50,148 nucleotides of DNA, taken from positions 1 through 50,148 of IMG/VR virus record IMGVR_UViG_3300025030_001570. One strand, 5' to 3'. This document shows, piece by piece, positions 1 to 50,148 of this stretch. Below the pieces are notes generated by a model that did no database searches, was not told where the DNA came from, and saw only the letters and a program-made list of their open reading frames with translations. How positions within the stretch are numbered: position 1 is the stretch's first letter; the number at the start of each line of letters is the position of its first letter. The position numbers were made by a program, and so were the translations under genes. Source of the DNA: a virus.

Positions 1-92
1 TATTAGTCTTGATTATAATTATTTATCTATTTACTCAAATATCGGGCATAGAACACCTATGCACCGATGTGATTGGGGGTGAATGTGTCTAA
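1..92 (+). CDS. Small membrane protein, 3' part (whole copy at 49975-50091)
   Basis: This is the tail of the 38-residue membrane protein whose full copy is at the other end of the window. The frame runs from the window edge to the TAA at 90-92. It is partial only because the circle was cut here. Confidence 0.7.
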   Translation, partial: LVLIIIIYLFTQISGIEHLCTDVIGGECV

Positions 93-149
93 TTTTCAAG
101 AAGAGGCGAAAGTGGAAGTTACTTTATTGAATCAGTATCTGAAACCCTT
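1..149. repeat. Terminal overlap of a circular contig, copy 1
   Basis: Positions 1-149 match 50000-50148 with a single difference: T at 23 versus C at 50022. No duplicated-end gene order or host flank is visible, so this is most simply an assembly overlap of a circular or circularly permuted genome. A short true terminal repeat cannot be excluded. Confidence 0.93.
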
Positions 150-360
150 ACTTGGTAAAAGGGTGGAAGTTGATTATTTACAATCTATTGACTGGTTTAA
201 TAAAAGTGGCAAAGAACGTGGATGGTTGGTAGAAAAAGAAGGTATCTACTACTTATTCAAAAATAGAAATAGCACAAAGGCCAAATCTGTTACGTTTGGT
301 TTATATGACGGATTTGCTTCAACTATAACAATTAAACCAGAAGGAATAAGGATAGTTTGA
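85..360 (+). CDS. Hypothetical early protein, 91 aa
   Basis: Unrecognised acidic/basic mixed protein with no membrane segment or metal motif. In-frame TTG (73) and GTG (79) codons exist. I prefer GTG at 85 because the run GGGGGTG (75-81) lies at SD distance and the start overlaps the TAA (90-92) of the membrane-protein gene before it. The stop TGA (358-360) shares its last base with the ATG of the next gene, so the genes are translationally coupled in an early operon. Confidence 0.7.
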   Translation: MSNFQEEAKVEVTLLNQYLKPLLGKRVEVDYLQSIDWFNKSGKERGWLVEKEGIYYLFKNRNSTKAKSVTFGLYDGFASTITIKPEGIRIV

Positions 361-473
361 TGTGTGAAGTCTGCAAAAGACGATGTAATCTAAAATGTCA
401 GTGTGGAAAAGTATTATGTCACCAACATTTTATTTTACCTTGTTACAAACAACACAAAAGGAATAAGAAATGA
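360..473 (+). CDS. AN1-like zinc-finger microprotein, 37 aa
   Basis: A 37-residue protein with cysteines at 2, 5, 9, 13, 15, 20 and 28 and histidines at 21, 23 and 32. The order C-x2-C, then C-x-C-G, then C-x2-H, then C, resembles an AN1-type zinc finger, a fold best known from eukaryotes and archaea. The ATG overlaps the preceding TGA (TTGATG), and its own TGA overlaps the next ATG at 470, so it sits inside a coupled chain and is very likely translated. Role unknown: DNA, RNA or host-protein binding are all possible. The AN1 call rests on ligand spacing alone. Confidence 0.65.
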   Translation: MCEVCKRRCNLKCQCGKVLCHQHFILPCYKQHKRNKK

Positions 474-760
474 GAAATAAAAAAGGAATCTGTGCTTACT
501 CTAAATGTAAAGAACACGAAGCATATTTCGATGGTCAGCAAGAATGTTGGAAGTCAATCAAAAACTGGGAACAAGAATTTGATGAAAAGTTTACTGAGCA
601 AAAAGAAGTCAAAAGAGTTATAGAGATTAAACCGTGGTTTTCTACTTTTCAATACCCCGTTATAACTTTTTTGAAGCCAGATCAAGACGGAGAATTGGGA
701 GAAGAAATTAAATCTTTCATTAGAGAAAAATTAAATACAGTTGGAGGTAAGTGTGTCTGA
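470..760 (+). CDS. Hypothetical early protein, 96 aa
   Basis: Not recognised. The N-terminus has Cys at 8, 13 and 26 and a His at 16, possibly a second small metal site; the rest is a Lys/Glu-rich soluble domain with no signal or membrane segment. The start ATG overlaps the TGA of the zinc-finger gene. It is followed by a 38-nt gap that contains a 12-codon frame with a CxxC, too short to call. Confidence 0.65.
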   Translation: MRNKKGICAYSKCKEHEAYFDGQQECWKSIKNWEQEFDEKFTEQKEVKRVIEIKPWFSTFQYPVITFLKPDQDGELGEEIKSFIREKLNTVGGKCV

Positions 761-798
761 AGTATGTGTGGAGTATGTTGGAGGGAAGTGCATTTAAT

Positions 799-882
799 AT
801 GAAACTAACTATATTTTTGGCTGCGGCAGTTATTATTACTTTAGCTGCGTGGAAGGTAGGCGAGATCATAAGTTCACTTTAG
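799..882 (+). CDS. Single-pass membrane microprotein, 27 aa
   Basis: A 27-residue peptide that is nearly all one hydrophobic helix (residues 4-22) with a short polar end. GGAGGG lies upstream, though at a long distance from the ATG. Three or four membrane microproteins follow one another here (799-1331) and look like a cluster for envelope remodelling or superinfection exclusion. That role is inference only. Confidence 0.5.
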   Translation: MKLTIFLAAAVIITLAAWKVGEIISSL

Positions 883-893
883 AAAGGGGGTCA

Positions 894-1019
894 ATGTATT
901 TAATGTTATTGGGAATCTTAATTGGCATTATATTAGCGACTATCGTTAATTACTTTTTGTTCAAACACTTTGATAAAAAGATTAAAAATATTACAGATAA
1001 AACTATCTGGGAAAAATAG
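894..1019 (+). CDS. Single-pass membrane microprotein, 41 aa
   Basis: Hydrophobic helix over residues 3-24, then a Lys-rich cytoplasm-like tail ending in a Trp. A strong SD (GAAAGGGGG) sits 4 nt before the ATG. It lies 11 nt after the previous microprotein and 14 nt before the next. Family not recognised. Confidence 0.6.
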   Translation: MYLMLLGILIGIILATIVNYFLFKHFDKKIKNITDKTIWEK

Positions 1020-1033
1020 AAAGGGGGTGAACC

Positions 1034-1240
1034 ATGAAAAACTTACTGTCCATCAACAATATAATTATCGCTGGCATTGCTTTAGTTATATTGCTCTCTG
1101 GAGTGAGACTGTATCAGTTAAACGCCAGGAATATAACTTGGTGTTTGACTCACTCTTACAGTTGTGATATTGCAAGACTGGAGAGTGTAAAAGGAGAGCT
1201 CGAGAAGGTAAATGAAATCAATTTACCGACTGCTAAATAG
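1034..1240 (+). CDS. Membrane protein, 68 aa
   Basis: One predicted membrane helix (about residues 9-27) followed by a soluble tail with two cysteines (37 and 44) that could form a disulphide if the tail is exported. SD GAAAGGGGGTG lies just upstream of ATG. It overlaps the next small gene by 29 nt. Function unknown. Confidence 0.6.
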   Translation: MKNLLSINNIIIAGIALVILLSGVRLYQLNARNITWCLTHSYSCDIARLESVKGELEKVNEINLPTAK

Positions 1241-1331
1241 AAGAAGCGAGAGAGGTCATTTTCTAATTGCTTCTGGAATATGTGTAACAACAATTCTGGG
1301 AGTAACTAAAAGATTAGTAAATAAGTATTGA
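1212..1331 (+). CDS. Basic membrane microprotein, 39 aa
   Basis: Short protein with an Arg-rich N-terminus, a hydrophobic middle (about 17-31) and a basic end, typical of an inner-membrane microprotein. SD-like GAGAAGG lies 4 nt before ATG. It overlaps the preceding gene out of frame, and its TGA lies inside the TTGACA of the promoter at 1328. Confidence 0.45.
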   Translation: MKSIYRLLNRRSERGHFLIASGICVTTILGVTKRLVNKY

Positions 1332-1356
1332 CAAATGTGTGTATGTGTGAAATAAT
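1328..1356 (+). promoter_or_regulatory. Sigma70-like early promoter
   Basis: TTGACA (1328-1333), 17-nt spacer, AATAAT (1351-1356). The spacer holds a GTGTGTATGTGTG run. It would drive the nuclease operon starting at 1377. Confidence 0.65.
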
Positions 1357-1376
1357 GTATATTGGAGGTGGTAAGT

Positions 1377-1580
1377 ATGACTGAACAACAGCTTAAAAAC
1401 TATCTACACTCACAAAGCAAGGCCCTTGACACTATTTTTAGTAGTGAGGGTGCAAGAAAAAGCAGAATAAAAAAGGTTCTACAACATCTACAAGATGAAT
1501 TTGGCAACGGTTATATAAAGGTAGAGTATGTGGAAAGAGACAAAAAGGACTGGGAAGGTGGGTTTGAATACCCTGAATAG
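1377..1580 (+). CDS. Hypothetical protein preceding the nuclease, 67 aa
   Basis: Unrecognised, charged, probably helical protein. A TTG frame opens at 1362, but GGAGGTGG immediately precedes the ATG at 1377, which decides the start. It is the first gene behind the 1328-1356 promoter and ends 2 nt before the Cas4-like nuclease, so it may be a partner of that enzyme. Confidence 0.65.
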   Translation: MTEQQLKNYLHSQSKALDTIFSSEGARKSRIKKVLQHLQDEFGNGYIKVEYVERDKKDWEGGFEYPE

Positions 1581-1582
1581 CT

Positions 1583-2359
1583 ATGTGGGAACAAACTAAT
1601 TACCTAGAAACTAAATTGCACGAATACTTTAAAAAAACCTATACAGAAAGGAAAAGAGACAAACTTTCGGCCTCTGATACAGGCTGTGTACTACATAGGC
1701 AATTAAAACTTTGGAATGTGGAACCAGACCGCCCTTTAACTTTCGATCAGATGTTAATTTTTGACTTCGGCAATATGGTTCACTGGTTCTTGCAGGAGAG
1801 GTTGAAAGACGCAGATATATTGGAGATGAAAGAGGTTGAACTAGAAGATGAGTTAACCATTGGACATGCTGACGCACTAGTCAAAGAAGATGGTCTGCTT
1901 GTACCTTATGAGTTTAAAAGCACAAAAGACTATTCAATAGACAGAATAGTCAAGGAAGGCCAGCCGCAGGAGCAACACATAAAACAACTGATTGGTGGTT
2001 ATATGAGACTGCTTAAAAAGCAGAACATTAAGAATTTAGCTAACTTCGGCAAGATAGTATATTTAGCTAAGTGCTTTGATGACTCGCACCGAAATATATT
2101 ATATAAAGGCAAAGAATTAGGAGAGGGTAAAACCATTTTAAGATTTGTAGAGTTCAAGGGAGAGTATGATCCTAAGCTGGCTGAGTATGTGGAAGAAGAA
2201 AACAAAAAGATTATGGCAAACGTGAAAGCAAAAACTCCCCTGCCGTGCAGTGAGTGGAATAAAGTTTATCATAAAGATACACGTTGGAATCAATATATTA
2301 GCTGGTGTTCTAAAACATCAGAAGAAAATCAAAGGAGGTTAAATGAAATTCAGGGATAA
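1583..2359 (+). CDS. Cas4/RecB-type PD-(D/E)XK nuclease
   Basis: 258 aa. The core is a PD-(D/E)XK site: GHAD at 94-97 (metal Asp97), then EFK at 110-112, then Q135-x4-Y140 in the QxxxY position used by Cas4/AddB exonucleases. Cysteines at 35 (N-terminal, followed by a conserved-looking LW), 222 and 242 are placed like the cysteine ligands that hold an iron-sulphur cluster in Cas4/AddB enzymes. A fourth ligand is not obvious unless Cys164 serves. Expected role: processing DNA ends during phage recombination or degrading host DNA. No CRISPR genes are nearby, so a Cas4 adaptation role is unlikely. Confidence 0.8.
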   Translation: MWEQTNYLETKLHEYFKKTYTERKRDKLSASDTGCVLHRQLKLWNVEPDRPLTFDQMLIFDFGNMVHWFLQERLKDADILEMKEVELEDELTIGHADALVKEDGLLVPYEFKSTKDYSIDRIVKEGQPQEQHIKQLIGGYMRLLKKQNIKNLANFGKIVYLAKCFDDSHRNILYKGKELGEGKTILRFVEFKGEYDPKLAEYVEEENKKIMANVKAKTPLPCSEWNKVYHKDTRWNQYISWCSKTSEENQRRLNEIQG

Positions 2360-2576
2360 AAAAGATGTGCCGCTTTTAGATTGGGAGGTAAAAGCTGAAA
2401 ATCCATGTGATAGATGCGGAAACCAATCCCACCATTATAATTCCTTATACTTTCCGTATAAAGGTGTACGTATATACTTATGTGATATTTGCTTCTTAGG
2501 TATAGCTTTAGGATTAAAATTCGATATAGAAAAAGTTATTAAAAAGGAGACAAATGATAATTTGCTCAATACATGA
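2343..2576 (+). CDS. Zinc-ribbon protein, 77 aa
   Basis: Two CxxC knuckles, CDRC at 22-25 and CDIC near 47-50, separated by an aromatic-rich stretch, give a treble-clef or ribbon-like zinc site. An SD AAAGGAGG precedes the ATG, and the gene overlaps the nuclease by 17 nt. The next gene starts inside its 3' end. DNA or protein binding is likely; family not identified. Confidence 0.65.
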   Translation: MKFRDKKDVPLLDWEVKAENPCDRCGNQSHHYNSLYFPYKGVRIYLCDICFLGIALGLKFDIEKVIKKETNDNLLNT

Positions 2577-2961
2577 GGGTAAAGAACTAAACAAAGTAAC
2601 TAAAAACAAAGGCATCCCATACCATTGGATTAAAGATGCAGAAAGCGAAACAGGCTTTTCTATGTGCTATGGGGGGGATAAACCCATAACCAAAGAGTCT
2701 GTGCCACAAGCCCAAGTTAAAGCCCCAGACCCAGATAAGATGACCAAAGAAGAGTGGGCGCAAAAAGATAAAACAAAAAATGAGATTATTGCTCGAATGA
2801 GTGTAGGGAAAGAGTTTATTAGTCAAGCGATGAGTCCAACCCAAGCAGCTCAGGAAGGCCACATGCTTGAATGGATACATTTTTATTTAACAGGCGAAAT
2901 TACTGACAATCTTATAAACGAAGACGCAGTTGCTGAGCTGATTGAGGAGGAAGATGCCTAA
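2554..2961 (+). CDS. Hypothetical protein, 135 aa
   Basis: Soluble protein with an N-terminal segment holding two Cys and two His, a Lys/Pro-rich linker, and an acidic tail ending in a run of Glu/Asp. An acidic C-terminal tail is typical of single-strand DNA-binding proteins that recruit partners, but I see no OB-fold signature, so this is only a thought. SD AAGGAG sits before ATG 2554. Confidence 0.55.
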   Translation: MIICSIHEGKELNKVTKNKGIPYHWIKDAESETGFSMCYGGDKPITKESVPQAQVKAPDPDKMTKEEWAQKDKTKNEIIARMSVGKEFISQAMSPTQAAQEGHMLEWIHFYLTGEITDNLINEDAVAELIEEEDA

Positions 2962-3166
2962 ATATTATGGGATTAGACGTTTGTCTGAAAGATTAGCCGA
3001 TGAAGGCTTGCCATCTACTCGTATCTGGATATATAAGATGATTAAGAAAGGTAAATTAACCTTGCCGAAACATGCTTTTAGCAACTCTCGGTATGCTTTA
3101 ACCGAGGATATTATATCCGATATAGTAAATTCTCTAAAAACTAAAGGGGAGTGGCCGATTAAATGA
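2954..3166 (+). CDS. Excisionase/MerR-like helix-turn-helix protein
   Basis: 70 aa. The pattern of a short helix, a loop and a basic recognition helix (residues about 8-35, ending IYKMIKKGKL) matches small winged-helix DNA-binding proteins of the excisionase/MerR type. A TTG-initiated longer frame starts at 2942, but GAGGAGG lies 4-10 nt before the ATG at 2954, which I take as the start. Probably an early transcription regulator. No integrase is present, so a true excisionase role is unlikely. Confidence 0.6.
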   Translation: MPKYYGIRRLSERLADEGLPSTRIWIYKMIKKGKLTLPKHAFSNSRYALTEDIISDIVNSLKTKGEWPIK

Positions 3167-3534
3167 AACCCGTCTACGATTCTATTCTAAGAATAGGCAG
3201 TCAGGATTTAGTTCCAATCGGGGATCATTACCGCTTTGTAATAGCCGAGACCATGCCGCACACAGGCTGTAAGTTTAAGTTCTCCATAAGAGAACGGATC
3301 ATTCAGGAAATGATAAAGAGGGGTAAGAGATTAGAAGTTAGGTTCGCTGAACACCCTGATCTTGAGTTTAACCTTAATCCTCTTCAGTGGAGAAATTTAG
3401 GGGAAAAGAAATATGAAGTCAAACTGTTTAAGAACAATCCAATGCCTGTGTTTTATTACTATGTTGGGTTTAACAATCAATTAGTTAACAAGCCTGATAC
3501 CAAACAAGCCGAAGGGCAAGGTGCTTTTATATAA
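3163..3534 (+). CDS. Hypothetical protein, 123 aa
   Basis: Unrecognised soluble protein, mixed alpha/beta by eye, basic in the middle. Its ATG overlaps the stop of the preceding regulator, so both are translated together. Confidence 0.6.
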   Translation: MKPVYDSILRIGSQDLVPIGDHYRFVIAETMPHTGCKFKFSIRERIIQEMIKRGKRLEVRFAEHPDLEFNLNPLQWRNLGEKKYEVKLFKNNPMPVFYYYVGFNNQLVNKPDTKQAEGQGAFI

Positions 3535-3535
3535 T

Positions 3536-3661
3536 ATGAAAAATAAAACAAGATTCAACTTAAATAATAAAGACTGGCTTAAGGTAGATAAAATCACCAT
3601 AGCCAAAATCACTGGCAGATATGATTGGTGGGAGGCTAATGATAAAGAAGAAGAAAATTAA
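3536..3661 (+). CDS. Hypothetical microprotein, 41 aa
   Basis: Starts right after the previous stop (TAATATG) and overlaps the 5' end of the pentapeptide gene. Basic N-terminal half and a strongly acidic tail. No SD is evident, so re-initiation is assumed. Function unknown. Confidence 0.4.
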   Translation: MKNKTRFNLNNKDWLKVDKITIAKITGRYDWWEANDKEEEN

Positions 3662-4256
3662 AATTCAGATAGTTAGTTGGTTAAATGGAAGTGTATTATT
3701 TGAATACGAAAGTAATGATAATACTATTAAACAAACCCTAGAAAAAGCGGTCAGTAAGAATGCTAACCTGGGGGGTGCTAACCTGCGGAATGCTGACCTG
3801 TGGGATGCTGACCTGCGGGGTGCTGACCTGCGGAATGCTGACCTGTGGGATGCTGACCTGCGGGGTGCTAACCTGGGGGGTGCTAACCTGCGGAATGCTG
3901 ACCTGTGGGATGCTGACCTGCGGGGTGCTAACCTGGGGGGTGCTAACCTGCGGAATGCTGACCTGTGGGGTGCTAACCTGCGGGGTGCTAAAAACATAAG
4001 TAGCGACCAAACCGATTACTGGTGGCACATACATCACGAAACATTATATGAGTATCTAACTGAACCTATAAGAGCCAGAATTAACTATATTAAAAAGGAA
4101 AAACCAAAAAAAGAGGTTGAGTTAAGACTAAAACTATTGAAGCCTGTTTTGGGTAAAATTCCTACTACGGAAAAAGGTTGGGAAGCACTGCATCAAAGGG
4201 AATGTAAAGATTGTAGTTGGAATTCAAAACAACAGACAATTTTCCCTAAAAAATAA
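3639..4256 (+). CDS. Pentapeptide-repeat protein
   Basis: 205 aa. After a basic N-terminal segment, residues about 42-118 form about 15 consecutive A(N/D)L-x-x repeats. These should fold into a right-handed quadrilateral beta-helix, the DNA-mimic shape of gyrase-protecting proteins such as Qnr/MfpA. A soluble Lys-rich C-terminal domain with an HxxxC-x2-C end follows. An upstream in-frame ATG exists at 3621; GGGAGG in front of 3639 supports the shorter form. A gyrase or host-enzyme decoy role is plausible but not shown. Confidence 0.75.
   Translation: MIKKKKIKIQIVSWLNGSVLFEYESNDNTIKQTLEKAVSKNANLGGANLRNADLWDADLRGADLRNADLWDADLRGANLGGANLRNADLWDADLRGANLGGANLRNADLWGANLRGAKNISSDQTDYWWHIHHETLYEYLTEPIRARINYIKKEKPKKEVELRLKLLKPVLGKIPTTEKGWEALHQRECKDCSWNSKQQTIFPKK
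3763..3992 (+). repeat. 15-bp tandem repeats encoding pentapeptides
   Basis: About fifteen 15-bp units of the type GCTRACCTGNGGNNT, grouped in larger near-identical blocks of about 60 bp. The blocks suggest recent expansion by slippage or unequal recombination, so the length may vary between isolates. Confidence 0.9.
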
Positions 4257-4257
4257 T

Positions 4258-4368
4258 ATGAAATTAGGAACTCAACATACATTAGAAACGAAACTAAGAA
4301 TTTCTAAATCAAGAATGGAACACGGTAAATCTAGGACTCCAACATATCGTTCGTGGGGAGGAAGTTAA
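4258..4368 (+). pseudogene. NUMOD3/HNH endonuclease-like remnant
   Basis: A 36-codon frame whose first half resembles the NUMOD3 DNA-binding motif (G-x2-H-x2-ETK-x-RIS) and whose second half resembles the RTPTYRSW start of phage HNH-type proteins, then stops. The usual Cys/His-rich continuation is missing. It starts 2 nt after the pentapeptide gene. I read it as a truncated remnant of a homing endonuclease gene; a short functional peptide is possible. Confidence 0.45.
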
Positions 4369-4380
4369 AAGAAAATTAGA

Positions 4381-5400
4381 ATGAAATATGTCGACCTTTT
4401 CGCTGGAATTGGAGGATTCAGACTTGGAATTGAAAGGGCTTTTGAAAAGAAAGCGGAACGAGTATGGAAAGAAAGTTCGCAAAGAGTACGAAGCAAAGCG
4501 ATTGCAGGTGAGCCTCAAGGAACTTCGAGATTGGACTATAGTGGAACAGAAACACAGCAACACGATTTCAGGAGTCCAGATAGACAATTTACTTGTGTTT
4601 ATACCAACGAATGGGATAAATATGCAGCACAAATATATGAAAAAAACTTCAAAACCAAAGTCGATACAAGAGACATTACTACCGTTAGAACAGACGAAAT
4701 CCCCGACCACGACCTCTTATGTGCGGGATTTCCTTGCCAAGCATTTAGTGTCGCTGGAAAGCGTAGAGGATTTGACGACACCAGAGGGACTCTATTTTTT
4801 GACATCGCTAGGATTCTCAAGGACAAAAGACCCAGATATTTTCTACTCGAAAACGTCAAAGGTTTACTTTCTCACGACTCCGGAAAAACTTTCCAGACAA
4901 TACTTGGGGTTCTCTCCGATTTGGGGTATGAGTATCAATGGCAGGTTCTTAACAGCAAAGACTTCGGGGTCCCCCAGAATAGGGAAAGAGTGTTCATTAT
5001 CGGACATCTTAGAGGAACAAGTCGACCAGAAGTATTTCCTATCGGAGGAAGTGGTAAGTCGAATGATAACCAAATTACGAGTAATGCCATTGACACAAAC
5101 TACTGGAAAGGTATTGACAACCACGGCCAAAGGACAATGATTTCGGATTCATTACACGGATTCGGTCACGGTTGGCAAGGATACCATAATAAGAAAGCGG
5201 TAAAAATGGGATTGATAAGACGCTTAACCCCAACCGAGTGTGAAAGATTACAAGGCTTTCCGGATGGCTGGACTGAGGGAGTTAGTGACACACAAAGGTA
5301 TAAAATGTTAGGAAACGCTGTAACTGTAAATGTGGTAGAAGAAGTAATTAAAAGAATGTTTTTAGAAACCACTAAGGCTTTGTTGGAGGGTTTAGAATGA
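4381..5400 (+). CDS. dcm-like: C5-cytosine DNA methyltransferase
   Basis: 339 aa with all core motifs: I DLFAGIGGF (5-13), IV GFPCQAFS with catalytic Cys119, VI ENVKG (157-161), VIII QNRERVF (199-205), IX RLTPTECERLQGFPD (281-295) and X GNAVTVNV (311-318). It methylates cytosine at C5 and probably protects phage DNA from host restriction, since no cognate endonuclease is seen. Odd points: an insertion of roughly 45 mostly polar residues (about 23-68) splits motifs I and II, and the target-recognition region is short. A second frame is open over much of the gene (see findings). GGGGAGGAAG upstream is the likely SD. Confidence 0.93.
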   Translation: MKYVDLFAGIGGFRLGIERAFEKKAERVWKESSQRVRSKAIAGEPQGTSRLDYSGTETQQHDFRSPDRQFTCVYTNEWDKYAAQIYEKNFKTKVDTRDITTVRTDEIPDHDLLCAGFPCQAFSVAGKRRGFDDTRGTLFFDIARILKDKRPRYFLLENVKGLLSHDSGKTFQTILGVLSDLGYEYQWQVLNSKDFGVPQNRERVFIIGHLRGTSRPEVFPIGGSGKSNDNQITSNAIDTNYWKGIDNHGQRTMISDSLHGFGHGWQGYHNKKAVKMGLIRRLTPTECERLQGFPDGWTEGVSDTQRYKMLGNAVTVNVVEEVIKRMFLETTKALLEGLE

Positions 5401-5564
5401 AACCAAATATATGGGTAACAAAAAAATCTAGTGTTAGTTTAAGAAACAAAATCACTAATGATTGGGGTAAAAGATGTCCTAAATTTTTTACTTTATGTCA
5501 TGTTTGTATGGCACATTTAGCCGTAGATATTCTGACTGACCTGTATAAATTTGCTGACGAATAG
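5397..5564 (+). CDS. Hypothetical Cys-containing microprotein, 55 aa
   Basis: ATGA overlap with the methyltransferase stop. Three cysteines (27, 34, 37) plus His35 and His40 could form a small metal site. A basic first half precedes them. The stop abuts the TATAAT at 5565. Function unknown. Confidence 0.5.
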   Translation: MKPNIWVTKKSSVSLRNKITNDWGKRCPKFFTLCHVCMAHLAVDILTDLYKFADE

Positions 5565-5783
5565 TATAATGTATTAGCACCTTATTCATGGGGGCTGGGA
5601 GTTCATCTCCTTTCATTGAGCAAACAACGCTTATTGGGCAGGTAAGCGACTCATTTTCACTGCATTCTTCCAGCCTCCGTCATTATTTGCTTACTTAAAC
5701 AGCTTATAATTTGCATCAGTGGTAGGCAGGGACAGGCTTATCACTGCTGGAGCTTATATTAGCTCAAGTCTATTAGTACTAAG
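5565..5783 (+). ncRNA. Structured intergenic RNA element with its own -10 box
   Basis: TATAAT (5565-5570) directly follows the previous stop. The RNA then offers: GGAG/CTCC hairpin 5598-5601/5607-5610; 5590-5598 pairing with 5670-5678 (8 of 9); 5642-5647 pairing with 5689-5694, interleaved with the former (pseudoknot topology); a long hairpin 5717-5727/5736-5746 of 11 bp with two G-U pairs and an 8-nt loop; and GAGCT/AGCTC at 5750-5765. A second TATAAT lies at 5705-5710. No open frame of note. It could be a free small RNA or a leader controlling the lysis genes. Confidence 0.5.
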
Positions 5784-6299
5784 GTGAACCTGGCAAGATG
5801 GGTGGTCCTATTGTCAGTCCTACTGGGTTTGCTATTTGCTCTAACAGGATTAGCGGAGAGTTGGCATAAAGAAAAGAACGAGAAAGAAGAGATAAAAGTT
5901 AAGCTAGAGCAAATACAAAAACAGTATGAACAACTAAAGATATCTAAGACGGCATCCTCGCCAAAGAAAGTAGCCGCCACTACTACGTCAAAACCCCAAA
6001 CAAAACAAGCGGTTGTCATTCCTGTGGACAAACAAGTTATTGCTGATTATATAAGGAGCAAATTCAAGTCTGAATACGCCGTTAGAATTGCAGTCTGTGA
6101 GTCAGGTTTAAATCCTCAAGCAACAGGTAGTGCCCTTGAGCGTGGTATCTTCCAAATTCACCCAGTACATGCCGTAAGTATGACAAAGGCAGGCTTTACT
6201 TGGGCCTCTATGTACAACTGGAAAAGTAATGTTGACTACGCTTATCTTCTTTATTCTTGGCATGGCTGGTCGCCGTGGAGCTGTAGGAATTATGTCTAA
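5784..6299 (+). CDS. Membrane-anchored lysozyme/lytic transglycosylase
   Basis: 171 aa. The N-terminus (about residues 5-24) is a hydrophobic signal-anchor, followed by a charged coiled-coil stretch (30-60) and a Thr/Lys-rich linker. Residues about 85-171 are a lysozyme-like fold: a catalytic Glu in AVCESGLNP, then GIFQI, typical of Slt/RPF-type muramidases. It cleaves peptidoglycan glycan strands outside the membrane. The start is GTG at 5784, the first start in frame, with only a weak SD. A two-helix holin candidate follows 26 nt downstream, making a lysis pair. Confidence 0.75.
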   Translation: MNLARWVVLLSVLLGLLFALTGLAESWHKEKNEKEEIKVKLEQIQKQYEQLKISKTASSPKKVAATTTSKPQTKQAVVIPVDKQVIADYIRSKFKSEYAVRIAVCESGLNPQATGSALERGIFQIHPVHAVSMTKAGFTWASMYNWKSNVDYAYLLYSWHGWSPWSCRNYV

Positions 6300-6325
6300 A
6301 GGAGTATAATTTATAAGAGGGCATT

Positions 6326-6496
6326 ATGAAAGACTTTGTCGCTTTGTTTGTCCTAGTCACCGCCGCCGCTGTCATTACAGGAGCGGTTTGGAGCATGGTT
6401 ACTTTTCTTTTAATCACCGACTTTCTGGTGGGCATAGTGGTAGCAGTGATGTTTATTATTCTTGGCGTAGTTACTTGGTTTGTTTGGTATGAATGA
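6326..6496 (+). CDS. Holin candidate, two membrane segments
   Basis: 56 aa with two hydrophobic helices (about 4-29 and 33-54) separated by a short polar turn containing Asp32, and little else. Size, topology and position right after the lysozyme fit a class II holin. TATAAT at 6305-6310 could give it a separate promoter, and AAGAGGG precedes the ATG. Confidence 0.55.
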   Translation: MKDFVALFVLVTAAAVITGAVWSMVTFLLITDFLVGIVVAVMFIILGVVTWFVWYE

Positions 6497-6575
6497 ATTT
6501 ATTTACTCGATAAGAATGTTTATTTTAAGATTAGAGGCCAGATTATCTAATTGGTTATATAAGAAGTTAGGATGA
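6489..6575 (+). CDS. Amphipathic microprotein, 28 aa
   Basis: Overlaps the holin candidate by 8 nt and the next gene by 4 nt, so it is part of a coupled chain. Basic amphipathic helix. It may be a lysis accessory peptide, but there is no direct evidence. Confidence 0.4.
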   Translation: MNEFIYSIRMFILRLEARLSNWLYKKLG

Positions 6576-6850
6576 GTAATCGTTATTATGTTAGAGGGGT
6601 TAACGCTGAAAGAGAAGCTAAGAGGATATTAGAAAATGAATGGGGATGTGAAGTCTTTAGAACAGCGGGAAGCCATTCCAGAGCGGATTTAATAGCGGTG
6701 ATGAAGCTTGGAGAAGGCGGCTTTTACACAAGATTGATACAGATTAAGACTTGCAAGGAGAAGGATTTAAACAAGTATCGAAAGGAGAAAGAGGAAGATG
6801 TTGAACTATGGATCAAGATTCTAAACAAGGGCTGGGAAATAATAATATGA
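6572..6850 (+). CDS. Hjc-like Holliday-junction nuclease (PD-(D/E)XK)
   Basis: 92 aa. The order RG-x3-ER (8-14), AGSHSRADLIAV (32-43, Asp39) and IQIK (56-59) matches archaeal Hjc and related small PD-(D/E)XK resolvases, which cut four-way DNA junctions before packaging. Gln57 replaces the usual Glu of the ExK motif, which is tolerated in some members. Length is a little below the usual 110-130 residues. The start ATG overlaps the previous TGA. Confidence 0.72.
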   Translation: MSNRYYVRGVNAEREAKRILENEWGCEVFRTAGSHSRADLIAVMKLGEGGFYTRLIQIKTCKEKDLNKYRKEKEEDVELWIKILNKGWEIII

Positions 6851-6966
6851 CAGATAAAAACAGGTGGGCATATATGTGTATTATTAAAGACTGCAAAGAG
6901 AGGATAGTAGTGGTTGATCCAGAAGTTTCCAAAGCGTGGTGCAGTAGGCACCTCCCACCGCTTTAA
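6847..6966 (+). CDS. Zinc-finger-like microprotein, 39 aa
   Basis: ATGA overlap with the resolvase. Cys11, Cys16, Cys32 and His35 can form one zinc site (C-x4-C ... C-x2-H). Compact size and coupling suggest an accessory DNA-binding subunit, but nothing shows this directly. Confidence 0.5.
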   Translation: MTDKNRWAYMCIIKDCKERIVVVDPEVSKAWCSRHLPPL

Positions 6967-7051
6967 TATGTCATTAAAGGCTGACCTTTCAGTCAGGCAA
7001 TTAGGCCATAGATTATAACTTTTACTCTGGTACTGCAACCTAATTGTCTGA
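6961..7051 (+). other. Intergenic RNA hairpins
   Basis: Two stems lie between genes: CTTTAAT/ATTAAAG (6961-6967/6973-6979), which includes the stop of the preceding gene, and a 13-bp stem with one G-U pair formed by 6993-7005 and 7039-7051 around a 33-nt loop. Neither is followed by a U-run, so they are not clear terminators. They may stabilise the transcript or mark an RNA processing site. Confidence 0.5.
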
Positions 7052-7084
7052 TTGAGAGATTAGTAGAAAGGAAGGGAGTATGAG

Positions 7085-7279
7085 ATGGTCAACGTCATCT
7101 TGGTTACCGACACGGGTTTCCTGTTCTGCTTCCTTCCCGTCAAGAACATCGAAGATGCCGACAGGCAAGTGAAGCAAAGACCGAAAGGGAAGATACTCGT
7201 CTTTGAGGTAACTGTTGGGGACCGCACTGTCGAAGCACAAGACATACTGATAGCGTACGCAGGGGAGGTGTGTCATTGA
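7085..7279 (+). CDS. Hypothetical protein, 64 aa
   Basis: A beta-rich small protein with a hydrophobic start, behind the SD-like AAGGAAGGGAG. Its base composition is visibly more GC-rich than the flanking early genes, as is the next gene, suggesting the pair was acquired together. Its TGA overlaps the proposed ATT start of the next gene (ATTGA). Confidence 0.6.
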   Translation: MVNVILVTDTGFLFCFLPVKNIEDADRQVKQRPKGKILVFEVTVGDRTVEAQDILIAYAGEVCH

Positions 7280-7553
7280 CTCGGCAGAGTTCATCCAAAG
7301 ACTTGCACACGTTGCGATTCACTACCTTGTCTTACTGGACGAACCTTTGGTGGGGGATTCTCTGGTACCAGTTTCTCTACTGTCTCGTAGTCTCTGGGAC
7401 TGTTACATTGATCTTATCGAGGGATTCCCAGAGACAAAAGGTGAGGCTGATTTTATCATCGAAACCGTTAGAGATTACAAACGAGGAAAAATCAGCGTTG
7501 AACGAGCCTTCCAACGGATCGAGGAGAGCGTGAAATGGACTACTCATAAATAG
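7275..7553 (+). CDS. Hypothetical protein with a proposed ATT start, 92 aa
   Basis: The frame is open with a smooth amphipathic helical sequence from 7275 to 7553. The first conventional start is TTG at 7347, which has no SD. At 7275 an ATT lies 6 nt after GGGGAGG (7262-7268) and overlaps the preceding stop as ATTGA, just as ATGA overlaps elsewhere in this operon. I therefore propose ATT initiation. The protein is soluble and helical, with an acidic middle and a basic C-terminus. No family recognised. Confidence 0.55.
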   Translation: MDSAEFIQRLAHVAIHYLVLLDEPLVGDSLVPVSLLSRSLWDCYIDLIEGFPETKGEADFIIETVRDYKRGKISVERAFQRIEESVKWTTHK

Positions 7554-7696
7554 CCAAACCTCCCTTTGGCTAGGTGGTTGGATTGTTCAAAGCAGGTGTC
7601 GTCTTGCTGAGAAAGTCTGACCACCGAGACAATTACTAGGGCAGGAATAAGGGCGTACCGACCTCCAGTCGCCGCACCCCTACCTTATTCTTGCCC
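7551..7696 (+). ncRNA. Three-hairpin structured RNA
   Basis: Consecutive stems: TAGCCAAA/TTTGGCTA (7551-7558/7565-7572, 8 bp, loop CCTCCC); GGTGGT/ACCACC (7573-7578/7620-7625) enclosing AGCAGG/CTTGCT (7591-7596/7603-7608); and a 14-bp stem with one G-U (7639-7652/7683-7696) enclosing CGAC/GTCG (7659-7662/7668-7671). The first stem contains the preceding TAG. No promoter of its own is clear. Likely a processed or cis-acting RNA before the last early gene. Confidence 0.55.
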
Positions 7697-7706
7697 CTCA
7701 TTTAAT

Positions 7707-7958
7707 ATGAAAAATTATACTGTCAAGGTTATAACCTCAAAAGGTAATAGCAGACTGTCAACCAAGAGTATTCGTAGGTTTCTCACTTATATACGCACGA
7801 TTAACTGGGATAGGAACCTGAAAAAGGTCTATCTTAAAGTCTATTATGGTAAGCAAAAGGATGTATTTGGCAAACTATCCCAATTTCATAACGAAGGTTG
7901 GTACACTAAGGAAAATGAATTTTGGCAAGCGTTCACGGCGTTTAATGAGGTTAGTTAA
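7707..7958 (+). CDS. Hypothetical protein, 83 aa
   Basis: Basic, aromatic-rich small soluble protein. It is the last + strand gene before the convergent late operon. No SD is obvious before ATG 7707, and the strong hairpin just upstream may control it. Only 49 nt without a clear terminator separate it from the end of the late operon. Confidence 0.55.
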   Translation: MKNYTVKVITSKGNSRLSTKSIRRFLTYIRTINWDRNLKKVYLKVYYGKQKDVFGKLSQFHNEGWYTKENEFWQAFTAFNEVS

Positions 7959-8007
7959 CCCATAGTAATAAACATTGAAAATATATTAGAAATTTCTTTG
8001 GAGAGTT

Positions 8008-9741
8008 TTAGAAACCGCCTAAAGAACCTTGTTCTCCAGCGAATTGATCTAATGTGCTAGGAGCAGTAGGTTGAGCTTGAGGCAACTGTTGGGGTGTCCC
8101 ACCTGCTGCTGCTCCTGTCCATTCCCCTGGGCCTGGGATCGGAGCATTCTGTAGTAATTGTTTTAATACATCTAGTTTAGTTTTCGCTGTAGTACTAGTA
8201 TCAGATAAACTAGGAATATATTGGCTTGCAAGTTCAAAGTCTTTATCGGAGATTCTAGCTCCTTGATAAGCCCTAAGAACATTAAGTTTAAGAATCTTAT
8301 ATTTCTGACCTAGTGCAATCACCTCGTTTGGTACGCCAGCACCACCTAAACGATCTAATTGAAAGTCATATAGTCTACCTTTTGCGGGGCCGTAACCCAA
8401 TTTATCAGCACCCTCAATCTGACTCATTGTAAAGTTTGCTTTGTTTATAAATTCTTCACTTGAACTTGCTGCTTGAGTTTTCTTTTGGTCTGCGTTTATT
8501 AACTGATAAATTGATTTATATACATTTAAATTCTGTGGGTCTGCCAACATTGCCATAATCAACTGTTCTTTAGTTAATCCCAATGGAGAAGCTTCAGCCT
8601 GTTGGGTAGGAGTTTCAGAGGGTAGTGCCTCTGCTCCACCTATCCCACTTACTCCAGGTACTCCACTAGGTTGTTCTGGGGGAGGAGTTGTGGTTTCTGT
8701 TGGAGTACTAGTCGCTGTCGGTAACAGAGATGGCAATCTAGTTCCTGCTTGGGCTGCCGCCACACCTGCTACTCTAGGTATTCTTGATAAGGCCTCTGCC
8801 CCAACTTGGGCCCCTCGTCCCGCAATATCTGCTCCTGTTTGAACTGCTCCCATTCCAGGCAAGTTGACACCAATTAAAGGAAGTCTTAAACTGGATTGAG
8901 CTGCTTTAGTTAATGCTGGAGCTCCTGCAAAAAGGTTGGCTTGTTGTGAAAGTAACTGTCCTGCTTCTTCAGATAAATCATTAATAGCATCTCTTAACCC
9001 TCCATAGAACCCTCGATTAACAATAGCTTTAGGTGATGTTCCAGCTAATTGTTTACCAGCCTCGACACGTAGTATATCTAAAGCCTTACCAGGAATTTTA
9101 TTATTTATTACCTTTTGTTCTAGTTGCTGTATAAGTTGATTCTTAGGTGCTAAAAATGGTTCATCAGTAAAACCAGATAATGACTTTTCTATAAATGTTC
9201 TTACTGTAGGAGCATCAGCACTTTTCTTTGAAATTAACTTCCCTACTGCTTTATTCAAAGTATCAACAGTAGGTTGTAAAACTTCTCTTTTTGCTTGAGC
9301 CGCTCCAGGCTTAGTAAATGCTTGTATAGTTTTTAGGACATCAGCTTCTTTAGTCGCAGCTCCTATTCCTTTACCTACAGTTCCAGGTTTTATACCTGTA
9401 GAAAATTTCTGTAAACCAATTCCTGTTTTACCTAAAGCCGATATTGCCTTTCCAGCTACTACTGGAGCTAGCCCACCAAGAGCAGCTTCCGTTGCAAGAC
9501 CAGGAAGATTAAAACCCTCACCTCTTGGTCTTCTAAATAGAAATTGTTCTAATAATTCGCCACCGCCAGCACCCGCTGCACCACCAAGAGGCCCACCACC
9601 TAAAAAACCACCGATACCACCAATTAGAGGCAACACATTAAACCTTTCAAGAAAACCTTGCTGTGGTGGTTGTGCAACCTGACCTAAAGGTGTCTGTTCT
9701 TGCATTGCTAGTATCTGTTGTAGTTCAGTTAATGTCGCCAT
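8008..9741 (-). CDS. Virion (ejection-type) protein, 577 aa
   Basis: Large late protein. The N-terminus is short and polar, followed by a Gly/Ala-rich hydrophobic stretch (about 35-70) able to insert in a membrane, long Ala/Gln-rich helical regions, a Pro/Thr/Ser linker (about 345-390) and a helical C-terminal domain ending in a Gly/Gln/Pro-rich tail. Size, composition and position as the last gene of the late operon resemble podovirus internal proteins that are injected with DNA. It begins 2 nt after the TAG of the gene before it and has no SD. No lytic motif seen. Confidence 0.55.
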   Translation of the reverse strand: MATLTELQQILAMQEQTPLGQVAQPPQQGFLERFNVLPLIGGIGGFLGGGPLGGAAGAGGGELLEQFLFRRPRGEGFNLPGLATEAALGGLAPVVAGKAISALGKTGIGLQKFSTGIKPGTVGKGIGAATKEADVLKTIQAFTKPGAAQAKREVLQPTVDTLNKAVGKLISKKSADAPTVRTFIEKSLSGFTDEPFLAPKNQLIQQLEQKVINNKIPGKALDILRVEAGKQLAGTSPKAIVNRGFYGGLRDAINDLSEEAGQLLSQQANLFAGAPALTKAAQSSLRLPLIGVNLPGMGAVQTGADIAGRGAQVGAEALSRIPRVAGVAAAQAGTRLPSLLPTATSTPTETTTPPPEQPSGVPGVSGIGGAEALPSETPTQQAEASPLGLTKEQLIMAMLADPQNLNVYKSIYQLINADQKKTQAASSSEEFINKANFTMSQIEGADKLGYGPAKGRLYDFQLDRLGGAGVPNEVIALGQKYKILKLNVLRAYQGARISDKDFELASQYIPSLSDTSTTAKTKLDVLKQLLQNAPIPGPGEWTGAAAGGTPQQLPQAQPTAPSTLDQFAGEQGSLGGF

Positions 9742-9743
9742 AG

Positions 9744-10628
9744 CTATCTCGGACTCTGTCCGTATAATCCTCCAGTAATATTTATTGGGCCTAATCCTCC
9801 TGGTATATTCAGTGCAGATGTACCAGTTTTAACAAACTCACTTCCTGCTCCTGTACCTACTAATGGTTTACCTGTACCTCCTAATTTAGTTACTAAATCG
9901 GCGTGTAATTTCCAGAGTTGTCCTACTGTTTTAGCGTCTGTGATACCTGATTTCTGTAAAGTATCAATTTGTTTCCAGACATCAAACTCAGTTCCACCCC
10001 TAGCTCGTATAGTTGAGTTTATCTTATTCCAAATTTCTTTGGCAGTAAGCTGTTTCTCTCCACCCCCCGTTTTAGTACCAGCTTGCCCACTCATTAAAGC
10101 AGTTAAAATATCTAATGGATTACTTCCCTGACTAGCTGCCGCTTGTCTTCGTTGCAAGTCAAGCTGTTGCATCTGCATAAACTCATTCAACCTATCCAAA
10201 TATGATTGTCGTGCTAATTCTGATTGACTCTGAGCTTGGGTGGCGGCGGCTTGGAAACTTCTAGTACCAGCCCCCACAATGTCCTCAATTCCACCCATTC
10301 TCTGACCAAGCAATCCTGCTTGGGCGATAGCGGGGGCGGCTGTCGCACTGCCCCTTTCAGCTGCCATTCTCAATCTCTCAAAAGGGTTACGAATATCAGC
10401 AAATTGAGCAGCGGCTTGGGAAGGGGCGGCTACCAAATTAGATACACTCTGGCTAAACTGATTAAGTACGTCTTGATTCTCATTGAACAATGTATTTACC
10501 CGTTTCTTGAGGGTATCTTCTATCGTTGGCATACCAGCAGCAAAACCAGCCGCTCGTTGAGAAGCAACCTGTGATTGCTGTCTTAGTGCCTGTATGTCTT
10601 GTGGTAAGTCTGTTCCTACGTTAGCCAT
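9744..10628 (-). CDS. Virion (ejection-type) protein, 294 aa
   Basis: Ala/Gln-rich, largely helical protein with a Gly-rich C-terminal tail. It resembles the neighbouring 306-aa protein and podovirus internal core proteins in composition. A TATAAT ends 8 nt before its ATG, overlapping the stop of the previous gene, so it may also have a near-leaderless mRNA. Confidence 0.5.
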   Translation of the reverse strand: MANVGTDLPQDIQALRQQSQVASQRAAGFAAGMPTIEDTLKKRVNTLFNENQDVLNQFSQSVSNLVAAPSQAAAQFADIRNPFERLRMAAERGSATAAPAIAQAGLLGQRMGGIEDIVGAGTRSFQAAATQAQSQSELARQSYLDRLNEFMQMQQLDLQRRQAAASQGSNPLDILTALMSGQAGTKTGGGEKQLTAKEIWNKINSTIRARGGTEFDVWKQIDTLQKSGITDAKTVGQLWKLHADLVTKLGGTGKPLVGTGAGSEFVKTGTSALNIPGGLGPINITGGLYGQSPR

Positions 10629-10637
10629 ATATATATA

Positions 10638-11558
10638 TTATAATCCTATGCTTCTGCTTGGTTCAAACAATGCTGGCGTTCTCGGTGCAAACTGCGTTGG
10701 GTTAAATTGCTGAAGCAAACCTAAGTTACGCTGTTGCTGCTCTGCCGCAGTACCAAAAGGAAACCTTTGAGCAAAGGTGAGTAACTTTGGCAAAGCTTGT
10801 TGAGCAAATCCCTGTTTGATTAAACTTGTAGTAATATCTTCTGTGCCTGTAATTCTGCTCTGCTCAAGCTCCGCCTTCTGTCTTTCCATTTGCTCGGCTG
10901 CTGTTTCAAACTGTCTACCTCGTTCAGCCTCGGCCACACCAAGTTTCCTTCGAGAGATACCGCTAAAGAGTTCATTACTAGCTGCTAGCCCCTCCAAAGC
11001 AGCGTCTTTAGCTTGTTGGTAGACTATATTGGCTCTGCCAGCAAGCCCTCTGGTTGTGCCTTTTAGTTCATCTATAAGTTTATTACGAGTGTCAAAAGAT
11101 TCTAACTTAGTTCCCACATCAGAAAGAAACTCATTCAAGACTCTTTCATATTCTGGCTGTACCATCTCCCTTGCTGCTTTCTGACTTGATTCAGTTAATC
11201 CCTTATCAATGGCTAGTGGGTCGTTAACAAATAACTTTTTATATAAATCAGTTTGTTGTTGGACAAACTTCTTAGCATTATCAACTATTGAATTCTCTAC
11301 CGTCTGTGGGGTAGAAACCTTTGGTGCGGTGGCGGTTGTGGTTCTGGCTGTTGCAGCAGTGCCAACTTTTGTCGGTGTGCCACCAGCGTAGGGAGTTAGC
11401 ACACTCTTATACTGAGCTGGTGCAGAAGCCACGGATGTGGGAGCAAAAGAAATAATCCTTACGCCTGGGTTTTTGGCAGCGAAAGTAGTCTGCCAATCAG
11501 GACGGTTACTACCCCACCAGTACGTTCCTTTGTTTGTTTGAACACGATAGACGGCCAT
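10638..11558 (-). CDS. Virion (ejection-type) protein, 306 aa
   Basis: N-terminal about 50 residues form a small beta domain containing YWWGS and an aromatic cluster. A Thr/Ala/Pro linker and long helical, Gln/Glu-rich segments follow. Third of three adjacent proteins of this kind. A GTTATACTTAAA promoter-like element lies 9 nt before ATG. Role in the internal core or tail is inferred from position. Confidence 0.5.
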   Translation of the reverse strand: MAVYRVQTNKGTYWWGSNRPDWQTTFAAKNPGVRIISFAPTSVASAPAQYKSVLTPYAGGTPTKVGTAATARTTTATAPKVSTPQTVENSIVDNAKKFVQQQTDLYKKLFVNDPLAIDKGLTESSQKAAREMVQPEYERVLNEFLSDVGTKLESFDTRNKLIDELKGTTRGLAGRANIVYQQAKDAALEGLAASNELFSGISRRKLGVAEAERGRQFETAAEQMERQKAELEQSRITGTEDITTSLIKQGFAQQALPKLLTFAQRFPFGTAAEQQQRNLGLLQQFNPTQFAPRTPALFEPSRSIGL

Positions 11559-11576
11559 TGTGCTTTAAGTATAACA

Positions 11577-12392
11577 TTACTCAGGCAGTTTGTAGTTTGT
11601 TAATTGGTACTTAAATTTGAAATCGGTTGCAGAACAAGTAGCAGGAAAGAAAGCAGCTCCGTTAGCTATTCTTGACACCCTAAACCTAATCTTACTGTTG
11701 TCTATATAAACTTCTGTTGAAGTAGCACACTGACCAGGCCCAAAGCCAGAGGGTGCTGGCGTATAGTTGATACCACCACGTTCCGAGTCATTATATAAAA
11801 TGAAGTGAGCTGCATAGCTTAATTTATGAGTAACATCACTAGTAGCAGTGTCCTCCTCAACACTCTCAGTTGGGCCAAGTTGCCCCATACTAATGGTAAC
11901 ATCTCCCTGTTGTACTATGTTCAACATCTGAAATCCAGAAGTAACAGATAAGAGGCGGTCTATAGCTGTTCTGACATCTATATCTGTCTCAGACAGTTTA
12001 AGTCCTACTTTATCTTTATCCAACTTAGAACCAACATTAGGTGTTGGTGTAGCAGGATCAACAAAAGCCACATAAACTAATTGATTGGCGGAATCACAGC
12101 TAAGCTGTATGTTTGAGGCGTTGCTGGTAATCTTCCCATAGACAGAGTTCTCAAAGCCAGATGTATTTAATGGGTTGAGATCGTACTGAGGAAAATATTT
12201 ACTGTTGTTTAGTATGTAACCCACCACAGTGATTGGATAACCAAACGGATGATTTATTGTTTGGCTAGTTCCACTTATCTTACCAGCCTTCCAGATTTTA
12301 GGGTGAATATAGTCACTACTAAAAGATACATCTCTGTCCCTAGCAGAGGTAACATCAATATTAGGCTTGGATACCTTAATACCAAAACTCAT
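11577..12392 (-). CDS. Virion surface protein, 271 aa
   Basis: Beta-rich protein. Its first 30 residues (GIKVS-x-P-x-DVT, then FSSDY) are alike to those of the next gene upstream (GIKISLPDQD, then FYSEY), so the two share an attachment module and are paralogous at the N-terminus. The C-terminal half has beta strands and paired cysteines typical of a receptor-binding or decoration domain. GAGGAG serves as SD, and the start lies inside the preceding gene by 4 nt. Confidence 0.55.
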   Translation of the reverse strand: MSFGIKVSKPNIDVTSARDRDVSFSSDYIHPKIWKAGKISGTSQTINHPFGYPITVVGYILNNSKYFPQYDLNPLNTSGFENSVYGKITSNASNIQLSCDSANQLVYVAFVDPATPTPNVGSKLDKDKVGLKLSETDIDVRTAIDRLLSVTSGFQMLNIVQQGDVTISMGQLGPTESVEEDTATSDVTHKLSYAAHFILYNDSERGGINYTPAPSGFGPGQCATSTEVYIDNSKIRFRVSRIANGAAFFPATCSATDFKFKYQLTNYKLPE

Positions 12393-12793
12393 TGTAACTC
12401 CTCATCAATATATATCTTGCATAAAATCTTTAAAGTATAATCTGATCCTTGTACTGTAACCCAACCTATTCTAGAAGTAAGCGCATTAGTAGTAATGGTA
12501 TCAACAATACCTTTTGTTGGATTTGTTAAGCTATCATCACTAATACCTGGTACTCGGAAAAATCTGCCTGCTGTATCCTCACAGGTTATCTCATAGGCTG
12601 GATTATACCCTAGATTGTGGGTGAAAGTAACAGTATTGTTAAAATCACCAGCCGTAATAGTAACTGTGGTAGGAAAAGAAATAAACTTTTTTTGCTTTAG
12701 AGTATAGTATTCTGAGTAGAATACTAATGATCTTTCAGGAGCATTAGTTGCATCTTGATCTGGTAAAGATATCTTGATTCCTGTAGCCATCAA
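12389..12793 (-). CDS. Virion surface protein, 134 aa
   Basis: Short beta-sandwich-like protein sharing its N-terminal module with the 271-aa neighbour. Its start overlaps the stop of the gene before it (TGATG). Possibly a small tail fibre or decoration subunit. Confidence 0.5.
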   Translation of the reverse strand: MMATGIKISLPDQDATNAPERSLVFYSEYYTLKQKKFISFPTTVTITAGDFNNTVTFTHNLGYNPAYEITCEDTAGRFFRVPGISDDSLTNPTKGIVDTITTNALTSRIGWVTVQGSDYTLKILCKIYIDEELQ

Positions 12794-13035
12794 TCAAAGT
12801 TACCTATAATAACTCTATTAACATCGTTTCTATCCTTCACCAATATCCGCCCCTTCACTGTGTCAATAGAGATTAGACTGCCTTTAAAACTTTCAGTTCT
12901 AGCCCCGAAGTCATCAGCACTCTGAAACTCTGGTATCGGTATGGTCTTAAAAAGACTGCGGTTCAAACCCATATCAAGATAGGTCTTTCTTAAATTCCGT
13001 AATGTTTGAATTGCTTCATCGTCTAGTAAACTCAT
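12790..13035 (-). CDS. Hypothetical virion-region protein, 81 aa
   Basis: Small soluble protein with a helical N-terminus and beta C-terminus. ATGA overlap on its 5' side and SD GGAAAGG. Located between the propeller-like protein and the surface pair, so probably a tail or connector accessory. Confidence 0.5.
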   Translation of the reverse strand: MSLLDDEAIQTLRNLRKTYLDMGLNRSLFKTIPIPEFQSADDFGARTESFKGSLISIDTVKGRILVKDRNDVNRVIIGNFD

Positions 13036-14531
13036 CGTTCGACCTTTCCGCCAGAATAAAACAGGCTAAGTTTCTCCAGTAAAAAACTGGCTCCCGTTCC
13101 ACTCTCAGTTGCTTCAAAATCTATACCTCTAAGCTCCCTCTCGTGAACTGGGAAAGCTTGGGAAATTGGCCTGAAGTCCTTATCGTCTGGGTGGGGCTGT
13201 CTTATTCTCCTATACCCGATGGATAAATTCTGTCCGCCTTGAGTGTATTCTTCCATCCTCTCACCGCTCACGGTAGCCTCTGGTGCAATAGGATAATATG
13301 TTTTAGTTCGCAGTCTGAATGGTATAGCACTACCATCAAAATCAGTACCAGTCTCAAGCTGATAAACGTGACCGTCAGAGAAGCCAGCATATATCTTGTG
13401 GGCATTGCTTTCCACCCAAGGTGCCGTAACCGTAATTGAATGGGCAAGGCTCATCAACGACCAGTTGTCCAGCGTTATATCATACACTAACACACAATCA
13501 GTAATGGCTGGCAGATCGGTAAATAAGTTTGTTGAAGTATTACCGACATAAAATTTAACAAACCTGGCATTATCAGTCCAAGCTGTCACGTTAGCGTAGT
13601 TGCTGGATGAGATGGCCTCAACCACATCCCAGATCGGTTCACTGATTAGTTCTGCTGTAACCCCATTGTATCGCCAAATACCTGTCGGGTGGAAGTAGAA
13701 AGTGAAGTCTTTAAGATTAACGAGTGACCGGTGGGAAGTAGTACCTGGTACTTGCTTAACCTGTTCTGTCGAAGCCCCATCCCATCTATGTAAAGAGTTC
13801 TGTTTAAAGATAAGCAGTCTGCCAGAGTTATCACCTAAGCCCTTAATGAAATCGCCATCGTTGCTGTTGATGTCAAAGTAATTAGAGCCAACCCAAAAGT
13901 ATTGTCCTGTACCAGTATTAGTCACATTTTCGGTTAAGGTTATTTGAGTTTCACTATCAATCGAAGAGACAATATATTTCTTAGCATTATTGCCAGAAGT
14001 GATAAAGAACTCATCGCCAACTTTTATACCCCTAGTCTTAAAGACTGAACCAGCCGAGGTAACCACCGCACTAGAAGCTGTGGTGGCTAAATCTACTCCC
14101 GACTCAAAACCCCAAGTGATAGTCCAAGCCCCATTAGCGTCTTGGGTAGGTACGTTTGAAACCCAAACACGGGAAGGAAAAGCTGTCCTACCGTTGGCAA
14201 TAAGAATAGTAATATCGCCTAGATACATTTTATTCTGAAATACTTTAGGGTAAGTGCCGATTGGTGAATCGGTTACGTTAGCGGTTAATGACCAGGAGCT
14301 GCCGTTATATGTTCTATTAAGGTCTGTGCCATTACACCAAAACTGGTAGTCTAAGAACTCTTCGTGGTAAGTATATGTATCAGCAGTTAAGTATTTGCCA
14401 ACCCCACTTTGCAATTCCCAATTATCATTGCCTGAATTCCAGACCCAGAAGTGGCGGTTTTTAAGTGCCACTAGTTTCTCAGTACCCGTAGAAGTATTTA
14501 ATGCCCCAAGTCCATATATGCTATCAGCCAT
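13032..14531 (-). CDS. Beta-propeller-like tail/hub protein, 499 aa
   Basis: Repeated beta blades with Trp-rich motifs (for example KNRHFWVWNSGNDNWEL and HSLHRWDG-type turns) and short Gly/Asp turns point to a propeller similar to podovirus tail-tube or hub proteins. The sequence looks like the direct continuation of the 84-aa protein encoded just upstream, as though one gene had been split. Its ATG is preceded by TATACT with exactly 6 nt between them, so it should be made from a leaderless mRNA. Confidence 0.6.
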   Translation of the reverse strand: MADSIYGLGALNTSTGTEKLVALKNRHFWVWNSGNDNWELQSGVGKYLTADTYTYHEEFLDYQFWCNGTDLNRTYNGSSWSLTANVTDSPIGTYPKVFQNKMYLGDITILIANGRTAFPSRVWVSNVPTQDANGAWTITWGFESGVDLATTASSAVVTSAGSVFKTRGIKVGDEFFITSGNNAKKYIVSSIDSETQITLTENVTNTGTGQYFWVGSNYFDINSNDGDFIKGLGDNSGRLLIFKQNSLHRWDGASTEQVKQVPGTTSHRSLVNLKDFTFYFHPTGIWRYNGVTAELISEPIWDVVEAISSSNYANVTAWTDNARFVKFYVGNTSTNLFTDLPAITDCVLVYDITLDNWSLMSLAHSITVTAPWVESNAHKIYAGFSDGHVYQLETGTDFDGSAIPFRLRTKTYYPIAPEATVSGERMEEYTQGGQNLSIGYRRIRQPHPDDKDFRPISQAFPVHERELRGIDFEATESGTGASFLLEKLSLFYSGGKVER

Positions 14532-14543
14532 ACTTATAGTATA
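14532..14543 (-). promoter_or_regulatory. Leaderless late promoter (-10 to ATG)
   Basis: TATACT (14543-14538 on the - strand), then 6 nt, then the ATG at 14531. The predicted +1 is the A of ATG. No -35 hexamer is evident. Confidence 0.6.
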
Positions 14544-14545
14544 AC

Positions 14546-14800
14546 CTAAGCCGTAGTTGTTGAGCTAGAGCTGGTGGTGGTGGAACTAGTTGAAGTAGAG
14601 GTGGAAGTAGTAGTTGCACCAGCAGTGGGTACATTGTTACCTTTTTGTGTGTAGCCTTTAACTTTCTGCACTCCTCCGATTCTGGAGAAGTCAGCATTGA
14701 TGGCTAGTGAGACTTCATTTTCCTGACCTAAAAACTTAGTGGTCTTTCGCTGTATACCACCCACAAAGCTGTTGATTGGAAACACTTTTTCTTCAGCCAT
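14546..14800 (-). CDS. Short virion protein with Ser/Thr tail, 84 aa
   Basis: The first ~52 residues (FVGGIQRKT, then AINADFSRIGGVQKVKGY) match the start expected of a propeller-type phage tail protein. Residues about 58-84 are a Ser/Thr-only tail ending SSSSTTTA and then TAG. The next gene continues the propeller. The tail is the same type as in three other proteins of this genome. SD AAAGGGAG lies before the start, which overlaps the previous stop (TAAATG). Confidence 0.65.
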   Translation of the reverse strand: MAEEKVFPINSFVGGIQRKTTKFLGQENEVSLAINADFSRIGGVQKVKGYTQKGNNVPTAGATTTSTSTSTSSTTTSSSSTTTA

Positions 14801-16015
14801 TTAAAAATAGTTCTCCCTTTGGGTATCGGAATATGCATCTTCACGGCTACCAAAAAGCTTAGCTCTGCCTCTGTGCCCCCGCCACTTGAGAAACTCTGCT
14901 TCACCAACCTCACGGCGTTGCAGTCTCTTTAACATCTCTATTCCCTGTAAGTATTGGTTGTGGTATGTCTCAGCAGTAGTAAAGTTTTCCTTACTCTTAT
15001 AATATTGAGAGAGAGAATAGTTAACTAATATCTCTGGCAAAGGTACTGGCGTGGTATCGCCGAAACTGTCAAGAGTAGCCATCTCTTTATAATACCTAAC
15101 GGTGAAAACAAGACTTGAGGTTTCTGGTACTGGATGAACGCCAAAGTATCCTTTAGCTGAATCGCCATCTGGCGGAAGCAGAGTGTAATACTTCAAGGTA
15201 TCATCATCAGGCATTGTAGCGTCATCAATTCTAAGCTGGTCAAACTCTGGCAAAGGAACAAAATGCAGTCGGTAATTTAATTGAGTGTCATCAAAAAGCA
15301 AGGCTTCCATTCTAGCAAAGTCGCTTGGCAAAGCGTAGTTATATTGGGAAGCAGTCGTTACTGTAGACGTAGTTTCTGTTAAAAGAAACCACCAGCGGTC
15401 ATAGTTAGCTTCTATTCTATCATGGCAATCGTTGAAGTATTTAATTATTTGCTCATCTGATAAGGCTTGATGGTCTGGTATCCCTGCAAACTGTCTAACC
15501 TCGGCTATCAAATAACCAACGCTGGTTCTACCTAAACCTGTGCCAGCCAGCTCATCTGAGTACGAAGAGTATGTGCCAGAAGCCGCATTGTAGAACCGCC
15601 ATTTATAGGTATCGGTTGAGATACCAGCCGCTACGCTAACGATAGTAAAACCATCTGGTGCATCAATATCTATATCAATTAAACCTTCAACAATAAGCGC
15701 ATAAGCACCAGCACTAGGTTTTCTTTCAAGAGAGATTTGATTATATAAACTACGAAAGATAGCAGTACCAGAAGAATGAGCAAACTTAGTCGTACCGCTT
15801 AAGGTTACTGTATTGTTGCCTGTAATAGAAGCAACTCTAACTAGTTCTGTTTGCTCCTCACCTGGGTTGCCTAAAGATAGATAATCATTGGCAGCTATAT
15901 CGTCATTGGAAGCTACAGTAAGAGAAGAAGCCGCTGCCGCAGAATTAGCAGTAAGGTTAGTAACCTCTTCACGAGAAACATCTGGATTTTTTATAGAAAG
16001 TCTAATACCAGCCAT
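14801..16015 (-). CDS. Adaptor-like head-tail connector protein, 404 aa
   Basis: An N-terminal beta domain (about 1-150, with Ala/Ser-rich strands) is followed by a C-terminal helical and beta region with YNYALPSDFARMEALLF and a Trp-rich helix, typical of phage adaptor/stopper proteins joining portal to tail. The frame extends upstream to 16072, but TATACT ends exactly 6 nt before the ATG at 16015 and no SD or promoter supports the longer form, so I choose 16015 and a leaderless start. Confidence 0.65.
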   Translation of the reverse strand: MAGIRLSIKNPDVSREEVTNLTANSAAAASSLTVASNDDIAANDYLSLGNPGEEQTELVRVASITGNNTVTLSGTTKFAHSSGTAIFRSLYNQISLERKPSAGAYALIVEGLIDIDIDAPDGFTIVSVAAGISTDTYKWRFYNAASGTYSSYSDELAGTGLGRTSVGYLIAEVRQFAGIPDHQALSDEQIIKYFNDCHDRIEANYDRWWFLLTETTSTVTTASQYNYALPSDFARMEALLFDDTQLNYRLHFVPLPEFDQLRIDDATMPDDDTLKYYTLLPPDGDSAKGYFGVHPVPETSSLVFTVRYYKEMATLDSFGDTTPVPLPEILVNYSLSQYYKSKENFTTAETYHNQYLQGIEMLKRLQRREVGEAEFLKWRGHRGRAKLFGSREDAYSDTQRENYF

Positions 16016-16027
16016 GCTTAAAGTATA
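16016..16027 (-). promoter_or_regulatory. Leaderless late promoter (-10 to ATG)
   Basis: TATACT at 16027-16022 (- strand), 6 nt, ATG at 16015. This spacing decides the start of the adaptor gene. Confidence 0.6.
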
Positions 16028-16096
16028 GCATAGTAACCCACCCTTACCCGTTGTCTTAAAATGCCTCAGCAAAAGAAGACAACACGCCGTAAAAGA

Positions 16097-16294
16097 TTAT
16101 TTCTTATCTACACCCGCTCTGAGGAATACACCAGCAAGACCAGCAATAATCACTTCTACTGCACTAACAACTTGCGGATCTACTTGGTCAACTACCACAC
16201 CGAACTGTTTACCCAGTTCAATAAGGACTAGAAGGGCAACAGCAAGATAGGTTCTATTGCCTTTACCTGGTACGGAACTAACTAAATTATTTAT
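16097..16294 (-). CDS. Holin-like membrane protein with a proposed ATA start, 65 aa
   Basis: Two hydrophobic helices (about 16-33 and 43-60) and a Lys-ended tail give a small holin-like protein in the late lysis block. In frame, a TAA lies directly upstream, and the first ATG/GTG/TTG comes only after half of the protein. The codon right after that TAA is ATA, 6 nt downstream of AAAGGGGGTG, an SD identical in style to those at 890 and 1022. I propose ATA initiation coupled to the stop of the preceding 25-codon gene. Confidence 0.6.
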   Translation of the reverse strand: MNNLVSSVPGKGNRTYLAVALLVLIELGKQFGVVVDQVDPQVVSAVEVIIAGLAGVFLRAGVDKK

Positions 16295-16372
16295 TTAAAT
16301 CACCCCCTTTCTAAATAAGTTTAGGGCTTTCCCTGGAGAGTACTTGCGCTTTAAACGCCGATATTGTTTCAT
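16295..16372 (-). CDS. Basic microprotein, 25 aa
   Basis: A 25-residue Arg/Lys-rich peptide. Its ATG overlaps the stop of the M23 peptidase gene (ATGA), and its TAA immediately precedes the ATA start of the holin-like gene. It contains the SD for that gene, so its translation may open the site. Too small to assign. Confidence 0.45.
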   Translation of the reverse strand: MKQYRRLKRKYSPGKALNLFRKGVI

Positions 16373-17244
16373 TGCTTTCCGAAAAGCTTTTGTCTTAGCC
16401 ATCTTGATAACTCATCTACCCAGTCTGGTGCTGGTTCTATTGGCTCGCTGTCAGTATAAATTAGGTCTGTAAGCCTTTGAATCGCCTTTAAACGAGTCTT
16501 TTGGTCAGAGTTAGGTTCCAGCCCCAATGCCGCATCTACTTGATGGCTTTCCTCTAGTAACTGAGCCAACATTCCTGTCTTTTCCAAGAAGTCTTTTTTA
16601 ACAAGCTCGTAAGTGTTTCTAACTTCCTTCAAGTCTGCGTCTATCGTCCCAACTTTTTTTTCCAACTCAGCAATCTGAGCCAGGGCGGTAATGAGTTTAG
16701 CGTTGGTCGCTCTATAATCTTTTAAGTACCGCACGGCACTAGCGTTCCATTGTTGGGCTGATAAAGTAACTGGTTTGCCGTTTTTACCTTTGAATAATCC
16801 TGATGTATCAGTAAACACGTCTAAGCCTCCGCTCTTGGTATTATAATACTTTTGGAAGTTTGGGAAAGTGGTAGGAGTTCCTTTGTATCTAAACTCGCAA
16901 TGGGCATGTGCTCCAGTACTGTTTCCAGAGTTTCCAGTGCTTGCAAATGGGTAGTTAACGACTCCAGTCCCTTGCGAGGCACTGCCACATAGGTGTGCGA
17001 TGAGGATTTCCCAAGACCCACCAACCCCAATTTTGATAAAATTTCCGTAATCTCTTGTGGTGAGAGTGCCCGTGTTTTTCCAATTCTGTGTACAACCATA
17101 CTTTTGGACTCGGCTAATAAGTTGATATGCCAGCGGAGCATACGCCTTCGTACCAATAGGGGTAGCCACATCATAGCCTTTGTGAGAGCTAGAGTAGCCT
17201 CGACTAATCTTATGAGTGCCTTTAAATAAAAGGATGGTAGCCAT
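16369..17244 (-). CDS. M23 (LytM) zinc endopeptidase, 291 aa
   Basis: Residues about 10-125 carry the M23 metal ligands H21-x3-D25 and a distal HxH (HAHCEF), with a further LIAHL histidine. It cleaves peptidoglycan cross-bridges or stems. The C-terminal half is a long coiled coil (about 165-235) and a short basic end, probably for oligomerisation or virion attachment. It is followed by two tiny genes, including a holin-like protein. It may act in host lysis or as a virion-borne entry enzyme. The start overlaps the previous gene's stop by ATGAAATG. Confidence 0.85.
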   Translation of the reverse strand: MATILLFKGTHKISRGYSSSHKGYDVATPIGTKAYAPLAYQLISRVQKYGCTQNWKNTGTLTTRDYGNFIKIGVGGSWEILIAHLCGSASQGTGVVNYPFASTGNSGNSTGAHAHCEFRYKGTPTTFPNFQKYYNTKSGGLDVFTDTSGLFKGKNGKPVTLSAQQWNASAVRYLKDYRATNAKLITALAQIAELEKKVGTIDADLKEVRNTYELVKKDFLEKTGMLAQLLEESHQVDAALGLEPNSDQKTRLKAIQRLTDLIYTDSEPIEPAPDWVDELSRWLRQKLFGKQ

Positions 17245-17245
17245 T

Positions 17246-17464
17246 TCATTTGTTTGGTGTTACTTTACCATTTAACGCTTTAAAGTAAGTTACTAGCTCA
17301 CTAGTAACTTGAGTATTCTTCCTGATACTTTCAACAAGTTCTCTATTAGTTCTATCTGTTTTATCCAAGTGTTGAGTAAGCCAACGAATTATCCACGAAA
17401 GAATAGTCACCACCGCTAAAGCTATTAATATTCCCCCACCCTGCACAAGCTGCTCTGTTGACAT
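17246..17464 (-). CDS. Single-pass membrane protein (holin/spanin-like), 72 aa
   Basis: One membrane helix (about 11-31) and a charged helical tail, like BhlA-type or antiholin proteins. A strong SD AAGGAGG lies 8 nt before ATG. Its N-terminus (STEQLVQGGGIL) repeats the orphan start at 17961 (TEQTIIQAGVLL), and the HNH gene lies between them. The present start therefore seems to be a replacement after the insertion. Confidence 0.65.
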   Translation of the reverse strand: MSTEQLVQGGGILIALAVVTILSWIIRWLTQHLDKTDRTNRELVESIRKNTQVTSELVTYFKALNGKVTPNK

Positions 17465-17481
17465 TACTACATACCTCCTTG

Positions 17482-17493
17482 TATAATTAAATT
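17482..17493 (+). promoter_or_regulatory. Leaderless promoter of the HNH gene
   Basis: TATAAT (17482-17487), 6 nt, ATG at 17494. The same element overlaps the 5' leader of the divergent membrane-protein gene. Confidence 0.6.
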
Positions 17494-17928
17494 ATGTCTT
17501 GGATTGTATTTTCCCATCATAAAAAAGGTTATATCGCTGTATCTATGCCAAATCACCCTTTTGCTAGAAAAGGAGGGAGTGTTTTGGAGCATCGCCTTGT
17601 AATGGAGAAAAAAATTGGTAGATATCTTACACCTATTGAAAGAGTCCATCATATAGATGGAGATACTATTAATAATCATCCTGATAATCTTGAACTTTTT
17701 GACAACCCCTCTAAACACAATGCCCATCCCCATAATAGGTATCAAGGTTGGTTTCCTAAAGGAGTTGCCCCTTGGAATAAAACTTTTACCACGAAAGTTT
17801 GTGAAATTTGCCAAAAAGTTTATGAGCTGTCGCCAAGAGCATCGGAAAAAAGAAGAACTTGTTCCAAAAAATGTTTTGGAAAATTTATGTCTCATAAAAT
17901 GAGAGGCAACCTTTTTGCTAAAAAGTAA
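17494..17928 (+). CDS. HNH homing endonuclease-like protein
   Basis: 144 aa. EHRLVMEKKIGRYL, then VHHIDGD-x2-NNHPDNLELF, is the HNH_3 core: His-His-x-Asp, then Asn, then the NxPxNLEL end. A C-terminal four-Cys zinc motif (CEICQKVY, then CSKKCFGKF) follows. Such enzymes nick specific DNA and spread their own gene. It is the only + strand gene inside 34 kb of - strand late genes and sits between two copies of a membrane-protein 5' end, both signs of insertion. Confidence 0.88.
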   Translation: MSWIVFSHHKKGYIAVSMPNHPFARKGGSVLEHRLVMEKKIGRYLTPIERVHHIDGDTINNHPDNLELFDNPSKHNAHPHNRYQGWFPKGVAPWNKTFTTKVCEICQKVYELSPRASEKRRTCSKKCFGKFMSHKMRGNLFAKK

Positions 17929-17961
17929 AACACCTGCTTGGATTATAGTTTGTTCTGTCAT
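17923..17961 (-). pseudogene. Orphan 5' end of the membrane-protein gene
   Basis: A full leaderless promoter (GTTATACT, 6 nt, ATG at 17961) starts a frame whose first 13 codons resemble the start of the 72-aa membrane protein. The frame then runs into antisense HNH sequence. It is best read as the original 5' end separated from its gene by the HNH insertion. Confidence 0.6.
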
Positions 17962-17973
17962 ATATTTAGTATA
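17962..17973 (-). promoter_or_regulatory. Displaced leaderless promoter
   Basis: TATACT at 17973-17968, 6 nt, ATG at 17961. The 17-nt string from GTTATACT to ATG is identical to that before the gene at 39377. Confidence 0.6.
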
Positions 17974-17975
17974 AC

Positions 17976-18848
17976 TTAATCTGCATATTCAAAGTAGCCC
18001 ACAAGCCAAACATCACTATCATCAATACCTGCGGTAACTTTATATTCAAAAATCTGATTTGTGTCTACTGGCACAATAAATGAAAATCGATGATAAGCTG
18101 AATCAGTTAAAGTGCTCATTGCAATTGTTCCATCATCCGTAGCAGCACTTCCATTTTTTCTAACATAAAAATATAGATTCGGGGCGCCTGCCGTATCTTT
18201 AAACCAACCACGACAAGCAATTGCATAGGTATTAGCCGAAGTATTGGCAGTAACATCAATATCGGTAAAGTTTGTATTAAGTCCGTTAGTAAGGATTTGC
18301 GCAGCATCGTCTAAAGGAACAAACCTTGTCGCTCTGTAATTATTTTCTCCTACCGTAGTTTGGTCTGAGGCGTTTTTATTGATTACATTCTTAGCTGTCC
18401 CAGCAGCGTTCTTTATTTGATAAGGAGTATTGTTTGGGAGCAACACACCATTGTCTTTTAGAAGTACACCGTCTACAGTTACCCCTGCTCCAGAAGTTTT
18501 CTCCGCTATTGAATTGGTAGTATGAGCACCAGCCGTAGTATGTTCTACTTGGAACTGTGTCCATATATTAGAAATTGTGGTGGCTACACTACTATACCAA
18601 TTAGCACCGCCAGTAATATTCTTCAACATCTGAAGGATTTGACCAACACGATTGAGCATACTGGTGGCGGTAGCTCCTGGAGAGGCTTCTGTGCCAGCCG
18701 CAAAAGTATCCCGTAAGTCCTCACCAATAGCGTTTATTTCTAAATTGGGATTATTATGTCCAGTAGCTGTGTGGGCATCAGTCGACAATGTTTTAGTTGG
18801 ATCAAAGGTAGTCTTTTGTGCGGGATCGCTTGCCGGATAATTTGCCAT
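17976..18848 (-). CDS. Virion protein with C-terminal beta domain, 290 aa
   Basis: N-terminal half has a helical segment and Ala/Thr-rich linkers. The C-terminal about 120 residues look like a jelly-roll or head-fibre domain with repeated beta strands (FTDIDVTANTSAN, then YFYVRKNGSA). TATAAT ends 9 nt before ATG. Probably a tail-fibre or surface protein, given its place between the lysis block and the Ser/Thr-rich proteins. Confidence 0.5.
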   Translation of the reverse strand: MANYPASDPAQKTTFDPTKTLSTDAHTATGHNNPNLEINAIGEDLRDTFAAGTEASPGATATSMLNRVGQILQMLKNITGGANWYSSVATTISNIWTQFQVEHTTAGAHTTNSIAEKTSGAGVTVDGVLLKDNGVLLPNNTPYQIKNAAGTAKNVINKNASDQTTVGENNYRATRFVPLDDAAQILTNGLNTNFTDIDVTANTSANTYAIACRGWFKDTAGAPNLYFYVRKNGSAATDDGTIAMSTLTDSAYHRFSFIVPVDTNQIFEYKVTAGIDDSDVWLVGYFEYAD

Positions 18849-18867
18849 CTTATATTTATTATAACAG

Positions 18868-19074
18868 TTAAGGATAAACTATTTCTTTTATCTTTCCTCC
18901 GATTGGTTTATCTTGATTGGTTTCGTTATCACTCATAGTTGCTGTAGTGTCATCCATTAAAGCCGTAGTATCATCCATTAAGGTAGGCGTAAAAGCACTA
19001 GTAGCAGAAGGAAAAGCGTTTATGTTTCCACCTTCGGGTTTGTCCGATAATATATTACCAGTCTTTTTACCCAT
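18868..19074 (-). CDS. Hypothetical virion-region protein, 68 aa
   Basis: Short acidic Thr/Asp-rich protein with two near-identical internal repeats (ALMDDTTA). TATACT with a 6-nt gap precedes ATG 19074, another leaderless candidate. No SD is seen. Confidence 0.5.
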   Translation of the reverse strand: MGKKTGNILSDKPEGGNINAFPSATSAFTPTLMDDTTALMDDTTATMSDNETNQDKPIGGKIKEIVYP

Positions 19075-19086
19075 ACATTAAGTATA
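19075..19086 (-). promoter_or_regulatory. Leaderless late promoter (-10 to ATG)
   Basis: TATACT at 19086-19081 (- strand), 6 nt, ATG at 19074; it overlaps the end of the giant Ser/Thr-rich gene. Confidence 0.6.
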
Positions 19087-21651
19087 ACTTAATTCTTCTA
19101 TCACGTTTCCTATAGATATATCTGATTTTACAAAGCCGCCAAAGAACTCTCCGATCACATTACCTAGAGTCTCTAATATATAGAATGGCGTGGTCGTAGA
19201 GCTAGTACTAGTACTAGTTGAACTAGTAGATGTAGACGTTGAAGTTGATGTTGTACTACTGGTTGAGCTACTACTAGTCGCTGTTGTCGAAGTTGAGCTA
19301 CTGGAACTGCTACTGCTGGTGGTGCTACTTGTTGACGTGCTAGTGGATGTACTAGAACTGGTACTCGTGCTGGAACTAGTCGAGCTGGTAGTGGAACTGG
19401 TCGAAGAACTGGAGCTAGTACTGCTCGATGTTGACGTGCTAGTTGAAGTAGAACTAGATGTACTGGTGCTAGATGAACTGGTCACAGTAGTCGATGTTGA
19501 ACTGCTAGTAGAAGACGAGCTTGAAGTTGAAGAGCTGGTTGAACTAGAAGTAGCTGACGTAGACGAGCTAGAAGAACTAGTTGAAGACGACGTGGACGAA
19601 CTAGTTGAAGTTGAAGTTGAAGAAGTTACACCAGATGTAGTGGTGGAACTAGAGCTAGTTGAACTACTACTGGTTGAAGTACTTGTCGATGTAGAGCTGG
19701 ACGTACTAGAGCTGGTAGAACTACTGGTTGAGGAGCTGGTAACCGATGTACTAGTGCTGGTACTTGAAGACGTAGAGCTTGAGGTGGAGGAGCTAGTACT
19801 GGTTGACGAAGATGTTGAAGAAGATGTTGAGGTAGTACTACTGCTCGTTGAGCTGGATGTGGAACTACTGGTTGAAGAGCTAGTACTACTGCTAGTACTG
19901 CTAGATGTACTGCTGGATGATGTAGAAGTACTGCTAGACGTACTAGTAGAGGTGCTAGAACTTGTGGCTGAAGTAGATGTACTCGTACTCGAAGAAGTAG
20001 AAGATGAGGTAGAACTACTGGTACTTGTGCTAGACGAAGTAGATGTACTGGTGGATGTTGCGGAAGTTGAGGTTGAAGTGGAACTTGATGTACTACTGCT
20101 TGAACTTGATGAGGTACTGGTACTAGATGAAGTCGATGAACTAGTTGATGAAGATGTAGACGAACTCGTAACTGATGTACTTGTAGATGTTGATGAAGAA
20201 GTGCTACTACTGGTACTACTGGACGTGGACGTAGATGTAGAAGTCGAGCTGCTGGTACTCGAACTTGACGTAGAAGAACTTGTGCTAGTTGATGTAGACG
20301 ATGAACTACTAGTTGAAGTGGAGGTTGTCGTTGTTCCACCGAAAGTTACTCCCCACAAATCTGTTTTCAAAGATATAGATACTGATGGAGCTGTGGTTGT
20401 TGAGCTAGAACTTGTGCTACTTGAACTCGTGCTGGTTGAAGTCGAGGTAGAAGTAGACGAGCTAGTTGACGAGCTGGTACTGGAACTAGTAGATGTAGTG
20501 GTGGTGCTTGTTGAAGTGGTTGTTCCACCTGCTGTATAGGTGGCATAGATGGAGTATTTATTACTTAAATTACTTAAAGTGTTAGGATTTGTAGGACTTG
20601 TATAATTATTATCACTTTCATATTTAATTTCCCCACTTGATCCACTATCTCTATAAATTTGTGAAGCGTTTGTACCACCAACTACTACCCAGGGGACATA
20701 GTCAGTAGCATTAGAAACAGATGGTGGTACAGACATCGTGGAAACAAGCCAAGAAGGCCCACCACTTCCTTGTGCTAACGGGTCTACAATCGAACCAATA
20801 CCATTAGTTAAGATAGTCCAAGTTGTCGGCCCTGCATCCGTAACAAAACCTTTCATTCTTGAACCACCCGTATTATCGTGAGCATAAACAGATACACTAT
20901 CCACAGTACCTGCCGATGAAGTTGTATTATTAACAAAACTTCCCAAGGCGTTATTAGCAGGCCAATTTCCAGCAGCAGCTCCTGCTGTTGTGTATCCAAT
21001 TGTCAATCCCGCAGCGTGTCTTATTGGATAAACCGCTTTATCTAAGAACTCTTGAGGGATAGTAACTGAGAGTATGCCGTTTTCAATGTTTAATTCTCCC
21101 CAAACCCAACTTCCAACACTATCAATTATTTTCGGTCTAAAAATATGGCCGACTTTTCCACATTTGTATTCTTTTCCGCCAACATAATTGACTTTATTTT
21201 CGGAAGCATACACAGCATAAGAACCAACTACATTTTCTGGTCTAGTTGTACCTTGGTCTATTTCTTCTTGAGTTAATTCTGGTTGATAGAAGAAATCCAA
21301 TCCTTTGGTCTCTAAGGTAAATTCAATCTTATTAGTAAGGGGTTTTTCTTTGAGGATAACTTCAAACTCAAAAGCACCTTCGGGATGTTCTTCATTCGAG
21401 GGTATATTATAGAAGTGGGCTTCGGTCTTTTCTCCTTGCCAAAGGATTTTATCTGCTTCTGTTGTTATTGTCGGGGATACCTCATTAGTAATTAATCTAG
21501 CGGATAAATTGACTTCATTATCCCATCTTTGAATCTTGACTTGGGGGTAGAAGTCTGATTGTTTTGAGTCACCAATCTCAATCGCTATACGGTCTTTTGG
21601 ATTGTCTTTCGGTATTGCAAAATATGTACCCCCAGATTTGGTGTAAATCAT
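19078..21651 (-). CDS. Mucin-like Ser/Thr-rich virion protein, 857 aa
   Basis: Residues 1 to about 375 are a normal beta-rich domain with Trp and Gly, plausibly a fibre or baseplate domain. Residues about 376-420 form a first Ser/Thr tract ending SSSSTTTA. A short folded bridge with a Trp follows, and residues about 439-820 are a second tract made almost only of Ser and Thr. About 35 hydrophobic residues close the chain. SD AGGAGG lies 4 nt before ATG, and the start overlaps the previous stop. The tracts would be extended and heavily O-glycosylated if the nearby transferases act on them. Confidence 0.75.
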   Translation of the reverse strand: MIYTKSGGTYFAIPKDNPKDRIAIEIGDSKQSDFYPQVKIQRWDNEVNLSARLITNEVSPTITTEADKILWQGEKTEAHFYNIPSNEEHPEGAFEFEVILKEKPLTNKIEFTLETKGLDFFYQPELTQEEIDQGTTRPENVVGSYAVYASENKVNYVGGKEYKCGKVGHIFRPKIIDSVGSWVWGELNIENGILSVTIPQEFLDKAVYPIRHAAGLTIGYTTAGAAAGNWPANNALGSFVNNTTSSAGTVDSVSVYAHDNTGGSRMKGFVTDAGPTTWTILTNGIGSIVDPLAQGSGGPSWLVSTMSVPPSVSNATDYVPWVVVGGTNASQIYRDSGSSGEIKYESDNNYTSPTNPNTLSNLSNKYSIYATYTAGGTTTSTSTTTTSTSSSTSSSTSSSTSTSTSTSTSSSSTSSSSTTTAPSVSISLKTDLWGVTFGGTTTTSTSTSSSSSTSTSTSSSTSSSSTSSSTSTSTSTSSSTSSSTSSSTSTSTSVTSSSTSSSTSSSTSSSTSTSSSSSSSTSSSTSTSTSATSTSTSTSSSTSTSSSTSSSTSSSTSTSTSATSSSTSTSTSSSTSTSSSSTSSSTSSSTSSSTSSSTSSSTSSSTTSTSSSTSSSTSTSSSTSSSTSSSTSTSTSVTSSSTSSSTSSSTSSSTSTSTSTSSSSTSSSSTTTSGVTSSTSTSTSSSTSSSTSSSSSSTSATSSSTSSSTSSSSSTSSSTSTTVTSSSSTSTSSSTSTSTSTSSSTSSSSSTSSTTSSTSSSTSTSSSTSTSTSTSSTTSSSSSSSSTSTTATSSSSTSSTTSTSTSTSTSSTSTSTSSTTTPFYILETLGNVIGEFFGGFVKSDISIGNVIEELSYT
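19193..20335 (-). repeat. Ser/Thr tract B of the 857-aa protein
   Basis: About 380 codons of Ser and Thr, with a single Ala or Val at intervals in the pattern TSTS-x-TSSSTS. All Ser and Thr codon families are mixed, so the DNA is not a simple tandem repeat. Confidence 0.9.
20392..20525 (-). repeat. Ser/Thr tract A of the 857-aa protein
   Basis: About 45 codons of Ser/Thr closing with SSSSTTTA, the same closing phrase found at the end of Ser/Thr tracts in three other proteins. Confidence 0.85.
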
Positions 21652-24600
21652 ACCGCCTCCTGATAAATTCTTGCCGAAACTATATTGTTTACATCATAGT
21701 AATCACTCAACCCAGTTGTTTTGATGCCACTTAAAGTAAAATCTGTATTCGCTCCCGTTGTACTATCGCTATCCAAAGTTTCCCAAGTAGTTGTAGTTCG
21801 GTTATATATCTGTAAGTAAACCGTAGAAGCAGATGGTGCTCTATCGGTCTGGCCGTCCCAATTAAGAGTAATTGAATCTGTGCTGTTTGAATGTTTATCT
21901 TTAAATAAAAAGAGAGCAAATTGGTCAGTAGCGGTTTGATTTACCCTGACGCTATCGTCTGTGGCTACATCTATATAGTCTTGAGCACTAAATGCAGTTT
22001 CTAGGTCATTATCATTACTTGGTAAACTAAGCTCATCTCCTCTTGTATATTCTTGTTCTGGTATTAGTGCTGTTGTAGTTGAACTAGAAGAAGTTGAACT
22101 ACTACTGGTAGACGTGCTAGTACTGGTAGAAGTACTACTTGATGTTGATGTGCTAGTACTGGTACTAGTAGAGCTTGTTGTTGATGAGCTGGTAATACTA
22201 GTGGAAGTACTAGTCGATGAGCTAGTGCTTGAGCTTGTTGAACTGGAGGTCGATGTAGATGTAGATGAGCTGGTTGAACTACTTGTAGAACTTGAAGTCG
22301 CACTAGTACTAGTCGAGGTGCTAGAACTTGTGGAGGAGCTAGTACTGGAACTGGTGCTAGTGGAACTTGAAGTACTAGAAGTTGTACTGCTCGTACTTGA
22401 AGATGTAGATGAGCTTGTGCTACTACTGGTTGAACTAGATGTGCTAGATGACGTTGAGCTGCTAGTTGTAGTAACCGATGTCGATGTACTAGTACTTGAA
22501 GAAGTAGAAGATGACGTTGATGAACTTGTACTTGTACTGGTCGAGGTACTAGAAGAGGTGCTAGTTGACGAACTTGTAGTTACTCCTAACGCCGTGGTTG
22601 TAGAGCTGGAAGAAGTAGAACTAGACGAAGTAGAACTAGACGTTGAGGTGCTAGTCGAACTAGAGGTGGAACTACTAGAACTAGTAGACGTGCTTGTGGA
22701 ACTAGAGGTTCCACTAGTTGAGGTCGAGGTGGAACTAGACGTACTACTTGAGGTAGAGCTACTAGTTGAAGTTGAAGAGCTAGTACTCGTACTAGAACTT
22801 GTGCTACTTGATGTAACAGACGTTGATGTAGACGTAGAGCTAGAGGTCGAACTGCTCGTAGACGTAGATGTTGACGTACTAGAACTCGTAGCACTTGTGC
22901 TGGTAGACGTACTGGATGATGTCGAGCTGGATGTACTCGATGACGTGCTGGTGCTTGTACTCGAACTTGTCGAGCTACTAGTAGAACTAGAAGTAACACT
23001 AGTAGACGTGGATGTGGATGAGCTTGTTGAGCTGCTAGTCGACGTACTTGTGCTAGTTGAACTACTTGTTGCCGAGGTACTAGTACTGGTACTTGAGGAA
23101 GTTGATGAGCTGGTCGACGAAGAAGTCGAAGTACTCGAACTGGTGCTACTACTAGTAACCGATGTTGAGGTTGAAGTCGAACTACTAGTGCTGCTACTAG
23201 TACTAGAGGATGTCGATGTAGAACTAGAGCTACTAGTGCTTGAACTGGTACTAGAGCTAGTTACTGATGTGCTAGTACTGGTTGAAGAACTAGTGGAGCT
23301 ACTGGTGCTACTGCTCGTTGAGGTTGAAGTAGACGAGCTGGTTGAAGATGTGGTTGAGGAAGTAGTAACGCTGGTTGATGTTGATGTCGAGCTACTAGTA
23401 CTACTAGAGGTACTTGAACTGGTAGAGGTAGAACTGCTCGTGGCCGAGGTAGAAGTAGATGTACTGGAGCTAGTTGAACTAGACGTAGAGGAACTGGTAC
23501 TTGTAGAACTGGATGTGCTACTGGTCGTTGATGATGTACTAGAGCTGGTGCTAGACGAAGTCGAACTACTGGTGCTAGTACTGGTGCTAGTTGACGTACT
23601 GCTAGAGCTGGATGTAGCAGAGGTAGACGTTGAAGTAGAGGAGCTTGTGCTACTACTGGTTGAACTACTTGTAGACGAGGACGTGGCACTGGTGCTAGTA
23701 GAAGTAGATGAGCTGGTACTACTGCTTGTCGATGAGCTTGTAGACGATGAAGTCGTGGACGAGCTAGTACTAGTCGATGTTGAGGTGGAAGTGGACGTAC
23801 TCGTCGATGTGGAAGTAGATGTAGATGTAGTACCCGCCGCCGCTGTTATCTTCACCTCGGCATAGTTAATTATATTTGATTCACTAACATTGTTATTAAA
23901 CAAACAGATATATAGATAACCGCTGGCGTCTATAAAATTTGTTAAGTTAGTTAACAAAATACCGTGAAAGTACCAAGCTGCTGTCTTGACAGAACGTTCT
24001 AACTCAATCCAAACGCTATTAGTGGAATCCCAGATCGCCAGCCACTCTTTTCCCGTGCCAGCGGAGTAGCCCAAAACTTTAACTGCAATTTGGTTTATAT
24101 TGGCTTCTGTCTCCGAAATGGCAAACCTGCACCAAAAGACCGAGTTGTCACCCGCTCCTGGATCAAGCAACGTCCAAAGATTAGCGTCATCGGCTTCTAT
24201 CAGATCATATTGGGCGGAACTAGCCTCAGCGTCATTGGCATAGCCAGCAATACCTGTCCTTAAATTAGGGGTGCCTGTGGCCGTACCATCAGAGGTCAAA
24301 GTATCAAGCTCTAATCCGACTATTGGATCGCCAAATCTGGGCGGTGGGTCGGTCGGTGCGGAAACATCAACTTCAAAATCTCTGGCAACGTGGGTAGAAC
24401 TTGGGTTATTTATCCCGACGAAATTATAGGTAGAAGTAGACCCAGAACCCTGTGTCCTGTATTCCACCAACGCCCATATGTTTGAGAACCAAACATCAGG
24501 AGCGGCATCTGGAGTAGTTACCCCAATTTGCCCATTATCTAAGTCAGTAGTTGTCCATTGACCACCAGAATCAGGCAACCTATAAGCTGTTAATTTATAT

Positions 24601-25538
24601 TGTTTATTAAGGGCAGTATCATCGTTAGTATTAAACGAAGCACTAGCAATGGCGGTTGTAGTCCCCTGCAATCTAGTACCGCTGGCCGCTTTCTTGATGA
24701 CGGGGGCATAACTACAACTGGTAGCAGTCTCCCCCCTGACTCTAACCCCAACCTGTACTAAAGTAATTGGATCGCCAGCGGTTATGCCAGCAGTGGAACT
24801 ACTCTCCATATTGTATTCGGCGAACTGGGCATTAGTATCAACCTCGATATAATCCGCATCATTTGGAGGCACTTCCTCAATGTCCGAGAACAAACCCGCC
24901 GTAGCCGCATTATCCCCAGCGGAGTCTGGATGTATATGGACTATTTTTCCTTCGCCTGGGAAATCCGTTTGATGATCGTTGGTACTGTCATTAACAGCAA
25001 TATCATCAAAATAGGCATCCATCGTAGCGGAGTCAAAAACTCCAATACGGATACCCCGCATATTATTGCCGTTTTGGTGTGCGAACGTTCCACCAGCAAA
25101 AAAATCGCCATCAATAGCCGCCCAGCCAGCCCCAGCCTCGTGCGACCACTCAATCCTATACCAAGTGTCTAAACTAAGGGCTGGAGAATCAGAACCGACT
25201 TGAGCTAAAGTTTCATTCCAAAACTCTAAAGTCCCATTTGAATTAACTCGGATATTCGTTCCTCCACCAGCCAACGAGTCAAAGAAGTAACCAATGGTTG
25301 TTAGTCCTGCAGGGAAAGAGGTGAAGCGGACGTACATTCTAGCAAAGGCGGGAGTACTATCAGTTGGTCTATAAGCGTGCGAGATATATGCCGTAGTACT
25401 GGAAACATTACAGCGCAGAGAGGCAGCACCACTTCGTTTAATTGTTGTGTTTATTGTCGGAGAATTAACAACAGCATCAAATTCCACTCCCGCTGTTACT
25501 GATTGTAGCTCTATACCGCTCGACCAAAGCCTAGCCAT
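21648..25538 (-). CDS. Giant mucin-like Ser/Thr-rich virion protein, 1296 aa
   Basis: Residues 1 to about 569 are folded: a LamG/jelly-roll-like N-terminal domain (residues about 1-200) and further beta domains. Residues about 569-1156 are Ser/Thr only, broken once by a short LGV bridge after SSSSTTTA. Residues about 1157-1296 form a C-terminal beta domain. This looks like a long fibre in which a mucin-like stalk carries a terminal domain. There is no SD; it starts 3 nt after the previous TAA. The glycan cassette lies immediately upstream in the same orientation. Confidence 0.75.
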   Translation of the reverse strand: MARLWSSGIELQSVTAGVEFDAVVNSPTINTTIKRSGAASLRCNVSSTTAYISHAYRPTDSTPAFARMYVRFTSFPAGLTTIGYFFDSLAGGGTNIRVNSNGTLEFWNETLAQVGSDSPALSLDTWYRIEWSHEAGAGWAAIDGDFFAGGTFAHQNGNNMRGIRIGVFDSATMDAYFDDIAVNDSTNDHQTDFPGEGKIVHIHPDSAGDNAATAGLFSDIEEVPPNDADYIEVDTNAQFAEYNMESSSTAGITAGDPITLVQVGVRVRGETATSCSYAPVIKKAASGTRLQGTTTAIASASFNTNDDTALNKQYKLTAYRLPDSGGQWTTTDLDNGQIGVTTPDAAPDVWFSNIWALVEYRTQGSGSTSTYNFVGINNPSSTHVARDFEVDVSAPTDPPPRFGDPIVGLELDTLTSDGTATGTPNLRTGIAGYANDAEASSAQYDLIEADDANLWTLLDPGAGDNSVFWCRFAISETEANINQIAVKVLGYSAGTGKEWLAIWDSTNSVWIELERSVKTAAWYFHGILLTNLTNFIDASGYLYICLFNNNVSESNIINYAEVKITAAAGTTSTSTSTSTSTSTSTSTSTSTSSSTTSSSTSSSTSSSTSSSTSTSTSATSSSTSSSTSSSTSSSTSTSTSATSSSSSTSTSTSTSTSSSTSSSTSSSTSSTTSSTSSSTSTSSSTSSSTSSSTSTSTSATSSSTSTSSSTSSSTSSSTSTSTSVTTSSTTSSTSSSTSTSTSSSTSSSTSSSTSTSTSVTSSSTSSSTSSSSSTSTSSSTSSSTSSSTSTSTSVTSSSTSSSTSTSSSTSSSTSSSTSTSTSATSSSTSTSTSTSSSTSSSTSTSTSVTSSSTSSSTSSSTSTSTSSSTSSSTSSSTSTSTSATSSSTSTSTSTSSSTSSSTSTSTSVTSSSTSSSTSTSSSTSTSSSTSSSTSSSTSTSTSGTSSSTSTSTSSSSSTSSSTSTSTSSSTSSSSTSSSSTTTALGVTTSSSTSTSSSTSTSTSTSSSTSSSTSSSTSTSTSVTTTSSSTSSSTSSSTSSSTSSSTSSSTSSTTSSTSSSTSTSSSTSSSTSSSTSTSTSATSSSTSSSTSSSTSTSTSSSTSSSTSSSTSTSTSITSSSTTSSTSTSTSTSTSSSTSTSTSTSTSSSSTSSSSTTTALIPEQEYTRGDELSLPSNDNDLETAFSAQDYIDVATDDSVRVNQTATDQFALFLFKDKHSNSTDSITLNWDGQTDRAPSASTVYLQIYNRTTTTWETLDSDSTTGANTDFTLSGIKTTGLSDYYDVNNIVSARIYQEAV
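22070..23832 (-). repeat. 588-codon Ser/Thr tract of the 1296-aa protein
   Basis: Extended Ser/Thr tract with about a dozen evenly spaced single Ala, Val, Gly or Ile residues (TSTS-x-TSSSTS, roughly every 24 residues). Codons are varied, so amino-acid composition, not DNA repetition, is preserved. Confidence 0.9.
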
Positions 25539-25541
25539 AAA

Positions 25542-25970
25542 TTAAATAAATTTTGATAAAATATCTCCAGTAGTATCCGAATTTATATCGATTACCCAAA
25601 CCTTCTCAGGGTACAACGTATCGGAAAGCCATCGCCTTAAACGTGCTTCAAGTTCTGTATAAGAATATTCTTGTTCGTCTGCCCATAAAATCTGAAAAGC
25701 TGGAAATAGTGTTGAATCGGTAGATAACACAGTAATCTTATCTTTGATGGCCTTAGGAATTTTCCTGCCAACTATAATATATGTTTTGACTTTAATTTCA
25801 GGGCTTATCCCTTTGAGAATAAAGTCACCTAATTCTTGGTTCTTAATCTCTACAAGACTATTAACTGTATCAACAATATTCTGGATTTTAACCCCATTAC
25901 TGTTAGTAACAGAATTGTCAATAATTATTCCAATAGCATAGCTTGGCCGTTCATCACGATTAAAAGACAT
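25542..25970 (-). CDS. Hypothetical protein, 142 aa
   Basis: Alpha/beta soluble protein, unrecognised, placed between the glycan cassette and the giant fibre gene. A GTTATACTT element lies 18 nt upstream and AAAGGA serves as SD, so it has a short-leader mRNA. Possibly a fibre-assembly chaperone, by position only. Confidence 0.5.
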   Translation of the reverse strand: MSFNRDERPSYAIGIIIDNSVTNSNGVKIQNIVDTVNSLVEIKNQELGDFILKGISPEIKVKTYIIVGRKIPKAIKDKITVLSTDSTLFPAFQILWADEQEYSYTELEARLRRWLSDTLYPEKVWVIDINSDTTGDILSKFI

Positions 25971-26012
25971 AATATATTCCTTTCTTTAAGTATAACTTAG
26001 TAGGGGTTATAT

Positions 26013-27194
26013 CTAGTTTGAGGCTTTGAGGTTGTTATAGAGAGCTAACGCATCAGGATCGTTAATCTCTAAATCACCTATAAATACCTTACCATCTACT
26101 TCTTTCAATTCAAACTCACGGGTAAACGATAAGTGCTTGCCGTAGAGTTCATCGTTTTTTATATCCCAAGCACGCCTTATATGAGGGCTACCCTTTTTAT
26201 CTGGCCGACAACTACCATCACAATCTGGTTCTTTACCAGTACCTATTAGATCATCAAAGGTTCTTTTTTGGTTGGTTACAATATATTCCCGATGGGGTCT
26301 GGCTTCTTCCATAGCCTCATCGTAAAGTTTCTTCCAAAGAGCTTTAGCCTCTGGTTTATTTTGGTAATAAGTCATTAAGGTAGGAATAGTGTACCTATCG
26401 CCACTAATAATGTAAGTAGCGATGAAGTAGTTGTGGATTAAGTTGAGGGAGTTATAGTTGTATCCCCTGCCGAACATCGAATGGTACATATGAGTTTTCA
26501 TATCAACCATACAACCCTCTCCAAGCATCCAAGATGCTATACAAAAAGATAATTCTCCGCCACCATACTCCCTTAAATAAGGGTTATAACCACCAATCTT
26601 AAAATACTCATCTCTTTTGATCGCAAAGTAAGCGTGTCCTAAAGCACCGATATAAAATGGTTGAGTGTTGTCAAAGACTCTCATATTCGTCCAAGTGCCA
26701 TAAATTCCCTTCTCCCCAAACTTTATTGAATACTGCACGCCCTGGCGGATATTTGGACTCCCCCAATAATCCATAGTGGAATGAACATGGCTAACAGAAT
26801 ATTTCTCCAATGTATCTATCAGATTGGTAATTGAGTCTGGTTCTACTTGAATATGGGCATCAGCAAATACTAAATACTTGGCAGTTGCTACATTTCTTAC
26901 AGCCCAATCCCTAGCCGAGACGTTGCCAATCCAGGGGTAATAATATACATAAACATAACCTCTAGCTACCAATCCTCGCAAGGCGGGTTCGCCAAAACGA
27001 TTCTCAATAAAATAACGTGAAGAATAATCAGTACTGCCATTATCAATAATTAGTATCCGCCAAGAATAAGGAGAAGCTTCTAACGCAAAAATTAGACTGT
27101 GAATAGTCGAAGTCAAATCGTGAGATTCATTTCTTGTTCCTATAATAACCTCTAAATCAACTTCTTCGTGAGGGTTAAACTTTTCCTGTGTCAA
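26013..27194 (-). CDS. GT27-like polypeptide GalNAc-transferase (GT-A fold)
   Basis: 393 aa. The N-terminus VIIGTRNE, then TIHSLI and SP, parallels VIVFHNE, TVHSVI and SP of mucin-type polypeptide GalNAc-transferases. D112-A-H114 stands where those enzymes have DSH, GGGELSF (211-217) where they have WGGE-x-x-(E/L)SF, and His235/His238 follow as further ligands. Such enzymes attach GalNAc to Ser/Thr of mucins. No ricin-type lectin domain is present; the C-terminal ~130 residues are a different domain with a CDGSC segment. The start is TTG, supported by AAAGGAGAGG. It is the last gene of the cassette, next to the Ser/Thr proteins. A general GT2 enzyme is the alternative. Confidence 0.68.
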   Translation of the reverse strand: MTQEKFNPHEEVDLEVIIGTRNESHDLTSTIHSLIFALEASPYSWRILIIDNGSTDYSSRYFIENRFGEPALRGLVARGYVYVYYYPWIGNVSARDWAVRNVATAKYLVFADAHIQVEPDSITNLIDTLEKYSVSHVHSTMDYWGSPNIRQGVQYSIKFGEKGIYGTWTNMRVFDNTQPFYIGALGHAYFAIKRDEYFKIGGYNPYLREYGGGELSFCIASWMLGEGCMVDMKTHMYHSMFGRGYNYNSLNLIHNYFIATYIISGDRYTIPTLMTYYQNKPEAKALWKKLYDEAMEEARPHREYIVTNQKRTFDDLIGTGKEPDCDGSCRPDKKGSPHIRRAWDIKNDELYGKHLSFTREFELKEVDGKVFIGDLEINDPDALALYNNLKASN

Positions 27195-27555
27195 ATGGCC
27201 TCTCCTTTGTTTTATCGTAGATTTTAGTCATCGCCTCAATCAGTATCGAATCCTTCTTCATCTTAAATGAATGAGCAAAGTACGGTGGTATTTTAATCGG
27301 ACTCATTCTAAACATATCAAAAGTGGTCTTTTCCTTAGTCTTTACATCAATAATGGTTACCTCCGCCTCTCCTTTAGCCAGATAAAAATACTCGTCAGCG
27401 GCAGTACTGTAGTGGTTGCCAAGAATTGAATCCTCTTTAACATGAAGAACTTTAATGTTATGGATTGATATATTCAGATCACTAAAGAATTCTACTAAGT
27501 CTCTTCTTTTATCTGAACCAACAAAGGTTACATAAGAGAAATCAGTTTGTTCCAT
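27175..27555 (-). CDS. Sugar-modifying cupin (FdtA/WxcM-like)
   Basis: 126 aa, single cupin barrel with the conserved-type phrases GNHYSTAADEYFYLAKGEAEV and IPPYFAHSF. The His residues are at positions typical of nucleotide-sugar ketoisomerases or epimerases. In context it would act on a nucleotide-4-keto sugar made by the GDP-mannose dehydratase two genes upstream. It overlaps both neighbours. Confidence 0.6.
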   Translation of the reverse strand: MEQTDFSYVTFVGSDKRRDLVEFFSDLNISIHNIKVLHVKEDSILGNHYSTAADEYFYLAKGEAEVTIIDVKTKEKTTFDMFRMSPIKIPPYFAHSFKMKKDSILIEAMTKIYDKTKERPFDTGKV

Positions 27556-28201
27556 AATATCTTTGTACCTCTTCTAATACATACGGCATAGCTAACTGGT
27601 TTAGGTGGATAGCATCCTGGAAGTATTCACCTTTGACTGTCCCATCTTCATTCAACAGTTTATTAAAAATCGTTATTACAGGTATGGTATTCTCCTCCGC
27701 CAGCTTACTTAATCTGGCATTAAACATCTTAGTTACCTCCAGCCTTTCTTGCCAAGTTCCAAAGGCCGGAAAATCGAGATGGTCACTGTCTAAAGTTGGT
27801 GTGACGTGCCAGGCTATTGGAGAGTACTTTATGTCCTTTATTTCCAAGAAGACTGAGAAATAGCGGTCAACACATTCATTGACCACATCTTCTACACTTC
27901 TTTCCTGTAACCTAGCTTGTTTAAGCAAGTGCAGTCGACAATCTATCTCGCCAAAAACCAACATTACCCTGCTATTCTTAGGCAACTTCTCAACAGCCGC
28001 AAACAACTTTTCTCTCCCTTGAGTAGTCGAGCCTTCTTTAACTAGATTGTACGCTGTAGTAGGGCCAACAATTAACGCTTTAAATATCGGTATCCTGTTG
28101 ATACACCATCGAGGATACTGTCTTTCTTTCTGCCAATTCCGTAATCTTGACTTGCCACCAAAGAAATGGGCGTGGCTATCACCGATACAGTAAATTTTCA
28201 T
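27542..28201 (-). CDS. SGNH-type hydrolase (possible sugar O-deacetylase)
   Basis: 219 aa. GDSH at residues 7-10 holds the likely catalytic Ser, and DAIHLN near the C-terminus supplies Asp and His, the layout of SGNH/GDSL esterases. In a glycan cluster such enzymes usually add or remove acetyl groups. GGTGGA serves as SD. Confidence 0.55.
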   Translation of the reverse strand: MKIYCIGDSHAHFFGGKSRLRNWQKERQYPRWCINRIPIFKALIVGPTTAYNLVKEGSTTQGREKLFAAVEKLPKNSRVMLVFGEIDCRLHLLKQARLQERSVEDVVNECVDRYFSVFLEIKDIKYSPIAWHVTPTLDSDHLDFPAFGTWQERLEVTKMFNARLSKLAEENTIPVITIFNKLLNEDGTVKGEYFQDAIHLNQLAMPYVLEEVQRYYGTN

Positions 28202-29153
28202 TGTCCACCATTATCTTAATTAACTCTTGAAACTTAACTTTAGGTTCATAACCAAGCAGTTTCTTAGCTTTTGAGTAATCTCCCAGTAAAGTGGTAGTTT
28301 CGGCTGGTCTCATAAAGTTTTTATCCTGTTCTACATAGTCTTTCCAGTTCAAACCAAGATAATTAAAAGTCTCGGTCACAAACTCCTCTATGGTATGATT
28401 CTCGCCTGTAGCGATTATAAAGTCATCTGGAGTAGAGTACTGCATAATCTTCCAAATCCAGTAGACATATTCCTTAGCGTAACCAAAGTCACGTTTCTCA
28501 TCTAAATTACCTAAATACAATTTATTCTGCAAGCCTTTCTTTATCCGTACAGCGGCTTTAACTACCTTCTTGCTGAGAAACTGATCTCCTCTTCTTGGAC
28601 TTTCATGGTTAAATAATATCCCATTATATATCTTCATTCCGTAACCTCTACGAAAACACCTACCAAGATAAAAAGCGTAGGCTTTAGCACAGCCGTAAGG
28701 ACTGCGGGGATTAAAAGGTGTTTCTTCGTTCTGTGGTACTTCTTTGACTTCACCGTACATCTCACTGGAACTGGCCTGATATATCTTTGCATCTGGACAG
28801 GCATTACGAGCTGCCTCAATGAGTCTAGCAAACCCTAAACCTGTAACCTCACCAGTATAAACTGGTACATCATAGCTAACCCTTACTTGGCTTTGAGCCG
28901 CAAGGTTATATATCTCATCGGGTTTTACTTTTTTAAGTATCTGCTCAAGACTACTTTGTTCCAGTAGATCACCATAATGAAGAAAGAGCTTACGATTAAA
29001 AATGGCTTCTTGGTCAATTAGATGTTGGATTCTATCAGTGCCACTACTGCTACTTCTACGGATAATCCCATGAACCTCGTATTCTTTTTCAATTAACAAT
29101 TCAGCTAAATAACTCCCGTCTTGTCCGTTTACGCCAGTAATTAAAGCTTTCAT
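28179..29153 (-). CDS. gmd: GDP-mannose 4,6-dehydratase
   Basis: 324 aa. An N-terminal Rossmann fold TGVNGQDGSYLAE, RRSSSSGTDRI, NLAAQS and the SDR catalytic pair in SPYGCAK (Tyr and Lys of YxxxK) identify GDP-mannose 4,6-dehydratase, which makes GDP-4-keto-6-deoxymannose with NADP. The product feeds fucose, rhamnose, perosamine or similar sugars. The usual AAK is GCAK here, a mild variation. Length matches the family. Confidence 0.92.
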   Translation of the reverse strand: MKALITGVNGQDGSYLAELLIEKEYEVHGIIRRSSSSGTDRIQHLIDQEAIFNRKLFLHYGDLLEQSSLEQILKKVKPDEIYNLAAQSQVRVSYDVPVYTGEVTGLGFARLIEAARNACPDAKIYQASSSEMYGEVKEVPQNEETPFNPRSPYGCAKAYAFYLGRCFRRGYGMKIYNGILFNHESPRRGDQFLSKKVVKAAVRIKKGLQNKLYLGNLDEKRDFGYAKEYVYWIWKIMQYSTPDDFIIATGENHTIEEFVTETFNYLGLNWKDYVEQDKNFMRPAETTTLLGDYSKAKKLLGYEPKVKFQELIKIMVDNENLLYR

Positions 29154-29803
29154 AATAGACTCGCAATCTCCTCTGGTAGAGGTTTATCTAATAGTGCTGG
29201 CTTACCTACACCATAAGTATATCCTTGCAGATCATCTTTTCTAAACGAGTGCGGTTTAACCAACGCTAGATGATAAAATCGAGGTGCTATTTTCCTAACC
29301 TTTGGATTGTGTTTCCAGTATAAAGGCACACCATTGGTGTAGATCATATCTTTAGGCCAGGGATGACGGTAGGTAATACCATCATTCCTATAGAATTTAG
29401 TAAACCATTTATTCCACCAACTGCCATCGTGATTCTCTTTGTCTATCACTTGGTAAGGGTTCACTGCTAGACCAGGGGAGTCATCTAATTCGTGCATAAC
29501 CGAATCTAAATCATAAGGATTCCAGTAATCGTCATCATCCAAAAAGAGAATCCACTCGGTTCTTGTCATATCGGCTAGTTTCTGCCTTTCAGCCGTCAGC
29601 ATACCTTGATCTGGTACATCCTCATAAAATATCTTAATCTTTGGATTATTCAGGGCTTTTATAGCTTCCTCTGTTCCATCGGTAGATTTCTTGGAAATAG
29701 TTACAAACATCTCACTCATCAATAAAGAAGCCGATTTAAGAACAGGAACGATAAAAGGCATTCCGTTTTTGACTATGGTATGACTTGTGATGGTCAGTCT
29801 CAT
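29150..29803 (-). CDS. GT2-like glycosyltransferase, 217 aa
   Basis: Compact GT-A enzyme with an LDDDDYWNP metal and sugar-nucleotide site near residues 90-100 and a preceding RTEW. It lacks a long C-terminal domain. The donor and acceptor cannot be told. SD GAGGAG; 4-nt overlaps on both sides. Confidence 0.75.
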   Translation of the reverse strand: MRLTITSHTIVKNGMPFIVPVLKSASLLMSEMFVTISKKSTDGTEEAIKALNNPKIKIFYEDVPDQGMLTAERQKLADMTRTEWILFLDDDDYWNPYDLDSVMHELDDSPGLAVNPYQVIDKENHDGSWWNKWFTKFYRNDGITYRHPWPKDMIYTNGVPLYWKHNPKVRKIAPRFYHLALVKPHSFRKDDLQGYTYGVGKPALLDKPLPEEIASLL

Positions 29804-30429
29804 ATCGCTCTCCTCGCCATTCCTATTAAATGGTTCCCAATCACTTTAATTGTGCAATTGCCGAAAATCTTTGTTAGCAAGTGTGTCAGCATATTACTGT
29901 CGTACTTCCTAACGTGTTCATCAGTCTCGTCCGGCCCTGATATATTATTCGGCACAGCTACATATAGATGACCACCATCGTTGAGGCGGTTAAACGATAA
30001 TCTTACGACATCTTCATCTCGCCACAAATGCTCAAGAGTATGGTTGATGGCAACGAAATCAAACTTTTGTTCTAACTTATCCATATCGTAAATATCCATA
30101 GCCAACCCATCTATACCGTATTCCTTTTTCATTCTTTCTATAGCAACGGGAGATATATCAATACCAAATACCTCACAAGTATCTTTTACCCCGTATAAAA
30201 GTCTGCCATTCCCACAACCTACATCTAGGACTGATTTAGCCCCAAATTCTTTAATCCTCCACCAAGCCCATTGCATTGAGTACTTCTCTACTTTACGACT
30301 TGGTCTATTCCAAAGACCATCCCAGTATTCGGTTGTGTTTGCTCTATCTGCCACCGCCTTTAACCACGCTGGCTTATCAGCGTGCCTCCAAGTTTTCCAG
30401 ACATCGTTCCAATACTTCTCGTCATTCAT
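29800..30429 (-). CDS. SAM-dependent methyltransferase, 209 aa
   Basis: Class I fold: SVLDVGCGNGRLL (motif I), FGIDISPVAI, and AINHTLEHL. Likely methylates a sugar or other small group on the glycan. It overlaps both neighbours by 4 nt. Confidence 0.8.
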   Translation of the reverse strand: MNDEKYWNDVWKTWRHADKPAWLKAVADRANTTEYWDGLWNRPSRKVEKYSMQWAWWRIKEFGAKSVLDVGCGNGRLLYGVKDTCEVFGIDISPVAIERMKKEYGIDGLAMDIYDMDKLEQKFDFVAINHTLEHLWRDEDVVRLSFNRLNDGGHLYVAVPNNISGPDETDEHVRKYDSNMLTHLLTKIFGNCTIKVIGNHLIGMARRAI

Positions 30430-30935
30430 TTCTTCCTCGCTACTAGCGTAATGTTCGGTAAAGCATATTTCTCTGTTGGGGAGATTCTTACACGGGAGCG
30501 TGTCTTTTTCATATCTACAATCTCAAAACCTACTTGGGGTAAAATTTCTCTAAACTTATCTTCATACCACCCATCTTTATGGTAAGCCCAATCATCTTCC
30601 CCTTGCGAACCATAAGCGTGCCTAACCAACCAATATTTGTCATTGCGGTTCCAGTCCTCTATAATTCCTTCAAAGTCTGGTACTTCAAGTAGTAACAACC
30701 CACCAACCTTTAACCAAGAGTGCCATTGTTTTAGCACTTTAATTGCCTCATCCCTACCGAAATGCTCAAGCAAATGTCGTGCGTGGACTTCCTCAACGTC
30801 AGAATACGTTAGAGTTCTGAAGTCCGCTATAAGATCAGGATGGTAGCGTTCTTCTACATCGATATTTAGAAATTCTGTAATATATCTTTTTCCACTTCCC
30901 ACATTGATTTTCACTTTTTCCTCCATAATTGCCAT
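30426..30935 (-). CDS. SAM-dependent methyltransferase, 169 aa
   Basis: KINVGSGKRYITEFLNIDVEE, then ARHLLEHFGRDEA and WLKVGGLLLLEVPDF, place it among the short COG4627-type methyltransferases common in sugar clusters. It ends inside the next gene. Confidence 0.75.
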   Translation of the reverse strand: MAIMEEKVKINVGSGKRYITEFLNIDVEERYHPDLIADFRTLTYSDVEEVHARHLLEHFGRDEAIKVLKQWHSWLKVGGLLLLEVPDFEGIIEDWNRNDKYWLVRHAYGSQGEDDWAYHKDGWYEDKFREILPQVGFEIVDMKKTRSRVRISPTEKYALPNITLVARKK

Positions 30936-31474
30936 TTGTTGTCGTAAACCTTATTGTGAGTCTTTTCAAGGATAGCTACTGCAAGTGGGTATTTTTCATT
31001 GAAGTTGGGTATCCTATGAAACTGAATCATTATCTCGTAAACACCCCTCAAAAGATTGTTCTCGTTTAGGTCTTCTAGTATTGCAAACTCCGCCCCTTCA
31101 CAATTTATTTCAAGTATGTCTACCTTCCTGTCCTTTAAGAAACCACTTAACTTAACAACATCAACCTCGATAGAATTATCCGATCTGGCCCATTCCCTGT
31201 AAAAAGAACTGCCTTCTTTGTTGACATAAAGAGTTCTTTTTCCTACCTCCTCCCCAAGTGCGTAAGGCAAAACTTTAACCCTCATGTTGGTCTCAAACCT
31301 TTTTCTGCAGACCTCGTAAAAGTCAGGCACTGGTTCAAAAATGATAATATAAGGATTCCATTGGTCAAGTAGATATTGGGAATAATCGCCTTTGTAGCCA
31401 CCGCAATCTACGACTAGAGAACCTGATCTTAAAGGTTTATGTAGTTTAACTATATCCTCAATTCTGGTTTTCAT
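30911..31474 (-). CDS. FkbM-family methyltransferase, 187 aa
   Basis: VVDCGGYKGDYSQYLL, FEPVPDFY and ILEINCEGAEFAILEDL are the FkbM motifs for O-methylation of sugars or lipids. A longer frame reaches 31558, but AGGTGATATG places the start at 31474, one base after the stop of the preceding gene. Confidence 0.85.
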   Translation of the reverse strand: MKTRIEDIVKLHKPLRSGSLVVDCGGYKGDYSQYLLDQWNPYIIIFEPVPDFYEVCRKRFETNMRVKVLPYALGEEVGKRTLYVNKEGSSFYREWARSDNSIEVDVVKLSGFLKDRKVDILEINCEGAEFAILEDLNENNLLRGVYEIMIQFHRIPNFNEKYPLAVAILEKTHNKVYDNKWQLWRKK

Positions 31475-31475
31475 A

Positions 31476-32162
31476 TCACCTAAACCCCCTAAAATACTGG
31501 TGATATATCCTGTATTCTTCCCTAATCTTGCGGTAGGAAAAATAACCGTGCTTATCATAAAATTGTTGCTTGGCTATATCTGAAGTAGTGTGCCACTCTG
31601 ATATACTTTGATTGCTTTTATTTCTGGTTACACCAACCAAATGGGCAATAGTTATCTTTTTACTGGTTGCCGACTTCAATCCATTTAACTTCATTCTCCA
31701 AGCTAAATCTAAGTCATCACAGCTCCACAAAAACCTTTCATCAAATAACCCAATCTCCCTAAACAAGCTAGTTTTGAAGAAGCCACAGGGGCCGTAAAAA
31801 TGCTCCACTACTCCTTTTTCTTTATCTGTCAGTCGTACTGCATTTAAGAACTTTTCAAAATCTGCTGTCTCAACATAACCAGGAGACACCGCATTGTAGG
31901 TTTGCAGTTTCTCAACTACATCTTCCAACCAACCTTCTACAAACCATAGATCATCATTTAGCACTCCGACAGCAAAAGTTCCTCCTTTGTAAGCATCTAT
32001 TAGAATTGGGTTGATTGCGGAAGCTCCAAAGTTCTCTCCTTGTAGAATATGTAGCTTTAGGTTGGTGAATTTCTCGGTTGTTGGCTTAAATCCAGACAAG
32101 AACTCATCCAAGATGTTTTGGTGTTTAGACTGTACAATTACCTCAAGTTTGGTTTGGTACAT
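31476..32162 (-). CDS. GT2-like glycosyltransferase, 228 aa
   Basis: GT-A enzyme with LNDDLW near residues 68-73 and GPCGFFKTSLFREIGLFDERF followed by CDDLDLAWR, the second half of a GT2 site. The frame is open to 32195; AGAGGAG 10 nt before the ATG at 32162 favours the shorter form. Confidence 0.75.
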   Translation of the reverse strand: MYQTKLEVIVQSKHQNILDEFLSGFKPTTEKFTNLKLHILQGENFGASAINPILIDAYKGGTFAVGVLNDDLWFVEGWLEDVVEKLQTYNAVSPGYVETADFEKFLNAVRLTDKEKGVVEHFYGPCGFFKTSLFREIGLFDERFLWSCDDLDLAWRMKLNGLKSATSKKITIAHLVGVTRNKSNQSISEWHTTSDIAKQQFYDKHGYFSYRKIREEYRIYHQYFRGFR

Positions 32163-32823
32163 ATTTTCTATACTCCTCTGGAATCGGAATCCCACAATGC
32201 CCAGGTTCGTGGAATCGGTAATCGTGTTTCCAAATTCCAGTTCTCAACTCCCCCAAATGAAGAAATGGGTGTTTAACTCCCTGATATTTTCGTGAATTTA
32301 AACGGTGTTTATTGTAAGCAATCACCTCATGTCCATAATTACCTTCCCAAGTTAGTTCGGGCATATTTCTAAATAACCTAATCGGGTGAAAATTTCTATG
32401 GTGATATGGATCAAGAATATGATCTCCCTCTAAATGGTAGAAGTAAACAGAATAAACAAAACGATCTGGAGGTGGTTCTAGGTCAAGTATGTCTCGCATA
32501 GTCAAATCAGGGAAGATTTCATCATCATCAATTTTTAGTATCCATTCAGACTTAGTTTCAATTCTCAATTTATTTAGCAGTTCAGTTAAAGCTGTATTTT
32601 TCTCATTATCTATCCAAGTTCTACCTAAATGCTGAACATCAAATCGGTCATATTCTAAAAATGGGTAAGAAGTTTTAATCTCCTTTAGTATTTCCATTGT
32701 TCTATCAGTTGATCCTGTATCTATTACACGAGCTTCATTAATAAAAGGCAGAACAGCCTTTAAAACAAAAGGCAAGAGATATTCTGCCTCGTAAGTTAAT
32801 AAGTTAATTGCTAAGGATTGCAT
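32143..32823 (-). CDS. GT2-like glycosyltransferase, 226 aa
   Basis: VIDTGSTDRTMEILKE, then WILKIDDDEIFPD, are the GT2 nucleotide and metal motifs (DDDE). The C-terminal half is His/Tyr-rich. GGAGAAG serves as SD. It overlaps neighbours at both ends. Confidence 0.78.
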   Translation of the reverse strand: MQSLAINLLTYEAEYLLPFVLKAVLPFINEARVIDTGSTDRTMEILKEIKTSYPFLEYDRFDVQHLGRTWIDNEKNTALTELLNKLRIETKSEWILKIDDDEIFPDLTMRDILDLEPPPDRFVYSVYFYHLEGDHILDPYHHRNFHPIRLFRNMPELTWEGNYGHEVIAYNKHRLNSRKYQGVKHPFLHLGELRTGIWKHDYRFHEPGHCGIPIPEEYRKYVPNQT

Positions 32824-33509
32824 ACTTCTCCATTGGTTAGGGTTTTGGATAAATCTGGGGTTTCTTTGAAGTTGTACCCCTGACCAAAGGCTGTATCAAC
32901 TGCTAATGAGTTTAGCTCCTTAGTAACTACCAAATAACCCTTATTGTAAGCAGCCTCAACCCACTTACTACCCGCTATTCGGTGGTTAATAAATGGGCCT
33001 ATCTCCTCAAAAGACTCTCGCTTCATCATCCATGAGTTAGAACCAGCCTTTAAGTTAAGCAGATAGTTTTCTCCCTTAAACTCTTGTACTCCTCGCCAGT
33101 ATCTTTCATTTCGATGCTGTCGATCTGTTCGTAGTGGCGTAACCAGATACTTCTTATCTGGAAAGGCATCTAAGATAGAGACGCACCATTGTACCCACCC
33201 AGGCTTATATTCAATATCATTATCGGAGATATGGATGTAGTCGCCTTGTGATAGTTTTATTGCTTGATTTCTGGCGTAGCCAAAATAGTAGTTCTTATTG
33301 TTTCTAACATAGTGGTGGATATGACCTGCGGCGGTCTGATCTAACAGCCAACGAGAGTCATCAATGTTATCGCCATTATCAACTACAATAATCTCACACG
33401 GAGTATCCTTTGTAGTTTCAATCAAAGAGTTAATACATCTACGTAGTGTCTCTGATCTAAATTCATTCTGTGCCCAATGAGTAACGATAATACTAATGGT
33501 AGATTTCAT
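32811..33509 (-). CDS. GT2-like glycosyltransferase, 232 aa
   Basis: IIVVDNGDN, then YIHISDNDIEYKPGW, then WMMKRESFEEIGPF, give a standard GT2 layout. It overlaps the AsnB-like gene before it by 17 nt. Donor unknown. Confidence 0.78.
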   Translation of the reverse strand: MKSTISIIVTHWAQNEFRSETLRRCINSLIETTKDTPCEIIVVDNGDNIDDSRWLLDQTAAGHIHHYVRNNKNYYFGYARNQAIKLSQGDYIHISDNDIEYKPGWVQWCVSILDAFPDKKYLVTPLRTDRQHRNERYWRGVQEFKGENYLLNLKAGSNSWMMKRESFEEIGPFINHRIAGSKWVEAAYNKGYLVVTKELNSLAVDTAFGQGYNFKETPDLSKTLTNGEVCNP

Positions 33510-34440
33510 TTAAAATCTTTTTTTGTGCCTCTAAATAAAGCCTTTTATCAAACTCGCCGTATTTCATCCAACCTTTTAGCCTATTTACTGGATAGACAGG
33601 CCCACCAACCTTCTTCTTTCTCCAAGCTATTTCGTGGGGTAAATACCTTTCGGCCACTTTTCTAAGCGTATATTTACCGTATTCAACATTGTGTATCTTG
33701 GCGGTAAGCGGTAAATCCAGCATATAGTTATCTATATCCATATTGTCTTGATACGGCCTCAAATTAGTAATACCAAAGTACTTAGCTATCCCATTACTCA
33801 TATCATCCATATCTGGTCTCATCAGTAATATATCTACCTTACATATTGCTCTCATTATATCTTCACCGCTATCAGCAAAAACCTTAATTATTTCCTCTTC
33901 TTTCTTGCCAGTCAATTTAGCATAGCTTTCTACTATACCAGGCAACACTTTATCTATAGCTGGCTGGTAATCATCAAAAGCCTCATAAGCAAATATGCTA
34001 TATAGGTAAGCCATTATAAGCTGACGGCCATAACCAAACATTGTCTCATCAGGGCCATCTCCCAATATTAACTTGGTAACTCCCATCCTTTTTAGATACT
34101 CATACATCACATAGAGAGGAAATATATTAAAATGGGGAATTGGTCTACCAATCGCTTTTACGGCAATCGAAAAATACTCATCAAACTTATCATGGTCTAA
34201 TTCAATGATATAATGTTTTAGATTCAGATGCTCTGCCACTAATGAAGAGTACTGAATCTCATTGTGCTTATCGCCCCCTGGCAATCTCACACTAACCACA
34301 AACGCTGGCTTGGTCAGAGCCGCTAAGAGGCTACTATCAACCCCACCAGATAAAGCAAGAGGTAGACCCTCATACTTTTTTGCTTCTTCTAATAACAAGC
34401 TTTCTAACTCATCTGCTAAAATATCAATTTCTTCCTTCAT
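33493..34440 (-). CDS. AsnB-like ATP-pyrophosphatase amidotransferase domain
   Basis: 315 aa. SGGVDS at 31-36 is the PP-loop, and GDGPDETMFGY matches GDGADELFGGY of asparagine synthase. The N-terminal glutaminase domain is absent, so ammonia must come free or from another subunit. Homologues in polysaccharide clusters amidate sugar carboxyl groups, which would fit the dehydrogenase encoded just upstream. SD AAGGAGG; overlaps both neighbours. Confidence 0.75.
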   Translation of the reverse strand: MKEEIDILADELESLLLEEAKKYEGLPLALSGGVDSSLLAALTKPAFVVSVRLPGGDKHNEIQYSSLVAEHLNLKHYIIELDHDKFDEYFSIAVKAIGRPIPHFNIFPLYVMYEYLKRMGVTKLILGDGPDETMFGYGRQLIMAYLYSIFAYEAFDDYQPAIDKVLPGIVESYAKLTGKKEEEIIKVFADSGEDIMRAICKVDILLMRPDMDDMSNGIAKYFGITNLRPYQDNMDIDNYMLDLPLTAKIHNVEYGKYTLRKVAERYLPHEIAWRKKKVGGPVYPVNRLKGWMKYGEFDKRLYLEAQKKILNEIYH

Positions 34441-35194
34441 TCAACCTCCTTATAGTCTCCAGATATTCCGTCTGGCCGTTATACTTTTTTACACCATCAA
34501 TTAAATTATTCAAATCCTTAGGCAAACACGAACCACTAATCTTCCGATTACCTTCGTGGATAAAAGAATGATCCGACTCAATTCTTGGGTCTTCAGTTAG
34601 CATTGTTCTCAGGTCATCGTAGTCAATATGATAGATGTTGCAAATATCATATACTTCATTAAGAAAGGTAAGTTTAGAATAAAAATAAGCGTTCTCTACC
34701 AACTTTAACAGCTCTGCTGTTCTTGCCTGGGTTTGAAATACTTTAACATTGTAAAGAAGAGTCTCCCAAAGGTCAGCTACTTCACTAGTATCGATTGGAG
34801 TCCCACCAACTACCGCCCAATGAATCCTACTTAGATCATTAAATGGGTGATTGGGGAAATCACTAGGGCCGTATTCAGGCATAAATACAATCCGTTTATT
34901 AAACTTCTCCTTAGCCCAATCGGTAAACCCTACCCAAACAGTCGATCGGACAATATTTATCTTTGCCTTTGATTTACTTATTATTTCCTCAACGATTGAG
35001 GTATCACAACTACCATCATCGTTGCTTGGGGTTGGAACACAAAGGAAGAGATAATCAGCCTCTAAGGCTTCTGTAGACTTCATGCCCTTTGGTGGGTCAT
35101 AAACAAACGAGGAACGTATAATATATTTTAAAGCCTTACCAACTTTTCCAAAACCAGCAATTCCTATGTTGTGTGTTTTTTTAGATACTCCCAT
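34424..35194 (-). CDS. Short UDP-glucose/GDP-mannose dehydrogenase-family enzyme
   Basis: 256 aa against the usual 400-440. GIAGFGKVGKA binds NAD, VPTP and VRSTV and MPE follow, and GSCLPKDL is the catalytic-cysteine motif (family GGxCxPKD). The C-terminal nucleotide-binding domain is missing or very short. It would oxidise a nucleotide sugar to its uronate, the natural substrate for the AsnB-like amidotransferase downstream. Confidence 0.75.
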   Translation of the reverse strand: MGVSKKTHNIGIAGFGKVGKALKYIIRSSFVYDPPKGMKSTEALEADYLFLCVPTPSNDDGSCDTSIVEEIISKSKAKINIVRSTVWVGFTDWAKEKFNKRIVFMPEYGPSDFPNHPFNDLSRIHWAVVGGTPIDTSEVADLWETLLYNVKVFQTQARTAELLKLVENAYFYSKLTFLNEVYDICNIYHIDYDDLRTMLTEDPRIESDHSFIHEGNRKISGSCLPKDLNNLIDGVKKYNGQTEYLETIRRLNEGRN

Positions 35195-36045
35195 ACTTGT
35201 TTAATCCCGTCTTCAAATTTAACCTCTGCCTCCCAACCAAGAAGACTCTTAGCTTTTTTAGACTTTATAGCCTCCTTCATTGTCTGACCTGATCGTTGTG
35301 CTATATGAGTTATCGGTGAATCTGACTGAGTTGCTTCCTTAATCATCCTTGCCATATCATTAGCCGAGATACTCTCTTCAGTAGATAAATTTATATCAAG
35401 TTTAGTTAATTCAGGCTTGCTGACTAACCTAGATACAGCTTCAACTAAATCTGATATATGGGTTAATGTTCTTGTTTGGTTTCCGCTACCATGAACAGTT
35501 ATTGGCTTACCGCTCATCGCTTGGCGGAAAAAGACCTTAACCCCCAAAACCTCTCGCATACCTGGTTCTCCATAGGTAGTGGGAAATCTCATATTCACAT
35601 ATTTGAGGTCATGGGTAAAGTGGAACATCTTAATAATCAACTCTCCGATGTACTTTGAATAGGCATAAATCTCGTTAGGATTTGGCGGAGATTCTTCGGT
35701 TGTCTCTGAAAACTTCTCAAAATCCTGATCTCCATAGACACAGCAAGTTGAGGCATAAAGCAACCTTTTTTTATGTTTAGCACAAAACTCGGCCACATTC
35801 CAAGTACCCTCGATATTAGTCGTAAAAGTCTCTTTAGGATGGTCTTTGGCGTAATTCAGATCAGCAATAGCCGCCAAATGAATTACTTGATCCGCTATCT
35901 TTATATTCTGATCTAAGGCTTCTCTATCCGATAAATCATTACCGACTAAACGATCAAAAACTATAGTCTCATACCCTTCTTTAAGAAGTTTCGCTAAAAT
36001 GTTCCTCCCAATAAACCCCATACCACCTGTCAAAAGTATCTTCAC
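35164..36045 (-). CDS. NAD-dependent sugar epimerase/dehydratase
   Basis: 293 aa extended SDR. TGGMGFIGRN binds NAD, and YASTCCVYGD and YAYSK hold the catalytic Ser/Thr, Tyr and Lys. RFPTTYGEPG and HGSGNQTRTLTHISD are typical of UDP-sugar 4-epimerases. The start is GTG, overlapping the previous stop (GTGATGTGA). The exact substrate is unknown. Confidence 0.82.
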   Translation of the reverse strand: MKILLTGGMGFIGRNILAKLLKEGYETIVFDRLVGNDLSDREALDQNIKIADQVIHLAAIADLNYAKDHPKETFTTNIEGTWNVAEFCAKHKKRLLYASTCCVYGDQDFEKFSETTEESPPNPNEIYAYSKYIGELIIKMFHFTHDLKYVNMRFPTTYGEPGMREVLGVKVFFRQAMSGKPITVHGSGNQTRTLTHISDLVEAVSRLVSKPELTKLDINLSTEESISANDMARMIKEATQSDSPITHIAQRSGQTMKEAIKSKKAKSLLGWEAEVKFEDGIKQVWEYLKKHTT

Positions 36046-36707
36046 ATCACACCACCTTCCAATCTAGCCAATAAAGGCGTATCGGTTGTATTTACATCTA
36101 CTGTTTCAGAAGCCTCAAAGCTCTTTAGTAAAGGCACACTAAATAGAGTTACTGCTTGAAAATGTTTAGTTAACACTTCATAGAATTCTCCTGCTGGTGC
36201 TTCGTAGCAATGCTGTTCATTTCTTGGATGGTCGTCCCGAATGTCTGGTGAGTTACGATTCGGTGTAGAGATATAACCAATAGTACCCTCCTTGAAGAAT
36301 CTCTTGATATTGTTCAGAGCATCATCCCACCTCTCTCTTGGTAAATGTTCTATTACCTCTAACATCACCACAATATCGAAAGTGGCTATTGGGCGGTTAG
36401 GCGGGTTGAGGACATCAAAAACATCGAATTTAAGTCGAGGGGATTCAAACAAGGCTTTGCCGAAATCAATCAATTCCTGCTCCACATCAACGGCCCATAC
36501 TCCCAAAGATCGATGAGAAAGAATATTACTGCCCACCCCGAAACTACTGCCAATATCGACAAAGGCCTTGCCCTGATGTTTACTGACCAATGCTTCGTAA
36601 ATCTTCCTCTGCTCATTGGGAATAACGTATTTATGGGTTTCCCACCTTCTCATTGACCAGGTTATACCAGGATATGTTTTAGGTTCGTTCTGTTGGTATT
36701 CGCCCAT
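36042..36707 (-). CDS. SAM-dependent methyltransferase, 221 aa
   Basis: AFVDIGSSFGVGSNIL (motif I), WAVDVEQELIDFG and VVMLEVIEHL define a class I methyltransferase, type 11/12. SD AGAAGGAG. It overlaps the GT4 gene by 29 nt. Confidence 0.8.
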   Translation of the reverse strand: MGEYQQNEPKTYPGITWSMRRWETHKYVIPNEQRKIYEALVSKHQGKAFVDIGSSFGVGSNILSHRSLGVWAVDVEQELIDFGKALFESPRLKFDVFDVLNPPNRPIATFDIVVMLEVIEHLPRERWDDALNNIKRFFKEGTIGYISTPNRNSPDIRDDHPRNEQHCYEAPAGEFYEVLTKHFQAVTLFSVPLLKSFEASETVDVNTTDTPLLARLEGGVM

Positions 36708-37986
36708 TTATAACTCCTTCTATAGCTGGAATAAACTGATTCTTAGCTATCCAATCGTAATTAAACTTCTTCCTAACGGTAGTAAAAGCTCTCATTACTC
36801 TATTACTATTCAAATCCGATAATATGATCTTGGCAATATCCTTAAAATAACCTTCTTCTCCATCATCGCCATATTGAGTTTCATTCACTAAGCGACTTCT
36901 AAACCTAAAGTTAAAAGAACCTTCAGGGCCTAAGAAGTCTATCATTGGCTTAAAGTCTTCATTCAAGATCAGCAAATTCTTGGTAGCTGCGGCTTCTAAT
37001 AAAATTAGCGGTGCGTTTTCGGAGAAACTAGGAAAGATAAACAGATTAGCAATCTGGAATAGTTCCACAACTACTTGATGCGATACTCCCTGTTCATACT
37101 TTGGTAGGTCGTAAAATGAGGTAAAGATTACTTCTGTTCGATCAAGGTTTTTCTGGGCGGCCAGCTGTAAGAAATTCTCAATGGTTTCCTTTTCCCTTTG
37201 GGCATTGGCATGAGCATTAGGAATTATCAATTTAACCTTTTGCCCTAGCTCTTTGAGATAACCCATCACGGAGATTACTTTTCTCACGGCCTTACCATCA
37301 TCTCCCATTCTGGTTGAACTGACAGGGTAAACACAGATAATATCCGCCTCAAATAAGCCATAAGCGTCAATTAGTTCTCTAGTTAATGGGGATAGATTAT
37401 ACATTTCCCTTAAATCCATAGGATTAAAAACTACTTTTACGTCTTTAGGCCATATACCATACATTTCTCCTGCCGCCACCTGTTCTGAGTAATTCATATA
37501 AATTAGTTTAGAGTTTTGGGGATGGGGTAGACCGAATAATTCATTCCACGGATCGGATAAATTAGCCCTTTGACTCGGAGCAGAGTGTATCTGATGAAGC
37601 ATAGGCAAGGTTTCCAGCCGTGCCTGTTTGAGTGCCACATTGTAGATTAAATAAGAGTTAATGAAACATATATCGTGGGTAATAAGACAATCTAGATCTG
37701 CAAATTCTTTCTCAAATACTTCTTTGGTTTTATCAACATTGGCTTGAAAATCATCTGGTACTGGCGAGCCCGTCTGTCCATAAGGTTCCAAAACCCATTG
37801 AGGTACAACTGCCCGCAATTCTACCCCCTCTGGAACTTTGTCCTGATCCATAAAGTTAGTCAGACCAAAAAGGATGGGCTGATAGCCATTCCTTTTAAGC
37901 ATCTGCAACTGTTGGAGAACCACAGTTACCAATGAATAAGCTGGATCTAAATTAGAAAATGTACTTAATATACCTATTTTTTTCAT
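36679..37986 (-). CDS. GT4-like glycosyltransferase, 435 aa
   Basis: GT-B fold enzyme and first glycan gene of the cassette. The C-terminal Rossmann domain holds IFPSFSENAPLILLEAAATKNLLI, the GT4 nucleotide-sugar site with an E-x7-E-like pair. Retaining transfer is expected. The start overlaps the previous gene by ATGA. Confidence 0.85.
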   Translation of the reverse strand: MKKIGILSTFSNLDPAYSLVTVVLQQLQMLKRNGYQPILFGLTNFMDQDKVPEGVELRAVVPQWVLEPYGQTGSPVPDDFQANVDKTKEVFEKEFADLDCLITHDICFINSYLIYNVALKQARLETLPMLHQIHSAPSQRANLSDPWNELFGLPHPQNSKLIYMNYSEQVAAGEMYGIWPKDVKVVFNPMDLREMYNLSPLTRELIDAYGLFEADIICVYPVSSTRMGDDGKAVRKVISVMGYLKELGQKVKLIIPNAHANAQREKETIENFLQLAAQKNLDRTEVIFTSFYDLPKYEQGVSHQVVVELFQIANLFIFPSFSENAPLILLEAAATKNLLILNEDFKPMIDFLGPEGSFNFRFRSRLVNETQYGDDGEEGYFKDIAKIILSDLNSNRVMRAFTTVRKKFNYDWIAKNQFIPAIEGVINGRIPTERT

Positions 37987-38273
37987 TCTAATTCTTCTAG
38001 TTTTCCTTCTGATTCACCTTCTCCATAAAAGAAGTTTGGATTAGATACTTCTTTACCAATTCTAACATCGTATTCTCTTTTAACCTTTGCGTTGCTAATA
38101 GCCTTCTTAACTCTAGCCTCCCCAATCCTTTTGGCGGTTTCAATCATCATATCTTGAGCAGATTTGATTTTAGGTTCCGCCTTCTGTACTTTAATATCTG
38201 ATTTTTCTTCTTTTTCAGAAGGTATAAACTCGGCTACCAGATCTTCAAATGTCTTTTCAGCCAGTGAGATCAT
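37983..38273 (-). CDS. Hypothetical charged protein, 96 aa
   Basis: Lys/Glu-rich, mainly helical. It sits between structural genes and the glycan cassette and overlaps both. No motif recognised. Confidence 0.55.
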   Translation of the reverse strand: MISLAEKTFEDLVAEFIPSEKEEKSDIKVQKAEPKIKSAQDMMIETAKRIGEARVKKAISNAKVKREYDVRIGKEVSNPNFFYGEGESEGKLEELE

Positions 38274-38697
38274 TTGGGTGTTTCACTCCTGTGTGTAAAC
38301 CAAGTTGATTCATACCACGAAAGCTCTGACCGCAGCGTTTACAACGAATTTCTCCTGCCTCTTTCTTGACTTCTTCTGCTGGTGGCATCATTTCTTTTAC
38401 CGCCTTACTAACCACATTTTTCTCACTTAAAAACTCATATCTATCAAGAAGAATATTGGCAATATAGTCTTCAAACTCTGCCGCTTGACCACGAAGCAAA
38501 GTAAATTCCAGTGTACGACCAGTAGTACGGTAAGTACCAGCGGCATTATCCCATATAGGGTTCCCCGTTGCATCTAAAGCGGCTTCGGCGATTGGATAGT
38601 CGACAACATCTTCAGTATCCCGTTCGACTGGTCTGTTCTGAGAATCCCTAACTGCATAATTTGTAAACCGCTTTGGGTTTATCAGTACCTTTGACAT
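38257..38697 (-). CDS. C2H2 zinc-finger-containing protein, 146 aa
   Basis: Residues about 118-142 form CKRCGQSF, then a helix with H and H (C-x2-C-x12-H-x4-H), a C2H2-like finger. The N-terminal part is soluble and unrecognised. SD AAAGGAGG. Its place next to capsid genes is unusual for a DNA-binding protein; a structural role is possible. Confidence 0.6.
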   Translation of the reverse strand: MSKVLINPKRFTNYAVRDSQNRPVERDTEDVVDYPIAEAALDATGNPIWDNAAGTYRTTGRTLEFTLLRGQAAEFEDYIANILLDRYEFLSEKNVVSKAVKEMMPPAEEVKKEAGEIRCKRCGQSFRGMNQLGLHTGVKHPNDLTG

Positions 38698-38957
38698 TAG
38701 CCTCCTTTCTGGGTTTCAATAGCCCTAAATATCCTACCTTTTAATGATCTCATATGGTAGTAATATTTCTTAGGTTCTACCGCAATCTTATCTGTATTAA
38801 ACATATCAACTAATTCCCCGATCTTGGAATCATTAACGAAAATGAAATTGTACCTGCCTGGAATATCTGTAGGCTGAATATCTTTCAATTTGAAATCTAA
38901 AGTTTCGAGGGTAGAAGCTAAGATTAAATCTGCGGTAACGAAATTTTCATTTTTCAT
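38697..38957 (-). CDS. Hypothetical protein, 86 aa
   Basis: Small alpha/beta protein, unrecognised; 1-base overlap with the finger protein. A -10-like GATAAT lies just before its ATG. Confidence 0.5.
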   Translation of the reverse strand: MKNENFVTADLILASTLETLDFKLKDIQPTDIPGRYNFIFVNDSKIGELVDMFNTDKIAVEPKKYYYHMRSLKGRIFRAIETQKGG

Positions 38958-38975
38958 ACTTAATTATCTCTTTTA

Positions 38976-39377
38976 CTATCTCTGAACTACTAAGTAACCA
39001 TCAATAGTACCAACACCAATGACGGTCTCAATTCTAGCCCGTGCGTATTTGGCGGGGAGACCTACAGTAGTATTAGTGTTCCCATCCAAAGCATCACTTG
39101 TAACCACCTGATAGGCTGTAGAAGCCGCCGACGTGGTTACACTATCCACCTTTAACCATGGGCCAGAAGAAGTCATTGCGACCTCAAGCTGAACTACCCC
39201 TGCATTAACACCTACTCCAGTTTCCACAAAAAGAGAAACTGATCGGGCGTTTCTAATATCAATAGCGGGAGAAGTTGTTTCATCAGTAGAGGCGTTATCA
39301 AAGACTTTATGGGCTTCCCACTCTCTTTGAACGGAACCTGGTTGAGATTCGGAACTAGTAACGTCTACATCGGCCAT
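38976..39377 (-). CDS. Small beta virion protein, 133 aa
   Basis: After a polar N-terminus, one beta-sandwich domain with phrases such as SLFVETGVGVNAG and ARIETVIG, typical of phage head or neck decoration proteins. Leaderless-type promoter (TATACT, 6 nt, ATG). First gene of the transcript that leads into the glycan cassette. Confidence 0.55.
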   Translation of the reverse strand: MADVDVTSSESQPGSVQREWEAHKVFDNASTDETTSPAIDIRNARSVSLFVETGVGVNAGVVQLEVAMTSSGPWLKVDSVTTSAASTAYQVVTSDALDGNTNTTVGLPAKYARARIETVIGVGTIDGYLVVQR

Positions 39378-39389
39378 ATATTTAGTATA
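39378..39389 (-). promoter_or_regulatory. Leaderless late promoter feeding the glycan cassette
   Basis: TATACT at 39389-39384 (- strand), 6 nt, ATG at 39377. No other recognisable promoter lies between here and 26013, so it may drive the whole cassette. Confidence 0.6.
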
Positions 39390-39408
39390 ACATAACTGCT
39401 AACTTGCT

Positions 39409-39732
39409 TTAACCTGTGGTTGTGCTGGAAGATGAAGTGGATGAACTACTTGTACTTGAAGATGTAGAAGTAGAACTAGAAGTACTAGATGAAGTACTAG
39501 ATGACGAAGATGTAGTAGAACTTGTAGTAGTAGTAACCAAAGAACTATATTTCCACCCAGAGGTTGTACCATCTGTGTTTATATAAAGACGGTTGTTAGT
39601 TGTATCAAGAAATAGATCACCAGTTTCAGTATCATCACTGGAAGTAATGAAGGTGTTAGGATGTCCCGCACCGCTTCGGATGTTTCCTGCTAAACTGCTG
39701 TAATGTGTATCTTGTCTATCAAATCCTGCCAT
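39409..39732 (-). CDS. Small virion protein with Ser/Thr tail, 107 aa
   Basis: The first ~65 residues (DTHYSSLAGNIRSGAG, then LFLDTTNNRLYINTDGTT and WKYSSL) are paralogous to the protein of the next gene upstream. The last ~40 residues are Ser/Thr only, ending SSSSTTTG. This is the fourth protein with the mucin-like tract. SD TAGGAG. Confidence 0.7.
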   Translation of the reverse strand: MAGFDRQDTHYSSLAGNIRSGAGHPNTFITSSDDTETGDLFLDTTNNRLYINTDGTTSGWKYSSLVTTTTSSTTSSSSSTSSSTSSSTSTSSSTSSSSTSSSSTTTG

Positions 39733-39739
39733 ATTACTC

Positions 39740-39943
39740 CTAAGTTAAACTAATGTATCTCCAAGTGTGGGCAGTACCGCCCACGTTTACCCAAATTCTT
39801 TCGTTAGTCCCATCATACGTTACTGCACCAACAATATGCTCAGTCGGCTCAGTAAGAGTGGTGCGAGGAACCCCTGCGATCCTTCTCACCGTTCCCGCTA
39901 AGTTACTAACGTGTGTATCTGTTCTAAAATGCTTACTTGCCAT
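39740..39943 (-). CDS. Small virion protein, 67 aa (paralogue without tail)
   Basis: DTHVSNLAGTVRRIAG, then AVTYDGTNERIWVNVGGT and WRYISL, align with the neighbouring 107-aa protein but lack the Ser/Thr tail. A longer frame reaches 40006; AGAAGGA 6 nt before the ATG at 39943 decides the start. Likely a capsid-surface or neck subunit. Confidence 0.65.
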   Translation of the reverse strand: MASKHFRTDTHVSNLAGTVRRIAGVPRTTLTEPTEHIVGAVTYDGTNERIWVNVGGTAHTWRYISLT

Positions 39944-40028
39944 ATTATTCCTTCTACTAAAAATGGGAGCCATCCAGGAGCCTACGAGTACGCTCCGTGC
40001 TCCCACATTAGCTATAGCACAATATTAT

Positions 40029-40949
40029 TTAGCTAGAGTACGCTCCGCCATCACCCTTTGATCCCCATGAGGATCTCCAGTCACTCCAACCGAAGCTAAA
40101 TCTTTCTCTAACTTTCCAAAGTGCTGCATCTGAGTCAAAACTGTTATCTTGTTTAAATTGAGGTCTCACTCTCCAATTCCAAGTAATTAAATGATCGCCT
40201 TTGCTGCCGAGTAAAAACCAAGCAGTAGTACTGGTTATAAACTCCCATTCAACTATGCTAAATTTACCTGCGTAGACATTAACATCATTGTCAGCTGTAC
40301 CACTTCTTAGATTGCTGCCAACAATTATCTGTGCTGTCTTACCAAGATCGATTGGAACAAGCAATGTCTTGGGAGTGGTCATTATCCTTTGACCTTTGTC
40401 ATCAAGCTGTTTTCTAAAAGCAATTCTAGCTGTTTCAAGGTTTGTTTCAGTTAAAGTAATACCAGTTGCAGAAGCGTTACTTTGAGCCGTTCCACCATCT
40501 ACTCTGGTATGCGAAGTTGAAGCAAGTGGCTTTCCATCTCCGTAAGAAGTATTTGCTGTAGTAAAGGCGTTATTGTAAACACTGGCTCCGTAAAATTCTT
40601 CAGTCCTTCTGGTAGATCTTGCCAATGCTTCAGGAAGTCTCCTGATGGTATTCTTTTGGTCATCTTCAACTAACTCTTGTGAAATCTTAATACCCTTAGT
40701 ATATTTCTTGTGGGTATATGTAGTTTTAAATATTTGTAAAGCGTCTTCGTAGTCCAATGCTCCGAGTTCTGAAGTCTCAGTCAATAGACCTAATCCAGTT
40801 ATACCAGAGTCTTCCTCAATGTTTCGGTCAGAAGTCTGGTCATTGAAGACATTTGGTCGTACTGCTGGTTCCAGCTCGTATCGGTCATAGAAGACCGTTC
40901 GTATTGCTGGATCTAATGTGTCTGCAAAGTTACCTCGGATCATTGCCAT
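40029..40949 (-). CDS. Major capsid protein (Mu gpT-like)
   Basis: 306 aa. IRGNFADTLDPAIRTVFYDRYE at the N-terminus, the central RRTEEFYGASVYNNAFT and LLVPIDLGKTAQIIVGS, and the C-terminal W-rich DHLITWNWRVRPQF and FSFGWSDWR match Mu gpT-like HK97-fold capsid subunits. It follows the scaffold and decoration genes, the standard head order. Confidence 0.85.
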   Translation of the reverse strand: MAMIRGNFADTLDPAIRTVFYDRYELEPAVRPNVFNDQTSDRNIEEDSGITGLGLLTETSELGALDYEDALQIFKTTYTHKKYTKGIKISQELVEDDQKNTIRRLPEALARSTRRTEEFYGASVYNNAFTTANTSYGDGKPLASTSHTRVDGGTAQSNASATGITLTETNLETARIAFRKQLDDKGQRIMTTPKTLLVPIDLGKTAQIIVGSNLRSGTADNDVNVYAGKFSIVEWEFITSTTAWFLLGSKGDHLITWNWRVRPQFKQDNSFDSDAALWKVRERFSFGWSDWRSSWGSKGDGGAYSS

Positions 40950-40957
40950 AATTTATA

Positions 40958-41512
40958 TTAAGCCGCCTCGATACCACTGGTATCTTGCGTGCCTCCTCCT
41001 GACTGTGCCCAAAATGATTCTGCTATTTGGAAAAGCCCTTTAGAGGCATCTCCATCACCATCTGGATCAATTTCTATTAAACGTACTGTGTCTACAACGG
41101 TGTCACTTCCAGTTGTAAGATCAACATCATTTTCATCATTAACTGGGAAGTACATAAACAGTTTTGCTACAGTAACATCCGCATCACCATCATTGTAGAA
41201 AAGATAATTAGGTAAAGCTGGAATATAGTGAACCTTGAGATTCTTAGTTGCGTCTGAAACATTACTAGAAGCCATTGTCCAAGTATCAGTGGTTCCTGAG
41301 TCTGGAGCTACAGGAGCACCATCTTTGGTAGTAACACTAGTTACAACCCCAAGAACCAAATCACCCGCCGTAACAAGAGAGGCTTGACCTGCGTTGTTAA
41401 TACGAATTAAGTCCCCTACTGAGAAAACCACTGAGGCCGCACCAACTAGATTCTTATTTACTGGTGCTTGATTTGAACCGTCTATATTCTTTCTGTAACT
41501 AAATCCTGCCAT
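40958..41512 (-). CDS. Capsid decoration-type protein, 184 aa
   Basis: Beta-rich protein (FSVGDLIRINNAGQASLV, then VLGVVTSVTTKDG) similar in style to phage head decoration proteins and located directly before the capsid gene. A longer frame starts at 41566; ACGGAG 7 nt before the ATG at 41512 supports the shorter start, leaving a leader of about 60 nt behind the GTTATACTT at 41581. Confidence 0.65.
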   Translation of the reverse strand: MAGFSYRKNIDGSNQAPVNKNLVGAASVVFSVGDLIRINNAGQASLVTAGDLVLGVVTSVTTKDGAPVAPDSGTTDTWTMASSNVSDATKNLKVHYIPALPNYLFYNDGDADVTVAKLFMYFPVNDENDVDLTTGSDTVVDTVRLIEIDPDGDGDASKGLFQIAESFWAQSGGGTQDTSGIEAA

Positions 41513-41606
41513 AAAGTTCTCCGTAATAAAAATGCAGAACCGAAGTTCTACATTTTCATTTTTCATATTGTCTTATTTTAAGTATAACACACTGTCAATA
41601 GGGGTT

Positions 41607-42365
41607 CTACTCAGGATGTTTTTTCAGGGCATCTTTAATCTTATCTTCATTAACACCAAGCTTCTTAGCCCAATCTTTCTGCTCGATAGATAAATCAACA
41701 GTTCCTTCTTCTAAACTAGATGAACCACCCCCCTGACTTGGTATCTGACTTTGCAGGTTGGTCATAGTCTGAGCCGCCCCTTCCGCTCTGGCATTACCCA
41801 AAGCCTTATCTGGGAATGCTCTCTGATAAGCCGTATCAAGTTGAGCTGGTAACAAATCCAGCGGTGAACTCCTAACATCAATACCAATTTTAGTTAGTTG
41901 CTCGCCAATCTTTTTGTGAGTTTCCAATGCCTCAGTTTCATTTATATTATACCGCTTATCAAATTCTTCAATAGCTTTCAATCTTAACATCTGTTCCATT
42001 TCCGACAATCTCGGATCGGTTACTGATTGTGGCTGTTCTGCCTGTTTATTATCCTGCACTTGTCCTCCTCCGTATTTTTGCTCAACTAATTTCTGAATAT
42101 CTGGATCAGAATAAACCGCATTGAGAAGAGCGTTGGCATTTGACATAAAAGTCTCCATCTGACCTAGTTTATCACCTTGCTCCCCCAATTTCTTCTGCAA
42201 CTCATCATAAGATTTTGCCAATTCCTCTTGGTTCTTAAATTTATCCGTGGTGTCTTTTTCACCACTAGCGGTTTCAGTCTTGGAATCCTTTACTTCTGCG
42301 GTTGTATTTTCTGAAGAAGTCTGAGAAGTATTCTCATCTTTTTTTACATCTTTTGCTTCTGCCAT
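41607..42365 (-). CDS. Capsid scaffold protein
   Basis: 252 aa, strongly charged, Lys/Glu/Gln-rich and helical, with a disordered N-terminus and a central coiled coil (about 40-75): the standard look of a scaffold that guides capsid assembly and is then released. Located immediately before decoration and capsid genes. SD AAAGGAGG; GTTATACT promoter at 42429-42434. Confidence 0.75.
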   Translation of the reverse strand: MAEAKDVKKDENTSQTSSENTTAEVKDSKTETASGEKDTTDKFKNQEELAKSYDELQKKLGEQGDKLGQMETFMSNANALLNAVYSDPDIQKLVEQKYGGGQVQDNKQAEQPQSVTDPRLSEMEQMLRLKAIEEFDKRYNINETEALETHKKIGEQLTKIGIDVRSSPLDLLPAQLDTAYQRAFPDKALGNARAEGAAQTMTNLQSQIPSQGGGSSSLEEGTVDLSIEQKDWAKKLGVNEDKIKDALKKHPE

Positions 42366-42428
42366 TTTTTCTGCCGCCTCCTTTGGTCGGCTGTGGGCTG
42401 ATTGGCTAAATCAGTTGTCCTCAATATG

Positions 42429-42472
42429 AGTATAACACAATACTTGACAAATAAACAAAAATGATATAGTTT
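42429..42472. promoter_or_regulatory. Divergent promoter region, late left / packaging right
   Basis: Leftward: TATACT (42434-42429) for the scaffold operon. Rightward: TTGACA (42444-42449) with TATAGT (42465-42470, 15-nt spacer) or TAGTTT (42467-42472, 17-nt spacer) for the packaging block. The two starts face away from each other within 40 bp. Confidence 0.6.
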
Positions 42473-42480
42473 TAGTTAAA

Positions 42481-42759
42481 GTGATACAGAAGCCGTCAAT
42501 GACGCATCCGTGGCGACAGTACGCTAACCGCCCTAAACCCAATGGGGAGATAAAAAAGTCCCTGAAACCCCTCAAAATGTTCCTTGCTGAAATCACAGAA
42601 ACTTGGTCAAAACAGGAATTGGCCGTTAGATACAATGGCCGATTTGACCGCTATTCTTTCACCCAATTACCAGATAAGATAATCGCCAACTGGATCAACC
42701 ACTTATTGAGGAGGTACATCGATGTCAATTCCGAAGAAGAGACCTTTGATGAAATTTGA
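42481..42759 (+). CDS. Hypothetical protein at the head of the packaging block, 92 aa
   Basis: Basic N-terminal half, then a helical region with SKQELAVRYNGRFDRYSF that could be a small helix-turn-helix. Start GTG at 42481 or ATG at 42499; neither has a good SD. A second TerS-like role is possible because the next two genes lead into terL. Confidence 0.5.
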   Translation: MIQKPSMTHPWRQYANRPKPNGEIKKSLKPLKMFLAEITETWSKQELAVRYNGRFDRYSFTQLPDKIIANWINHLLRRYIDVNSEEETFDEI

Positions 42760-43279
42760 GATAAAACAGGAAGAAAAGAGGAAATTCCACGAAAAAGCCG
42801 AGGAAATTCTTACTACGGGGGATGAATCAAGAAAAAAAGGCTTAAAAGCCGTTGCCGAACTAGAAAAACAAAAGATTAAGACCGAAACCGACAAATTAGC
42901 TGAACGCTTTGAAAAATCAGCAAAAAAACGCAAATTTGACGATCTTGGGTATTTAAAATCCCTAAGAGAAGCCGCCCAAGACTATATTTTAACTATTGAC
43001 CCAACCGATTACCCAAATTGGCAACTCAAGCTGTATATAACCAAAGGAGATCCAATTCTGGTAGGCAAAAGATGGTTTAAAACACAAAGAGGGCTTTTGG
43101 CAATATTGATTTCACCTAAAAACGATCACTACGCCAAAGGAATGACCGCTACATTCGATCCAACCGTTGATGTAATGGGGGCAAGAGGGCTAGGAATAGC
43201 TATTGAAGACACTTTAGATTTTTTTACAGGTAAAATGACAGCAAAAGAACCTAAATTATGGACATCAGACAAGAATTGA
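42722..43279 (+). CDS. Hypothetical protein before terL, 185 aa
   Basis: Long Lys/Glu-rich helical N-terminal half (coiled coil about 12-75) and a C-terminal beta domain with a KGDPILVGKRWFK stretch. GAGGAGG lies 9 nt upstream of ATG. It overlaps terL by 22 nt, so it may assist packaging. Confidence 0.55.
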   Translation: MSIPKKRPLMKFEIKQEEKRKFHEKAEEILTTGDESRKKGLKAVAELEKQKIKTETDKLAERFEKSAKKRKFDDLGYLKSLREAAQDYILTIDPTDYPNWQLKLYITKGDPILVGKRWFKTQRGLLAILISPKNDHYAKGMTATFDPTVDVMGARGLGIAIEDTLDFFTGKMTAKEPKLWTSDKN

Positions 43280-44745
43280 TTGAAGGAATAAATACTGGAA
43301 AAGCTCTTAATCGTGATTTAAACAGAAGTTACTACAAATATGATTTCTATGGCTTCAGCAAGGAAGTTGTTGGCTGGAAAGACATCTACGAGCCACTCCA
43401 TAAGCCACTTTGCAACTTTATAACCGATAATGTTAAGAAGAAACAACTCCTAATTGAACTTCCCAGAGGTACTTTTAAAAGTTCTATCGTTACCATCGGC
43501 TACTCTTTGTGGAAAATAGCCAATAATCCCAATATCCGTATCTTAATTGTTAATGCCACCTATCCAATGGTAACCAAGTTTATCTCCCAGACACAGGATA
43601 ATCTGAAAAAGAATCCCCGAATCCTGCAAATCTATGGTGAGCTGGCTAAAGATGCCGAAATCTGGAATGAAAATACTATCAAATTGAAAACAGATAAAAG
43701 TTTTGAGACCAAAGAACCGACAGTTTTCGGTTATGGAATGACTGGAAATCTAGTTTCTACCCATTTCGATCTAATAATTCTGGATGACTTGGTAAACTGG
43801 GATAACACCACCACCAGAGACCAAATCCAAAAGGTAATCAGCTTCTACAGAACCACTCTTGACCTTCTTGAACCCAAAGGAGAACTTATTATAATTGGTA
43901 CGCCATACAACTACTCTGATTTATACTCTTGGATTGAAGATCCTGAAAACAATATCTTAGACAAGTTTGCCGTTTTCAAGAAAGCAGCCTACGAAGGAGA
44001 CTGGAAAGAGGGTAACTTACTTTTCCCCGAAAGATTAAGCTGGAATAGACTGGAGGAGTTGAGAGTATTGGAAGGCCCTTCCCACTGGAGTTCCCAATAT
44101 ATGCTTGAACCAGTCCTAGATGAAGATGCAATTTTTAAATATGACTTCAAGTATTACGAAGAAGAAGATTTAAAAGGTGTAGAAGTCCTAACCTTTATGA
44201 CTGTAGACCCTGCTATATCCGCCTCAAAAGACGCTGACAAAACTGCTTTCGTGGTTATCTCAGTTGATAAGGAAAATAACTGGTACATCAGAGATATACG
44301 GACTGGCAGGTATGGAGTGATGGAACTGATCCGTGAGCTTTTCTATATGGATGAGAAATGGAAGCCAATATCAATAGGGATTGAGGTGGTTGCCTATCAA
44401 AAAGCATTGTCTACTTTCATTCAAGAAGAAGTTAAAAGGGGCAGAAAAGCACCTTTGCCGATCAAGGAACTTAAACCAGAAACAAGTCGAACTACTGGTT
44501 TGTCTGAACCCAAACAGTATCGTATTCAATCGCTTGAACCAAGATACGCCAGCGGTAAAATCTACCATCTCAAAACACTAAGAGAAACGGCTGATCTTGA
44601 AGATCAGCTAAGAAGGTTTCCAAGAACACCACATGACGATATTATTGACGCTTTAGCCTACATGGAACAATTAGCTTTTCAGCCAAGAATAAAAGATAGG
44701 CGGGGCGAGTTTGAGTCTCAGACAGGAAAGAAATGGCTGTACTAA
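43258..44745 (+). CDS. terL: Terminase large subunit
   Basis: 495 aa. The ATPase domain has an LPRGTFKSS Walker A (68-76), an LIILDD Walker B (172-177) and an LIIIGTP coupling motif (210-216). The nuclease domain has Asp317 in TVDPAISASKDADKTAF and the distal HDDIIDALAYM. It powers DNA entry through the portal and cuts concatemers. The portal gene follows 15 nt downstream. The Walker A is of the variant R-G-T-F-K-S type. Confidence 0.95.
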   Translation: MDIRQELIEGINTGKALNRDLNRSYYKYDFYGFSKEVVGWKDIYEPLHKPLCNFITDNVKKKQLLIELPRGTFKSSIVTIGYSLWKIANNPNIRILIVNATYPMVTKFISQTQDNLKKNPRILQIYGELAKDAEIWNENTIKLKTDKSFETKEPTVFGYGMTGNLVSTHFDLIILDDLVNWDNTTTRDQIQKVISFYRTTLDLLEPKGELIIIGTPYNYSDLYSWIEDPENNILDKFAVFKKAAYEGDWKEGNLLFPERLSWNRLEELRVLEGPSHWSSQYMLEPVLDEDAIFKYDFKYYEEEDLKGVEVLTFMTVDPAISASKDADKTAFVVISVDKENNWYIRDIRTGRYGVMELIRELFYMDEKWKPISIGIEVVAYQKALSTFIQEEVKRGRKAPLPIKELKPETSRTTGLSEPKQYRIQSLEPRYASGKIYHLKTLRETADLEDQLRRFPRTPHDDIIDALAYMEQLAFQPRIKDRRGEFESQTGKKWLY

Positions 44746-44748
44746 TGT

Positions 44749-44760
44749 TATACTTAAAAT
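44749..44760 (+). promoter_or_regulatory. Leaderless promoter of the portal gene
   Basis: TATACT (44749-44754), 6 nt, ATG at 44761, just after the terL stop. No SD precedes this ATG. Confidence 0.65.
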
Positions 44761-46944
44761 ATGGCTGATTTAATAGAAGGAAATCCAAACGCCGAGATCA
44801 GAGCGGCGTATAAGCCTAGTGAAAAAGAACACGGTCTTTTAAGATTTGTCTATCAACGATATTCAGACATGAAAGCGACTAGGAGTAAGTTTGAACCGAT
44901 ATGGGATAGGCACGAAAAACAATGGGAAGCCTGGCGACCACCAAAGAATATCAACGATTGGCAAAGCAATATAGTCCCACCTTTTACTACATCTATTGTA
45001 GAAGCAGAACTTTCCGAACTTATCGATCAAACATTACGCCCTAAGGCATCAGCACGAGGCCCAGAAGATAAGCCAAAAGCCACTGTTATCAATCACGTTA
45101 TGGAGTACACCTGGGAAGTTGGAGATGGTGATATTGAACTATATAAAGCCATCAAAGATGCTTTAGTTCTTGGTACTGGAATCGTTCAGGAATACTACTG
45201 GAAAGATGCTAGGCAAGTAAGAGTGTTGGTTAAATATGATCCCGAAAAGGGAGTTGAGGAGTACGAAGAGAAAGAGATCAACGATTTTGATGATGTATAT
45301 ATGGAAGCGGTTAAATTGCAAGATTTCTTTATTGATGAGAGCGCAAGAAGTATTAACCGTGGCCCATACAAAGCTAATGACTGTATCAGAAGATATATCT
45401 TGGACTTTGAGAAATTCAAAACTGTCTACAAGGGAAAAATATTTGATCCGCTTGATAATGCTAAATATGTTAAACCAGGCGGTGACACCAACTACTACGA
45501 GTTCTATCAGCCGCCAAAAGGTATCAATCAAAAAGAAATCGAAGTTCTTTGGTATTGGAGTAGAAACCCAGACAAATTGGTTATTACAGCCAATGACGTA
45601 GTTTTGCGTAATTCACCAAACCCATACAACCACAAACAGCTTCCTTTTGCCCAAGCGTTAGACGTTATGAGACCTCATCAATTCTATCACAAGGGTGAGC
45701 CAGAACTGCTTGAGTCAATCCAAGACGAGTTAACTACTATAAGGAGGCAGAGGATCGACAGATCACATCTTGATATAGATAAGGTATTCTTAGTCTCAAA
45801 TAGAGAGGTTCTCACCGATCAGGATTTAATTACCGCACCGCATAAACCAATTTATGTTGATGATCCTATGGGATCAATAAAACCTTTGGAATACTCGGCA
45901 ACACCTCAGTCTGCGTATCTCGAAGAAGATAGACTGAAAGAAGATGGGGAAAGAGTTACTGGTATGGATGTACGAAGCCAGTCAGTTAGAGCCTCTGGGT
46001 CTGCCACTGAAGCTGCCATACTAAAGGAAGCGACTTTGAGACGTTTACGACTGAAGATATGGTTATTATCCAGAACCCTCTTAATGGAACAATCAAGACT
46101 AAGGGTTGCCAATATAATCCAGCATTATAGCCAGCCAAAACTACAATCTATCCTCGGTGCTAAAGAACCAGAATTGGCAAACGCCATTGCCGCTGGAAAT
46201 GTCAGATCGATAAACGGCCAGCAGTTTATTGAACAGCCAAGAACAATCAGAACCACTAATATCGAGCTGACAAGAGTTGGTGAGGGCGGTATCGAAGAAC
46301 GTGATAATAAGGGGGAAAACTTCTTTGATGTACTACCTGAAGATGTTATTCCAATCAAAGGTGCTTTTGATCTTAAACTATCTGCTGAACCAACCTTTCC
46401 TGTTTCCAAGCCGCTACTTCAGCAAAAGGTTAATGAACTATTCCAGCATCCAATTATTCAGGCGGCCGTCCAGCAAGGCTTACTTGATCTAAAAAAGACT
46501 GCTTCCAAGATGCTGGAGATAAATGACTTTGATCCAGATGACTTTGAAGTTAGGGAAGAACCAGAAGCGGCTATCGATCCAGAACAGATGATTAGGATGG
46601 CAATGACTGAAAATGAACAAATGATGGAGGGTGATGAAATGCCTGGGACACCATTTGCCACATCAGACCATACGGAAATACATTTGAACTTTATGGGTAG
46701 TGAAGACTTCAAAAAAGCCTTCCGAACTAACCCAGGTATAGTCAATCTATTTGTCAGACATATCTTGTTTGAAGAGGCGGCTCAGCAAGAGAGACAGAAT
46801 CAACCAGCAGGACAACCTGGAACACCAACTCCCCCTGGCGGTGCGGGAAGCACGGCTGGAGGGGTTGGTGCTTCAGAAGCAGCTGCCGCCAATGCTCCCA
46901 GAGCAGTTGGCGAAACAGGTATGACTGAAGGCATCGCTGGATAA
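44761..46944 (+). CDS. Portal protein, 727 aa
   Basis: Large portal of the P22-like length class. It has an N-terminal helical region with EPIWDRHEKQWEAW, a central domain with HPF-like QLPFAQALDVMRPHQFYHKG and ELTTIRRQRIDRSHL, and the long helix with ASGSATEAAILKEATLRRLRLKIWLLSRTLL. An acidic barrel and a Gly/Ala/Pro/Gln-rich end close the chain. It forms the dodecameric DNA channel. Located directly after terL. Confidence 0.88.
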   Translation: MADLIEGNPNAEIRAAYKPSEKEHGLLRFVYQRYSDMKATRSKFEPIWDRHEKQWEAWRPPKNINDWQSNIVPPFTTSIVEAELSELIDQTLRPKASARGPEDKPKATVINHVMEYTWEVGDGDIELYKAIKDALVLGTGIVQEYYWKDARQVRVLVKYDPEKGVEEYEEKEINDFDDVYMEAVKLQDFFIDESARSINRGPYKANDCIRRYILDFEKFKTVYKGKIFDPLDNAKYVKPGGDTNYYEFYQPPKGINQKEIEVLWYWSRNPDKLVITANDVVLRNSPNPYNHKQLPFAQALDVMRPHQFYHKGEPELLESIQDELTTIRRQRIDRSHLDIDKVFLVSNREVLTDQDLITAPHKPIYVDDPMGSIKPLEYSATPQSAYLEEDRLKEDGERVTGMDVRSQSVRASGSATEAAILKEATLRRLRLKIWLLSRTLLMEQSRLRVANIIQHYSQPKLQSILGAKEPELANAIAAGNVRSINGQQFIEQPRTIRTTNIELTRVGEGGIEERDNKGENFFDVLPEDVIPIKGAFDLKLSAEPTFPVSKPLLQQKVNELFQHPIIQAAVQQGLLDLKKTASKMLEINDFDPDDFEVREEPEAAIDPEQMIRMAMTENEQMMEGDEMPGTPFATSDHTEIHLNFMGSEDFKKAFRTNPGIVNLFVRHILFEEAAQQERQNQPAGQPGTPTPPGGAGSTAGGVGASEAAAANAPRAVGETGMTEGIAG

Positions 46945-46959
46945 AATGTAAAATGCAGT

Positions 46960-47241
46960 ATGGCAAAGAATAAATGGTCTGATAAAGTCAGCGGTATAAA
47001 AATAACCCTAGATGACCTAGAGGCTCTTTCCACGCTTTACGGTTCTCCGTATTTTCCTTTGATGAGCAGAATCGCTAATAAGATGGTAACGATGTGGAAA
47101 GATCAATCTTTTAAGCTGGACGAACTTGATCCTCATTTTCATCTCAAACACCAGCGATTCGTAGAAAGATCTCTTGGAATAAAAATGTTTTTAAGATTTA
47201 TTGAGGAATCCAGCAAAAAGCTGGAAAAGGAGGATGAATGA
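46960..47241 (+). CDS. Hypothetical protein after the portal, 93 aa
   Basis: Helical soluble protein with a charged C-terminus, possibly a small head accessory. A TAAAAT lies 5 nt before ATG, another near-leaderless arrangement. Its TGA overlaps the next ATG. Confidence 0.6.
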   Translation: MAKNKWSDKVSGIKITLDDLEALSTLYGSPYFPLMSRIANKMVTMWKDQSFKLDELDPHFHLKHQRFVERSLGIKMFLRFIEESSKKLEKEDE

Positions 47242-47381
47242 AACAATGCATTGATTGCGGCAATAGAGTTAAAAGTAAGTACAGCAGATGTCACCAATGC
47301 CGCCATCGTGAAGAAGCTAAACTACTGCGTTCCCCCTATCGGGAGAGAGGCTTAAACGCCAAGTCTCTCTTCAATCATTGA
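47238..47381 (+). CDS. Zinc-ribbon microprotein, 47 aa
   Basis: CIDC (4-7) and CHQC (18-21) form a four-cysteine zinc ribbon, followed by an Arg/Lys-rich tail. ATGA overlap with the gene before; AAAGGAGG serves as SD. Probably nucleic-acid binding. Confidence 0.6.
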   Translation: MKQCIDCGNRVKSKYSRCHQCRHREEAKLLRSPYRERGLNAKSLFNH

Positions 47382-47397
47382 GTTATACTTATAGTAT

Positions 47398-47529
47398 ATG
47401 GTTCACACAGGTTCTTACAAAGGTAAGGCCAGCCGTAAAGTTCCCAAGAAGAAGAGAGGAACTAAGGCTGGTCACATGATGGCCGAAAAGCAGATGCGTA
47501 AGATGATGAAACGCAGAATGCACAAATAG
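47398..47529 (+). CDS. Basic microprotein, 43 aa
   Basis: Lys/Arg- and Met-rich peptide (charge strongly positive) with no acidic core. TATACT ends 8 nt before ATG. It may neutralise DNA in the capsid or bind nucleic acid. The TAG forms part of the SD of the next gene. Confidence 0.55.
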   Translation: MVHTGSYKGKASRKVPKKKRGTKAGHMMAEKQMRKMMKRRMHK

Positions 47530-47538
47530 GAGGATTGT

Positions 47539-47661
47539 ATTCCCTTTAAATCAACCCGTCAAAGACGTTTCATGTTTGCAAAACACCCCGCCATTGCCAA
47601 GCGATGGGCTAAAAAGTATGGATCAAAGATCGTGCCTAAGAAAAAGAAGAAAAGGGTCTGA
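47539..47661 (+). CDS. MPFKS-type basic microprotein with a proposed ATT start, 40 aa
   Basis: The frame reads (start)-PFKSTRQRRFMFAKHP, then RWAKKYG and a Lys-rich end. Phage proteins of this kind normally begin MPFKS. Here the codon at the Met position is ATT, 5 nt after GGAGG (47529-47533), and no ATG, GTG or TTG lies upstream in frame near the SD. The first internal ATG would remove a third of the protein. The role is unknown; it is often found near portal and terL genes. Confidence 0.6.
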   Translation: MPFKSTRQRRFMFAKHPAIAKRWAKKYGSKIVPKKKKKRV

Positions 47662-47780
47662 CATACTACATGTAGTGGTTGACACTACTCTAAAACACAA
47701 CATCTTGTGTCAAGATAGAACTTTATCCTAATACATCAATCAATCACTTTTAAAAATCCGCCGTTTTATTTTTTATGCAC

Positions 47781-47865
47781 TATAATATCTCCTAAGAGGT
47801 AGAGAGTAAGAAAGCCTTTAAGACCAAAAACTAGAATATAGACCCCCGTGAGGGGGTTGTTTTAT
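47781..47865 (+). ncRNA. Possible small RNA ending in a terminator
   Basis: TATAAT (about 47781-47786) with no open frame behind it leads in about 70 nt to the terminator at 47842-47857. This would give a small purine-rich RNA. The -35 box is poor, so this is tentative. Confidence 0.25.
47842..47865. terminator. Bidirectional Rho-independent terminator
   Basis: ACCCCC-GTGA-GGGGGT (47842-47857), a 6-bp GC stem with a tetraloop, followed on the + strand by TGTTTTATT. It separates the + strand packaging block from the convergent zinc-finger gene; on the - strand the U-run is weaker. Confidence 0.75.
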
Positions 47866-48101
47866 TCAGAACAACCACAAGTAAATATTTTATGTTTCTT
47901 ACACAGAGTTTTCCTAAACGCAACTTTATTAATAGGAAGCTGGGCTTCCCCCGACTCCACTAAAACATCTTCTTTGTTTTGTTTCTTATCAGGAACAATA
48001 CTCTTTTTTACGTGTTTGTTTCTCCTGTACCGCATCTTATGAGCAGGGTTACAAAAACGCACGCCAGCTATTTGATTACTGCACCAATCACAAAATATCA
48101 T
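47862..48101 (-). CDS. Zinc-finger protein behind a paired operator, 79 aa
   Basis: FCDWCSN, then FCNPAHKMRYRRNKH, is a Cys2/Cys-His knuckle with a basic helix, like small phage and bacterial zinc-finger DNA-binding proteins. A second cluster with Cys64, His68, Cys73 and Cys75 closes the chain. The frame opens at 48155 but that part lies within the promoter and operators, so the ATG at 48101 is used. It may be the regulator that binds its own operators. Confidence 0.6.
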   Translation of the reverse strand: MIFCDWCSNQIAGVRFCNPAHKMRYRRNKHVKKSIVPDKKQNKEDVLVESGEAQLPINKVAFRKTLCKKHKIFTCGCSE

Positions 48102-48105
48102 GTTT

Positions 48106-48155
48106 GTTACTCGTAGGTAACTATAGAGTATAAATACGTTACTGTCAAGTAACAA
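48106..48155 (-). promoter_or_regulatory. Promoter with two 16-bp palindromic operators
   Basis: Two copies of GTTACT-n5-GTAAC lie at 48106-48121 and 48138-48153, 32 bp apart (about three helical turns). Between them is the -10 TATACT (48132-48127); the -35 TTGTTA (48155-48150, 17-nt spacer) overlaps the distal copy. A dimeric repressor bound to both would block or loop this promoter. Confidence 0.6.
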
Positions 48156-48279
48156 ATAATTGAAAAATATTGAGTATTTTGGTGAGGGTGTTTACCTCTT
48201 ATAAAATAAATTACAAAAGGGTGTATGGGGGGGTATAAGCCCCACACGTCGCACAATATGCATTGTACGATGTATCAAT

Positions 48280-48756
48280 TTATCTTGTCTTCTCAATTCT
48301 TTTTAGAAGTTCTTGGTTACTCTCTTGTATCAATCTAAGCTCTTCTTTAAGCTCATCTATATCCTTGTTATGGTAGCCTTGATCTAAGTTAAGGTTAGCT
48401 TGCAGTCTCTTTTGGGCTGGGAATCTATCCCTAAGCTCATTTATCAATCTAATAGCAGCGACAGCGTGTCCGGCATTGGCTTGGTCATAGTTTTGCTCTG
48501 CGGCTTCAATTAGCTTGCGTAGAGAAGTATCAGTAAACTTACTTCCCAATCCTACAGCCTCCAACTCCTTCTCTACTTGTCTTATTACTTGAGGTTTTCT
48601 GAGGTTTTCCATTGCTATGTGAGCAGCTACATCATCATTCTTTGGGTTATACGCTTTAATTGCACTTTTAGTTCCATTACCTTTACTTCTCACATATTCC
48701 CTTGCAAAAATAGTTTGTTTCAAGGTTGGTTTAGTTATTTTCTTTTGCTTCACCAT
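48280..48756 (-). CDS. terS: Terminase small subunit-like protein
   Basis: 158 aa. KQTIFAREYVRSKGNGTKSAIKAYNP, then AAHIAMENLRKPQV, is the helix-turn-helix of TerS proteins that recognise the packaging site. A C-terminal coiled coil (about 115-155) would make the oligomer ring. It is unusual in being on the opposite strand and more than 3.5 kb from terL. TATAAT ends 10 nt before ATG. Confidence 0.75.
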   Translation of the reverse strand: MVKQKKITKPTLKQTIFAREYVRSKGNGTKSAIKAYNPKNDDVAAHIAMENLRKPQVIRQVEKELEAVGLGSKFTDTSLRKLIEAAEQNYDQANAGHAVAAIRLINELRDRFPAQKRLQANLNLDQGYHNKDIDELKEELRLIQESNQELLKRIEKTR

Positions 48757-48913
48757 TCTAACCTAAATTATAACATATTTTTTGGTTAGCTTCAGCTGTG
48801 AAGCCCTGAAATGGCCTATGCGGCGTTTTTATTAGCTTGGGGCACATTATATACCTTGTTAAATTGTGTTATCTATTGTTATCCTATAGCAAAAAGTCTT
48901 TGTTAAAAAACAC
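48757..48913. promoter_or_regulatory. Divergent control region between terS and the early operon
   Basis: No gene. It contains TATAAT for terS, an imperfect palindrome GCTTCAGCTGTGAAGC (48789-48804), and the first of two 12-bp direct repeats GTTATCTATTGT (48868-48879; second at 48924-48935). These are candidate regulator sites. Confidence 0.5.
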
Positions 48914-48942
48914 TTGACAATTAGTTATCTATTGTATACAAT
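48914..48942 (+). promoter_or_regulatory. Strong early promoter
   Basis: TTGACA (48914-48919), 17-nt spacer, TACAAT (48937-48942). The spacer contains the second GTTATCTATTGT copy, and the -10 lies in the palindrome TTGTATACAA (48933-48942), so a repressor site overlapping the promoter is likely. Confidence 0.8.
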
Positions 48943-48948
48943 TGTATT

Positions 48949-49118
48949 GTAGTATTGAGAGATTAAAAGAACCTTAAAACCTTTACTCTTTGATCGCTGG
49001 TCTGAAGCAAGTCTGGTTGACTTGTAAGAGCTGAAGATCAACTCTTCAAGCGTTTAAGATCAGCGACTAGAGAATAACGCACTTTAATAGCTTTATACAG
49101 GACTAGCAGAAACGGAGA
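48949..49118 (+). ncRNA. Early leader RNA with a three-way junction
   Basis: Closing stem 48995-49003/49057-49065 (9 bp with one G-U) encloses two perfect hairpins: CAAGTC/GACTTG (49008-49013/49019-49024, loop TGGTT) and GAAGA/TCTTC (49033-49037/49043-49047, loop TCAAC). This lies in about 175 nt of untranslated leader. It resembles a riboswitch or processed RNA in shape, but no known family is recognised. Confidence 0.55.
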
Positions 49119-49125
49119 TTAAAAT

Positions 49126-49323
49126 ATGCAAAAAGATTATCACGCACGCATATTAACAGCAGTTAAACCAAAGGAGTGGATTAAGTTTAGTGATATTACC
49201 AAGAGATTAAAATTAAACTCTTATGGTAGCACTTCAACGCATTACTACAGAGCTTGGCTGGATTTGTTAGCAAGTGGCAGATTTCAAGAGTCAATTGATG
49301 GAACTTTTAGGATCAACCAATAA
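49126..49323 (+). CDS. Winged-helix-like early protein, 65 aa
   Basis: First early gene. FSDITKRLKLNSYGSTSTHYYRAWLDLLASGRFQES looks like a small winged helix: two helices, a turn, then a beta hairpin. CGGAG 8 nt before ATG is the SD. Probably a transcription regulator. Confidence 0.6.
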   Translation: MQKDYHARILTAVKPKEWIKFSDITKRLKLNSYGSTSTHYYRAWLDLLASGRFQESIDGTFRINQ

Positions 49324-49340
49324 TTATAAACCGCTAGTCT

Positions 49341-49470
49341 TGTATCAAGTTATTAAAATTGCTGGGTGCTTTTGAGTATAAAACGTTAAATGGGGGCAAT
49401 CTAAGCTCGGCCTCACAGCCCAGTACTGCACTTTAAAAGTTAAATACTGGTTAGAGTAGAAAGACAACAT
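49341..49470 (+). other. Structured leader before the LPD29-domain gene
   Basis: CTTG/CAAG hairpin near 49341-49352; CTGGG near 49371 can pair with CCCAG near 49418; CCAGTA and TACTGG (about 49419-49450) enclose ACTTT/AAAGT. The end of this leader (GCACTTTAA, ATAC, GG, TAG) resembles the leader end at 49080-49110, suggesting a shared element. Confidence 0.4.
49431..49456 (+). repeat. Inverted repeat, left copy
   Basis: CTTTAAAAGTTAAATACTGG and the following TTAGAG are matched at 23 of 26 positions by the reverse complement of 49943-49968. The pair flanks one gene. Confidence 0.7.
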
Positions 49471-49890
49471 ATGAGAAACTATGGTGGACAAGGTTGGGAA
49501 GGTAGTAAATACCAAAAAACTGAGAACTTAGACGTTGTTGAAATTGCCAAGCTAGTAAAGAAAGAAGCACAAGCTAAATTTCCAACAATAACAATTAGTG
49601 TCAGTACACAAAAGTTTGCAGGTGGGTGTTCAATAGAAGTCAGAATCAACAATGTGGATTTTGAAATCTATTCCCCAGAATTCAAAGAATACAATAAAGG
49701 GTCAAGAGATCACTTTTTCGAAGGCGAATGGTACAACGAAAAAGCAAAAGAGGTTTTGCAACAACTAAAATCCATTGTCAATCAATACCGCTATAACGAT
49801 AGTAATGGAATGATTGACTACTTCGACACCAATTTCTATTCGGGTGTTGATTATGCCTACAAGTTGCAACAAAGCCAATTAGCAAGCTAA
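49471..49890 (+). CDS. LPD29-domain protein, 139 aa
   Basis: IAKLVKKEAQAKFPTITISVS, then GGCSIEVRI and a C-terminal DSNGMIDYFDTNFYSGVD, follow the LPD29 domain (large polyvalent protein-associated domain 29), found as single proteins or modules in phages and conjugative elements. Its biochemical role is unknown. No clear SD precedes ATG 49471. Flanked by the inverted repeat pair; the stop lies in the first arm of the hairpin element downstream. Confidence 0.65.
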   Translation: MRNYGGQGWEGSKYQKTENLDVVEIAKLVKKEAQAKFPTITISVSTQKFAGGCSIEVRINNVDFEIYSPEFKEYNKGSRDHFFEGEWYNEKAKEVLQQLKSIVNQYRYNDSNGMIDYFDTNFYSGVDYAYKLQQSQLAS

Positions 49891-49928
49891 ATCTTACGGG
49901 TGCTGATACTCGTAAGATTGTCAGCACC
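49890..49928 (+). promoter_or_regulatory. Two mutually exclusive RNA hairpins
   Basis: Arm pair 1: AATCTTACG (49890-49898) with CGTAAGATT (49911-49919), 9 bp. Arm pair 2: GGTGCTGA (49899-49906) with TCAGCACC (49921-49928), 8 bp. The arms interleave with no linker between the first two, so both stems can hardly form together. It looks like a two-state switch before the next gene. No U-run follows. Confidence 0.6.
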
Positions 49929-49942
49929 AATTATTATTAAAT

Positions 49943-49968
49943 CTCTAGCCAGTATTTAGTTTTTAAAG
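49943..49968 (-). repeat. Inverted repeat, right copy
   Basis: Reverse complement matches 49431-49456 at 23 of 26 positions. It lies just upstream of the SD of the membrane-protein gene at 49975. Confidence 0.7.
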
Positions 49969-49974
49969 GAAGCT

Positions 49975-50091
49975 ATGAACAAACTAAACGTCTTAACAAT
50001 ATTAGTCTTGATTATAATTATCTATCTATTTACTCAAATATCGGGCATAGAACACCTATGCACCGATGTGATTGGGGGTGAATGTGTCTAA
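49975..50091 (+). CDS. Small membrane protein, 38 aa (whole copy)
   Basis: One hydrophobic helix (about 5-22) followed by a short tail with two cysteines (29 and 37), which may form a disulphide outside the cell. AAAGGAAG serves as SD. The TAA overlaps the start of the next early gene, whose full copy is at 85-360. It begins the run of membrane microproteins of the early operon. Confidence 0.65.
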   Translation: MNKLNVLTILVLIIIIYLFTQISGIEHLCTDVIGGECV

Positions 50092-50148
50092 TTTTCAAGA
50101 AGAGGCGAAAGTGGAAGTTACTTTATTGAATCAGTATCTGAAACCCTT
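50000..50148. repeat. Terminal overlap of a circular contig, copy 2
   Basis: Second copy of the 149-bp overlap. The small membrane-protein gene that is cut at position 1 is whole at 49975-50091, and the next gene continues from position 85, so the coding order closes without a break. Confidence 0.93.

Follow-up and report, generated by a model that had tools for sequence, protein, structure and literature searches.

The minus-strand ORF at 16294-16097 of the window (the whole 50,148-nucleotide stretch of phage DNA analysed) is probably a genuine gene for a small two-helix lysis-cassette protein in the holin position, translated from an AUA codon behind a strong Shine-Dalgarno (SD) sequence. 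AUA as the true start is well supported: by the strength of the SD, by the codon score of the frame, by synteny with a holin of the relative G001 that starts with ATG, and by a verified ATT start elsewhere in the window, at 47539.

The probable ATA start and its coding signal

Direct reading of the minus strand confirmed the arrangement described in the initial annotation, in which AAAGGGGGTG is followed after 6 nt by an ATA lying directly behind an in-frame TAA. The junction is 5'-AGAAAGGGGGTGATTTAAATAAATAATTTAG, and its triplets read AGA AAG GGG GTG ATT TAA ATA AAT AAT TTA GTT AGT TCC. The features of the site are as follows.

16292..16294, minus strand: ATA start codon of the holin-like ORF, with no NTG for 32 codons and the strongest SD of the window upstream
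16301..16310, minus strand: Shine-Dalgarno AAAGGGGGTG, duplex energy -17.3 kcal/mol, within the last codons of the upstream ORF
16097..16294, minus strand: 65-codon ORF, a predicted two-helix membrane protein, holin-like, from codon score, hydropathy and AlphaFold

The TAA (16295-16297) abuts the 5' side of the ATA (16294-16292) and makes up the last three bases of the spacer (ATTTAA, 16300-16295), so that stop and start lie as close as in a translationally coupled pair. The frame opened by the ATA ends at a TAA at 16099-16097, and its first ATG, GTG or TTG is the GTG at 16198. Stops close all three frames just upstream of the ATA or at it, as read directly from the sequence, making a start further upstream impossible without stop readthrough. 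An AUH codon stands at the proper distance from an SD with no usable NTG start, as expected of an AUH-started gene.

SD–anti-SD duplex energies were computed in a 14-nt spacer-corrected window. Among the start sites examined, the ATA site had the strongest SD, followed by the ATG at 1377 (-15.3). Longer and stronger than usual, it qualifies as an extended SD, and the pairing of AAAGGGGGTG reaches on into GAT.

The expectation by chance was gauged on 60 first-order Markov resamplings of the window, in which a site was scored when an AUH codon began a frame of 60 codons or more and had no NTG nearby. One such site with an SD of -17 or below was observed, against a resampled mean of 0.017, and two (16294 and 7275) with an SD of -14 or below, against 0.05, figures that are indicative only because the thresholds were chosen after the site was seen. 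The codon score of the ATA ORF is 0.19 bits per codon, where the known genes of the phage score 0.10–0.31; none of 105 non-coding frames of 45–90 codons reached 0.19. Coding signal at the locus is confined to the frame of the ATA ORF.

A probable holin position in the lysis cassette

The ATA ORF comes last in a tightly packed minus-strand cassette, preceded in this order by a one-helix protein (17464-17246), a peptidase (17244-16369) and a basic ORF (16402-16295).

17246..17464, minus strand: 72-aa one-helix membrane protein, possibly a spanin or second lysis factor, from hydropathy and a weak match to phrog_214, Rz-like spanin (E 0.006)
16369..17244, minus strand: M23 peptidase, probable endolysin (Pfam PF01551, E 6.5e-07, above the cut-off)
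16295..16402, minus strand: basic 35-aa ORF (MAKTKAFRKAMKQYRRLKRKYSPGKALNLFRKGVI), conserved, 69% identical to its G001 counterpart, with its stop abutting the ATA

The last codons of the basic ORF, which encode RKGVI, contain the SD of the ATA ORF. A two-helix membrane protein had been proposed from the initial reading, and this was borne out by prediction: hydropathy of the 65-aa protein peaks in 19-residue windows starting at residues 15-20 and 38-46, and a single-sequence AlphaFold model places helices at 11-30 and 40-62 (mean pLDDT 80.8). Holins are small proteins with one to three transmembrane helices encoded beside an endolysin; the ATA ORF has the predicted helices and lies beside the M23 peptidase. 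No holin-family profile in PHROG or Pfam matched the 65-aa protein, and searching with it directly in IMG/VR and phage records yielded no match.

G001, a 48-kb IMG/VR contig, is the only close relative found, and it keeps the lysis neighbourhood. Its junction runs from the basic ORF through AAAGGAGGTG and TAA ATG into a 71-aa protein that matches the phrog_1299 holin family (E 3.2e-06), and the SD at this start, at -15.5, is nearly equal to the -17.3 of the window. The tail gene, like the basic ORF, is 69% identical between the two genomes; where the window has its M23 peptidase, G001 has a LysM-like protein, judged by sequence rather than by library comparison. The 71-aa holin and the 65-aa ORF could not be aligned, and for this reason the ORF at 16294-16097 would be a candidate holin by synteny, not by homology. 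The description "holin-like" draws support from the position, the two predicted helices and the PHROG holin match in G001, and against it stands the lack of any family match for the window protein itself.

Looking for an ATG at this place in related phages had been suggested, and G001, the one relative of the junction found, carries one at the syntenic start. An AUH lysis start is not shared by this relative, so the AUA is not conserved. Used as a query, the basic ORF recovered G001 only, and the endolysin recovered no relatives. Distant relatives, G002-G015, were found via the capsid; of these, G005, G009 and G013 were examined and do not have the lysis genes at the equivalent place. A scan of start codons in the distant relatives returned no convincing AUH start, only ambiguous candidates. 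An ATA in G005 (33821) was rejected, there being an ATG five codons further on, and the candidates in G013 were set aside as weak.

Near-cognate starts and a possible second initiation mode

Three AUH starts behind strong SDs had been counted in the initial annotation, its two ATT cases most likely being those at 47539 and 7275.

47539..47661, plus strand: ATT-started 40-aa gene (IPFKSTRQRRFMFAKHPAIAKRW...), SD -10.2, same bases in contig L005, ATG in homologs
7275..7553, plus strand: ATT-started 92-aa ORF, SD -14.5, ATTGA overlap with the upstream stop

Of these three, the ATA at 16294 is probably a real start, and the ATT at 47539 was verified. The ATT is identical in L005, a contig independently assembled from another sample, and the codon aligned exactly with it is ATG in each of three homologs, from phage 023Pt_psg01, Streptomyces phage Vorvolakos and phage C75C1; in the first two, this ATG is the annotated start. 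The exact reproduction in L005 means that AUH starts in the window are not all errors. The ATT at 7275, for whose ORF no homolog was found, is a weaker case.

Sibling contigs are 99.3–99.9% identical to the window, with no indels; none covering 16294 was found with an exact 26-mer from the gene. The window ends (1-149 and 49999-50148) match each other over ∼149 bases apart from a single mismatch, and L005 spans the junction, which indicates a probably complete genome, either circular or terminally repeated. At 3760-4011, L005 aligns in several registers to a degenerate repeat encoding pentapeptide-like (ANLRNADLWDADLRG) repeats. Genes of sugar-nucleotide, glycosyltransferase and methyltransferase-like type form a large block (26013-38000) that takes up a big share of this 50-kb phage, and some of them are >80% identical to those of G001. 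As a clue to the host, a nucleotide-sugar gene was uninformative, with matches from many phyla; no tRNA was found in the window.

G001 has near-cognate starts of its own. We compared 43 orthologous pairs by eye, and in two of them one partner clearly had no NTG at the aligned start: the ATA at 46514 of G001 (L010:7514; SD -12.8) aligns with the window ATG at 18848, and the ACG at 5699 of G001 (L008:5699; SD -12.0, behind AGAGGAGGAT) aligns with the window ATG at 10628. An ATT at 40658 of G001 has an SD of -12.2. These non-NTG starts could include errors, because the G001 contig has 15 N. An ATT two codons before the ACG is an alternative start for that gene. The 18848/46514 orthologs switch mode: the window has a leaderless-like ATG, and G001 an SD with an ATA that shares bases with the upstream TAG.

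The leaderless-like arrangement is common in the window: of 53 genes checked, 11 (0.8 expected) have TATA[AC]T 12–16 nt before the ATG together with a weak SD or none.

10628, 11558, 14531, 16015, 17961, 18848, 19074, 39377, 44761, 47398, 48756: TATA[AC]T starts, consensus roughly GTTATACTNAANAT-ATG

It is enriched also in G001, G005, G009 and G013, and suggests that these genes have leaderless or near-leaderless messages. All 11 start with ATG; every AUH start identified in the window has an SD.

One broader interpretation, which we regard as unlikely, is that near-cognate initiation behind strong SDs, at AUA, at AUU and even at ACG, is habitual in the lineage of the window and G001, with ∼3 such starts per ∼70 genes in each genome, either because start-codon checking in the host is relaxed or with the aid of a phage factor, and that a leaderless-like, AUG-only mode operates alongside. 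The other near-cognate starts in the window and G001 do make the ATA start more interesting. A verified cluster of them in one phage would be a natural set in which SD strength and coupling can be weighed against the start codon, and could also show whether start-codon checking in the host is loose. Because gene callers as a rule expect ATG, GTG or TTG, genes of the same type as the ATA ORF are missed or truncated.

Interpretation and comparison with known AUH starts

We judge it rather unlikely that the true codon is ATG, with one base of the contig being a consensus error or a minor variant. The syntenic start in G001 is indeed ATG, a single transition would turn ATG into ATA, and the 26-mer search left 16294 covered by this contig only; set against this are the close agreement of the independent sibling contigs, whose differences cluster as in strain variation, and the exact recurrence of the ATT at 47539 in L005. 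Quite improbable is gene decay, in which a natural change from ATG to ATA silenced the holin-like ORF and lysis is left to a different membrane protein of the cassette. The protein at 17246-17464 could fill that role and the start codon is not conserved, but the SD, the strongest of the genome, is intact, the frame is open and codon-biased, and AUA still yields measurable expression in other bacteria.

The two remaining readings have very little probability in our estimate. Translation from the internal GTG at 16198, the first NTG in the frame, would give a short one-helix protein; the SD there is weak (-3.8), the first helix would be lost, and the strong upstream SD would be left unused. If the UAA were read through, the basic ORF and the membrane protein would form one longer fusion, which might act like an antiholin. 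Both the window and G001 keep the pair in one frame with only a TAA in between, an observation without weight by itself because a directly abutting stop and start are always in frame. TAA is usually a tight stop, and the membrane protein of G001 has its own ATG.

If initiation is at the AUA, as we prefer, the unusually long SD–anti-SD match would set the ribosome with AUA in the P site, the upstream UAA ending immediately before it. The initiator tRNA (CAU) would take AUA despite the third-base mismatch, which may be tolerated because the mRNA is kept in place by SD pairing and by the ribosome that has just terminated at the neighbouring UAA; reinitiation after that UAA perhaps aids the process. 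AUA would yield only a fraction of the product that AUG gives, keeping holin synthesis low. Such throttling of the putative holin by its start codon is plausible, yet G001 has ATG with a nearly equal SD, so it is not a conserved need. Near-cognate starts (ATT, ATA and ACG) behind strong SDs, found in this phage and in its nearest relative, point to a tolerated variant of ordinary SD-driven initiation.

In S. aureus, infC, ccpN and citZ start with AUA and cvfC1 with AUU, and extended SDs are reported for infC, ccpN and cvfC1 (PMC13009471). The phage ORF has the AUH start in common with all four genes, AUA itself with infC, ccpN and citZ, and the extended SD with infC, ccpN and cvfC1. Luciferase reporters of ccpN, citZ and cvfC1 gave ∼10–30% of AUG output; the S. 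aureus AUA/AUU sites gave roughly 10% of AUG in poor medium, and ccpN up to 30% in rich (PMC13009471). These S. aureus genes are cellular, whereas the present ORF belongs to a phage lysis cassette, and the start codon is conserved in ccpN and cvfC1, whereas G001 has ATG at the phage site. Changing the ATG of E. coli rpoS to ATA lowered RpoS by up to 5-fold (PMC12864459), and a passage of the same paper quotes Hecht et al. 2017 for ATA starts at up to 1% of ATG. Reinitiation at starts beside a stop is established in E. coli and is raised by an SD (PMC2268962).

The AUU starts of E. coli infC and pcnB are, like that of the phage ORF, cases of rare AUH initiation; infC is autoregulated by IF3, whereas the phage ORF has no link to initiation factors. 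Within phages, rare AUH initiation occurs at the internal AUU start of T4 gene 26. The small two-helix holins of phrog_1299 resemble the window ORF in size, in two predicted helices and in their place by the endolysin, although it is the syntenic G001 protein that matches the family and the window protein does not. The ATA-started ORF probably adds a phage example, of modest novelty, to the AUA and AUU starts with extended SDs known from S. aureus and E. coli.
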